Shown here one piece after another: positions 1 through 64,000 of a DNA stretch of 64,000 nt. Numbering within the stretch: the first letter of the stretch is position 1; every line of letters starts with the position of its first letter. The translations under genes and the position numbers were made by a program. Origin of the DNA: Bryoerythrophyllum caledonicum (lineage: Eukaryota > Streptophyta > Bryopsida > Pottiales > Pottiaceae); NCBI GenBank assembly GCA_963971425.1, contig OZ020522.1:5926168-5990167 (forward strand), in the 5' to 3' direction. A model generated the notes under the pieces. The model ran no database searches. It saw only the letters and a program-made list of their open reading frames with translations, and was not told the DNA's origin.

Positions 1-309
1 GTGTTCTTCTTGCAAGGCTAAAAGAACATGTTTGTGCTTACTGGACTTCTTGAAGAATGAGGAAATGGAATTCAACAAGGAATCTACAATGTTAGATATT
101 ACCTTACATTATGGCACTTTTGCAGCATCAATTATTGTCAAATTTGTCCTATGTGCAATGCAATGGCAAGATAGTAGACAAAGATTTATGTGACCCTCCA
201 CTTGAATAGCATCTCCACCATAAGTACCCCCATAGTGCTTGCACCATCACTACCAAATGCTACAAACTTACACAAATCAAGCCCCACTTCCTCAGACTAC
301 ATATGAGAG
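1..309 (-). pseudogene. DUF4371 (hAT-like) transposase pseudogene, 3' part
   Basis: Read on the minus strand, this stretch gives the conserved DUF4371 signatures WGLDLCKFVAFGSDGASTM and then HCIAHRTNL followed by a DAAK-type motif. These are typical of hAT-type transposases and ZMYM1-like proteins. Between the two motifs there is a TAA stop and a change of frame, so the copy is dead. It continues off the left edge. Its upstream half lies at 2618-2831, and the two halves join in frame if the CACTA element between them is removed. The family is known from motif recognition only. Confidence 0.8.
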
Positions 310-1403
310 CACTAGTAGAAAACGGTGACCAAATCAACAAAAAGTAGTAGTTTTTTTGTTGATTTCGACACTGTATCGACCGTTTCAACAAATTTCGACA
401 GTTTTTGTTAAGTTAGATAAAGAACCCAACTACTATTTGTTGAGGTGGTCATTGTGTACTTACTTTCAACAAATAGTTGTTCTTTAGGAAAAATTTGAAT
501 TTTGCTGAGGGACATTATCATTTGATTTTAGGCACTTTGAAATATATTCAAATGTATTGATTTAGAGCTAATGTAGCACCACTAATGTTGTATTAGATTC
601 CAAATTAAAAATATGTAAAACAAACATACTTTAATTTCAAGTTTTTCTATGATTGCACCAAGAAGGTTCAAAATCCATAGTCTTATTCTGGCCTCAAATT
701 TTTTCTAATGACAAAATACATGGATTCATAAAGGGGTTTGTTAAATGCCTTTATATATATATATATATAATATTTTGGTTAACATACAAAATTTGAAGTT
801 ACTCTTCTAAATTAAAGAACCCATTTTGTAATACATAAATTATTGATTTTATATGGATATTTAGAAAATCCTATTCTTCACATTATGAAGTCATTATTCT
901 TTTTTTTATTCAAGTACATTAACCCCTGTGCATCACAACTCGAATTGCAAAATTGAAAAGCTTTCTTATTCATCAATGGAATAATTTGAAAAAGACTCAA
1001 TTATAAAAGATTTAACCATTTTGATTTGTAGCCAACTGAATGATGCATAAAAATCTACAATTTTAAGGAAAATCCATAGTCTGGATTTGGAGATTATAAG
1101 GTTTGATGAATAAGGTTTTCTAATTCTGAAAGTCACAAAAACGTCTTTTGTGACGCACATAGGTTAACACATATAGGTCCAATTTGTATATGTATACCAC
1201 CCCAAAAATTATGAAGCATATAATTGATATGAAGATGAAATGCATTCATTTATGCAATTATAGAATTAGAGTATTATATATATATTTATATAAAATATTT
1301 ATACGATCCATTCTAATTTGCAATTTGAAGATGAAGAATTGTACATCTATTGCAAATATCAACTACAAATATATAAAATCTAAATTACCATTGATGGTTG
1401 AAT

Positions 1404-1547
1404 TATGTAAAAATTTCAAAGTATCTTGTAATGTTGTGAAGCTTGGTCACAACACCACTCAACCAAAATTCTTACAAAATTATGTAAAAATTTCAAAGTA
1501 TCTTGTAATGTGTGAGGTTTAGTCACACCACCACTCAACCGAGATTC
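1404..1547. repeat. Tandem duplication, period about 77 bp, inside the CACTA element
   Basis: The motif TATGTAAAAATTTCAAAGTA starts at 1404 and again at 1481. Both copies are followed by a related CACCACTCAACC segment. Two copies only, diverged by a few bases. Confidence 0.75.
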
Positions 1548-1626
1548 TTACATAACTAAACAATGTGAGATTGAAGTGTGGAGAGATTTCTTTTATACTA
1601 AAATTCATTGTCATGTACCAACAAAG

Positions 1627-2113
1627 GATATGGGATAGTTTGAACATGAGAGCATGACCACTCAATTTTAAAAAAGCAGGAATTGTGTTTAAAGTTTAAT
1701 TTCAGACCTCATTTAGGATTTTAGGCATAGTGAAATAATTTTTTTCAAAAAACTTTGAACTAAGGTAATGTAGATAATCAAATTATCTTTTATGAGCAAA
1801 AACCCGTTTGAGATTTCAAGCCTCCAATCAAAAGTTATAGACAAATTTCAAAGAGGATGTTTGAAATTGTCAAAAAAATATTCCTTCCAACTCCTCTCTG
1901 AAATTTGTTCATAACTTTTAATCAAAAGCTTGAAATCTCAAACGGATTTTTGATAATGAAAGATGATTTAATTATCTACATTAACGTAGTTCAAAGTTTT
2001 TTGAAAAAATTTATTTTACTATGCATTAACGAGGTCTGAAATTCTACTTTAAACACAACTCCTGTGTTTTTAAAATTGACTATGAGCAATCAACCTTCTA
2101 CTCTTTACATATC
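1627..2113. repeat. Long imperfect inverted repeat (hairpin), inside the CACTA element
   Basis: The left arm (about 1627-1856) and right arm (about 1889-2113) are reverse complements over roughly 220 bases with scattered mismatches. For example GAGATTTCAAGC at about 1810 pairs with GCTTGAAATCTC at about 1928. Near the outer ends ATATGGGATA pairs with TATCCCATAT. The spacer is about 30 bases. It could be a nested foldback/MITE or a captured inverted duplication. Transcription through it would give long double-stranded RNA. Confidence 0.8.
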
Positions 2114-2617
2114 CCATATGGTTTGCCCTTCCTCCTATCACCCCACTAGTATAAAGAGATTGCTTTCTCTTCCTTAAGATCATCAAGGTAAGTGACATTC
2201 AAAGTTTAATAACTAAACAATAAGAATTACATTCAATATGGCAATAAATCTTTTTGAATTTTATTGGAAGTGTAAAATATAATTTAGAAACTTTAATTAA
2301 TTTTTTTGGCATCAACATGTTTGTTGATGATGTGGCAATCTGACCCAGATGGCAATTCGTTTATAAAGTAGGTTTTGCCTACATGTTATCTTCACCATGT
2401 GACAAGATTTGCTGACGTGGTAGTTGCCAAGTGGCAGTTTTTTATTGGACAAATTTTTAAATAAATTTTTATTTTATTTTTGGACTTGACCAAAGTAACA
2501 AAAATATCAACAGATTTTTGTTAGATACTGTCCAAGACAACGCGACCGAGGATACAAAAACTGTCAAAACTTTTTTGTTGATTTTTTTTTGATGGGCTCA
2601 CTGTTTTTCTACTAGTG

Positions 2618-2831
2618 GAGTATCAAAAATGACAATAGCATCCTTCTTTCCACCTTCAATCTTTAACAAACCTAAAAATATAGTTACAGACAAACCCTCC
2701 TCCATAATGGTTGCAAATATAACAAGATGTCCAGTAACACTAATATCAGTGGACTCATCTATTATGATAACAAAGAAAGGGGAGTTCTTTACCCTACAAA
2801 CAATTTTTTTTCTGAATGACAATTGACATGC
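2618..2831 (-). pseudogene. DUF4371 (hAT-like) transposase pseudogene, 5' part
   Basis: The minus-strand reading contains the hallmark block SPFF followed by IDESTDISVTGHLVIFATI and then FLGLLKIEGGKKDA. This is the first catalytic-region motif of DUF4371/hAT-type transposases. The reading frame runs up to the GAG duplication at the CACTA insertion and resumes in frame in the segment 1-309. No convincing N-terminal part (zinc finger) was seen to the right, so the copy appears 5'-truncated. Confidence 0.8.
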
Positions 2832-3610
2832 AGGGTGATTGCAAAAAACACCTATCGATTTTGTTGCGTTTTCAATAGTACTCAGTATTTTTTGGGAGTA
2901 TTGTAAATTTGAAAACTAATTTTAAAATTTAAAAAAAAAAATGACTACTGTATACACTTTTAAGATGAAGATACCCAAGGAAGGAAATGCATAGAAAAAT
3001 GCTCTAAGTAGAAAAACTAGAAAAGTGCCAAACCTCAAGAAAATACATATTTTGATGTTTAAATTAATTAAAATTAAAAAAAAACAAATAAATAAATTAA
3101 TTAAAAATTATCCATTTGTAACAACTCTATGGAGATGATCATCTACCTGAAAAAACATCAAAACAACATTATATATGTTTCAAGAAATTTGCAAAAAGAA
3201 GCCCTGTTTGTAGTGTTCGACATGACATAAAATTAAATATTTTCAAATTTTCTCTCCTGGAAAGTTAGAAGTCTACTTGAAGACCATCTCCTCCAAATTT
3301 CAGCTCAAAATTTGTTTTTTTGGATTCTAAATAGTACTAAAACTTCCAAATTGGTAAGTGTGACATATAATTGGGGGCTATTATGAAATAGTTAAATATT
3401 TTTTTTAATTATGAAAAAATTATGCAAGGTGAAAAATAGTCATGAGTAACTTCTCTTTAAATCTTGAGTCCTTTAGAGCCAAATTATAAAAGTTATGACA
3501 AAAATTACAAATCTGAACACAAGGTGTGACGCAAAATAGAACAAGTGTTTCTTGCAATCGCCCTACACCACACCAAATTAGAACAAGAATTTTCATCATA
3601 GTACATACTT
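2832..3610. other. AT-rich intergenic sequence, no gene seen
   Basis: Low-complexity A/T-rich DNA with many homopolymer runs. No coding or structured feature could be supported. Confidence 0.6.
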
Positions 3611-4831
3611 GCAGTCATAGGAGCCTTTACACTTATCAACAACGTAAATTCGGAACTGTTGAAGAAGGAAGTAGAGTACCTTTGGACGGACGCAAGACAA
3701 GAGGCCTTCGAGCTTCTAAAGACAAGGTTAGTCACGGCACCAATACTCGTTGCCCCGGATTGGACAAAGGAGTTCCATGTTATGGTAGACGCCTCCGAAT
3801 GGTGTTTGGGAGCAATACTGTGGCAGCATGATGACGAGAGCGGGGAGCGACCTATCTATTACGCCAGCCGACAGATGAACCCGGCGGAAAGGAACTATAC
3901 CACTACGGAAAGGGAGGCTCTTGCAGTGATCTACGCGTGCAAGAAATTCCGACACTATCTAATCGGGTATAAGGTAACCTTCTACACGGATCATGATTCC
4001 TTGAAGTACCTTGTCAACAAGCCCGATCTGTCCGGAAGATTGGCTCACTGGATCCTGTTACTACAAGAGTTCAATTACGAGGTAAAGTTCAAACCGGGGA
4101 AATCTAATGTTAACGCGGACTACCTTTCTCGACAACGCGGAATCCCGAGCGAAAGTGCAATTCAGATGGAGTTTCCGGATGAGTTCCCGGACAACGAACC
4201 GGATCGGTATCCTCTGGTTCCGGGAATTGACCTTTCAACAAAGGAAAGCACTGTCTTCCATACGGAGGGGAAGGAAATCCGGGAGTTCCAGGATATTAGG
4301 CACTACCTCCAATCGGGGAAGTATCCGGACCATCTCAGCAGGGAGGAGAAGCGTGTCTTCCAGCACAAGGTCGCCCCATACTCGGTGATACGAGATGTGC
4401 TGTTCCGGATGGGTGCGAACGAGAAGCTCAGACAGTGCCTTGAGCCAAAACATAGATGGAAGGTGATCCGGAGCCTACACGATGGTCCTGCGGGTGGACA
4501 TTTCGCTGCTGGCACTACTGTCAAAAGGATACGAGCAGCAGGGTACTGGTGGCCCACCATGAACCGAGATGTAGGGACCTTCATCCGGAGCTGTGACCCT
4601 TGCCAACGGACCGGAAATCCCACATTCCGAAATCACTGGCCATTGACTCCGATCATACCCATTGCACCATTCGAAAAATGGGGCGTGGATTTCATAGGGC
4701 CAATTCAGCCGCTAGGTAGTCAAAGGAACCGGTACATCATTTTGGCAACGGATTACGCCACGAAATGGGTAGAGGCGAGGGCGACATCATCTACATGGAA
4801 GAAACAACTCATGAAAACCTACATCAATTAG
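3611..4831 (+). mobile_element. Truncated Ty3/gypsy LTR retrotransposon pol (RNase H + integrase N-terminus)
   Basis: One open frame (about 400 codons) covers the end of the reverse-transcriptase connection, the gypsy RNase H and the start of integrase. Visible motifs are APILVAPDW then a VDASEW aspartate, YYASRQMNPAERNYTTTERE, FYTDHDSLKYLV, and LSR at the tether. Then comes the integrase zinc site (HDGPAGGH followed by CDPCQ) and the first catalytic Asp in WGVDFIGP. Homology stops after the ATKWVEARAT segment, and a TAG ends the frame at 4829-4831. The second Asp and the Glu of integrase are therefore missing, as are gag, protease, most of RT and both LTRs. The GC content is clearly higher than in the flanks. 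It is a dead 5'- and 3'-truncated fragment. Confidence 0.92.
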
Positions 4832-5689
4832 AGATCAGATGTGTTAGAATGCTCTTGGAGGGCCCTAAGTACATTCTAAGAACCGCAACAATGGTAAAAC
4901 TTTGATTTAAATTTTCAAAAAAATTGAATATTTTCTTGAAAAAAAAATAAAATTTGAAGAATATTTGTTGTACCATCATCCTTTTATAGAGAGAAATAAA
5001 CATTTTGGCACTGACCTGTCGCTTTTGACCTTTGGGTACGGTTATGATGGTGAAAAGTTGATGTTCTTGAAATTAATAGCAAGAACTTCTTAAGTTGAAT
5101 TTTAAATATAAATAAGAGTCGTTTAGTTATCATGTCAAATAAACTGATAACTTAAAATACATCAAAATTATGGTATAAAGAATTCAATACTTCTTATTTT
5201 CTTATTCATGATTTAAACTTGATTAAGAATTTTTTTTAAAAGTTCCAGAGGTTCCATAAATTTAACACCAAACGGTTTTTAGACCTTTATAGTGAACTAG
5301 GGCACAACATGTTCAGAAACAAGTGCGAGTTTGTGAGCACGCCATACATGCTTCATAACCTCCAGATATATTGTTCACGAGCTTGTTCGGCCACTCTTCT
5401 TTTCATTTCAACTCATTTCCTAACATGTCGTTTTGCATATCTCACAAGTCTCACATAATTAAACTCAACCTCTGATTTAAACTCTCAAAACCGTTGGATT
5501 GATAGATTATAGTGATTGAAGTCAAAGTATACTGCAGTAAAAAACATGAATTTTGGAGATACTAGTTTACCAATGAATCTCACAAAAATAATTTATGAAG
5601 AGCCTTCATCAAGAACCACTGTCAAAAACGAGCCAAGCGATAGATGTATACCAACAAAAACGTAAATTCATAATCAACGAACACTCAAA

Positions 5690-5690
<1 letters not shown>
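4832..5690. other. AT-rich intergenic sequence
   Basis: No gene seen. A short motif near 5490-5510 (GGATTGATAGATTATAGTG) recurs near 44988-45006, which suggests remnants of the same repeat family as the TTAACCCCTAA elements. Confidence 0.5.
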
Positions 5691-8150
<2,460 letters not shown>

Positions 8151-8154
8151 TAGC

Positions 8155-8378
8155 CTAGATCTGCCGTACCCTCTCCCGCGTCACCTTGAAGATGGTCCTG
8201 ATCTCCTCCAGCGTCCTGGCCCGCCCGTCGTCCGGCCCGAACCGCAGTCTCAGCACCTCCCTCTCCCTGGGGTTCAACGTGCACAACACACCCCACACGT
8301 CTTGCTTCATCAGCCGCTTCACTATCGCGTCCTCCGGCGACTCCACGTCCTTGTCCGCCACCAGTTCCTGCCCCCATG
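8155..8378 (-). pseudogene. Plastid sigma factor (sigma-70 region 4) last-exon remnant
   Basis: Minus-strand coding-like exon preceded by a good acceptor (CATGGGGGCAG) at about 8379. It reads ADKDVESPEDAIVKRLMKQD, then LNPREREVLRLRFGPDDGRA and LEEIRTIFKVTRERVRQI. This is region 4.1/4.2 of sigma-70 with the -35-recognition helix-turn-helix, closest in style to plant SIGA-type factors that direct the plastid RNA polymerase. In intact proteins the sequence continues IEARALRKL. Here a TAG (8155-8157) replaces that Glu, and similarity fades after four more codons. No earlier exons (regions 2 and 3) were found. The exon is strongly GC-rich. Likely a gene fragment. Confidence 0.85.
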
Positions 8379-8504
8379 AAAATCTCAAATCAGAATCATG
8401 TTCTAGAGAACCTACACGCCGTGCTGGAGGCGTGTGAGCCATGCTGTCAGCAAGAACATTATCATACATAACAAGTTGTTCAAACTTCGTGATCTAACCA
8501 ACTA

Positions 8505-8645
8505 GCAACCAGTCTGCTCGGCCTCCAACAACGCGGACACCGCGCCGTAATCGGCCCGGAAAGAGTGCTCCATGTCCGTCAGCCGAGTGCGCTCCAGGCG
8601 CAGCAGGTCGAACTCGGAGGGGAACTTAGCGGTGGCCACAGCGCC
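8505..8645 (-). other. Coding-like fragment of unknown identity
   Basis: About 45 codons open on the minus strand with a helical, charged composition (KFPSEFDLLRLERTRLTD then MEHSFRADYGAVSALLEAEQ), ending in TAG at 8505-8507. GC content and codon use match the sigma-factor exon next to it. I do not recognise the family. It could be an exon remnant from a neighbouring gene. Confidence 0.35.
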
Positions 8646-8799
8646 TCCTCAGCCGGGCCGCCGGAGTGCGAGACATCTTCGTGCGACACATCTTCGTGCA
8701 CAATGCGAGCGCGCGTCAGTGCACAGTGCCAGCGCACGTCAGTGCACAGCTCGCTTCACCGACGGCAACGTAATCCTGGAAAACCAACATTTCAAGCGG

Positions 8800-10371
8800 A
8801 TGAAATGGAAAAACTAACACATTATGGTTAATACGATCGGCACCGTCCAACGGTCGCGTGCTTTTTACGAGCTAATCTCGACAGTCCATCGTGCTTCCTC
8901 TAGAAGCTTCCAAGTGCATCGTGACCGTCCATCCAGCTTCATGGTTAGGGTTTGGAAGTCCCACGGTGTTTTCGCCAATTTTGTTTCCTGTTGCTGCTCG
9001 CTGAGTAGTCTTTCCATTTTGAGTGTAGTGAGACCGTCGTTTTGCTGAGGACAAGCGCGCTGAGCTTTGGCGGAAGGCGCTGCGTTGGCGGAAAGCGGAC
9101 GCTGGTAGAAGCATCAGTTCGCGGACGGAGCGCGCTAGTGGAAGGCGCGCAGTTGGTTGATTGGCGCGGCCCTTCTAGAAAACGCGGTAATTGTATTTCT
9201 GTATTGATCAGTTGTAAGTATGTTAGTATTGTATGTTATTTTCGTGCTGATTTAAGGGAATGTTGATGGCGCGTACCAAGAGCGCATTGCCGGTGGTTGC
9301 TACTTATACTTGCCTGGTTACACAGTGAGCATTAACCTCATCGTTGCTGTTGTTGCTGTACTTACAATGGAGGCTGCCTTGTGTTTGACAGGAGGAATCC
9401 ACTCACACAAGCGCCAGCAGGTCCTCACAGCCACCACTCTATTGCCATCAAGCCATTTACAATCCCAGTTGTCGTCAAGGCATGTGTAAGTACTTTCTCG
9501 TTTTCTCCTGTTGTGTATCTATTCGCTGTATAACAACACATTCTGATTAGGATTTCGTTGCTCAACTGGTTGCTTTTCTTGTACTTCCCTAGAATTGAGT
9601 TTCGCTCATGTTCCTTTTCTTTTTTCAAGAAAGTAACAATTCAACGTTCTGAAGGTGACCGCTGCGGGGGGCTGTGATAACGAGCATTAACTGGTGGTTT
9701 ACTGGTCTCGGATTCTCCGGAATCTTTGTATGCTTTATAGGTCGAATTTTTGTGGGTAGATCTAGTTTTTGCTTTTCGAATACTCCGTTGAATGCTCTTC
9801 TCCGTGCCGCGTTTAGAAATCTCCTCCGTTGTAGCTTTTGCTGGTGTTTTTCTGAAGTTTTGTGATAGTGTTCAGAGATTTGTTTGATGCGTGTGGGGTT
9901 GCGGTCTCACCGTTATTTGTTCGCTGTCGCAGCTGTTTGTTTGGGTGTTGCCAGGGTAGAGATCTGATAAGCTGTGATCATTTCGGATTGTGGGATTCGC
10001 TGCCTTCACAGCAAAAGGGACTTGCCATTTTTTGTAAGTCTTCCACAAATCTTATATTTTCTCATGTAGTTGATCATGTACATGAAGTTTAGACTAGTTC
10101 AAAAACTGTTTTCTTGTCATGTTTCTGCCGGTGTCCTGGGTCATGGATGGAATGTGCCAGTCGCTGGGACTCGCTTCTGATGTTTTGCCCTTTTCCTGGA
10201 TATAATATTGTATGTTATTTTCGAGCTTATTTTAGAAAATGTGTTGTATGATCGATTGTTGGGTGAAGTAGATTCAATGGTTGAGGATGTTAGTGCGTAA
10301 ACGTTTTAATGGTTGAGCATGCTACTGCATAAACTAATATGTGGGAATTGTTTGTGTTTTGTAGGATTATA
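8800..10371 (+). promoter_or_regulatory. Putative promoter and 5' leader with intron(s) for the 10372 gene
   Basis: A CpG-rich stretch at about 9040-9190 with short reiterated GGCGGAAGGCG-type motifs looks like a promoter or 5' UTR. Just before the start codon the sequence TTTTGTAG/GATTATA at about 10363 is a good splice acceptor, so the translation start probably lies shortly after a 5'-UTR intron. Which donor is used cannot be decided by eye. Confidence 0.4.
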
Positions 10372-11298
10372 ATGGCGATGCTTTATGAGGAGTCGTCGAA
10401 TGATTTTCGGGGATGTAGCCTCGTTCCCACTCGTACCAGCAGAATAGAGGAGCTTCTAAGTGGCTATGCCATCTTCAGGCCGTGCACCTTCGAAAGCATC
10501 AAGAAGTTTAAGACAGTTTGTGAATCCAGCTCCACGGCTTTGGCGCTCAAACAGTCTAGGAAGGGTGGTGAAGCAAGCTCAGCGACTGAAGGGAAGCAGT
10601 ATGTCGCATTTGAGAATGTGACACGCAAGAACTTTGACAACATCCAGAAGTTGCGGGAAAACCCAAAGAAGACCCTTCCAAGGATGAGAGTTTTGTATGA
10701 CTGGGAATGTGAAATTCTCATTGTCAAATTCATGCCAGGGGGTTTCCATGACACTGCGGCAGGTATGTTTCACTTCATCTTTTCGCCAAAGATTCCTGCC
10801 ACCTGTCCACTTTATGAAGTTGGGGCAACAAGGTGTGAAGGATTAAAGAGAGGGAAGGAAGGCGACCGCGGGTACAAACCCGAGACTCGCACCTCAGTCA
10901 GGGCATGGCCGTCTTTCATGGTGGAGGTAGGAGTGTCCGAAAGCCTAGAGCAGCTGCGAGGGGACGCAGATTTTTGGTTAACAAATAGCGCAGGACAGAC
11001 TCGGGTGGTGTTACTTATCTCTATTGACACTGGTGCAAGGATGTTCATACTTGAAAGGTGGGAAAATGTTGCGAGGAATCGACCGAGGCGTACGAGCACA
11101 CCTGTATACCATCCAGGGAGGATGCAGTCAATCAGACTCGAACATGATGTCCCATATACAGGTGAAGCCTTGATGATTCCTGCTGCCAAACTTTATGACC
11201 AGCCTCTGCCCCCAAACCTTGGGGCAGATGACTTCCAGTTGACAGCCCAGGACTTGGAGTCCTTCAAGAGTAGGTACTGGAGAATAACCGTTGACTGA
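10372..11298 (+). CDS. Nuclease-fold-like protein of a fungal-type family (308 aa), function unknown
   Basis: An open single exon. The ATG at 10372 is chosen because it follows a splice acceptor; the upstream in-frame ATG at 10339 lies before that acceptor. The protein has a C-terminal block GDRGYKPETRT, AWPSFMVEVGVSESLEQLR, DADFWLTNSAGQTRVV and a later basic segment. From memory, this arrangement is common in many uncharacterised fungal proteins. The P-x-x-x-V-E-V pattern with a preceding Asp is reminiscent of PD-(D/E)XK restriction-like folds, but the expected Lys is not evident, so catalysis is uncertain. The N-terminal half (RNFDNIQKLRENPKKTLPRM and PGGFHDTAAGMF) is helical. No signal peptide or membrane segment. 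The neighbours are decayed organellar-protein genes. Horizontal origin is possible but unproven. Confidence 0.65.
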   Translation: MAMLYEESSNDFRGCSLVPTRTSRIEELLSGYAIFRPCTFESIKKFKTVCESSSTALALKQSRKGGEASSATEGKQYVAFENVTRKNFDNIQKLRENPKKTLPRMRVLYDWECEILIVKFMPGGFHDTAAGMFHFIFSPKIPATCPLYEVGATRCEGLKRGKEGDRGYKPETRTSVRAWPSFMVEVGVSESLEQLRGDADFWLTNSAGQTRVVLLISIDTGARMFILERWENVARNRPRRTSTPVYHPGRMQSIRLEHDVPYTGEALMIPAAKLYDQPLPPNLGADDFQLTAQDLESFKSRYWRITVD

Positions 11299-11936
11299 CT
11301 TGAATTCAGGTGAATTTCATTCTTAAGATTTGCTTGATTTGTTATTTATTGTGCTCATTTCTGACTTCTCACATTTCTCAGGTGGATTAATCCAACTTTC
11401 GATCAACTGATGATTATATGGATGTTTTCCAGGTCTCCTTACATACCATCGGCAGTATTTCTCACGGCAACAATGTAACTTCCCTTAGTGGTATGTTTTG
11501 AACGAGTTGATTAGGCCGGGTTGAGTTCTTGCCATTTAATTCGGCTAATCACCTGTCTATACAGTACAGTATTCACCAATACTGTAAAACTGTTACCTAT
11601 ATCCCTGTCAGTTTTTCCCGCAGTTTCGGTATACTGATTTTGCAAGTAATATATAGACAGGAGAAATTATCATCAGAAAAGTTTCTTGTTCACTTTTTTT
11701 TCCTTCACTTCTCTTATCTTCCGAATTCTTTGCTGTTCTTTACTTGGGTAGACAAAGAGCGTCACTTGGCCGGGAGTCGCATCCAAAATCTTGCAATCTT
11801 GCCAGCGACTTGACTGGGTCATATAAGTTTAGGGTTTGTCTTGTGCATTTTTGAGTTGCTGGATTGGTGTAAATGGACTTCGATGTGACCGTGGGAAGGT
11901 TTAGTGCAGTAGGAGGAGTAGGAGAAGGAGGAGAAG

Positions 11937-14900
11937 ATGTATACTGCGAACGAGTTGTACAGGTGCGGGTTGGGCGAACATTGGTGTCCGCGGCTCGGCG
12001 ATGTGAAGCCGATGGAGAGCAGGAGCGCGGTGGTGGAGGGGAGCGTGGAGGCGGAGCCCGTGCCGTCGTCGTCCGTGCCGGTGTTCCAGAAGCGGCTGCG
12101 CATTGCGGAGATCAAGGGCGGCGAGGACGGGGGATTGGGGCGCGTTGGGCAGATCATGACGGTGCGCGGCTGGGTGTGCACCTGCCGCCTGCAGAAAACG
12201 TTCACGTTCATTGAGGTCTGTCTTCAACTCCGACAGCTTCTTTGTTTGCTGGATTGTGAAGGATTCAACCCCTAATTGCACTGTTTTTTCTACATTCTGA
12301 GCTGTGAAGTATGTAGAATTACTTCTTCTCAATCCTGCTCACATTCCTCTTCACGATGTTTTCTAACATACATGAGGTTTCTGAATGCGAATTTCCACTT
12401 CTCTGTCATTGAAATATTGAAGCCCTACTATGAAACCCCTTAAAACCCTAATTCTACTGGTGAAGTTCCTAGAATTGGTTCTCATGGTGTTTTTCTTTCA
12501 TACATGTGAAGGTCAATGATGGATTAGCGGTGTCGAACATCCAGGCGGTTGTGGGGTCCGATGTGGAAGGCTATGATAAGGTACATTGGGCAGGCGGTGA
12601 CAGATTGAAGCAGGTCTTGTCAACACGGGTGCGTCAGTAGCAATTGAGGGAGTTCTCGTCGAGAGCCAAGGCCCAAAGCAGAAGGTGGAGCTCAAGGCCA
12701 CAAAGCTCACTCTGGTAAGTGATGTAGAATGGTTTCAATGGTTTCAATGGTTTCAAAACTAAGTAAATAAATTGGTTTCTAAGTTTATTACGTGGAACGT
12801 GGATTGTAGGTAGGAGGCACAGATCCTGCTTCCTTTCCGATTCAGAAGAAGAAGCTAAGCCGGGAGTACCTGCGGAGCGTTGCACACTTGCGTCCCAGGA
12901 TCAACACTTTTGGTGCAGTATGTTCCCACATTGTCACAAAACCTCCTTTCGACCTCCTGAGTTTGGTTGATTTTCATCAAAACTATCTGAGACTCTTAAG
13001 TCATTTGTAAAGTCACCCAAAGTTTAGATTAGATCACCCTATTTTCATCTATAATTCTAGGCTTCAAGGTGTCTCTAAACTCACAGTTTAAGAGTGTCAA
13101 CTAGGCTTCAAGGTGTCTCTAAACTCAAGTTCGATGTAGTCTTAGCCGCCTTTGAGAAGGAAGGAGGGGTCATGTTGTACCATGAATCTTAGCCGCCTTC
13201 TTCTCCTTTGAGCCGATTAAAGTTATTTCGTGCTTGATTTGAAATTGAAAAAGGGTCGATACTTATGGTGTCTAGCCTCGCTTTCTACAAGTAACTTATC
13301 TGAGTTGATATGGTTTGTTGCGCTTCTCGTTTGTGGCAGGTTGCCAGGGTTCGAACTGCTCTTGCTTTTGCTACTCACTAGTTTTTCAAGGAACACGGGT
13401 TCGTGTGGGTGGCCAGTCCCATTATTACGGCGTCTGATTGTGAAGGAGCTGGAGAACAGTTTTGTGTCACCACTTTGGTACGTCTCGAATGGTCATTGGC
13501 ATTATAACTAAAAGGCTGTTTTATTGTGATGTTAGACTGCTACTCTTTGGAAGCCATGTGATTGGTTGTAGAATTTAATGCGCTTTTTTTAAACAGTTGC
13601 TCTCTTGAGCTGCAGATTCCAAGTTCACACGAGGATCCAAAAACACCTTTGTCCAAAGTTCCCACCACTAAGGATGGTCTGGTTGACTGGTCCCAGGTAC
13701 TCTTTCTTCAACATCTACTTCATAAGCATAGTTTGAAAACACTAGCATCTTGTTTGACCAGAAGCATCCGACAAATTTACCCAGGGGCGTTTCTTCTTAT
13801 GTCATTCCAAGTTAGATTTTCTCATTGAGTTTGTCAAGTGACTTGTGGTTTTTGACGTCCATGTCTGCGGTCCTGAAAGTGGTAGATTGTCATGTGCAGG
13901 ACTTTTTCGGGAAGCCTGCTTTTCTTACAGTCTCTGGGCAGCTCAATGGAGAAACTTATGCTACGGCTCTATGTGACGTACGTTCACTTGAAGCAGATCA
14001 GTTCGTGACTTTTTCCCTGTTCTGCTGCGAAGTGGTACTAACTCTTTCCTGAAATGGTGCAGGTCTACACTTTTGGACCTACTTTCCGAGCTGAAAACTC
14101 CTATACTACCAGGCTTTTGGCTGAATTTGGGTGTGTTAGCTGTTACGTAATGTTTGCAGTCATTGATATGCTATTTTTTTTTACCGAAGGTGGTTTTGGT
14201 AACTGGTATGCACAATTTATGTTGCACCAATGGATCACTCTTGTTTAAATTCGGAGTTACTGATCTTGCTGAGGACAATCATTGGGTGCAGATGATTGAC
14301 CCAGTGATAATATGTGTTGACCTTTGACGAATTCTCGGATCTAAATGCTGGCATTCTAAAATATTGCAAGTTTGGAGATGATATTTTAGGAATTTCATTT
14401 GCGAATGCTTCGCTTTAGAGACGATGAATGTGAACGTTTGTGCACGCATCCCATTATCTTTCACAACTTTTATTTTGAATCGGTGATTGGATGTCTCAGG
14501 TGAGATATGTCTTGGAGAATTGCAAGGAAGACACGGAGTTTTTCGATAAGTGGGTGGAAAAGGACATCGTCACCCGTCTCACCGTATGTCTCAAGTGACC
14601 CTCATTCTATGATCCTATTGAATCTCAACAAGATATGTATTTGTCACGCTTGGAGCTTTGGTAACCCGTCATTTCAACATTTTTGCGTCTCTTCAAAAGG
14701 TGTTACAATCTGCCTGTTATGCTCCCTTCTCAGAATGTTGCGGAGAAACCGTTTGTACACGTTACCTACACTGAAGCGGTGGAGCTTCTTCAGAAAGCCA
14801 AGAAGAAATTCGAATTTCCGGTTCGTTTAAACTGCCTGTGCTGTTGAAATGAGAGGATACAGATACTGTCAGATTTTGTGGCTGAAGCTGGAAATTTTTT

Positions 14901-15874
14901 GTATGACTTTATACTCACTCCCAAGCAGCAATATCAGAATTTAGGACGCCCCTTCAACATTTCTGCAACTGAAGCACGTTGCACTGGGACCTTGCAGGTG
15001 AAATGGGGAGCTGATTTGCAGAGTGAGCATGAGCGTTATCTCACCGAAGTAGCCTTCAGTGGCAAACCAGTCATCGTCACTGACTACCCAAAGGTATTGA
15101 CCCTAGATTTCCTAAATTCTAACTAAGCGTGATATCTGTTTGTCAAACTGCGACATCCTCATTTTCCAACTTTTTTTGTGTTGCTTACATGGAGCAGGAA
15201 ATCAAGGCCTTCTACATGAGACAGAATGACGACGGAAAAACCGTAGCAGCTATGGATCTGCTTGTTCCAAGGGTATGATGTCCTTCCACTTCACGTCTTT
15301 CAACGTATTACCAGACAACGAGTAGATATCAGCATGCATGTAAACTCTGGTCTATGAGGACCACCTAACAATCGAAACTTACCTTTTTATATGATAGGAT
15401 CTTCTGGTGGTAGCAGCGGCTTACATGCTTGAATAGAAGCTTGTTAACATGAGAGTATCTATTGATGCAAGTAGACAAGAGAGTATCTATTGATGTGAGT
15501 TCATTGTTCACTCAGGTTGGAGAGCTTATCAAAGGGAGCCAACGTGAGGAGTGTCTGGAAGTGCTAGAAAGATGGATTGAGGAGGTTGGACTCAACAAGG
15601 AGAGCTACTGGTGGTATCTTGACCTGCGGCGCTACGGTTCTGGTAAATTCTTACAACACTGTTCAAAAGTATGTGCTTTTCTACTTGGTTTTCTCAAGGC
15701 CTAGTTTTTTCTTGTGGTTTCCAAGGCTGGGACTCATGGGTGGTTCTTGACTGTGCAGTTCCGCATGCAGGGTTTGGGTTGGGTTTTGAGAGACTGGTGC
15801 AATTCGCAACAGGAATTGAGAACATCCGTGATGTCATTCCTTTCCCAAGGACGCCAAATTCAGCTGAATTTTAA
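11937..15874 (+). pseudogene. Organellar asparaginyl-tRNA synthetase, near-complete multi-exon pseudogene
   Basis: Exons with GT-AG borders at 11937-12215, 12512-12714, 12810-12917, 13340-13477, 13616-13696, 13900-13977, 14063-14130, 14500-14583, 14734-14820, 14998-15093, 15198-15272, 15516-15642 and 15759-15874 together match plant organellar (NS1-type) AsnRS. Landmarks are the OB-fold (GRVGQIMTVRGWV), [31 protein letters not shown], motif 2 [10 protein letters not shown] and motif 3 [21 protein letters not shown]. It ends [11 protein letters not shown]. Three lesions disable it. Exon 2 has a 23-base insertion (12581-12603) that shifts frame. Exon 4 has TAG at 13379-13381 in place of the Lys/Gln in ATHxFF. 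The exon after motif 2 (expected MIEPE...FADL) survives only as an eroded copy near 14292-14330 with a stop. All other exon phases fit. A transcribed locus is possible. Confidence 0.9.
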
Positions 15875-16229
15875 TTAGGTACTGTAGATCCTTCATCTGT
15901 AAACAAGCTCAGTGGAATTGTAGCATGTACATCCCTTTAACATTGTTTTTGTAACCAATACTTTTCTCGCTTCTTAGTTAAATTAACAGCATTTTTATAA
16001 ACAGGGAGCAGCCCTTTTTTCTGGTTTGCCAAATTCCCTCTCAAGCAATGCGAGGGCTTCTCTTGAAATTATAACTGAATCCATTGTTGCCAGCAATGCT
16101 ATGTTGTTAGAATTTTGCTAAATAAATAAGCCCTGAATTCTAACATGTTTCTCATGCTTCCTTTATTTCTACATGCAGTGAGCTTCTTTAGTTTGGCTCT
16201 TGTGATGTGCTTCCCCTTAACGCCTTGAT

Positions 16230-16390
16230 GGGCCTCTCTAGCGTTAAAGGATTAATACGACATATTTTATGTGAGTGGTTTATTGGGCTTCTAGCGTTAA
16301 TGGATTAATATTACATGTTTCATGTGAGTGGTTTATTGGGCTTCTAGCGTTAATGGATTAATATTACATGTTTCATGTGAGTGGTTTATT
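16230..16390. repeat. 53-bp tandem repeat, three copies
   Basis: Units start at 16230, 16285 and 16338 with GGGCTTCTAGCGTTAATGGA (first copy diverged). The last two copies are nearly identical over 53 bases. They lie about 350 bases past the stop of the AsnRS copy. Confidence 0.9.
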
Positions 16391-18066
16391 GCCTTGACTT
16401 TATAAGGGCAATGTGAAAAGGGTCACTTTGGAAATTTGTAGTTGGTGGCCTACATGTTGTTTTTTAGTGGAAAATATTGAAAAAAAGGCTCATTGAACTT
16501 TTGTGCAATTCTGTGGGAATCTTCAAGTGCAAGAAGGCATGCTGCTATAATGGTTCATGTACTCAAGTTTGAGGGGTATCCTTGTAGTTCAAGTGTAGGG
16601 CTATTTTGAAGTTAACATTCAACAAATTCAAAATTACGTGATTTGGAGTTTAAGGGTATCTTTAGCAATAAACAAAATCATGTGATTTGAAGTTAAGGTG
16701 AATCTTCAGCGGTTTTTGGAATAGTTGCTGCCTTCCAATTGGAGGGGGTACTTAAATCTTCTTTCACTTTCCACCCCTTCACAATTTGACCCTTCACTTT
16801 TCACCCTTTACCTTTATTTTCACTTAGGATCGATTTTATATAATCGACTTTCCTTTTATTTTACTTTTACAGTAATCACTTATCTAATTTGGACTTTTAG
16901 CTTTGACCTTGACATATAACTCAAGAAACTGAATATTTAAAAACATCATAAATAAAATTCAATTAAATTGTCAAATATAAGTAAATCACTGATTATTAAT
17001 TTTAAAATAAAAGATTTACAATGAGATACATATAAAATATAAAATATAGATATTAATACATATACTAAAATACATATGTGTATATATATATATCTATATT
17101 CCAATAATTTTGATGAAGATTTCAAATGTCATACTCAGCTACACAGGTATTAAGGCGCTTATTCACGTATCATTATTATTCAACATACTTTTATATATTA
17201 TTCACATGTCATGTGTTCTCCTACGTGTCCTTTTCATCAAACACATTTAATAACAAATAAGTAACATATTTAATGTAGTCTTAACTAGAATGAAAAAAGG
17301 AAATTTATGCCTTAATTTGTATGTTCTGATTCAAACATAATAAAATGTTATTTGTAAATTTTGATTATAATTATTAAAAACTTACATTGAAATATTCATT
17401 GCAATAATTATTTTTTTTTAATTTTGTATGTATATAAATTTTAATGTCTACTTATATAATATTTTTTGGGTATATTTTAGCATTCTATTTCAATTTCATG
17501 AATGAAAAGAAATAATGAAAATAACACTCATAAAAAATAGGAAGGACATTTTATATTCATTTTAATATTATGCATGTCAAATTTTCTTGTAACTTAGTGA
17601 TATAAATAAAATGTGTGGAATGTAATGATGAAATCCAAAAGTTGTAATTGAAACTATCAAAAGCATCTTGTATCTTTTAATTATATGAATATTGCCTATT
17701 TTATACAATTTTCTAGAGAATATGATGATGGAATACATAGATTGAATTAGGTAATACTAAAAAACTGATCATATTTATTTTCAGTATATATGTTTTAAAA
17801 AAATGATTGTTGCCATTAAGTTTATCATTATTTTTCAATGAATTTTAATAACAACTTTAAATGCATTTAAATCTTATGATTGTAAATCCCATGATTTGGG
17901 CTTCCCAACCCTTCTACTACCCTTTGTGCCCCTACTTACTGTCCCTTATTGACACTTTCATTTCATTGGTTCACAAAGGTGCCAAGGCTGTCCGCATCTC
18001 TACTTTTGACTTTAAAAGCTAATAACTTTTACATTATAAATCCAAAAACATAGTGAAAATGCACTT
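16391..18066. other. AT-rich intergenic sequence
   Basis: No gene seen; homopolymer-rich, with a short TATATA run near 17080. Confidence 0.55.
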
Positions 18067-18072
18067 TAACAT

Positions 18073-18866
18073 AGTGAAAATGCACTCAATGTCTATAACT
18101 TATAAAAGCTATTATTGGGGGACAATAATAGAAGAAAGGCAACACTTGTTTTTTTTAAACACTATGTTATTTATAATAACATAGTGAAAATGTTACAATC
18201 CGGCCTCGGCAAAAAACGAGCCAAGCGACGACGGATCCAGGAAGAGGTGGCCTCCTCCGAAGGCCCCTTAGTCGTCGGCGATGGAGGCTTTGAAGTGACA
18301 TCCTCGCCTTGTTGATGGACTGAGGGTGTTGTTGCCCATTGCATGGAGCTCTCGAGCGCTATCTGAAACACCTACACCGATGCCAATCGACGGCGGCCCC
18401 TGGATGACCTCAACTTCAATCGCGTGTCACCAAATTGCTCTAGATTGTAGAAGTAGTTACACTCTCTTCCAATAATCGCTTGTGCCAAATAGTCTTCAAA
18501 ATACATTGATAGTCAATAATACAATTTTTATGCATTACTACAACATAGTTGCCTTTTTTGTACTATTACATTCTTCATGGTAGATAGCATGATTCAACGG
18601 CACAAGCGGAAGAGAAGATCTGATTAATTGCACAACGAATAGGCATTGACAAAGATGAACATAGAAAATTATAGCAGTACTAAGATGTCCATGCTCCTAC
18701 GCATGCCCTCTCATAGACTGTAGTTGACACGCTATGGTGTGTAAGAGTGCGTGTTCATTGCAACACTTGTTCATTGCATTGTTTAAAAAAAATTGGGGTT
18801 ACGGATTGTAACATTTTCACTATGTTATTTTAAAAATAAGTTATAGACATTGAGTGCATTTTCACT
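18073..18866. mobile_element. Putative non-autonomous inverted-repeat element with GC-rich core
   Basis: The left end AGTGAAAATGCACTCAATGT (18073) and the inner motif CATAGTGAAAATGTTACAAT (18181) both recur in inverted form at the right end (about 18866 and 18825). The element therefore has composite terminal inverted repeats of about 100 bases. The centre (18200-18440) is GC-rich and contrasts with the AT-rich flanks. It might be captured sequence, but no protein was recognised. A target-site duplication could not be fixed. Confidence 0.55.
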
Positions 18867-18875
18867 AAAGTTATA

Positions 18876-19766
18876 GGATGCAATGATCAATTTTAACTTA
18901 TTGAAATGTTTTTTCTGCCAAAAAAACATTGAAAATTGCCGTTTCAATCGCAAAGAGTACAAAATAATTTTTAAAAAAAATTTCACATCTGACCGTAGGA
19001 TCTTACACCTCTCTAGTTTCAAAATGTGTGGAAAAAATTTCAGCATTTTTGACTGCACCGAGCCACCGATTGCAAGATATTTGCATTAAAAGTGGGAAAA
19101 ACAAGTTCTTCAGCACATTGTGGGACTGGATTTTTTCACTTTGAACATTTTTAACTTAAAATTTTTGCACTACAAACATTTGGACTTTAAATCTTTGAAG
19201 TAGAAAATTGAGCTGAGAGTCTTGGCAAAAAAAGTGAATTCAAAAAAACTTAATTTTCATCTTAAGAAAATTGTTAAGCAGAAGTAGGTAGGAGATAGAA
19301 GGAAAATCTAAAGTATTAATATCTTGTAGATGGAATTAAAATGCACTTATCCCAATGGTAAAATGATCCTACAAGTTATTTTATTCAAAAGGATACCCTA
19401 AGTCCCTAACTGCCCGCTAAACAATAATGTCCATAACTTTCTCATAACAAATCCAAATGAAATGAATCAAACCTTTATAGATAGGCAAAAATATATTCTA
19501 CCAAAAAAATACTCAGAATAAAAATTCAAATTTTTGCAAATTTTTTTTTCTGCCCAGACTGCCCCTTGTCTCCTGTTTTGAGCTTATATGGTCATAACTT
19601 TTGTTCCCAGTCACCAACTGGGGAAAAAATTATATTTCCACAAAGCGTATCAATTTGCATATCTTCAAAAAAAGTTGAAAAAAATAAAGACAAAATTTCA
19701 GCCCATAGGTACCTGCCCAAATATTGAAGAGTCCCCCGAGGAGACTCTTGGAACTTTAGGGGTTAA
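18876..19766. repeat. Decayed copy related to the TTAACCCCTAA element family
   Basis: The right end reads ACTTTAGGGGTTAA at 19753-19766. It is preceded by a 'CCCCCGAGGAGACTCTTGG' segment like those before the right ends at 45743 and 47503. An internal 'ACCGTAGGATCTTACAC' resembles 44925-44937. The left terminus is missing. Confidence 0.5.
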
Positions 19767-20958
19767 AAAGATATTTACTGTTGGCAACACTATTTACAAA
19801 ACATGACACTAAATTTCTTGAATCCTACCAAAGTATATAACATTATCCTCTAAATGTATTTGGCGATGTTTCACCAAAAATGCTCCCAAAATGCCAATTT
19901 CAAAGCGAGTGCAAACTTTAAGGGGAAAAAAAATGCCAAGACAGTTACATGGGATCTTGTAGTAAATTGTTGAATCAAGGGTCTTGAAAATTTTAGCCAT
20001 TTCCACCATGTAGATTAGAAGATATTTGTGTTTGAATTTTCAAAAGTCTTTTTTTGGTCCCCGCTACAAAATGGTTTTAGGCACTTCACAAGCTCACATT
20101 TGTCCTTTTTTGCCTAATCGTCCCAACCGACTAAAGAATAGTTAGGAACCAACTTCCCTTGCTCAATTACACCGCATTCCCATTTCACACGCTTCCATAA
20201 CCTCCTTTTCACTTCATAGCGAGCTATTTCAAATGAGTGGTTTATCCACTTGGAAAACATTCTGTAGTGAATCAGGGCTGCCGGCTATGTCAACACCAAA
20301 AACACAACAAAAACATAAGCGGGGGAGTGAATTTTTGATTTGGATCTTCAATTTCTTCAATGTTTATGTTCATGTGAAGCGATGAGCCTTTGATACATTC
20401 TATTTGGAATAGAAATTACAAAGTTGTGGGCTATCTTGTTTTTTGAGCAATGTAAGCATCCTTTTACAAAATAACTTCTAGGATTAATTTTTTTGTGCAA
20501 TTTTCTCCATTTTCTTAAAAAAATGTTGAGTTTGTTCTCTAGAACAATTTCGTCATTGCCATTGTTGTGTTCCAATCCCATCTTAAAGCTATTAATAATT
20601 TAGTCAGTGGATCAATCTTGGACCTACTTCTACTCAACATTTTTCCAAACAATGAAAAGGAAGTCCAACTTGCTTCAAATATTTTTCCTAAGCTTTCAAC
20701 CCAGTTCTTTAGCATAAAAAATTTTTAATTCAAAATTTGTAGTGCACAAGATTTCTAGAAATGGCAGTCAAAATATAGAACATTCACTCAATACAACTTG
20801 TGGAGAAGAAATTGGAAAATGGAAAACCTTCATTCCATGTAAAATATTACAAATGCAACTAAATCGATAAACCCTCCTACATCCTTGTTCTGTACATATT
20901 CCTATATTTATCGACATCCAACTAGTTGCATAATGCCTACATTCTGCACAAAAACTAT
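19767..20958. other. AT-rich intergenic sequence
   Basis: No gene supported. The right end is the 3' flank of the minus-strand RING gene. Confidence 0.5.
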
Positions 20959-23286
20959 CTAGTCTTCTCCTCGTATTACAATGCCGCGTGCTATGCTATT
21001 TCTCAAAAATCGTTGCAACTCCTCTCTAGATTGCAACGTTGCCAAAAGCGCAGCTGTTTCGTCGTCGTATCGATTGTGCAAATGCGTGAAAATGGCATTT
21101 ACGAGTGCTGCCTCATGGAACGTGGTGTCTTCAACGTAGGCCATGATGGCGTCGTCGTCCAACTGATCCCGTATTCCCACGGGTTCACCTTGAGAGTTAA
21201 ACAACACGTTGTCAGGATGTGGTGCACGCACAAAAATGTGTTGATCTGGGTCCAAATGTCCACCGGCCATTTGCCCAAAATATATTTGACGCCCGACATC
21301 GCCAGCTGGAACGACCATCTTGATTGTTTCTGTCAAGTCGTCGTCATTGTGCCAAAGTATGCCCATGACATTTCGTGCAGGGAGGTGTCGAAGGTCCCCG
21401 CGCCACTTCCACAGCCAGGTTAAATCCTTCCCCCAATGTGCTCTATTAGCATTCCCCGGTAAATTGTCTTCATTGTGCTCGTAATGTTGGGGTTCGTGAT
21501 CGGACAAGCCAAACATTTTGTAAAGTCGTGGATGAAAGGGGGCCTTGCACTGCGCACATCTTTTGCGGGTCACCATGTGGAGAATAAGACACCCTGGATG
21601 GTACAAATGTGGACATGTACCAAGGCTCCATCCACCTTCAGGGCCAAAAGGTTCGACGCACATAATGCATGTCGTTCCGTCTTTTACAAAGTCAGGAACG
21701 TTTGGCCATACGAGTGGATGAGCGCCTACATGACCTCGATCAACGTATCTATAGCGTTCATTACTATATTGGAATTTCAAGGCTGGATCCGAATTCCAGT
21801 CAATGCTTGAATTTCCAGCGTTTGTAGGCAACGTATCGGGAAACATACTCTCCAATCGAGGCCACGAAGTCAAGCCAAAATAACGTTGACCTCCATCATT
21901 GAACTCTGCAGCTACACGTTTAACTTCTCGCTGCATTTGCTCGGCCTCGTTCAATGCCATGCTGCATGCCAACTTCATGTTGCTCATGGATAGCAACATT
22001 TGCTCCCTCTGAGGGTTTTCAGCCAATCTTTGAAGCCCGTCCCTCAAGTGGGCAATATTTTCTTGCAACGTTGCATTTGTTGCTGTGAGAGCCGCCACAT
22101 CCTCCTCAGCTGCCTTGGAGCGAAGTTCCAAATTACGCATGGAATTTGTTAACTCGTCCATACTTGCCTTCGTACGAAGAGTCTCTTCCTCCGCTTGCGT
22201 AACACGTGCACGCATGACATCCAATGCAGCCCCCCCTTGGCTCAACATTCCTTCATTTGCTGGAGCTCGTGGTGCACTGGAACTTTCACCCAGTAAAGAT
22301 ACTCCACGAGACTGCACCCAAAACGGAATTCTATTGCTGGGCCACACTAGAGTCTCATCCGCAGCATACGATGCCATCTCTACCACGGAATCAAGTGCTG
22401 CCATGCTGTCCGTGCTCACCCGCCTTTCACGAAATTCGTAATTGGCGTTGCTTGCAACCAATCTGGAATTCTCATCTGTGAGCTCCCTCACCCTTTCTCT
22501 CAAGGATTCCAGTTCTGTTGCATGCGTTCTGGACGCTTCTGCCTTCTCTGCTTCTAATGTAGACACTTGATGACGCAAATTCCCCAATTCTTGGTTGGTA
22601 GCGTCCATTGGAGCAATTGTGTTTAAAAACACATTTTGTTGTTGCGGTGGAGCATTCACGTTCTGGACTTCCTGTACGACCAACGGCTCAACCTCCATCG
22701 CAACGGCGACACCTTGTTGTCCTTGTATATTTTGGGCAAGGCCCCTCACGGCATCTACCGCAGCTTCATGCAGCATTGGTTCAATTTCGGGCATGTTGGC
22801 TGCCATGTCTTCCAAGGGTACGGCAGGATTTGGCGGAATGTGGCGAAGTTTGTTTGGGTACCGGTTTTTCCGTTTCTTGTATAGAAACGTTGTCCAATCC
22901 ACGTCTTTCCCAAGAAAAACCTCTGCATACGCCATTTGACACTGTGAGAGTGTCCCATCCGACTTTGTAACCTCCCCCCAAAGCGCTATTGATACTTCAA
23001 TCAACCTCTTCTTGAACGCAGGATGCAGGCATTTGTCGATGTTTGCCACACCGGATTTCACATGAGTGGCATTTCGATCCATGCTCCAGTAGCGGTTGAT
23101 GTGGGCCCAGTCGATGTATTTTCGGGCCGTCAGTCTGGTCCACGGTTCCCTCTCATCTTCCCAACCTGCATTTGCCAGAACATGGCCCCTGTTGAATGTC
23201 TCCCAGTCCACCACCACCCTGTTTCCCCTCCTCTTTTTGCCTTGTGGTTCACCTTTATGTCCTGCTGAGGGCCCTCCAGCATCCAT
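20959..23286 (-). CDS. Coiled-coil protein with RING-type zinc finger (775 aa), unknown role
   Basis: Open frame from ATG at 23286 (MDAGGPS...), chosen because it lies just after a splice acceptor (TTTTTGTGCAG, about 23297). The long in-frame extension upstream looks like intron and 5' UTR. The order is: a basic N-terminus (GKKRRGNR), then a Trp-rich region (VVDWETFNRGHVLANAGW...YIDWAHINRYWSMDRN) that might be a DNA- or protein-binding fold. Two long coiled-coil segments follow at roughly residues 240-330 and 370-480. A cysteine/histidine cluster starts near residue 540 as CIMCVEPF, then CPHLYHPGC and CAQCKAPF, with the spacing of a RING-H2 variant. RING domains usually recruit E2 enzymes, so an E3 ligase role is possible. 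After it comes an unfamiliar tail of about 190 residues ending EELQRFLRNSIARG. Single large exon with moderate GC. I do not recognise the family; it could be a plant-lineage repeat-expanded gene. Confidence 0.72.
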   Translation of the reverse strand: MDAGGPSAGHKGEPQGKKRRGNRVVVDWETFNRGHVLANAGWEDEREPWTRLTARKYIDWAHINRYWSMDRNATHVKSGVANIDKCLHPAFKKRLIEVSIALWGEVTKSDGTLSQCQMAYAEVFLGKDVDWTTFLYKKRKNRYPNKLRHIPPNPAVPLEDMAANMPEIEPMLHEAAVDAVRGLAQNIQGQQGVAVAMEVEPLVVQEVQNVNAPPQQQNVFLNTIAPMDATNQELGNLRHQVSTLEAEKAEASRTHATELESLRERVRELTDENSRLVASNANYEFRERRVSTDSMAALDSVVEMASYAADETLVWPSNRIPFWVQSRGVSLLGESSSAPRAPANEGMLSQGGAALDVMRARVTQAEEETLRTKASMDELTNSMRNLELRSKAAEEDVAALTATNATLQENIAHLRDGLQRLAENPQREQMLLSMSNMKLACSMALNEAEQMQREVKRVAAEFNDGGQRYFGLTSWPRLESMFPDTLPTNAGNSSIDWNSDPALKFQYSNERYRYVDRGHVGAHPLVWPNVPDFVKDGTTCIMCVEPFGPEGGWSLGTCPHLYHPGCLILHMVTRKRCAQCKAPFHPRLYKMFGLSDHEPQHYEHNEDNLPGNANRAHWGKDLTWLWKWRGDLRHLPARNVMGILWHNDDDLTETIKMVVPAGDVGRQIYFGQMAGGHLDPDQHIFVRAPHPDNVLFNSQGEPVGIRDQLDDDAIMAYVEDTTFHEAALVNAIFTHLHNRYDDETAALLATLQSREELQRFLRNSIARGIVIRGED

Positions 23287-24230
23287 TCTTGATACCTGCA
23301 CAAAAACACACACGTTCTGATAGAGGATACAAATGACAAATTGCTTTGCCTTCTGTTGCGTGGAGGCAACTGAAATGTGGCAAAACAAATGCCAGATGTA
23401 TAACACTTCCTCTCGAATTGCAACGCAAAGCTTTCTCAAGCAAAGACAATGCAACTCAAGAGAGGAAGCAATGTACAAATGAAATGAAATGGAGTTTATA
23501 CCCCCCGGATTACCATCGCTAATGCGTCGGTAATTAAAGTCAAATCGCCGTCTTAAATGAAAATCTGGATTCACAATGCACGACACGAGGAAGCCTGAAC
23601 CCTGGAAGCTGAACCGCAGCTTTGGCAATCCAACAACTCTAAACCGCAAGACCTAAACCACCTAGCCAATTTTGAGACTCACGTTACTTGAAAGATGAAA
23701 GTCGCAACAAGTATAAATTGCATGCTCACCTTATGCCTGTAAATACGCTCTCATGAAAGTCAAAGCCGTGCATGAAGGTCGATCCACGAAAGCGTTAGCC
23801 TTACACACAGAACCACATCCAGAAGAAAACGTCACCAAGCTTGTTCTAGGACGCCCCCACCGACCCATTTCAAAACGCCGTAAGCCTCGTCCAAAGCACC
23901 CTAATCTCCTTGTATCGATGCGCATCTGGATCCAAAACGCACAATACAAGGAAGCCTAAACCCTGATAGTTGAATCCAAACACACAAAAGTCAAAACCAC
24001 AAAGGAAGATTGATTCAACAAAGCGTAAGCCTTACACACAGAACACGCATCCACAAGAAAATGTCACCAGGGCTGTTCTAGTACATCCTCATCGAACCAT
24101 TCAAAACCCTAAACACCTCGTCTACAACAAAATGATCTCCTTCAACGATGCACACAACGGTTGGATTCAGGTAAGCACTTTGAACTGTGTTTTTTCCAAG
24201 CCATGTTGAACCCTAAATCCAAAATCTTTC
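23287..24230 (-). promoter_or_regulatory. 5' leader/promoter region of the RING gene with tandem duplication of about 235 bp
   Basis: The sequence about 23750-23960 is repeated in diverged form at about 23985-24175 (shared: GCGTTAGCCTTACACACAGAAC, then CATCC-AGAAGAAAACGTCACC). A third partial copy lies at 23565-23620 (ACGAGGAAGCCTGAACCCTG). Several AAACCCTAA-like motifs occur here, as is common near plant promoters. Confidence 0.55.
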
Positions 24231-26811
24231 AATCTAGAAGATGTGAGTACTGTATGCTATAAGGAAGGTACTAACAGTAGTCAGACAATAAATTCTGAAT
24301 TGAATACAGTGTATAACTTAGTTGTAAGAGTAGTTAAATCATTGTAAGAATCCAAGAGAAATAAATGAACTAAAAAGTATATAGCCTATAGTACAATACT
24401 ATGCTCATAGTAAAAGCAAATTTAATTTGTGTATCCTAACCAAAATGCCACTCTTAAAGTAGCCGAGAAAGTAGCAATTTTAGACTTTAGGCCACCAAAT
24501 TTAATATAAAGGGGGCTATTTTAGTACTATTGCATTTTCTAATGGGGCCTATTATTCTATACCCTATAGTACTTTAAAGACACACAATGCCATTTTCAAT
24601 ATTCTATATTACTTTAAGTTCTTTTATAATTTTTAGACCAAATGATTTTAAAATACCCTATCATTTGTTCGCTCCTAGTTTGCTACTCTGCCTAATAACT
24701 ACACCCCTCAAGCAAGGAAAAAGGAACTTCTAACCTTAATTTTCATAAATTAAATTCAATTAACGACCTAATGTTCATTTCTACTTTCATCCCATAGTAA
24801 TTTAGTATTAATATTCTAAATTATTACAAAATATGCTAAGTTAGTATAAATATGCTAAACATGCTAAACAAATACAAAACCCACTAGTTTACTATAAAAC
24901 CATTAATTTACTAGGTTCTTTTTTCCTACTTTAGTGTTCCTATCACTATATTAGTGTACTAATAGTTGTTTTGATTCTAATTATTGTTGATAATATATTA
25001 TATTATATTATATTATATTATATTATATTATATTATATTATATTATATTATATTATATTATATTATATTATATATTTTTTAATTGTTATTTTTCTTCATC
25101 AAATCTTACTGAAAGTCTTTTTTGCTTAAAACCCCAATTTTTCTCCTAGAACTTTCTCTCCATTTTTTCTTAATTGAAATTTTAGATTTACATCCAAAGT
25201 TTCTATTGTGATCAAATTAGGAGCCCTTACTTTCTAGTGATAGATTAATCATTTTTACTACTACTTTTTAGCTTGTAATTTCACCTGGATTGTTTAATTC
25301 TTCCACTTCTATAATTGTGAACCAATGTGGCGGCTCACGGTGTGCTTGAAGTGCCATTATTCTAAAAGCAACCTTTAGAACAAGGATATATATCAAAAAA
25401 CTTGATGTACTAATGGTTGAAAATAAAATAGAGAAGCTATTTGCTACCCATTAATAAAATTCAATACATTTCTATTTTTTCTATTTAATTTCTTCTTAGT
25501 TGTAATACTCTCTAATGAATGGTGGTAGGGTGGTAGTTAGAAGAAGGAGGATTCATTGCCAAAATTAATGCCTAAAAGTTGGAGGATGTTTTAGAAGAGA
25601 AAAAGTCCAAAAGTACCACTTTTTGATGCTTTGTCCAAAATCCAAAACTAAAGTTTTTTTCTGACTTCCAACTGTACAAAAGTGCAATACACAAGGCAAT
25701 GTGTAGAAAAACTTTCAGCCCATTTGCTCGTGTGGATTGAAAGATTATAACATTTGAAGTTCTAAAAGGTTTTCTTCATTCCTACAAAACAAGGTCAACA
25801 AACTTCGGGCCCTTTGGAGTAAATTTTTTTGCTACTTGAAAATGAGAATTTTAACCATTCATAAGTATACAACATTAGGTTTATTCATAAAAAATTTCAA
25901 AAGTAAATATGGAGTCTAACTTCTTCTAAATTACCCACCAATGTAAGGAGGTTTGGTGAATTGGCAACACACTAGTCATTTTTTGATGATTTCTTGTGCA
26001 ATGTTTAAGAGATTTTTATTTGAAATCCAAATGGTTAAAAATTAGAGACAAACACTTAGAATGTGAGGAAAAAATTTCAAGATTTTTGACTTCATGGATT
26101 GCAAGACAATAGGGCTTGAAGAGTTAGAAGAAAATGTCTTTTTTGAAACTACCCCAATACAGCTAACAAAGTTTGACTCCTCTTAGAATGTGATTTGAGA
26201 ACTAAATTTTGTTTTGGACAATTGTATACCATATTATATCAGTTACATACATGCCAAATTTAAAAAGTTGATGAACATTTTTGCAAAGCATTCTCCAACA
26301 TCATAAGTTTTTATTCAAACACCTGATTGAAAAGAAATTAAATTTCCAACTAGAGGGTACATGTTCACACCTTGTGTCAAAATTTCATGAACATCCAACC
26401 AAATATTGACTTTATAGGGACCTATCCAAATTTCCAATTGTCCATTCAATAAACAATTGTCTTTTAGGAGTTAAGGATTTGGAATGCTTATAGAGGCATT
26501 TTCTTAAAATAAAGAACATTTCAAATTTGTCAATTTTTTTGAGTAAGCTCTGCTACTATATGCTATTTTGATCAATTTCAAATATATTGAGAAAAAAACA
26601 ATGCAATTAGTCTAGTAGACCAAAAGACTATAGAATTTGAAATTATCTAGACAATACATTGGTTTGTAAGGGCAATTTATGTTGATACATTCATAAGTCT
26701 AAAATATTAGACTAAGAGAGTAGAATTGGCATAGGAGACATCAAAAAATTAGATGACACATCAAAATAAGTTTTTTATAAAGCAACAAAGTTATAAGAGT
26801 AGAGACAAAAT
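24231..26811. other. AT-rich intergenic DNA with remnants of dispersed repeats
   Basis: No gene was seen. Phrases such as AATTTCAAGATTTTTGACT recur in 19 kb, 26 kb and 45 kb and mark degenerate relatives of the TTAACCCCTAA elements. Confidence 0.5.
24992..25075. repeat. (TATTA)n microsatellite
   Basis: About 16 head-to-tail TATTA units in otherwise AT-rich DNA. Confidence 0.95.
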
Positions 26812-27608
26812 TTAACCCCTAAATGCTTAAGCCTTTCCTTGACTATGAAAAAATAGCATTGGCTTGTAGTTATCCCCAATGAAGCAATTTTTTTTATTTC
26901 CGAAACCTAACCATATGGATGTTTAAAGAGCTTGTTTATTAGTACATACACCAATTTTGAGTGCAAAATTGCATAGGAGTTGTGAGATTATAACAAGAGA
27001 AATGTATATTTTCTATTTTTAGTATGTTGCCTTTTCTCACAATGTTTCAAAAATTTGCATATGAAAGATTTTTGGAATTGGAGGTGACATGAACAACTAC
27101 AAACAATGTTAGCACACTAAAATGCACTTCCAAAAAACTTAATTGCACATAGAAAGCTATCAAACTCATTATACAATTCACCTTGCAATTGTTGAAATGT
27201 AATTTTTTTTATAAGTAAAATTGCAAATAGATTCAAACCAACACTTGCATGTTTAAATTTCCAATGGTGAAAATCATAAAAACAATTTACTCTTTCTGTT
27301 GGGACCATTTTCAAAGCAAATGGATAAGTACAATTTCTTAGATCTCAAATCAAGTGAAATCTATAAACTTTGTTCAAACCCGGGAAATGAAGTAAAATTT
27401 GTACACCAATGGTACATATATGCCTTTGAAGACCTCTCAATAATCATATATGTACTTTTTCAGTGAAAAATGAAAGTTTTCAATAGTTAATCCTCAAAAT
27501 TGCCCCCAAAAAATGTTAAAACGGTCAAAGGAATTTAACTGCCCAATTAGAAATGAGCCTAAAATTTGAGATTGACCATATATGGTTGCTCAGGCAGTTA
27601 GGGGTTAA
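26812..27608. mobile_element. TTAACCCCTAA-type inverted-repeat element, diverged copy
   Basis: The left end TTAACCCCTAAATGC (26812) and right end GCAGTTAGGGGTTAA (ending 27608) are inverted repeats matching at 14 of 15 positions. TTAA is at both borders. Length is about 797 bp with no ORF. It shares the terminal signature of the copies at 44812 and 46577. Confidence 0.6.
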
Positions 27609-28209
27609 GAGGGAAGTGGTCAAACCTTCAATACTAGTTGCCTACCATTTTTCATTAGCCTATATAGGTTGATTTTTCTTTAGAATCACCCCATGTAAAC
27701 TCTTACTATGTATCCTTGAAGGTGGGGCAATCTTTTGTTGGTTGTAGAAATGCAGGGATTTGCCAATTTTTCCATTTTTATAACATCTTCATCATCTTTG
27801 AATGCATCTAAGATCCAAATGACTCAAATTTGTGTTCCTGGAAGGACAATGTAATTTTCTACTTAAGATTATTTTCTTGAAAACATATGTAGACTCCTTT
27901 CCAAATTGATAATTGAAAATCAATTGCAACTACTTTAAATCTAGTAACTTAGCGATACGATGCTAATCCTCTGACTTGGCGTCCGCGTCTGTCTGTAAGC
28001 CCAATAAAAATTTCCCTAGCAAAAACAATGAATGTTCCATGTTCCATAGACACCTATGCTCTCCCGATTGCTGCTGCAGCAGCGGCGAGGAATGCAGAGC
28101 AGACTTACAGATTTGAAAGGCTGCACTCCAGCCCAAGCGTGCTCATTCTCTGCAAAGGTAACCCTAAATGTATACTCTCAGTGCCAGGAAAGGTAAAAAA
28201 GTCATTCCA

Positions 28210-28758
28210 TCAGTTGAGGAGATCGTAATCGTCCAGGCGGTCGTTATACTGCAACACCTTCCGCTTGATTTTCGACGAATCGACCCAGGTCACGAAATCC
28301 TCCATGTTCCGAGTGACTAAAAACGCAGGCTCAGTGATGGTGTCGGGGCCGACGCGAATATGGCCTTGCTCCACGAACGTCACGGCTTCCCGCATGTTCT
28401 CCGCCATGTTCAGCCGGAGCATGACGACTGCGAGGCGCCGACGGCACAGAGTCGACACCGATAGCTTGTTGCAGAGGGCCAAACTCTTCTTGGACGGAAT
28501 CACGCCCATGCTATACAGTTTCTCCAGAAGCGCCTCCGTCATCTCCATGCGAGTCGGGTCCTGCGGGTGCATCTTCTTCAGCATGGTCACCAACTTGGTC
28601 ACCATGCCACAAATCTTGTTGTAGTCCTGGTAGTCCTCGCGCCCCGTGATGTGGTAGCGCCGCATCACGCGCAGCTCATGCTCCCCGCGCTCCTTCTTCC
28701 ATTCCAAAAAATTCACCTTCTTCAGCAGCTTCTGCTCATGATACTTGAGCTTCCTCAT
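28210..28758 (-). CDS. IMP3: U3 small nucleolar ribonucleoprotein protein IMP3
   Basis: 182-residue single-exon ORF starting MRKLKYHEQKLLKKVNFLEW at 28758. An in-frame ATG five codons upstream is less like the family start. It aligns with eukaryotic IMP3 throughout: HELRVMRRYHITGREDY, LLEKLYSMGVIPSKKSL, then the S4 RNA-binding region FCRRRL-type (here LCRRRLAVVMLRLNMAE), FVEQGHIRVGPDTITEPAFL and the near-invariant end FVTWVDSSKIKRKVLQYN. IMP3 binds U3 snoRNA and Mpp10/IMP4 in the nucleolar small-subunit processome and helps U3 pair with pre-rRNA. The length is normal for the family and no lesion is visible, so this is probably a functional housekeeping gene. Its 5' region runs right towards the Tc1 element. 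Confidence 0.95.
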   Translation of the reverse strand: MRKLKYHEQKLLKKVNFLEWKKERGEHELRVMRRYHITGREDYQDYNKICGMVTKLVTMLKKMHPQDPTRMEMTEALLEKLYSMGVIPSKKSLALCNKLSVSTLCRRRLAVVMLRLNMAENMREAVTFVEQGHIRVGPDTITEPAFLVTRNMEDFVTWVDSSKIKRKVLQYNDRLDDYDLLN

Positions 28759-29715
28759 CGTGGAAACCGTCAAGAATCTGATGCAGCGACAAAAAGACCT
28801 AGATCAAAGTTCGAGGTCCGACGAACTTGGGAGAGGTCCACACGAAGCAACCTACCCCATCGCAAAACTTAAAATAATCCAAAAACCTGCATCAAGACAG
28901 CAACACGCACATCTGTGAAAATTGGTTCAGGGTTAAGCCTCACTACCAGTTCCCAGTTTGCTCACGCCCTTGTGTAAAGCCACTCAAACACACTAATAGG
29001 ATATATTTCAATGGTGACCAAATTTGTTGAGCAAATCCTCGTGATAAACAAGCAAACACGAAAGATAGGATATACTTTCCAAACGCTCTCTGAGAAAATC
29101 CACAAACTGTGAAGATTATCTTGAACCCAGAATATGCCTCCCTATTGCAGAGCAGCTGCTTACTGTGGGTGGCATGTTTGGAGAATATACCTAACCCTAA
29201 AATAATGAGTGGCACTTAGCACTGGTGCGTTCTCAAGTGATTTTCTGGGTACCCTGGGAGCCTGTGTTTAAGAGTCGCCCTCAAATACAACACAGACGCG
29301 AAAGCACCGCTTCGTTAAGCCAAGAACACGCCACTTTGTTCAGCCAAATCCACACACACACGAGAATTTGCAAAAAACAAACAGAGATTTATCAAAAATA
29401 AACAAGATTCACTGTTCTGCCAATCCCGAAAACGAAACAGGTATCCACGGCGAGTCCCTGCCAACCCTGGCTTCGACCTCCAGTGCGACACACAAGTTCG
29501 CAAAATCATCAAAGAACGCAAACTGCGACCATACCTACTCCGCCAAGAAAGAAAATTCAATCCTGAGCACAGCACTCAATCGAAAGAAAGACGAAAATCG
29601 CCAGAAGTTCGCAAGCACACACCACTGCATGATGAACAAAAGAGTCTCAGCGACAAGGAAATTTCAACAATTCCAATCCAGAGCCCTTGTAACCAAGTCT
29701 CCTGATCCTTGCACG

Positions 29716-29760
29716 AGACTAAACCCTAAGCCCTAAAAAACCCAAGCCTTTTTGGAAGGG
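29716..29760 (-). promoter_or_regulatory. Telobox-rich promoter motif of IMP3
   Basis: The motif ACTAAACCCTAAGCCCTAAA at 29718-29737 contains the plant telobox core AAACCCTAA, commonly found near start sites of ribosome-biogenesis and translation genes. It lies about 970 bases upstream of the IMP3 ATG, leaving room for a 5'-UTR intron (an acceptor-like CTGCATCAG lies just before the ATG). It ends only about 30 bases from the Tc1 insertion. Confidence 0.45.
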
Positions 29761-29770
29761 GAGTCACATA

Positions 29771-31437
29771 CAGTGGTCAGCAGAAGTGTTCGGACAGGAC
29801 GCTTCCACTTCCAATATGAGCCAGTTTTCTTACGTAACTCACATTCAAGTTGTAAAAATTTAAACATACAATCACATAGTTACAAAAAACATGTAACATA
29901 ACATTCATAATAAAAAATGTCAATCAAGAAATCAATCAAAAATAAAACACATGATGTGGGTGTCCAATTCTTTATGCAAAAAGTGAAGTGGTTATCTATT
30001 TACATTGGAAACAAAGCCATGAGCTACAAAATCAAGCTAAAAACTTGAATGTAGAATCATGAGGACTACCTAAAAACTTGAATGTACAATCATAATGACT
30101 ACCATCGTGTATAGCCACCTTTTGCTTGATAAACATCTGCAGCTCTCTCGGGCACAGACATGATCAATTTCCTCACGGTATCAATCTCAATGCTATACCA
30201 AATTTCTTGCAATTTCTCCCACAAATCCTTCTTGTTAGTGGGTTTCTTCTTTGACATTCTCATACGACGATCTACTTCATTCCAAAGGTGTTCTATAGGA
30301 TTCAAGTCAGGAGATTGAGCCGGATGCCAAATTAGTTGAAACTTCTGTGCTAACAACCAATCTGTAACATACTTAGAAGTATGTTTGGGATCGTTGTCGT
30401 GCTGAAAAATAACATTCTCCTCTCCTAAATCATACATGTGTATAGTATTCATGAGCTCCATCTCCAAAATTTCACGATACACAAACTTATCTATGTTTCC
30501 TTCTATAAGACGAAGGTTGCCAATTCCCTCCCAAGTCATACATCCCCAAACCATAATGTTTCCACCTCCAAATTTGATAGTAGGTTGCACATGCTGATCT
30601 AAAAGATGCTCTCCTCTCTTCCTCCAACAATACTGCCTCCCATCTGAGCCAAACAAATTGAATTTTGACTCATCTGAAAAAACCACATAACTCCAGTCCA
30701 TCCAACTTGCATGCCTACACTTCTTTGCCCATGCATATCGACGTGCTTTGTGTTTCTTTGACAAGAATGGCTTCTTAGTTTTCACTCGTGCTCTCAATCC
30801 TTGCCTCTGAAGACATCTTCTAATTGTATCATCACTCAAATCCAATCCTTGAGATCGCATTTCTCTACCCACTGCTGCAGCTGTACCATTAGATGGTGCA
30901 TTCAACAACCTTACAACCTCACGATCACCACGTTCATCAAGAATTCGAGGTCTCCCTTGTGAAGGAGCATCTCTCAAATGACCTCTCATTGTAAACCTCC
31001 GCACAATAGCATGGCAAGTGCTTCGAGAGATGCCTAGAACCGCTGAAATTTCGGAGTACGAATTCCCTCTCTCATGCATCTGAAGAACTAACTTACGTTC
31101 AGCAAGAGTCCTTCTAGGAGCCATAGCTAATCAAGAGCAATCTTATTCAATCACAATGTGTCTTGAAATGCAAGAGGTCTCCATAAATACATGTCGATTC
31201 TCAAGATTTTTCAGATGCACAACTTGTGTGCATAATGAATTGGACACCCATGATTGACACATCATGAACTGCAGCCCATGCAAGTGGCTCAATGTGAATG
31301 ATGGTACTCTTTCTAGTTTACAAGTGGCTCTTTAGTTATAATTAGCTGAAAAAATCAGCACCTACCTACCAAACTCGACAAGTGTTACTATTAAATTGAG
31401 ATTGTAATTACTGTCCGAACACTTCTGCTGACCACTG
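29771..31437 (-). mobile_element. Intact Tc1-like DNA transposon (1,667 bp)
   Basis: Perfect 27-base terminal inverted repeats (29771-29797 and 31411-31437, beginning CAGTGGTCAGCAGAAG) are flanked by TA at 29769-29770 and 31438-31439, the Tc1/mariner target duplication. A second inverted pair (GGGTGTCCAATTC, then TTATGCA-type bases) lies about 185 bases inside each end, an arrangement like the IR/DR organisation of some Tc1 elements. The single ORF (30099-31124) is open. Perfect TIRs and an intact ORF suggest recent movement. Confidence 0.96.
30099..31124 (-). CDS. Tc1-like transposase, DD34E, intact (341 aa)
   Basis: Starts MAPRRTLAERKLVL. The N-terminal paired-like helix-turn-helix domains are visible (GNSYSEISAVLGISRSTCHAIVRR; then a GRP motif in SQGRPRIL, and a second HTH near DDTIRRCLQRQGL). 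A basic linker precedes the catalytic domain. The catalytic triad is complete: Asp in VVFSDESKFNLF, Asp in IFQHDNDPKHTS, and Glu in SPDLNPIEHLWNEVDRRM. There are 34 residues between the last two, the Tc1 spacing. The length is normal for Tc1 transposases. It would bind the element's TIRs and cut and paste the element into TA sites in the nucleus. Codon use is unlike the GC-rich neighbours but fits the AT-rich window. Confidence 0.96.
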   Translation of the reverse strand: MAPRRTLAERKLVLQMHERGNSYSEISAVLGISRSTCHAIVRRFTMRGHLRDAPSQGRPRILDERGDREVVRLLNAPSNGTAAAVGREMRSQGLDLSDDTIRRCLQRQGLRARVKTKKPFLSKKHKARRYAWAKKCRHASWMDWSYVVFSDESKFNLFGSDGRQYCWRKRGEHLLDQHVQPTIKFGGGNIMVWGCMTWEGIGNLRLIEGNIDKFVYREILEMELMNTIHMYDLGEENVIFQHDNDPKHTSKYVTDWLLAQKFQLIWHPAQSPDLNPIEHLWNEVDRRMRMSKKKPTNKKDLWEKLQEIWYSIEIDTVRKLIMSVPERAADVYQAKGGYTRW

Positions 31438-33184
31438 TACATCATCTCTTGAACTTGCCATTAAGTCTCTAAGGGAACGTTCAACCAACTTTTGGCGTTC
31501 CAAATAATTGAGTAAAGCAGCATGGACCATTGGTTCTTCAATAACGTACTCATACGTACCCTCATCGATTACTCTCGCGATACGTCCAAGGCTACACTCA
31601 AGGAGAGTCATATCATTCTTCGATGAAATAGAAAATACTGGTCTCCGGAAGAAAGCAATGAATGTTCCCATTCTACGCAACAAACCAGACGCATTGAACC
31701 ATAGTCCACCCATCTCAAATTGGCCTTTTGAGGTAGTAAACACTGTGTGGACTTGATGATAAAGTGAGATCCTGTTGAACTTCTCTGTAAAATTTGTGAG
31801 CCGATTGTAGAAATTGTCCACTTCGATCTTTGACCATTTTCCGTTGGCTGCTTCCATGAGGTGCTCCACACAACTCACCAAACACCTTCTTCGGCCTCTA
31901 AACTTGTCCAGCAGATACTGTGCATTGTCTGCCGCTTTCCCAGGCTCAAGCTGCAAGTAAGATTCACAGAATTTCTGAACTTCATGCACATCTGCCCAGG
32001 GAGAGAACCGAGCTAAGGTATATGGAATTGCCGCAGCATTTTTCCCTCCAAGCTTTGCAATCTTTGAAATTAAAGCTGGCCTAATCTGTAAGAACCTCAA
32101 ACCTGTGCCAGAAACCAATACTTTATGTCGATCAAAGCCTGGAGCTGGTAGCAGTAGGGCTTCAATGAACGGAGAAAAATGGCCCTCTTCTCCCTTGACA
32201 ATGGAGATTCAAAAGATTCCGGAAGATAGTCGGCCAATACCTGTGCTTCATCCAAAGCTATAGTGAGAGTGCCCTTCACAAGATCTCCAATCTTTATCCA
32301 CTGGCTACGTAGCTCTTTCTGTAGCACCTCCAAACGAAGTCCACGTAGCTCTTCCTGTAGCACCTCCAACTGAAGTCCAATCACAAGGGAATGGGTAAGA
32401 CTCCAATATGGATCATCTTGTTGGAGTACTTCTGGAAGGAAAACACCAAATTCTGTTTGGAGTATGAGCCACTCCAAGGAAGTCAAGTCGGTAAATTCTT
32501 CGAGAAAACACTCCAAGATTAGTAATCTTGAAAGAATGAGACAATGCATATATTGCACTGCCAGCCCATACAGGTCCTTGACATGTCTCTTTCCTGCGAC
32601 CAGGACCATCAAATTGGCAATATCACGTGACCCACCATTTCCATCGGTTGTCGCTGTCAAATAAAAACCCCACTTCCCTGGCCTTGCAAGAACCTCGTAA
32701 AGAAAGCGAGTTTTGCCACACCCACTCACTCTGACAACTGGCACAACACCAGGCGAAGGGTCGTTCACTTTATCCCAAAGATCTACCGAGTCTTGAGTCC
32801 AACAGTCACTCAGTTTATGGAGTAAAATGGCTGGAGAACCAACGTGGTTCAGTGGCACGCCGTTCGATGTGTGCAACCTGCGCTGCTTGCTACGGAATCC
32901 CTCAAAAAGCCCAGAAACCCATTTCAACCTCCATTCACCAAACCTCTCTCTCACCCATCCTGCAAGCAAAATCCACACATGCTATGTCACTCCTTTGTAC
33001 ACTCTTGCAGATCCATCTAACCCGTCCAACAAACGCATGATAGAACATCACATTGTACAAAAGATAGACCAAGAAATTGTCAAATCCTATGACAAAAACA
33101 AAATGCAAAGAATAGGGGAACATAGAAGAGAAGGCTCTGTACCTTCTTCACGGATTTTCAACCTCTTTGCAGCACTCTCTCCAT
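31438..33184 (-). pseudogene. Crinkler-like P-loop ATPase pseudogene (paralogue of the 38994-44196 gene)
   Basis: A minus-strand copy of the Crinkler-like gene. It has a 42-base micro-exon at 33143-33184 (GESAAKRLKIREE) with intact GCAG and GTACAG borders. The large exon starts at 32959 (WVRERFGEW...), with a P-loop SGCGKTRFLYEVL and Walker B LTIALDEAQVL. A one-base frame change near 32110-32118 splits the exon just before SGTGLRFLQ. Similarity to the paralogue ends at the TA where the Tc1 element is inserted (31438). The C-terminal nuclease region is absent, and no first or coiled-coil exon was found to the right. A short internal duplication (LEVLQEELR / LEVLQKELR) is specific to this copy. 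The copy is dead; in the fusion with the transposon the frame runs 6 codons into the TIR and stops. Confidence 0.88.
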
Positions 33185-34368
33185 CTGCAAATATCTCCAA
33201 TTTAGTCAAAGAATGAATAAACTGATTTAACAAACTCAATCAACGATATAGCTACTGGGAGTTTAGCAGAATCTGCAGGACGAGGACGAAAATCAGAACC
33301 TTTCAAATCCTACAAAGAAACTACGATTATTCAATTACTGCACAAGAGGTGACAAACTCAATCAAACTCGCAAAAGCACACAAGAGGATCACACAGAACG
33401 TCACAAAATTCAATCAAACAACAAAGGAAACAGAAAAGTAGCCAAGACACTATTGATACTGCTAAAAGACCCTAAATCAAACACCACCCTGAACCCTAAG
33501 GTTTACAAACTCCGCAGCAAACTCCTTGAGCGAACGCCTGTCCACTGCAAATCATCCCTCCGAATCCAGCTTTCAAGAGGACTAAGAATCTGCTTTCAAA
33601 CCCTAAAACGATTACCAACAATCACTTGGCCCCATATACAGCCACTAAGTGATGAAGAGGATGAGAAAGAAGAGTAAGCTGGTCAGCTCATAAGCACTCC
33701 GGTAATCAATGTCCCAGCGAAAGCACAGATCTTGGACCGACATTACTGATACTTAATTATCAAGACTCCAAAAAAGTCTATAGTATCTATCAAACACGCA
33801 ACCAGAATCGCTTCAAAGTGGCAATGAAGCATCCAACAAGCCATCGCGTGAATCCCTAATGTTTTGACTGAGATAAACATAAGGCAAACGCCCCAAGTCT
33901 AATGATCACCCACCCATAACTACAGCCACAAACATGAGCGTCAACACTAAAGAAAGCCTGCATGGAAGGGTCCAAAAATCCAAAACCCTCCACGAGAACA
34001 TACCCGCTTCTCTATAAACCAACACAACTACTCAAGCACAATGGAGTCAAGCAACATTTCAAAGACTGCACAATTTCACCATACATCTGTCAGAAATAAT
34101 ACCTTCACCAACGTCAACCTCACCTGTGTCTGCATGTTTTAGTCTTTTCGCTTGGTTTTCCCGAAGATTCTCACCTACATTCGAAAAGCAGAGACTCAGA
34201 TATGGAATGAAGCATCGAACAAGCCATCACACGAAACCCTAATTGTTGGAAAACCAGTAGAAGGAAGGATATCCTTAGCATGCTTCCATTGGATCACGAT
34301 GCGGCACGAGAGAAGTGCGCGAGACAGTATCTTGATACCCTACTTCTTGACCACTTTTCAACAAAGAA

Positions 34369-34560
34369 AACACATCAACAAAGAAAACACATCAATCTGC
34401 GTAATAGAGAAGCAGTGCAACAAGCTCAGCGAAATATCCACTCACAAAAACAACGATTAAGCAAAACCCTAAACAGCAAGTATCACGATATCACTATCAC
34501 TTAATAGCTGTCTTTTCTTCCAAAGAGTTCTAGGACAACCCTAGAGACAGATCGCTTCCA
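34369..34560. repeat. Duplicated block (copy of 43193-43375)
   Basis: Begins ACACATCAACAAAGAAAACA and runs through the TAATAGCTGTCTTTTCTTCC segment to 'CCCTAGAGACA'. Nearly identical by eye to 43193-43375. Part of it is present a third time at 42065-42155. Confidence 0.9.
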
Positions 34561-36500
34561 AATGATCCGCAACAAAAGAGTAAATATTACCCAGACCACA
34601 AACCTCAGATAGGAAAACATATCCAAATGACCGTTTAAGGAATAATAATCAAGGGATTGTAGCGTGCCGCCCGCGACGACTGTGTCCATGCTTAATCCAA
34701 GCCTCCAGCATCTTAAACGCAAAGAGACTCTACTCTTAAGGATTCATATCCACCAATGTCATTGTACAAAATCTCGTGTTGCAAAGAAAGTAAGCTGCGA
34801 CGAAGACAGACACTGAAACCGTTCAACCAAGAGGCAAGAAAGTAAAAACCCTACTTCGAGCCCTTCGAAATAGCATTAAATCCCGAAAGTGCCAAAAGTG
34901 GACAAGATGAGCTCACTAAGAATATTACGATGAACTACCAGAATCTCAGGGCAAAAGTGCCAACGAAGTGACAGGCACACCAAAACATGGGGCACCAAGA
35001 TATATATACAAGTTGACCCCTAAACTCTTAACCCCTCTGGCACAAGCTTAGCCGATGTGCTGCACTCACTAACCCTAAGTATCACAGCTGTACAGAATTG
35101 CACATTTTGTTTCAAAGACACGCTAGAGACAGATCAATTCCAAAGATCAAAAACCTAAGCGCAACGATCCATACCAAAGATCAACCGCGGGTGGATTGGT
35201 TATATCAAAATTGAAGAAGATCACACGCAACGCTCACAAAACAGAACTGACGAAACCCTACAGTAGACCAAAGAGTGCAGGTGTCTTCCGCAACGAAGGT
35301 GGCTGCACTGCATAAAACCCTATGATACCCTCCTTCTTGAAGCAAGTATCACTACATCACTATCACTTGATATCTGTAATTTGATCTCGTCAGAGAGCAG
35401 AGCAAAGACCAGAGCAGAAAGCAGGCTAAGCACAGCCACGAAGAAGATTGCTGACAGGCGTTTACCCAAGAACAGCTAAGCCTAAGTCGAACCTAAAAGA
35501 GTACTCAAATTTTCTTCCTAGAAGAAGACGTCTGTTCCCCTAGGTGCACTGTTTCAACCAATACAGACATACACTATTTGATATGAAGTACCGACATATT
35601 TAATGCCAAAATTACAGAAGAAGATCACACACGACGCTTACAAGACAGACCTGACGTTTCTTCCTTTACTCACATTGATGGTTACAATCATAATTCCAAG
35701 GCATAAGATGCAACTCGGAAGGAAAGACAGTAATTAGAGGAGAGGATCAGAGCACTGCCCGTGATGCGCCAATGGAAATGAGCAACATAACATGAGATTG
35801 GGACCAAATCAAACAACACATGAAAAAACCCAAAAGACGAGAAATCGTCAAGCTTCTGGAGGGACTCCAACAACACTACTCATCCTTCTAGCCCTTCATA
35901 AACCGAACCCCAAACCGGAACTCTAAACCGAACCCTAAGGGGAAGTACTTGAACCCTAAACCCTATATCACCTATTTCAACTCCGACCACCGCAAGCCAA
36001 CCCATTACACACATTAAACATTGACCAAATTACTGATCGAGCTGGACTCAAGTTCCTTGACAATCCTAGAGACAGATTGACTTTCAAATGATCCGCAACA
36101 GGACTACTGCTTAGCATATCTAGTCTGCTCCTTATCACACCTGAACGATAAGCAGTGTCTTTTACGAAGCACAGAAACTCCCGCAGTGATTTAGATTTAG
36201 ACTACATACTATGCTTCAGGCTACAATCATCGGCACGAGAGGAACACTGAAACTGGAATCCAGAAGAACGGAAATGCGCGAGTACCCTAAACCCTAATCC
36301 TAAGCTGCTTATTCTACCAATGAAGGCAAGAAGCCCAAACATGAAAAACCGAAGTACAACAATCTTTACTACCGATCACCCGCCCCCAAGATACAGCCAC
36401 GAACATCAGTGTCGACACAGTTAACCCTTGACAGGGAAGACGCCATTCAAAAAACTGTGGAGCAACATCACGACAGATAACTCTAAAACTGAAGTATCCA

Positions 36501-37150
36501 CTAATTGAGAAACGAGGCTTCAAAACGAAGCTCCGAAATATACTCCCAACATTACAGCTCAAAATTACAAAAAATTGGCAACTCACAGCTCAACTCCGCT
36601 TAAATTGCCCAAGGAAAGCACACAAACTCGAGATACAAAACCCTACATATCAAGGACTCAACAAATCCCAGTATCACATTATCGATGAAGAAACAGAAAA
36701 CGTTGGCTTCATACAAACAGAAAAAACGTCATCTCATAATCAAACATTATCTGAAGAAACTTCTGCCATGAATACTAGTACGTAAAGGGAAACCAAGAAA
36801 CACAAGAACCCGAGAGCTTGAAGGAACCCAGCGAAAAAACCCACACCAGACCAAGAAGAACCCTAAACCGTTTGCTTCCAAGAAGAAGTCTGCTCACCTA
36901 GGTGCACTATTTCAGCCCTAACTATGACGAAGACAAAGACAAAACCTAAACCCTTGCAAGTCAGCCTCAAACATGTCATGACAGTCGAATACAAGCTACA
37001 AGGATATCAGACACGAATCCCTAATTGTTCGACTGAGATAAACATAAGGCAAACGCCCCAATTCTAACGATCACCCACCCACAACTACAGCCACGAACAT
37101 AAGCGTCAACACTAAAGAAAGCCTGCAGGGAAGGGTCCAAAAATCCAAAA
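36501..37150. repeat. Duplicated block of about 650 bp (copy of 42540-43193)
   Basis: Both copies start CTAATTGAGAAACGAGGCTT and stay nearly identical by eye to GGGTCCAAAAATCCAAAAC. Only scattered substitutions and a 3-base indel in the AAGAAG run were noticed. Confidence 0.92.
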
Positions 37151-38198
37151 CCCTCCACGTGAACAAGGCCCGCTCCTCTATCAGTCGTGCATGCAATGAA
37201 GCATCGAACAAGCCATCACACGAAAACCTAATTGTTCAAAACCCTAACATAAGGCAAACGACGCTATGCCAACATGTTGCAAACAATATAGAAAATGATC
37301 TATCTTGCGCAAGCATAGCCCACGTAATTACAAAAGGTGATCACACACAACGGTCACAAAATTCAACCGTGACAAATAAAGATAATCACGATAAAAAAAA
37401 CATAAGAAGAGCAGGAGCTGGGAAGAATGGATGCTTCAAGGCTGAGACAACCATAGAGTCTGGAAAATCCTTACCAGCAACTGCAAGAAAATACTTACTT
37501 CAGCAGATACAGAACATACTCAGTTCTAAATGCCCTAGGTACTTAGATCTAAATCTTATTCCAAGGTTTAAAAATAATCAACCGAATCGATGAACAATCG
37601 CATGACGTACACCTAGGTTTCAAAGAGTTTGCCGCAGTCTTTGACTTACAATTTGCGCCATACTTACTTCTAAATCTTATTCCTAGTCATTGCAAGGCTC
37701 TCCCACTTTCAAACCAAGATTGTGCTTCCACGAGGATGGACAAAGAGAGGAGAAACAATAGTTTGCTCTAGTTTTCAACCATTGTTACATGTGTCAAATT
37801 GTATTGTGCTCCAAACTGCTAGAAAACGTTCAATTTTCAACTTGGTAGGTGGACATGTTTAGGATATACACAATTGTGTTTGTTTGAGAAAAAAATATTT
37901 AATTCAAAGAACACAATCATTCAAACAAGCATCTGCTCAGTTCCAATGATTCACACAATACAACTTCCACAAGATTCATGCCAGTTTCACAATTTAGGCC
38001 ATCATACCTACTAACACAATAACCCAATACAACAAGGAATAGAAATAAGAGCATGCCCAATTCTTGTGCCGAAAATGTACAATCATTTGTGGCGGCTTAG
38101 CTGCTTTCAACAAGATAACAAAGTTCAAGATCATTGCTCCAAAATATGCAACAAATTTCTATAACCCAATGTTGTTTCATTGGATTATAGAATGCATT

Positions 38199-38435
38199 CT
38201 AAAACAGGTGACACATGCTTGCAGCTACTTGGAAACCTAACAGATCATCAAATTGCTTGAATTCTTCTCTAAAGGTACGCCAATCCATGAGCGTCGGTAT
38301 AATTGGGGACGAGGACCACGCCACAGAGATGACGAGAGGGCCGCAAGCATATGCACAGGAGCCCAAAGGTTGGGTGCCATCATGGTGCTTCCAATCCCAA
38401 TGCCGTGCCCAAGTCCGGAACTCTGGATGTAGCAT
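38199..38435 (-). other. Coding-like fragment of unknown identity
   Basis: A 78-codon open frame with protein-like composition (WARHWDWKHHDGTQPLGSC, LVISVAWSSSPIIPTLMDWR, EEFKQFDDLLGF). It lacks a clear partner exon. I do not recognise it. It may be an exon fragment or a chance frame. Confidence 0.25.
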
Positions 38436-38993
38436 TTGAACAGAGCTTCAACGATGAGAAAGATAACAACTGGTTTCTGGCTACATACTTGTCAAATTTC
38501 TAAGGGAACCAATATATGAAAATTCAGTATTCACATTACTGCAACGGATTCTTTGTCCATAGCAGAGTTAGTACACAAACCTAAGTTGCATTCGAGATTA
38601 CAAGACGTATCACCAAAGGTTCTAGACAAAGATTGACAGCTCTAAGGTGCAGTAAAAAGCTAACAAAACATTCAATGAAGAAATACAGATGTAGTAGATA
38701 AAGGTTCTAACTAAGTCAATCCCTGGAAGTCCTGAGTTTGGGTTAATCCCACATTAGCTCTACTAACTGATTCCCAGAAGAGAAAACTATGCTCGTATCA
38801 TTTCCTTTCAGATGGTTAAAGCAAACACTTTCAGGACCTTAGGTCTAAAGCGCAAATACACGACAAGCACATGAAACACTTTGAAAAGAGAGGATTCGTT
38901 ATCTCGGAAATACCTCGCTCCCGGGAAAGAAAAGATAATCACTGTGATTGGTGGGAGTATCTGTGATTGGAGGTCGAAAGGTGTGACAGCAAA

Positions 38994-41900
38994 TCATGAA
39001 CTTTGTTTCTCTATTCCTTTCAAGCTACTTAAGAAATCACACAACTTACGGCCAAACAAATCCTTCGCTTCCGTCTGTCCTACATAGCCAAGTAAACGCT
39101 TATTCTGCGTTTCAGACTCGCGTTTAGTTGGCTTCTTTGCAGGATAGCATACTACCAAGCTGATGTAACCATCTTTGCATCCGTCAAGCACACTCTCTCT
39201 GACCTTGTCATAATTCGAGCCCTTGTACATGTGTTCCGGATTCGTAGTTGCCTCTGCCCTACCCCAACTGCTCACCCGAGGTCGCAGCTTCAGTTGACAG
39301 AAGACAGGAATCTTCAAATCCCCAAGTCTCACAACAAATAGAACATCAGGTCCGGATCTGTCGTCAAAAATGAGACATTGCTGACGATCTTCCTCTTCGG
39401 CATCAAGAAATGCACTTACAGTGTTGTTGTCGTTACCGTATGACTCCCTCCACGCTCCCTCCTTTTTACCGGTAATCACTGGCATGTCAATTGCGAAACT
39501 CTGAGGCAGGGTTGCCAAGTCTGCACCCTTGAAACAGCACATATCGGCCAAGAGTTTTTTGCCGTCAAACAACTTGGCCACATGAATCGTGAAAAGCTTC
39601 TCCCATAGCCTACCCACCGCACTTTTATCACTTTTGCAAGCAAACATTTGCTCTTCCAATAGAGCCTCTAGTGTAGTGGTGCCCTGCAAATAGTTCAAGA
39701 TGCTCCAATGGACTGTCGGTTCACGTATAGAGAAAGTGTAGTTGGAGTCTGATGACTGCATTAGCTGTCCAAGGCCAGCCTCGAGCACTGTCGCATCTTC
39801 CTTCGTTGAAACGATATATTCTCCCTCCGCCTCAAAGGCTAAGAAGAGTCCTAGTCTTCGAACCAAGGCATCAGCATTATAAGTTTGTCCATTCAGGCGA
39901 AAATAACCTTTTGATTCACATAGAGTCTTCACAGCATGGAAAATCAAAGTCCTATCGTTGCTGTTGCTGCTGCTGCTGCTTGTGATCTCCTTGAAATACT
40001 TGTCTACTAGCTTTTTTGACCATTCTCCTTTATTCCTATCAAGAAGCCGCTCGATACAAGTTACCAAACACCTTCGACGGCCTCTGAACTTCCTCAGCAG
40101 ATAATAGGCATACTCCTCCTCCTTCCCATCCTCTAGCTTCAGGTAGGCCTTTAAGAATTTCAGAACCTGATTCACATCTTTCCATGAAGAAAATGGAGCA
40201 GAAACAAATGGAACCGCCCCTCCGGCAGTGTCTTTTCCAATCGCCGATCTAATGTCCGTTTGCAGCTTCAAAAAGCTGACACCTGTACCGGCAACAAATA
40301 CTGGCACAATTTGCATATACCTAGATGGCTTCTGTAGGGCTTTCACCAACGGCGAAAAAATGGACCTTCGCTTTCTCGACTCAGGGGACTCATAACAATC
40401 TACACCTGTAGAACTCAATTCCTGCGCTTCATCCAGAACTAGAATGAAATCGCACTCAAGCTTAAGCTTTAATGCCTTCCACAGGTCATAAATCATACGA
40501 TTTACCCCATTTACCCCATCTGAATCTTCCAGGACAGCAAGCATAAGTTCAACAGCAAACTGCTGATATACATCATCACGTGTACCAGTGAAAACACGGA
40601 ATTGCACCTGGAGCATGAGCCATTGCAGAGGCTCCAAACCAGGGATTTCCTCGAGAAAAATTTCCAAGATTAACAATCTTGCAAGAATGGCACACCTCAT
40701 CCTATCCATCACATTGCTATGATTCTCTGCCTTATCGTCACCTTTTTGGTGATCAGTGACAAGGTCGATATCCTGTGACCCACCGTTTCCATTGGTACTA
40801 GCTGTCCAAAAAAAACCCCACTTCTTTGCAAGCAGCTCGTATAGAAAGCGAGTTTTCCCACTCCCACTCACTCCGATAACTGGCACAATACCAATCGAGG
40901 CATCATCCGCTCGTGCCCACAACTTAGGAACGTCAGCAGAAGTCCAACTTGCAGTTAATTGATGATATAAAATGCTTGGACGACCACTGTGGTCCAATGG
41001 CACACCGTTCTCTTTACCGTTCGCTGTAGACAATTTGCACCCGCTCTCTTTGGAATTCACCAAAAACTTAGAATATTTCGATTTCCATTCTTCCTTAACC
41101 TTAGCCACCAATTCTGTAAGCAAAACCCACACACTTTCAGTATCTGAAGAAAAATAAGAGCATCCTATCTTGCAAATATTTGAACAATAAAAAAGATAAA
41201 CCAACAAAGCCAATAACGAAAGAAAATGCCAAGAAAAGGGGAACATGGAAGGGAAGGCTAAGTAACAGAGAAGCTCTACCTGAAAATCCGGTCCCAGAGG
41301 GTTTCGATCTCTTGGGTGGTCTCTCTCCCCCTGCAAATATGTCAGATTTCAGATTACAAACGTAACTCTCACTTTCTCACAAACTGGAAGTACTTGAACC
41401 ATCAAACCGATCCGACCATTACCCCATTTTGAGCATCCCCGTTTAGACATTGTGGTGCGCGTTACCTTCCTGGAGTAGCGGGAACAGAAAACTCAGCTAT
41501 CAAAGACAGACTAAACAGAACCCTAAACCACGCCCAAAGACAACCGCGATTTATAGAGTATTTGTACGAACAGCTGCGACCATTTTTCTCATAGGATCTG
41601 GCCTTTTAATTATTGTTGAGGCACGTGGATCTACTTGACGCATTCGCAACACAATCAGGAAACAATACGACAAATGAAGACCCAGAAACCAGAAACCAGA
41701 AACCAGAAACACCTCAAAAGAGCGTCCCCATCATCGGACTTGCGGATGTAAAAACCTGCTTATTCTACCTATAAAGAAAAGAAGCCGTGACTTCAAAAAC
41801 CTAAGCGCAACGATCCATACCAAAGATCAACCGCCCCCAAGCACAGCCACGAACATGATTACTGACAGGCACACAGATGATGTAAAATTTCTCAAGCTTA

Positions 41901-44196
41901 GAAAATAACCCCTGGAGAAGATTTCCCAGACCTGGAGGGGGAACATTTTCTGCAAACCAGAAACACCAGAAACCAGGAACAAAAACCAGAAACCAGAAAC
42001 ACCTCCAGTAAGAACGCTAAACTCAAATCACTCTGAAAAAAAATCCAATACAATGCCACAAGGTAAATATCCACTCACAAAAACAACGATTAAGCAAAAC
42101 CCTAAACAGCAAGTATCACGATATCACTATCACTTAATAGCTGTCTTTTCTTCCACGGTCAACTACCAGAATATCAAGGCAAAAGTTCCACGATCCGGTG
42201 ACAAACAGACCTCAAGTAGTTGAACCTCACTATCAGCAAACTCAGGCAACAGCAAACTCAACCTACAACCACAAGTTGGTATCCAGAGTTGTTGAGCTGT
42301 GCATGTATCATACACAAACCTAAACAGACGAAGACCAGACGAAGACCTCACTACCCGTGAAACATCGCCTGGTGGAGCTGCTGAACCTGGTCATGGGAAT
42401 GCAGTTCTGGGGCAAATCATAGCATCAGGCAGAAGACCTGCTTATTCTATCTACGAAGGCAAGAAGCCCAAACTTCAAAAACCAACCAATGCCCTCTCCA
42501 CCCTATCGTAAACCCTCCACGAGAACAAGACCCGCTCCTCTAATTGAGAAACGAGGCTTCAAAACGAAGCTCCGAAATATACTCCCAACATTACAGCTCA
42601 AAATTACAAAATATTGGCAACTCACAGCTCAACTCCGCTTAACTTGCCCAAGGAAAGCACACAAACTCGAGATACAAAACCCTACATATCAAGGACTCAA
42701 CAAATCCCAGTATCACGTTATCGATGAAGAAACAGAAAACGTTGGCTTCATACAAACAGAAAAAACGTCATCTCATAATCAAACATTATCTGAAGAAACT
42801 TCTGCCATGAATACTAGTACGTAAAGGGAAACCAAGAAACACAAGAACCCGAGAGCTTGAAAAAACCCAGCGAAAAAACCCACACCAGACCAAGAAGAAC
42901 CCTAAACCGTTTGCTTCCAAGAAGAAGAAGTCTGCTCACCTAGGTGCACTGTTTCAACCCTAACTATGACAAAGACAAAGACAAAACCTAAACCCTTGTA
43001 AGTCACCCTCAAACATGTCATGACAGTCGAATACAAGCTACTAGGATATCAGGCACGAGTCCCTAATTGTTCGACTGAGATATACATAAGGCAAACGCCC
43101 CAATTCTAACGATCACCCACCCATAACTACAGCCACGAACATGAGCGTCAACACTAAAGAAAGCCTGCAGGGAAGGGTCCAAAAATCCAAAACACATCAA
43201 CAAAGAAAACACATCAATCTGCGTAATAGAGAAGCAGTGCAACAAGCTCAGCGAAATATCCACTCACAAAAACAACGATTAAGCAAAACCCTAGACAGCA
43301 AGAATCACGATATCACTATCACTTAATAGCTGTCTTTTCTTCCAAAGAGTTCTAGGACAACCCTAGAGACAAACTTTTTATACAAATCACGCACAAAGAT
43401 TGACTCGTGTCATGTCATAATCACTCCGGTCAGGGGACTACATATTTGGCACGATTTCAAGCCCTACAAATACAAACATTACAGACTACCATCAGTACGA
43501 CAAACACTACAGACTACCATCAGTACGACAAACACATTCAATGAGCCCTAAAGCATAACCACAACATCGCTCCATCACCGTTCTCTGTCGACGGTCAACT
43601 AAGATGATCGGTAAGAGGACTAACCTCGACCGTCCTGGATTTCGTCCAGACGTTGAAGTTCCTTGATCCGAAAAAGTTCCCGAAGAAGTTCCGGAAGAGA
43701 TTCTTGAAGCCGACCTTTCTCGGCTCGAAGCTCACCTTGCAAGGTCCATTGTCTGTCTTTATCTTTCTCAAGTCTCGCGTTCTCTTGCGGGTCGGAGCAA
43801 ATCTTAATCTGCTGATCTAAACCTCTGATCGTCACTTGTACATCTTTGATGTTCTGTTCGATACGTAGAATGGCCTGGTCGATACCCTTAATCCTCGAAT
43901 TCAGTTCTTCCACGCCTCCAATCTGCAATGGTCAGAACAGGTTTGAATTGATCGCGCTCGAGACATCCACAGAACTCTTTCACATAGAGCAACATCAATC
44001 GATTCAAGAAATGCTCGGGAGATATCTAGATAGATTTGTGAGCGAACAAGACAATGAGTGGGGCAAGAAAGCAGATAGAACATACTGAAATTTCAGACAG
44101 TTTCGGTTTCTTGGACTCTTCGACAGTAGGCACCTCCGGCTTCACTACCTTCTCTTTCCGTTTCCCTTCCCGTTTCGCTCCCGTTCCCTTCGCCAT
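38994..44196 (-). CDS. Crinkler-like protein: coiled coil + P-loop ATPase + PD-(D/E)XK-like nuclease tail (859 aa, four exons)
   Basis: Exons on the minus strand: 44196-44086 (start, 37 codons, Lys-rich, possible nuclear localisation), 43922-43625 (coiled coil, about 99 codons), 41330-41280 (51-base micro-exon with PPKRSKP) and 41113-38994. All borders are GT-AG, all phases agree, and the sum is exactly 860 codons including stop. The P-loop GVSGSGKTR is near residues 234-242 and Walker B FILVLDEAQEL near 376-386. Late in the protein, GPDVLF (Asp about 743) followed by VFCQLKLR (Gln about 760, Lys about 762) fits a PD-(D/E)XK core with Gln for Glu. This ATPase-plus-nuclease plan is that of Crinkler/CR-type proteins of fungi, oomycetes and some plants. 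It is presumably nuclear; its true role (defence, effector-like or selfish) is not shown. An acceptor-like TTTTTGCAG at about 44213 suggests a 5'-UTR intron. Confidence 0.85.
42540..43375. repeat. Repeat mosaic inside intron 3 of the Crinkler-like gene
   Basis: 42540-43193 duplicates 36501-37150 and 43193-43375 duplicates 34369-34550. The two source blocks lie in the opposite relative order behind the pseudogene, so this intron was assembled by rearrangement and not by simple copying. Confidence 0.88.
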
Positions 44197-44331
44197 ATTT
44201 GCAAGCAATGAGTCTGCAAAAAGTAAGAAATATGTCCCCAGTCAAACACACAGATCTTTGTGAAACCCTAGAAACGAAATATCAACAAGAGCAGAAACTA
44301 CAGTCATTCAAGGAAAACTACTTACTGAGAG

Positions 44332-44450
44332 ACAAGGTGCGAACGAGCGAAGGGAGTAAGGCTGCGGGCACCGCTCGGGAAGCAGCGGATAGACAAGGTG
44401 CGAACGAGCGCAGGGGAGTAAGGCTGCGGGGACCGCTCGGAAAGCGGCGC
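44332..44450. repeat. Tandem duplication of about 60 bp upstream of the Crinkler-like gene
   Basis: GACAAGGTGCGAACGAGCG occurs at about 44333 and 44393, each followed by a GGGAGTAAGGCTGCGGG segment. GC-rich; lies in the probable promoter or 5' UTR. Confidence 0.85.
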
Positions 44451-44519
44451 GAGATGCACAGAAGCGAGAGAGCGGGCGCTTTCATAAGCTCCCCCCTTCC
44501 CCAAACCCTACTCAGCAAT

Positions 44520-44720
44520 CTAGGTCCCAAGCGAGGTCTTGACAAAGATTTGTATGCCTCCTTAGAGACGAAAGGCAAGATAGAGCGTCGACTCTTTCTC
44601 AATGTTACAGTCGACAAGAATATGCTCATCTTTGAGTTGCTTCCCTGCAAAAAACAACCTTTGCCGGTTTTGGGGGATGCCCTCCTTGTCCTCAATCTTG
44701 GTCTTGACATTAGTGATGGT
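44520..44720 (-). pseudogene. Polyubiquitin pseudogene fragment
   Basis: On the minus strand from 44720 the frame reads [36 protein letters not shown], then [12 protein letters not shown] and, across a TAA stop in place of Arg, GGIQIFVKTSLGT. This is ubiquitin from about residue 22 through the C-terminal LRxGG and into the first residues (MQIFVKT) of a following unit, so the source was a polyubiquitin gene. Substitutions and two stops make it non-functional. It has the same orientation as the Crinkler-like gene whose ATG lies 320 bases downstream, and may be part of its leader or promoter. Confidence 0.88.
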
Positions 44721-44811
44721 TTTAATTCAGGTCGTCGAATTGGATGACCACCATGCGAATTCCAAGAACCATGCGCTTCTTTTGGTTTCATAACTATTCA
44801 AGCTACTTGCT

Positions 44812-45746
44812 TTAACCCCTAAGGGACCACGACCAATTTCGCTCACAAACTAGTCCAAATCTGCCATTGTCAAGGAGAGGCATGAAAATCACATTTTCAG
44901 GTCGAATTTCATAGTTTCAACCGTAAGATCTTAAACAACACTTCTACAAAAACATGCTGTATTTTTTTGGTTGCAATCTATTGCACGGATTGATAGATTA
45001 TAGTGTATGAAGTCAAAAAAATGGTTATTTGCCTTCTCTACATTGAGTGGATCAATAGACTTTGACTTCACTTTGTATCAAATTTTTGAACTACACAAGG
45101 TCTAAATCTTTTGCCATTGTATCAAGCATAATGTTAGTTCCCTACACACCAATTTTTAGAAGTAGAAAAGAGTTGTAGCATGTTCAAAACAAGTGCGCAG
45201 AGAGTAGAGGTTCCATAATTGCCATTTCACATTTTATTTTTTGGTGAACTTGATATGTTTTGGAATCATGATCCAAACGGTCAATAAGAAGGTTTTCATC
45301 ACATATTGTTGTTGAAAAAACAAAAAGTGAAAAATATGAAGATCTCTAGGTTTTATGTAGAAAAGATGAAGTTTCTTTCCCCCCTTGCCCGACAATGTGT
45401 GAAAATGTTTGACTTGGGATAAAATGATTTTTTACACTAAAGACAAGAATCTTTTTTTGACATTTCCAAAGACGGTAATATTATTTATATGTATGAAAAA
45501 TCTCGATGTCAATAGAAACTTCTAGCAAAAGTTTTGGAGCTGCCCGAAGTCGCCTTTTTTACTTTGAGTGGTACTAACTTTCACATCACAAATCCAAAAA
45601 AATAAATAAAAACACCTCCACAAAGCTCTTAACAGAGGCAATCTAATATAGAATTTTCAATAAAGAGGGATTTTTTGTCAAATAATAGGTACATGCCCGA
45701 AATCCAAATTGTCTCCCATGGGGACAATTGGTCCCTTAGGGGTTAA
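44812..45746. mobile_element. TTAACCCCTAAGGGACCA inverted-repeat element, copy 1 (935 bp)
   Basis: Perfect 18-base inverted termini (44812-44829 and 45729-45746), including the outermost TTAA. There is no ORF. The target site could be TTAA (piggyBac-like, TIR starting CCCC) or TA (mariner-like, TIR starting ACCCC); the palindrome makes this ambiguous. The interior is AT-rich and closely related to the copy at 46577-47506. Confidence 0.8.
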
Positions 45747-46056
45747 TACAATTATAAAAGATTTAGACCTCACGCAGTGCAAAATATTGATGCCAAATCA
45801 AGTCAAAGTCTGCTGATCCACTCGATACAGAGTAGAAAATGAACATTTTTTTAAAATTCAAACACTATAATCTTTCAATTCGTGCGATGGATTGCAGCCT
45901 AAAAAATATGGTAGACTTACACAAATGTTTAGTTTGAGATTCTAAGGTTAAATGTCCAAAATTTTACTTCAAAATTAAATGTTCTTGCCACTTTTTGGTA
46001 GTGGCAGGCTTGGAGTGAGTTTTTGACAAAAAATGGCTTGGGCTTTTAGGGGTTAA
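45747..46056. repeat. Truncated inverted partial copy of the same element
   Basis: Ends CTTTTAGGGGTTAA at 46056. In reverse orientation it contains AAGTCAAAGTCTGCTGATCC, the complement of 46805-46835 in copy 2. It abuts copy 1, so the two can pair as a hairpin. Confidence 0.7.
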
Positions 46057-46576
46057 TAATCAATTGATCGATAATTCTCCAAATTCAATATTCATTTCTA
46101 CTTCTTCATAACATTCTCCAAGTTGCCAACAAACTACAGCTTTTAAAGTAATTGGTTCTCTTGGCTCACCATCATGCCAATGCTCTAGCTCAGTACAAAT
46201 TAGCCATTGGTAATCTTCTGCACGCAAGACAGCTCCAATTGGTCTATCACTATAAGTTCTAAAAAAAATATAAATTTCTTCACATAATTTCCGCTTGGTT
46301 TTCTCACTAGCAATCCTCACTACTTTATCCGAGTAGTTTAATGTGCCATATTTCAATTTTAACAAACTATCCACTAGTTCAATATCATTTAATTTCTTTC
46401 TTGGCATCACCACTAATTAGTATACCTCCCAGTTATCAAATCAATTCCATTCACTCAGTATTACAACAACATCTTTTGGTGTATTCTCCAATTGATCAAG
46501 GTCTACCGGCTAACAGTCAATCCTCTGCCATCAAATCTCATATGTATCAATTCTCAAACTCCAATTGAGTACTGTA

Positions 46577-47506
46577 TTAACCCCTAAAGTTTCTTCTCAA
46601 TTTCACATCAAACACACTTCAAAACTGATTATCTTAGTGCAACAAGTGAGGAAGGAAACCAAAACTTTTATCTCCATTTTTAACCGTGGGATTTTCATCA
46701 AGACTTACTAGTAACCTCTTCACAAATTTTCATTGACTTTGACCGTACAGATTCAAAGATTATTATAATGTTTGAAGTAGCTAAAACGGCTCATTTTTCT
46801 CCCTGCATTGAGTGGATCAGCAGACTTTGACTTCACTTGGTGTCAAATTTTTGCACTACCCGAGGTCTAAATTCATTACCATTATGTTCAACATGATGTT
46901 AGTTCCTCATACACCAATTTTTAAAGGTATAGAGGAGGTGTAGCATATTCAAAAAAATTGTGCAAGGAATGGAGGTTCAAAATGGCCACTTCACGTTGTC
47001 TTTTTTTGTAAAGTAAATAAATTTTAGAATGTTAATCCAAACGGTCAATAAGAAGGTTTACATCACATCTTGTAGTAGAAAAAGAAAAAAGTGAAAAATA
47101 TGATGATCTGTAAGTTTTATGTGGAAAAGAAGAAGTTTTTTTGTTTGTTGCCCGAAAATGGGTGGAAATGTTTGACTTAGATTAAAATGATTTTTTACAC
47201 TAAAGACAAGTTTTTTTTTAGATCTTCAAAGAAGGTACTATTCTTTACATGTATGAAAAATCTCAATGCCAATAGAGACTTCTAGCAAAATTTTGGAGCT
47301 GCCTGGCGTCCCCACTTTTTACTTTGAGTGGTACTAACTTTCAAACTATGAATTGATCAAAAAAACAATAAAAATACCTCCACATAGCTCTTATCAGGAA
47401 CAATTTTGTATAGAAATTTCAAAAAGAAAGGATTTTTTTCAAATTTTAGGAACCTACCCAAAATTGAAAACGTCCGCCGAAGGGGATTTGGTCCTTTAGG
47501 GGTTAA
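46577..47506. mobile_element. TTAACCCCTAAAG inverted-repeat element, copy 2 (930 bp)
   Basis: Left end TTAACCCCTAAAG at 46577 and right end CTTTAGGGGTTAA at 47506. The interior runs parallel to copy 1 (shared: GATCCAAACGGTCAATAAGA, ATGTTAGTTCC, ACTTTGAGTGGTACTAACTT). No ORF. Confidence 0.78.
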
Positions 47507-50500
47507 TTACTAACTCTCAACCAATTGCCTTCACAATTGGCATTCCTCCCAATTCAATCTTTTGTTATTTTCCCAATTGGTTGATTTTTGTGCACATTAG
47601 TTCTCACATGGTTCTACCCCAATTGGTCTCATCTTCACATCTCACTTCCAAATAGTAATTACTTGAATCGGTTCCCATTGCTCCAATGGTACAACTTCCC
47701 CAATCGGGCTGTCAATCAGTCATGCACATCAAACACAACCTCACTCTTTCCAATTGCTCACAACCAACTTTAGACTGTGCAATCATTCACCAATTGGCAT
47801 AGTTTGTTTAATTCACCAAATTTGCTCACATCCATACACACTGTACACAACACAATTGAATCCGCATAGTTATTTCAATTGTAATTGAAATTAGAATATA
47901 ATTAGAATATACTTCAAAAATTCTCCCAATAGTTCACAAAAACAAACACAAAATCACACAACGCCAAAACTTCCTCAAACTAGGAAGGAATTTCAGCAAA
48001 ACTGGCACGACAACTAAATTCCAATCAAATCTTTTTGCCTCTTTGAGATTTTCTCATCGGTCAAGATTCTAACCACTTGCCTTTTCATTAACCAATTGCA
48101 ATCAAAACTAACCAATTTGTACAATTGATAAATAACTCCCCACTAATCGCCCAAATGTTTGTTAAACGCAAAATAAGGCACCATAAAACACAATGTAAGC
48201 AAGTTCCAAGGCTGCTACTTGCAAGTGATTTCATACTTCCTAGATTTGAAGTGTATTACTTCATTCATGCATAGAAGCACACAACAAGATTTTTTATTGT
48301 CACTATTAGTCTCTAAATTATTGAATTTCTAAGTTCTAATTCAATTATTTCTAAACTTTGATTTGATAATTTTGGAATTGTAATTTAGTACTTTTGGAAA
48401 ATCTATTTCTGAATTATATCAAATCTTTATTAACAATCAAGATTTTAATATTGCCAAAATTTATTTTTGGATTACTAGGAATATTTTAAACTTTAATTCC
48501 AAAATTTCTGAATATGAATTTGGTACTTGTGGAAATTCAATTTCTGAATTGTATCATTTCTTATCAATAGCCGGGATTTAATATTGCTACAATGAATTTT
48601 TAAAATACTGAATGTCTAAATTTGTATTAAGTGTTTTCTGAATTTTTATGTAGTAATGTATCATTTTTTCATTTTACACTTGAGAATTTACTATTGCAAC
48701 AATTATTTTGAAATACCACATAAAACTTCTAGGCATAATTTATAAAAAAATTAGCAGCATCACATAAAAATTTCTTGTTGTACTACAAGTGTAAGGTAGG
48801 AGCACCCATAAACTAAAAACTAAGAGTTTTGGGGTGCTAGGATTGACCAGAAAGGGTAAAAAAAAATATGGTTGCGTTAGGAAGTGAAATTAAAAAACAT
48901 TGGAGTCACTAAAAAAGTTGCATGCATGAACATTTATTTATGGGAATTTTTCAAAGTCCAAAATCGCTTCACACCCATTGCCGTGAGTAGAGGGGACTAA
49001 GATAGTGAGTGTCAGACCTTGTACCGTTTAAATCTCTACTTGTCCAATAGGAGGAGAGAAAAGCATTGGGTATGGATGCAGAAACTATCAAGCATGGGTG
49101 CGGAAACTACCGAGCATGGGTGCAAAAATAGGCCACGACTGTGGGGACGTCACGCCGATGGGTGCTTCTACCTTACTACATAAACATTTTGGTAGGGTGA
49201 CTCAAAATTTTAAGCAAGTATGATTAAAAATGAGTGTTTTATATTATTCTTCTCTTTCAGCACTTCATGTTTTCCTAATCTGTAAGTCATCAAATGGCTA
49301 CAAGTAGATCAAGCGTCATCAATGATGTCTTGAATTGAATACGCAATTTGTACATGTAGAAGACTTTCAGAAGTCTTTTCAGGATACGCATCAATACAAC
49401 TCGTATTTTCAGGTGGTATTTTCAGGATTGGTAAAAGTGGTAAAGTGTGGATTTTGCTAGTGGACATATGTTTTCAAGGGTTGGTGTAGTGATAAAATTT
49501 GTAATCGTTTAATTATCCTTAGGCTATATACAGTGGAACTCCTCTTAACAATATAGTTGGGACCCCAAGACCCATACTAGTTTAAGTAGATAATTAGTTT
49601 TTTTGCAAAGGTGTAATGAACTGACCTTGAGCTACTTCCACTTGGCTTAGTTGGAGTTTTACACTTCCATGCTGACATTGAAATTAGTGTTATATATTAG
49701 TTTATATGAGATATTAGAATAGAGGAGTATTAGTTAAGAGGAGTTTTACTGTAATAAGGTTGGTTCAGGAAAAGGTCTTTCTGTTTAGCATTTTTAGTGT
49801 AGTTAATGGTCACTTGTAGATCACAAAGAAGATAATTCTTTTATACAAAATATTCTTCCAAATCAATCCAAAGCTATACTATGAGTTATTTAAATCTCAC
49901 TCTCATCATATCCAATTATCATAATGGCTATAGTGTGATTCAATTTGACAATATCAAGGGGCATATCCCTTAGGTGGTTATAACCTAGTCAATTAGACAG
50001 TGCTTTAGTTCAATAGACAAGATCCAACATTAATATACTTTCTCTTCCTTAAGTTTATAATATATATATGTGAATCAAAATCTATTTGAAGCATTTACAT
50101 AAAGATATCTACTTATCTCAAGCAATATATGTTTCTTCCTTTCTCCACATCTTCATCATTCAATCACAAATTCCTACTTCATATTTAATAATAATAATTC
50201 CATGGATTTACATATATATTTCTTTCTCACATCATTCTCTTTTAATTATAAATACCGGTTATGGACTTACAAGAGGAAATGAAAATAATTTATTACAACG
50301 ACAATAATTGATACTTAAATGAGGGAGATCAATCCTCAAAGAATCTCTCATTAACCATACACTAGTTTTTATTTCTTAACTTTATATCTAGTCCTTCAAA
50401 CAGATATCACTTAGCTAAGACTTTCTAAGATCATCTTACAATCTCTTTTAGGCCATACTCACTTCTTGCCTCTCATGATGCATCTAAAAATGCCATCATT

Positions 50501-51420
50501 CTAATTCAATTTTATATTTCAAATTATATTAGCGTGCATAGTAAATAATTTGCTAATAGAGAAAATGCATTGCTCAGTTCGCTTTTTATACAATTGTCTT
50601 AACTACAGTTTAATTTCCCATTAAAAATTCTCACTTCCATCTCTGACACTTTACTTTAACATGTGTTGTGCTCCAGCTAACAATGTCAATTTGACACTTT
50701 TCCTTCTACTCACTCCACATTCATGGATCACCATGGTTTCCGATCAAATCTTCAGTCAACTTGACTTGAATCATGTTCACTTTACTTCAACCCACTATAC
50801 CTCACCTGATTTAGTCTAGTTGACATTATTCAACTCAGACACTTTAACTCAGAACTTTGAGAAATATATATTCTTTTATTAGTACTACTTCAAAGCACAA
50901 TTCATCAGACTTGATTTGAACATCAACGATGTTGCAATAGTTCAACATTCTCTAAATACTAGCACTCAAATTTATCATCAAGGACTCACACACTCAGAAT
51001 GAAAAAATGCAATGTTGTGTGGTGTTCTACTTTCTTCACAACCTTTACTTATCCCTTGTTGGAAAGTCTAGTTGACACCGCTTCAAATCTGGATTTCAAA
51101 AGTCACAGCCGCCATGTAACATAATTTAACTAAAAAAGTTTTAACCGTTTGTATAACTAAACACCCTTTCAGATCTCCTAGTCGCCATGGATTACTTTAC
51201 TAATTTATTTCTAAAGCAATTTAACTTGAACCCCTATTTACAGTGTCAACTAGAAAAAGGGTTTACTTTTTAAAAATATAAGTGGTTTAGGGCTTTTGTT
51301 TTCCAGTACTTGTTTGTATTTACTCTAATTTCACTGTCAATAAGATTTTTCTTCATGACTTCGTGATGATTTTTTCTTTTGGGCCATTCGGCCATACGAA
51401 AATTGCTATCTCTTCTTATG
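47507..51420. other. AT-rich intergenic DNA
   Basis: No gene supported on either strand; only short chance frames. Frequent CAATTGG words at 47.5-48.2 kb. Confidence 0.5.
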
Positions 51421-51424
51421 TGTC

Positions 51425-51750
51425 TTCTTATGTGAAATTGCTGAAATTTGTATGAAGCATTCTTGAAATTTTTATGTGAAACAACTGAAAATTTTATATG
51501 AGATTGCTGAAATTTGTATGTGACATTACTCAAATGTGTATGGGACGCTACTAAAATTTTCATGTGATACTATTAAAAGTTTCATGTGATACTACTAAAT
51601 TTTTTATATGACACTGCTGAAATTATTATGTGATACAACTAAAAGTTTATGTCATAGTGGTAAAATTCCAATCTCATTATTGTTGAAGTTGTTCATGTGA
51701 TACTGCTAAAATCTTTTTTTGATATTGAAGTTTTTATGAGATATTGTTGA
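51425..51750. repeat. Degenerate 22-bp tandem repeat, about 14 units
   Basis: Consecutive units of 21-23 bases on the pattern ATGTGATACTACTAAAATTTT, for example CATGTGATACTATTAAAAGT at about 51559 and 51581. Substitutions are frequent but the period is kept. Confidence 0.82.
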
Positions 51751-52407
51751 AATTTTCTTCACGGCATTTCCAAAATTCTATAATTTTACATGTTTCGAGA
51801 TGTGGCGTCGTGGTGTTAGCATAGGTTAGATTAGTCTAATCTATGTTAGTTGTATGAGGACGTGTGTCCTGCTCACTGTAGTCATCTAGTGGATGGATTT
51901 CATCTACCTAAGGTTGCGGTTGTGTGTATACCGCCGCATACGTTATTTACTTGAAGTCTTTGTCAAGTCAAGCTTTGTGTGTGGATTTGAAATTGTTGGA
52001 GAGTTCTTGCTTGTAGGTGATGTGTTTTCATTAGTAAAGGCTCCACAGTTTTCTTTGTCACTTGCACTCGTTGATTCTTTTTTGGTGGAGTGTGTGATGC
52101 ATGACTCCTTAAGTGATTCTCTACTCTTTAATTCAAGATGTACTACATATACTTGTTTTAGTGTATGTTTTTTGTTTATTTGATGTTGGTGGTGATCTTT
52201 GATCGGTTGTCTTTAGCAAACTTTGTTTACACAACATACACTACTATCTAAAATTTTATTGATAGTGCAAAATATTTTTTGTCATCATTTGAATTGTATT
52301 AAAGATTTCCAGTGATTTTTGAAATTTGGATTTTTAAAGAATTTCAAAATTTTGTAGTGATTGCGCAATTATTTTTTATTTTATACAAGTAACATTCAGA
52401 AGAAGAA

Positions 52408-52640
52408 GAACGCCGGTCTCAAAAAGAGGCCGGCGTGAATGAAGTGTCTGTTCGTTCCACCACTAAGACCATGCCCACCGGGCAAGGAATTAGTAGTATG
52501 GAACTACTTCCCCCTCTCGAGGGTAGACACTATGTGGACACAGAACATGAAAGAGAAAGAAAAGGGGGAGGGATGAGGGGAAGGGAGGGGCAAAAGAAAA
52601 AAGGGGGGAGGGGAGTGGAAGAGTGGTGAGGGTGGGTGTA
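52408..52640. other. Short GC hairpin and purine-rich G-tract at the LINE 3' end
   Basis: GCCGGTCTC pairs with GAGGCCGGC (52411-52434) around a 5-base loop. Further on, 52555-52640 is almost all purine on the plus strand with many GGGG runs. The region lies just downstream of the LINE ORF stop and is probably its 3' UTR. Confidence 0.55.
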
Positions 52641-52666
52641 AATTTTGGGGTCATAAGGAGTTAGCG

Positions 52667-54187
52667 CTATGGTGGGTCTTGTGTGTCGGGGAGGGGTTGG
52701 TTGTTTTCAATTTTTCTTTTATGTAGTAAGATAGACATGGCGTATTGTATGGCGATGGTATTGATGTTTTTAAATGTATTTGTGATTGAATCAATGGGAA
52801 TTTTAAAGGTGTCTTCTAGGATTTTCATAGATGGAATGAAAGTTGTGGCACGAGCGCCGGCTGTAATTACAATGAGGGGATCTACTTTCCATCCAAGGTT
52901 TATGATGTCATTGATAAGGGGTTGGTATTTATCTATTTTATTTTGAATTGTTTCAGGGGAAAATCTATCGTTACAGTATGTGAATTCAATGAATTGAATA
53001 GTGTAGTCTTGGTTTATTTGATCGGGTGGTTGGTCATTGTATGGTAGGCCTCTAACACAAAGCATGTCCGGTTTGAGTCTAGCGTTGCAGTTACATCGTT
53101 GGGTTTCGCATGTGCATGGGAGTAGCCAAGGGGGAACCGTATTATCTTGTTGGTTATTGTTGTAGGTGCCGGCATTCATTAGAATAAAGCATCTTGATTT
53201 TGTGTGTGAGGTAATTAGTTTGCGAATTTTCCATACCGCTTTGTTATGTCTTTTAACAATTAAGGAGTGTATGTGGTGATTTTGGCATTTGAGTAGAACA
53301 TGAAGCCATGTGTCCGGGTCCGTGGAGGTACATATGGAGCATGTAGTGGAGGGAAATCTTTCTATCCCGAAAAAGAGTTGTTTTCATGCATTCCCCATGT
53401 ATTGTCCGGTACGGAATTTAATTAGGCAAGATATTTGTGAGTCGGATATGATAGGGTTTTTCCAAAAGTTTGTGGAGAGTTCATTGTCTATGTTGTTGTT
53501 GCTAGTCCATTTTTCTATGTTGGGGATACTTTCGGATATTTTGTCAAGATTATTGTAAAGGTCTTGTTTTTTGAGGTATTTACTCAAAAACCTAACCGGG
53601 CCTTTATCTGGGGTCTCTTCTTTAGAGGGCCAATCTTCTTTTTGAAAGTAGTATGGGGATGCGTGGGCATGTTCATGAATATCTTTGGCATTTTTATGTG
53701 TTTTCTCCCGGCCCTCTTTTGCTAGTTTATCTGCTTGTTCGTTTCCAGTGATGTTAGTGTGAGCTCTTACTTTGTGTAAGGTTGTGTTTTGTGTGCGGTT
53801 TTGTAGCATTTGGACCATTGATTTTAATATAATTAGGTCGGGGTGGCTATTATGAAGAGTAGGGTGCGTTATTTGGGCGTTTAGTAGGTATAATGCATTT
53901 ATACAATCCGTGAATATGTGTGCGGGTTCATTGTTATATTTTGTAGTGATGATTTGTAGTGTTTTGTCGATGGCCATGAGCTCTGCTCTGAGGATATTTT
54001 GTAGTCCATGTAGTCTTTTGGCCATTTTGATTTCTTTAGTGTGATTATATATGCCATATCCCGCTTTTTCTCTACGCCAATTTCCCGGGCTAACTTGTTC
54101 TGGAGGTTTCAAGGAACCATCGGTATAGTAACTGTATGCCGGATCGGTTAGAATATTCCATGGAGATTCCAGAATGACGTGACACAC
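52667..54187 (-). mobile_element. Non-LTR retrotransposon ORF2 C-terminal fragment: RNase H and tail domain, with one stop
   Basis: A single minus-strand frame of about 506 codons interrupted once by TGA (53385-53387), where context suggests Trp (GNA-KQLFFG). RNase H residues are visible: YYTDGSL (Asp), ILRAELMAIDKTL (Glu), HIFTDCINALYL (Asp) and NITGNEQADKLAKEG (Asp). After it come a Cys/His patch (CSICTSTDPDTWLHVLLKC) and a long tail, LPCTCETQRCNCNARLKPD through IVITAGARATTFIPSM, then LLHKRKIENNQPLP. The tail is, from memory, like LINE-type proteins abundant in some early-diverging fungi. The reverse transcriptase is missing, cut at a repeat boundary near 54150-54187. 5'-truncation is typical of LINE insertions. 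Confidence 0.82.
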
Positions 54188-55631
54188 GATGATTGGACAT
54201 TGTATGTGCCGGCAATCAATGGATGAAGTTTCAAAAACACAACTTCATCCGTCCGTTGCCATCACCCGAGAGGTCGCATGAAGAATCCAAAAATAGTTGT
54301 GGAAAGTGCATACCAGCATCTCTGCAACAGTACTTTCTTTACTATTTTAAGACATAATTCTAAGGGGCTCAAAAGTTCAATTTGTCAATTTGCACTTCTA
54401 GAATAAAAAGGGCGATGGAAATTCAAGGGCATATTCATGTAGAACATTCCATGAAGATTCCAAAATGATGTGGCACACGATGATTGGACATTGTACGGGC
54501 CCGCAATCAACGGATGAAGTTTAAACTACCAAACTTCATCCGTCTCTTACCTTTTTTCATTTTTTGATTTCTGAAATCTGAAATTCCACGTGGCATCACC
54601 CGATTGGTTGGGTCCGGAGTTTTTAACTCTCTCATACTTGAGTTTTTCTGAAATGTGATTAGCTTTTCTTTGTCCTTGCTTCCTCCTCTTCGCAATGATA
54701 CCTCTCCCACATGCACAGCCCTTACCGTTTGAAAGATGAGATGCTAATGGGACACCCTTGTAACCAAACCCGTCACCCTGTAACCCTGTAACCCGTAACC
54801 CCTAAACCTTAACCTCAGGATACCCTTGTAACCTTACCCCCCAAACCCCACACCCTAAGATTGAATTTTTAAAGGTTATTTGTCCATGAACACTTCTAAA
54901 ATAAGAAGGGCGATGGAAGTTCGAAGGCATGTTCATGTAGAAGATTCCACGCGGATTCCAAAATGACGTAACACATGGCGGTTGGACGTCGTATGTGCCC
55001 GCAATCAATGGATGAAGTTTTAGAATCGCAACTTCATCCGTCCGTTGCCATCACCCGAAAGGTCGCATGAAGAATCCAAAAGTAGTTTTGGAAAGTGCAT
55101 ACGAGCATCTTCGCAATGGTATTTTCTTTACTATTTTAAGATATAATTTTAAGGGGGCCAAAAGTTCAATTTGTCCATTTGCACTTCTAAAATAAGGAGG
55201 GCGATGGAAGTTCGAGGGCATGTTCATGTAGAATATTCCATGGAGATTCCAGAATGACGTGACACACGATGATTGGACATTGTATGTGCCGGCAATCAAT
55301 GGATGAAGTTTCAAAAACACAACTTCATCCGTCCGTTGCCATCACCCGAAAGGTCGCATGAAGAATCCAAAAATAGTTGTGGAAAGTGCATACAAGCATC
55401 TCTGCAACGGTACTTTCTTTACTATTTTAAGACATAATTCTAAGGGAGTCAAAAGTTCGATTTGTCCATTTGCACTTCTAGAATAAAAAGGGCGATGGAA
55501 ATTCAAGGGCATATTTATGTAGAATATTCCATGAAGATTCCAAAATGATGTGGCACACGATGATTGGACATTGGACGGGCCCGCAATCAACGGATGAAGT
55601 TTAAACTACCAAACTTCATCCGTCTCTTACC
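54151..55631. repeat. Tandem hairpin-bearing repeats (about 290-bp units), including a 400-bp near-identical duplication
   Basis: The block 54151-54551 is repeated at 55231-55631 with almost no change by eye (offset 1,080 bases). Units recur near 54157, 54447, 54942, 55233 and 55527. Each contains GGATGAAGTTT facing AACTTCATCC across a short spacer, a 20-30-base hairpin. The first unit overlaps the upstream end of the LINE frame. Confidence 0.85.
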
Positions 55632-55885
55632 TATTTGGCGTCGGAGTGCTCCTTGCAGTCCTGGAATCGGTGGGTGTTGAGTCGGAGAAACTGCTTCTGA
55701 CTGTTGCAGTACCGGCAGACGAACAAGCCGTTCCCAATTTTGAACTCATTGTGACCTTCGATCATCAACTCCCTATACTCGGTTTGCGTGTAGTACTCCA
55801 CGTAATGTCTGCTGTCCCACTTATGGACTTCTCGCACATGGCCGTCGGGAGATATCCCTATGTCCCTCCACCCCCACTTCCCCAT
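55631..55885 (-). other. Coding-like fragment with a Cys/His pattern, unknown
   Basis: 84-codon minus-strand frame with protein-like composition (KWDSRHYVEYYTQTEYRELM) and CRYCNSQKQFLRLNTHRFQDC, which could be half of a zinc finger. Bordered on the left by the tandem repeats. Not recognised; may be a gene fragment captured beside repeats. Confidence 0.3.
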
Positions 55886-56089
55886 GGCACGCTGCTTTGT
55901 ATGGGCTGTGGACGTGCAATGAGCACACGTAGTCTGTCAGGTCACCCTCGAGACCCAAAGTTGCAGACCGCTTTCCGAAACGGTATTCCCAAGATCGTTA
56001 TTGTTCATGAGCACCTCAAAGCTTACTGCAAGAGCCCATGCAAAAGATCGAGACACACCCTAAACCGAACCAAAATATGACAGCAGAGC

Positions 56090-56805
56090 GAAACGGCCCT
56101 CCCGTGAGGAGAAGACAATACGGACCTAAACCGAAACCCTGGGGCCCGAGTCAGGTTCGGAAACACACTACGAAGAAAAAAGGTTCCTGTGCCTGTCAAA
56201 ATGTATAGGGACGTGTTTCTATACACCCCGAACCCGACAAGAGGAGGACCAGAGCAACCGAAACTACAAAGGAATTTGAACTGCCGTTTTCACGAAGCAC
56301 AAATTTGTGTATACCTGGGTCATGTAGAAATGCGAGCTATTCAATGTCGGACATCCAGTAATGATGATTTTCAAGTGAATTGCTAAGATTTAACATCTCC
56401 CTAAACTCGAAGGTCCCTCCTACAGTCTCGATTTCTCAGCAAGAAATATCCCGATACCCAAGCATGAGATATCACGATATTCCTCGAGTTCAGAAACTAA
56501 ATTTCGAAGCGCCTTACTGCTCACGAGGACCTAAGCGCAGCCTGCGATACCTCATGGAAAAGAGAGACACACAAACTTCAATTGAAAACATCACAGCATA
56601 GCGGATTGCAAGGGCCGTGATGGAAAGAGAACAGGGAGGAGCTCGGAAACCCTGGGGCCGGAGTCAGGTTTCGTGTACACAGTATGAAAACAAAAGCTTC
56701 CCGTGCCTGTCAAAACGTACAGGGAATTTTTTTTTGGCACCCCCAACCTGCGATGCACCCGAATCCAACAAGAGGAGGAGCGGAGCGACCGGGACCCTTA
56801 AAACC
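56090..56805. repeat. Duplicated segment (56090-56260 and 56625-56800)
   Basis: Both copies share AACCCTGGGGCC-GAGTCAGGTT, then GTGCCTGTCAAAA-GTA-AGGGA and AACAAGAGGAGGA. Diverged by substitutions and small indels. No gene seen; GC-richer than the flanks. Confidence 0.75.
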
Positions 56806-58535
56806 CGGGCGATGCGTCGCACCCTAAAAACCACTGCGGTAACAGTGCGGGCTCGACGGGTATGAGCACAGACAGCCCTTACAGCCCTAAACTGCAAACA
56901 ACAGATGGAGATGGTGAGCCGACGTACCACAACGTGGAGGCCGCGACCGCAAGCAACTCTAGACCCTCGGTCTCTATCTGCGCGCTCGAAGCCGCTGCGC
57001 CGTGATCACAAGGCCTTTTCCTCCGCCCTCCGGAGGGAATCGCCGCGCCGTGATCACGAGACCTCCTCCTTCGCCCTGTGCTCCTGTCCGATGTGCGCCC
57101 GCTTGCGGGGACCTCCCCGAGCGCCACAGCGAGCAAGATCGAGGCCCTAAACCGATAGCAAAGCAAACCTCCTGACGCCAAGCGCGGGGACGACAATGAA
57201 GCCAAGCAAGAGGAGGCATACCCATTTTGCAGGGAGGAGGACCTTGAGCGTGTCGGGCAATCAATTGCCCGAGCTGGAGGACAATCACTAGCCCCCCCGA
57301 GGCGACGCTACGATAGGCCTAAAGCCACATAATTATGGGTCTGAGGATCGAAAAGACGTCTCGCAACGTGTGCCGACATGAGAGCTGGGAGGAGACGTTC
57401 TGAGGAGACGTTCGGGTGAGACGATGGTGTGCGCGGTTTTGGGTCCACATCATGGACTTATCCAGTCTCCGGTTAAGATTCCCCAGTCTAGATTAGGGCT
57501 CGTGAAGCTGCAATGGAAATCGATGGAACCAGCTACTTTGGTTTTTCAGGTATGAAATTAAGAAGCGGAAATGGATAAAATCACATACCAGAGTACTTTT
57601 CATGAATTGATGGAGTTGGAATGGGAATAAAGAAATTGCTTACTAACAAACATGGTTTTAGGGTTTATGACGTTGGAACCCCTATAGATCACAGTCTACG
57701 CGGTTTTGGGTGCCACTCATTATGGATTCATAGCATGCATCATTGCTATGTGGAAACATAGTTGAAGGTCAAGGGACCTCAAAGCCCTTAATTTCCAAAA
57801 CACAATTTATTGTAGTGCAATGGATCGTGAAAAACAGTCCAATGGTTTGACAAGGGGCATTTAAATTTCAGAGGTGTGCGATTGTTTCACAAGTCTAACC
57901 CAACTAGAATTATAATTTTCCTATCAAAACTGTAATTTCCGTGAATTCTTAAAGTAAATTGCTCGAAATTACAAAACTATCTCTAGACTAGAGTCGTAAA
58001 TGCCCTGTCAACAACCCTAAACCGGCCTTCTGTTTATCTATTAGCACTTAACAGTCCACCAATCAAGGACTGACACGTTATCCAAGTGAACATTAATGCT
58101 AGAATCTTATCTGCTTCTGTCAGAGCCTTAAATGGTTCTTTGCCAGACTTGGATGGGGCGATGAATCCATTTGGGACCAACAGGTCTACCCTTTTCATTC
58201 ACTCTGCCTATCACAATCTGTTCAATATGTTGTGCACTCTATTAGCACAACACAATATACCCTCGACGACCATGCAAATGGGCATCTCGGCCAGGCGGGC
58301 CAGCAGACAACGACGAGCCTCCCTTTCCCATCGGAGTTGCTTGAAAAGGCCGTTGCACTAGACCAAAGCCGCTTATGGTTTTATCTTATACTATCCGACT
58401 CCTTTCCCACACTGACCTTCATCACTTCTTCCAAGAGCTACCACACCTTCCTGAGCCCTGCCTTGTGTGAAGTCCTATTACCGGTGCACTGCGAAAAGCC
58501 GAAATCCACAAGGCCGTGAAGCCGAAATCCACAAT
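56806..58535. other. Intergenic region, partly GC-rich
   Basis: No gene supported. CGCCGTGATCACGAG-like words are repeated at about 56998 and 57042, and GAGACGTTC is repeated near 57390-57412. Confidence 0.45.
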
Positions 58536-58539
58536 CCCT

Positions 58540-61500
58540 ACACACAAGGTGTGCTGGATATCTTTGGACATCTCCCGATATCTCCCGATGTTTCCTGATA
58601 TGACACGATATCTTTGGATCTCCCGATTTCTCATGCTGGAAATCACCCGATATCTCTTGCTCGATATTTCCCGATATCACTTACGCCATACCTCCCGATA
58701 CCTTCTGCTCGGTATCTCCGGATATCTATCTCCAATACCTCTTGCTCGACATCTCCCCGATATTTTTAGTTGGTGAAATCGCAATATCTGTTGTTGGTGA
58801 AATCTCAGTATCTCTTGCTGCAGTTCATCTTCTAATATCCATTGCTGTTGATCTATCTCAATACGTTCATTTTGACGTACCTTGATATGGATGTATCTTG
58901 ATACATCAATGTTGACATATACACATATTCTGGTTTATTGTCTGATCTTGACATATCGAATTTCTTGATATGTGTTGCTTGATATCTTTGGACATCTCCC
59001 AATATTTCCCGATACTTCTTGATACGACAGAATATCATTGGATCTCACAATACCTCTCCCTTGGTATCTCCTAGTGCCTCTCCTAAGATATCTCCCGAAA
59101 TCCCTTGCTATTTCTTGCTCTAAATCTCTTGAAATCTCTTGCTTTGATATCTTCCGATATCTCTTGGTCGAAGTCTCCCGATATTGGTCGATTTGTATCT
59201 CCCGCATTCTTTTAGTTCATATCTCCTGAAATCTCTAGCTAGTGAAATCTCAATATCTCTTGCTCTTGATTTATCTTAGTACGTTGATTTTGACGTATCT
59301 CGATATGGATATAATTTGATACGTCAATATTGACATATCAAGATATAGGGTTTTTTCGATATGCCGATTTCTCGATATCGGCATTCCCTCGATGTCGGCA
59401 TCTTTGAAAATCTCGATACTTGGATGTATCAATATTGACTTCATTGGAAATTTCGATATGTTTAAAGCTTGATATCTCCGTACCTTGATCTCATTGCAGC
59501 AAGACATCTTGAGATCTCAATGTTAACATATCCACACATTTTAGTATAATGTCTCATCTCGACATATCGAATTTCTTGATATATTTTGCTCGATATCATT
59601 GGACATCTCTCGATATCTCCCAATATCTCCCGATACTTCTTGATATGACACGACATCTTGGATATCCCAATAACTCCCGTTACTTCTTGAGATGAGACAA
59701 TACCTTTGGATGTCCCGACGTCTCTTCCTCATTGTCTTTCTAAACCTTTTGTTTGTTATTTCCCGATAGATATCATCCGATATCTCCTACTCTGGATCTC
59801 TTGATATCTCTTGCAGGACAACTCTTGCTTGATATCTTCCGACATCTCCTGCCCGGTATTTGTTGATTTTGACGTATCTCGATATGGATAAATTTTGGTA
59901 CGTCAATATTGTCATATCAAGATATATAGTATTTTGATATGCCAATATCCCGATATCTCAATAGCTCAATGTCGGCATCTTTAAAAATCTAGATACCTAG
60001 ATGTCTCAATTTTGACATCACTAAAAAAATCTTGATATATTTAAATCTCGATATCTAGGTACCTTGATCCTGATATAGCGAGATATCTTGAGGTCTCAAT
60101 GTTGACTTATCCATATATTTCAATATATTGTCTTATCTTGACATATCGACATCTATTGTTTAATGTCTCTCGATATCTCTTGCTTGATAACTCTCGATAC
60201 CTCTTGCTTGGAATTTCCCATAACCTGTGGTATGATATCTTCCGATATCCTTCGATAGCTCTTTCTCAAGATCTCTTTGTATGCATTGCTCTGGATCTCT
60301 TAGTATCTCTTGCTCAATAGCTCTCGACATCTCTTGTTCGATATCTCCCAATGTCTCTTGCTCAATAGCTCTCGACATCTCTTGTTCGATATCTCCCAAT
60401 GTCTCTTGCTCAATACCTCCTGATATCACTAGCTCAAAATCTTCCGATACCTCTTGCTCGAAATCTCCCGACATCTCTTACATGATATTTCCCGTCATCT
60501 CTTGCTCGGTACCTCCCGATATCTCTTGCTCCATATCTCCCTACACATCTCCTACTGGTAAAATCTCGATATCTCTTGCTACATTTCATCTTCCAATATC
60601 CAATAAATCTCAATACATTGATTTCGATGTATCTCGATATGGATATATCTTGGTACGTCAATACTCACATATCAAGATATACAAATTTTTTCACACGGCG
60701 AAATCTTGATCTCTCAACATCTCCGTATTGGCATCTCTAAAATTCTCAATATCTAGATATCTCAATATTGACATCACTGAAAATCTCGATATGTTTAAAT
60801 CTCGATGCCTTGGTACCTTCATATCGATGTAGCAAGATTTCTTGAGATTTCAATGTTAACGTATCCAAATATTTCGATACATTGTCTTATCCTAAATATC
60901 AAATCTCTCGATATATCTTACTCGATATTCTTCGACACCTCCCGGTATCACTTCTTAGGTATGTCCGTCAAACTATTGTTTAGTATCACCCAATACCTAC
61001 TGTCGAATATTTCCCAGTACCCCTCGATATCTCTTGCTTTGGACCTCTTGCTTGATGTCTTCCAACATCTCTTGGTCCATATCTCTTGGTCGATATCTCT
61101 TGGTCAATATCTCTTGGTCAACATCTCCCGTTATCTCTTGCTTGTTGTCTCATGATACCTCTTGCTTGGTATCTTCTAGTAATACCACCGGTAAGATATC
61201 TTTCGATAACCCTCGATTTCCCTTGCTCAATATCTCTTAGTCTAAACTGCTCGATGCCTATCGACACCTCTTGTTTGATATCTTCCAAAATCACTTCGTT
61301 GAAATCTCCCAACATCTCTTGCTCAATATCTCCTAATCTATCTTGGTCGATACCTTCCAACTTCTCTTGGTCAATATCTCCCAACTTCTCTTTGTCAATA
61401 TCTCCCAAGATCTCTTGGTCGATTTGTCCCAATATCTCCTAGTCGGTTTCTCCTGATATCTTGGCCTCAATACCTGCCGATATCTTGTCCTCCATACCTC

Positions 61501-61660
61501 CCGATTTGACTTGGTATCTTTGGATCTCCCAATATCTCTTGCGGTTGATATCGGGATAGCACTTGCTGCTGAAATCTCGATGTCGGGATATTTCTCGCTG
61601 CTCGATACTCCTTGCTGCTCATATCCTGATATCTCAATATCTTGAACCTTCAACCCTACA
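58540..61660. repeat. Large degenerate array built on CGATATCTC / GATATC
   Basis: About 3.1 kb in which words such as CTCGATATCTC, CCCGATATCTCTTGCTCGAT and variants recur every 12-25 bases. Inside it a longer segment (GTTGATTTTGACGTATCTCG and onward, ending in AATGTTNACNTATCCA) recurs near 58866, 59283, 59866 and 60618, so there is a loose higher-order structure. The plus strand is pyrimidine-rich. It has no coding capacity beyond repeat-derived frames. Similar words in reverse orientation reappear at 62220-62420 and 63740-63830. Confidence 0.88.
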
Positions 61661-62030
61661 CCTTGACGATAGCTTGTCGAGTACCAGGAATCCAACATCG
61701 ACAGGCCGTATGCAAGATTACCGTATATGCACGGTTTTAGTTCGGGTAGTGGAGATTGAGTTGGTTTCGAATGGAGGTGCACAAAACTCCTTGATACACA
61801 ATGTTAGAGTCGTAGCGAAACTCATGACGAGATCTCAAACTCCCTTAATACGATCTGTACACAGGCGAACCTTCAACCCTCATTGATGACGATATCTTGG
61901 GTTGCCCTAAACCCAATATCGACAGGCTGCATACAAAATTCCCCCATGTTCACGGTTTTAGCTTCAACCAGAACAGGGATGGTTTGGAATGGAGGTCGAT
62001 AAAACTCCTTGAATCCACATTATCTGTAGG
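61655..62030. repeat. Diverged tandem duplication of about 210 bp
   Basis: GAACCTTCAACCCT at 61644 and 61868. Both are followed by an ATCGACAGGC segment, a CACGGTTTTAG segment and AATGGAGGT...AAAACTCCTTGA. Borders the GATATC array. Confidence 0.75.
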
Positions 62031-62437
62031 TGTCACACATTGATTTAATACGCATGTACATGACTTGTATATTTCCTTTCTTCATTTCATACACGTCAAC
62101 ACTAATCGGTACATTTTTCTTTTGAAGTTTACCCTAAAACATCCTGCCTAAACCATGTCAACCATTTCACTTACGAATTTTAAACCCTCAAGCCTCAACC
62201 AAGGATTAATAGAGTGAAACCGAGATACCGATATATGTCGATATCGAGGTATCGAGGTATTAGCAGCAAGGAATAATGAGAGATCAAATGCAGCACGAAA
62301 TTTCAAATGTCAGCAGCTAGCCATGTCGAGATATCAGCAACAACAGATATCCACAAATCAATGAGCGGAAAGAAATAACGTGATTATTTTTCGCATTCCG
62401 GCGGATATCGAGATATCAAACTTGAAAGAACGTTGAG

Positions 62438-63127
62438 CTAAAAGAGATAGCTCAACATTTCACCTCGTTGAGCTAAAAGAGATACCAAAATTTCCCGGTA
62501 GCTTTGAATCCGAAGATTCCATTCATCAAAGGGGGTTGAATCTATGAAAGGATTACCTAGATCACGAGATACTCGAAACATGTGAGCAGGAACTTCTTGT
62601 ACCATAGACGCAAGGAGTGTTATCCATATCACGACAGCACAATGGCGTTCGGCATCTACACTGGGCCCGGTCCAAGTAGCATGGAAATCCCAAAGTCTGC
62701 CACGGAGAGAGGGCACCCCCTGGTAGAATTGGGAAACCAGTCTGGGTCGAGGAGTTTTACGATGTAAATATCGCGAGCTTCTATGCCAGATCTAGTGATC
62801 CAGCAGACTGAAGGTATGAAGAAAGTTGCCAATTCCAAAGTAGTTGCCCCAACCATGAAGAATTGGGTTTACCAATTTGATCATCTGGTAAGGAGAGAAA
62901 TCTATATTTTCAGAAAAGACATTTTTTGTTTTCCATTTCAGCGACATTATTATATTAGGATTAGGATACACGTAGAGGCCTCCACGAGTGAAATTCTTTC
63001 CCACCTTCCATGAGGAAGTGATTTGGCTATAAGAGCGAGCCCTATCGATATTATGGAATATGAAGCTGAGAAAATGAATTCTCTCTCCGATCTTCGACGG
63101 GAATATGCGGGTTTTTTCTGACGACAA
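62438..63127 (-). pseudogene. Mitochondrial group II intron maturase fragment (NUMT)
   Basis: One minus-strand frame across 690 bases with a single TAG (about 62790-62794). It reads FSPYQMIKLVNPILHGWGN, then YFGIGNFLHTFSLLDH, WHRSSRYLHRKTPRPRLVSQ and FYQGVPSLRGRLWDFHATW. These are the domain X and downstream tail of group II intron-encoded reverse transcriptase/maturases, as found in bryophyte mitochondria. The RT domain is absent. It is joined tail-to-head to a cox3 fragment at about 63127 and surrounded by nuclear GATATC repeats, so it is a rearranged organelle insertion. Confidence 0.75.
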
Positions 63128-63375
63128 TTGAAGGCCGCGATTTCTGATGGTATTTATGGTTCTACATTTTTCTTAGCCACAAGGTTTCATAAATTTCATG
63201 TTATTATAGGTACCATTTTCCTAATAATATGCGCTATTTGTCAATAGCTAGGGCATTTTACCCAAACGCATCACTTTGGCTTCGAAGCAACTGCTTGGTA
63301 CCGGCATTTTGTTGACGTGGTTTGGTTATTCCTATTCGTATCCATTTATTAAATTATTGGTGGGGAGGTAATCAA
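63128..63375 (+). pseudogene. cox3: Mitochondrial cox3 fragment (NUMT)
   Basis: The plus strand reads [20 protein letters not shown], then [32 protein letters not shown] and [12 protein letters not shown], followed after a small insertion by YWWGGN. This is the C-terminal half of cytochrome c oxidase subunit III, a mitochondrial inner-membrane protein. Normally invariant positions are altered (Gly to Arg before FHK, a TAG where Tyr is expected in RQYLGH, Trp to Arg in AWYWH), so it is a decayed nuclear copy. It joins the maturase fragment abruptly at its 5' side. Confidence 0.9.
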
Positions 63376-64000
63376 AACAAGGAGAAAAAATCTGAAATAG
63401 TTTTTTTACCAACCTAATAATATCTTACTTAAAGATAGAACTTCATTTAGTCTGCTTTCTTTTCCAAGAACTGGACTTGTAATGATGGTGGTATTCGTGA
63501 TCAATTCTGGCAATTCTAATATGGATCTTAGTACTTTTTAGAAGGAAGGTATCCATATACGGGTGATGCCACGAGGCAACTATTTTGATAGTTGGTAATG
63601 ACGAGGCTGACGAAGCCAAATGACGTAGCTGCTGAACGACAGCATTCACCAATTAGACTCGCCCCACGATTTAATAGATACTGAGTAGTAGCATCAAGGT
63701 CTAAACCGAATTGAGCAAAAGCGGCTCAACATACGGGAATCGCCATCTGGAGATATGTCGATATTGAGGTATCGAGATGTCAACAGGTTTACATACTCAG
63801 AGATCCAATGCAGAAACGAAATCGAGATATGAGCAGCAACAAATTTACATTACAATTTACAAGTGAGTTTACATATCCGGCATGTTCATGGGTGCCGCTA
63901 AAAACGATGCCCGGAAGAACGGAAAAGGAAAATGGGCCCTATTTGCATCATTAAAAATCCTAAGCTGCCGGGATCTTTCTCTTTAGGAGAGCCAATAACG
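63376..64000. other. Flank of the mitochondrial insertion, with GATATC-type words
   Basis: 63440-63660 could be more organelle-derived sequence, but no gene was recognised. 63740-63830 carries TCGATATTGAGGTATCGAGA-type repeats in the orientation opposite to the main array. Confidence 0.4.

Follow-up and report, generated by a model that had tools for sequence, protein, structure and literature searches.

A putative Crinkler-RHS-type ATPase-nuclease gene and its diverging relatives in the moss Bryoerythrophyllum caledonicum

The window analysed here is a stretch of 64,000 nucleotides (C10:5926168-5990167) from the 437-Mb genome of the moss Bryoerythrophyllum caledonicum, and it carries on its minus strand a candidate gene of the Crinkler-RHS (CR) type. 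Its predicted parts, with exon borders located by script, are as follows.

44214-44325, minus strand: likely 5'-UTR intron (GTAAGT...TTTGCAG) upstream of the ATG, as read from the sequence
44196-44086, minus strand: exon 1, 111 nt, 37 codons, very basic (KREGKRKEK, KKPK)
44085-43923, minus strand: intron 1, 163 nt, phase 0
43922-43625, minus strand: exon 2, 298 nt, coiled-coil head by heptad score
43624-41331, minus strand: intron 2, 2294 nt, phase 1, holding long modules akin to the 5' region of a sibling locus
41330-41280, minus strand: exon 3, 51 nt, a short basic peptide of about 17 residues, NLS-like by inspection, GERPPKRSKPSGTGFS
41279-41114, minus strand: intron 3, 166 nt, phase 1
41113-38994, minus strand: exon 4, 2120 nt including the TGA at 38994-38996; the body, with a STAND-like ATPase and a PD-(D/E)XK-like end

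The four exons sum to 2580 nt, that is 860 codons with the stop or 859 residues (full-protein numbers are exon-4 numbers plus 154), and all coding introns run from GT to AG. These coordinates confirm the four exons with canonical borders, matching phases and 860 codons proposed in the initial annotation, as a predicted splicing pattern. Exon 4 is a single open frame, the whole of which aligns with a Ceratodon protein at 63% identity, and the exon-3 peptide is found in Ceratodon KC19_8G083900 at residues 73-90 (E 2.9e-4), agreeing at 14 of 18 aligned positions, or at 13 of 17 without the first position, which is intronic in the window gene. Moreover, a second copy of the body on contig C398 keeps the exon-3 acceptor, intron 3 and exon 4; its DNA is 85% identical to the window from 41384 to 38973, a span that covers exon 3, intron 3 and exon 4. 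Exons 1 and 2 lie outside this alignment, and just 63 bases of intron 2 align beyond its main block. A head of the exon-2 type is absent from all aligned homologs, the genome search with exon 2 gave the self-match and no second copy among the matches listed, and no Pfam family was above cut-off for it. Since neither the homologs nor the C398 copy cover them, the evidence for exons 1 and 2 comes from splice signals, the open frame and the heptad pattern. The heptad score of exon 2 was reached in 0 of 2000 shuffles, which, together with the basic exon 1, agrees with the earlier reading of a basic, coiled-coil head.

The motifs of the body lie at the following positions.

40851-40874, minus strand: Walker A GVSGSGKT, exon-4 residues 80-87, placed by alignment with fungal relatives
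40428-40433, minus strand: Walker B acidic pair D227 E228 (in VLDEAQ)
40071-40082, minus strand: GRRR motif placed by alignment, GRHR in three fungal-type rows
38997-39671, minus strand: PD-(D/E)XK-like domain as folded alone in a structural model, exon-4 residues 481-705
39600-39602, minus strand: helix Glu E504 of the nuclease motif
39345-39347, minus strand: motif Asp D589, in GPD
39288-39296, minus strand: Q606-L-K608, the (D/E/Q)xK motif

The GxGKT core of Walker A, whose first Gly is variable, and the Walker B pair are invariant in 8 of 8 rows including those of the fungal relatives, and the fold matches agree, so that a P-loop NTPase, claimed as a P-loop ATPase before, lies in the C-terminal part of the protein. 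An AAA_22 match in Pfam (E 6.6e-4) fell under the family cut-off. In the structural model, the ATPase part resembles STAND switches such as NRC4 and CED-4. STAND NTPases carry the motifs hhGRExE and GxP; these exact motifs were not seen in the window protein, although by eye GRRR/GRHR and a GRPSIL conserved across several plant rows occupy comparable positions. We take the GRRR position to correspond roughly to that of GxP, so that the window protein presumably has GRRR where STAND switches usually have GxP. From STAND switches (NRC4, RPP1, CED-4, Apaf-1) and the antiviral Avs proteins the window protein differs by the putative nuclease at its C-terminus and by having no repeat domain in the Pfam search.

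At that C-terminal end, E504, D589 and Q606-L-K608 are invariant in 8 of 8 aligned rows (two rows stop at that point). In Mycena P0008, the sole Mycena relative of sufficient length, the order of the alignment is the same and QxK is absent. The invariant E...D...QxK and the domain model are in accord with a PD-(D/E)XK-like end with Gln replacing Glu, as had been suggested; the nuclease part, put at about residues 690-859, is nuclease-like in the model but starts near residue 650. The end is treated here as a putative PD-(D/E)XK-like nuclease. The modification-dependent endonucleases of the MspJI type match the window protein at low Z, and differ from it in that no modified-base-binding domain was reported for the latter. 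Seven RNA-polymerase chains, seven carboxylase chains and six others that also matched the lone domain were not counted as nucleases.

With exon 4 as query, 8 proteins were obtained at E up to 1e-3, and profile searches gave 9 proteins each at E up to 0.01; about 8000 candidates were scored per search, and distant relatives may be missed. The named relatives are three proteins of Ceratodon purpureus (KC19_8G083900 and KC19_8G085700, each 63% identical in the body, and KC19_1G108200, 42%), one of Selaginella and, weakly, Mycena proteins, which can be aligned to the window body. The closest named kin are moss proteins labelled hypothetical in the sources, and the source names of the relatives never say CR or Crinkler. 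Viral and genome contigs were scanned once each with one or two short peptides as patterns, and the 27 and 12 matches confirmed no close bacterial, archaeal or viral relative. A sequence search of solved structures, NCBIfam and PADLOC gave nothing for the window protein, and a Ceratodon relative had a single weak PADLOC hit, mad8 (E 0.06); Rfam and tRNA searches within the window were negative.

CR proteins were already reported from land plants in 2016 (Zhang et al. 2016, via the excerpted text of PMC5289972). CR NTPase-REase proteins, which have variable heads and occur in land plants, run from a head through a P-loop NTPase to a restriction-endonuclease-like end, an order that the predicted window protein would share. 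The window gene differs in its own coiled-coil head, its intron-split structure and the lack of LXLFLAK. This motif of the oomycete CRN Ubl header is absent from predicted exons 1 and 2 as translated. The initial label Crinkler-like fits in the broad sense of a P-loop NTPase joined to a putative PD-(D/E)XK-like end, and does not extend to the oomycete header. To the known CR kind the moss gene would add diversifying selection, different heads and resemblance to STAND proteins; neither a moss CR protein nor its selection, heads or STAND likeness was found in the literature among the matches listed.

Genome searches with the window body and the clade-B Ceratodon protein yielded, among the best candidates, two full-length bodies, one broken sibling and one fragmentary locus. 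The second full-length body is C398:19512-21620, and the fragmentary locus (C10:3727190-3727925) consists of two pieces in different frames with nothing past query residue 263. An in-frame TGA in the C398 body was considered as a lesion and rejected, as it falls after 698 of 703 match codons and is an earlier end; the motif residues are identical in both intact copies. A tree of 15 rows, from which the C10 fragment was left out, contains two well-supported clades: clade A with the window gene, C398, P0004, P0003 and two Ceratodon proteins, and clade B with the sibling pieces, P0007, P0009 and one Ceratodon protein, with Selaginella and fungi outside both. Each moss clade has its own Ceratodon member or members, and therefore the split between A and B is older than the divergence from Ceratodon. 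Within clade A the tree gives no resolved branching among the window gene, C398, P0004 and the Ceratodon pair, and C398 is equally similar to P0004 (74% over 403) and to the window gene (72% over 711). The broken sibling and its surroundings in the window are the following.

31440-33184, minus strand: broken sibling of clade B, by sequence comparison
33184-33143, minus strand: exon-3-like piece of the sibling
32981-32100 and 32208-31411, minus strand: ATPase pieces of the sibling, in two frames
29769-31439, minus strand: Tc1/mariner-type element at the 3' break of the sibling, with 29/29 inverted ends and an open transposase frame of 343 codons

Nothing in the sibling matches the nuclease end, and its similarity to relatives stops at 31438-31441, where the mariner-type element starts. 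It also has Arg at the first P-loop position, which is not by itself proof of decay, as fungal-type rows also do without that Gly. The initial annotation had described an intact copy next to a dead sibling; the sibling is indeed frameshifted and shortened at the mariner element, but it belongs to the other, old paralog clade. A recent duplication is rejected, since the bodies are about 40% identical and belong to different moss clades, both of which include Ceratodon. Modules of intron 2 and of the 5' region of the sibling are nevertheless 97-99% identical in another order, the longest being 97% over 658 bases and 99% over 183. Despite the old split between the bodies, either non-coding 5' DNA was thus exchanged or copied between the loci in recent times, or both carry a repeat.

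Upstream of the C398 body lie three tandem units with a period of 553 bp, 98.9% alike. All three contain the same open stretch, which starts with Met in two and with Leu in the middle unit, and the same GTATGT donor. From the ATG to this donor there are 289 nt, that is 96 codons plus one base, giving phase 1, which matches the exon-3 acceptor; the unit is probably a head exon spliced to the body. This head appears beta-rich by eye and could be Ubl-like; the three open frames had no Pfam family match, and BLASTP gave no kinship with the Selaginella head. Ceratodon KC19_8G083900 shares the body and the exon-3 peptide with the window gene, whereas its own head differs. To the eye that head looks helical, and it may bear a faint likeness to a SAM domain. 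Three different heads, namely a coiled coil in the window, a repeated exon at C398 and a helical-looking one in Ceratodon, thus precede one exon-3/exon-4 core, in line with the header variability that the excerpt of PMC5289972 describes for CR proteins.

The closest copy in the genome differs from the window gene mostly by protein-changing mutations, as in proteins of evolutionary conflict. Between the two bodies, omega was 1.33 by NG86 and 1.69 by YN00 (688 codons), and 1.71 by a maximum-likelihood pairwise codon model custom-written for this analysis (684 codons, LRT 9.08, p 0.0026); it was 1.74 over 638 codons when gap-adjacent codons were dropped, and an LRT this large arose in 0 of 300 simulations run under omega 1. 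For segments with borders of our choice, omega was 1.84 (p 0.014), 1.21 (p 0.54) and 2.72 (p 0.033). These values concern mainly one pair, and C398 is an unplaced 25-kb contig that could stem from another individual or haplotype. As a control, the S4-domain gene at 28213-28803 has an omega of 0.015 over 192 codons against its C7 paralog. The changes by codon position are 106, 88 and 74 between the bodies and 7, 8 and 61 in the control gene, a pattern by which the few third-position changes were judged not to be an artefact. The clade-B pair, the N piece of the sibling and the C10 fragment, has an omega of 2.2 (155 codons, LRT 4.4). Furthermore, the DNA alignment of the window gene and C398 has six internal gaps, every one frame-keeping, as against seven gaps in the protein alignment. 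Differences were counted at 7 of 166 positions in intron 3 and at 274 of 2058 in exon 4 (Fisher p 2.3e-4); gene conversion of the intron end is possible.

Considering these results, we assume, with a probability of about one half for the joint reading, that this moss gene belongs, in a broad sense, to the CR NTPase-REase proteins and has been retained in working order, and that its product acts in conflict or defence as an ATP-gated nuclease of the nucleus. Import into the nucleus would depend on the basic segments encoded by exons 1 and 3, and the coiled-coil head may serve self-association or sensing. The STAND-like ATPase would act as a nucleotide-gated switch that assembles and frees the C-terminal PD-(D/E)XK-like nuclease, and the E...D...QxK nuclease would then cut the nucleic acid of an invader or, in a suicidal response, of the cell itself.

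The main rival is that the protein is the toxin of a selfish drive element spreading via the plant's own spores or embryos, which we consider doubtful. CR-NTPase8 and CR-REase7 occur in mobile elements, for example the embryo-killing Medea1 of Tribolium, according to the excerpt of PMC11342252, and this CR ATPase-REase pair, likened to the window gene by description and not by sequence, gives the idea its model, although no drive behaviour is known for the window gene. Omega above 1 and partly dead copies suit a drive element as well as a defence gene, and the locus is surrounded by mobile and repeated DNA. Against this, unsystematic inspection recognised no antidote gene, and two intact bodies are present on different contigs of one assembly. 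A literature search for spore killers showed none for a moss among the matches listed. We modestly prefer defence, because two intact, diverging bodies coexist in one assembly and because the excerpt of PMC5289972 reports the same suggestion for eudicot CR proteins, namely defence against intracellular invaders.

Less probable still is that the ATPase-nuclease is, or was, a transposon passenger that helps or helped its own element to move: the best candidates in 437 Mb comprise two full-length bodies and two loci that are broken or fragmentary, which is no repeat family, the gene carries introns, and a repeat scan of 30000-47000 gave one inverted pair, which does not flank the gene. A relaxed or decaying family, in which chance has left the copies intact and sampling or gene conversion has raised omega above 1, is about as improbable. 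In its favour, two of the related loci have broken down or are fragments, and conversion could cause the odd similarity of intron 3, but the null simulations, the in-frame gaps, the shared motif residues and the raised omega of the clade-B pair too argue against decay. An effector in the oomycete sense, secreted or translocated into other cells, has nothing but family likeness to the CRN proteins, named as pathogen effectors in the excerpt of PMC6119762, in its favour, and is very improbable given a strongly basic, not hydrophobic, exon 1, the lack of LXLFLAK in exons 1 and 2 and a free-living plant host.

Under the defence reading, one may go further and speculate, tentatively, that mosses and Selaginella possess a nuclease-armed STAND defence parallel to NLRs, in which a constant core of NLS, switch and nuclease would be joined to exchangeable sensor or assembly heads supplied as phase-1 exon cassettes, under diversifying selection against intracellular invaders. 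CR proteins have been investigated chiefly as effectors of pathogens, and their retention by free-living plants calls for an explanation. The moss offers a haploid-dominant, genetically workable life cycle together with an intact gene, a fast-diverging intact body copy and different heads, so that defence, selfish drive and transposon relic become testable against each other, and the CR ATPase would be tied to the STAND switches of plant immunity.

The surroundings of the intact Crinkler-type gene and of its broken old paralog hold further genes, elements and repeats, which are listed here in order of position.

Other genes and elements in the window (coordinates, strand where assigned, description)
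3602-4831 (+), fragment of a retroelement, containing an RNase H domain and an integrase zinc-binding domain
20959-23652 (-), 897-codon open frame that matches RING weakly (E 0.0074, under the family cut-off)
28213-28803 (-), S4-domain ribosomal-type gene with a paralog on contig C7 (94%)
29769-31439, Tc1/mariner-type element with inverted ends (29/29) and an open transposase frame (343 codons)
33700-37200 and 41750-43371, repeat modules in shuffled order (79-100% alike)

The shuffled modules are common to the 5' region of the broken paralog and intron 2 of the intact gene. Upstream of the paralog (34226-34062, minus strand) there is also a second basic stretch resembling exon 3 (ENQAKRLKHADTG), flanked by splice-like signals. 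The Tc1/mariner-type element may have been active recently. The S4-domain gene, compared with its C7 paralog, served as the control for the pairwise selection estimate (omega).

On contig C398 of the same assembly, a candidate exon for the N-terminal header occurs upstream of the second intact body in three tandem copies (L006 2427-4086), which are 98.9% alike. In the window, a polyubiquitin-like fragment lies about 370 bases 5' of the ATG of the intact gene (44565-44723, minus strand, on to about 44523); it has a stop at the point where the RLRGG end of the unit would go on, and also includes the beginning of a second unit. This fragment may be there by chance, or it may be the remnant of a captured 5' region.
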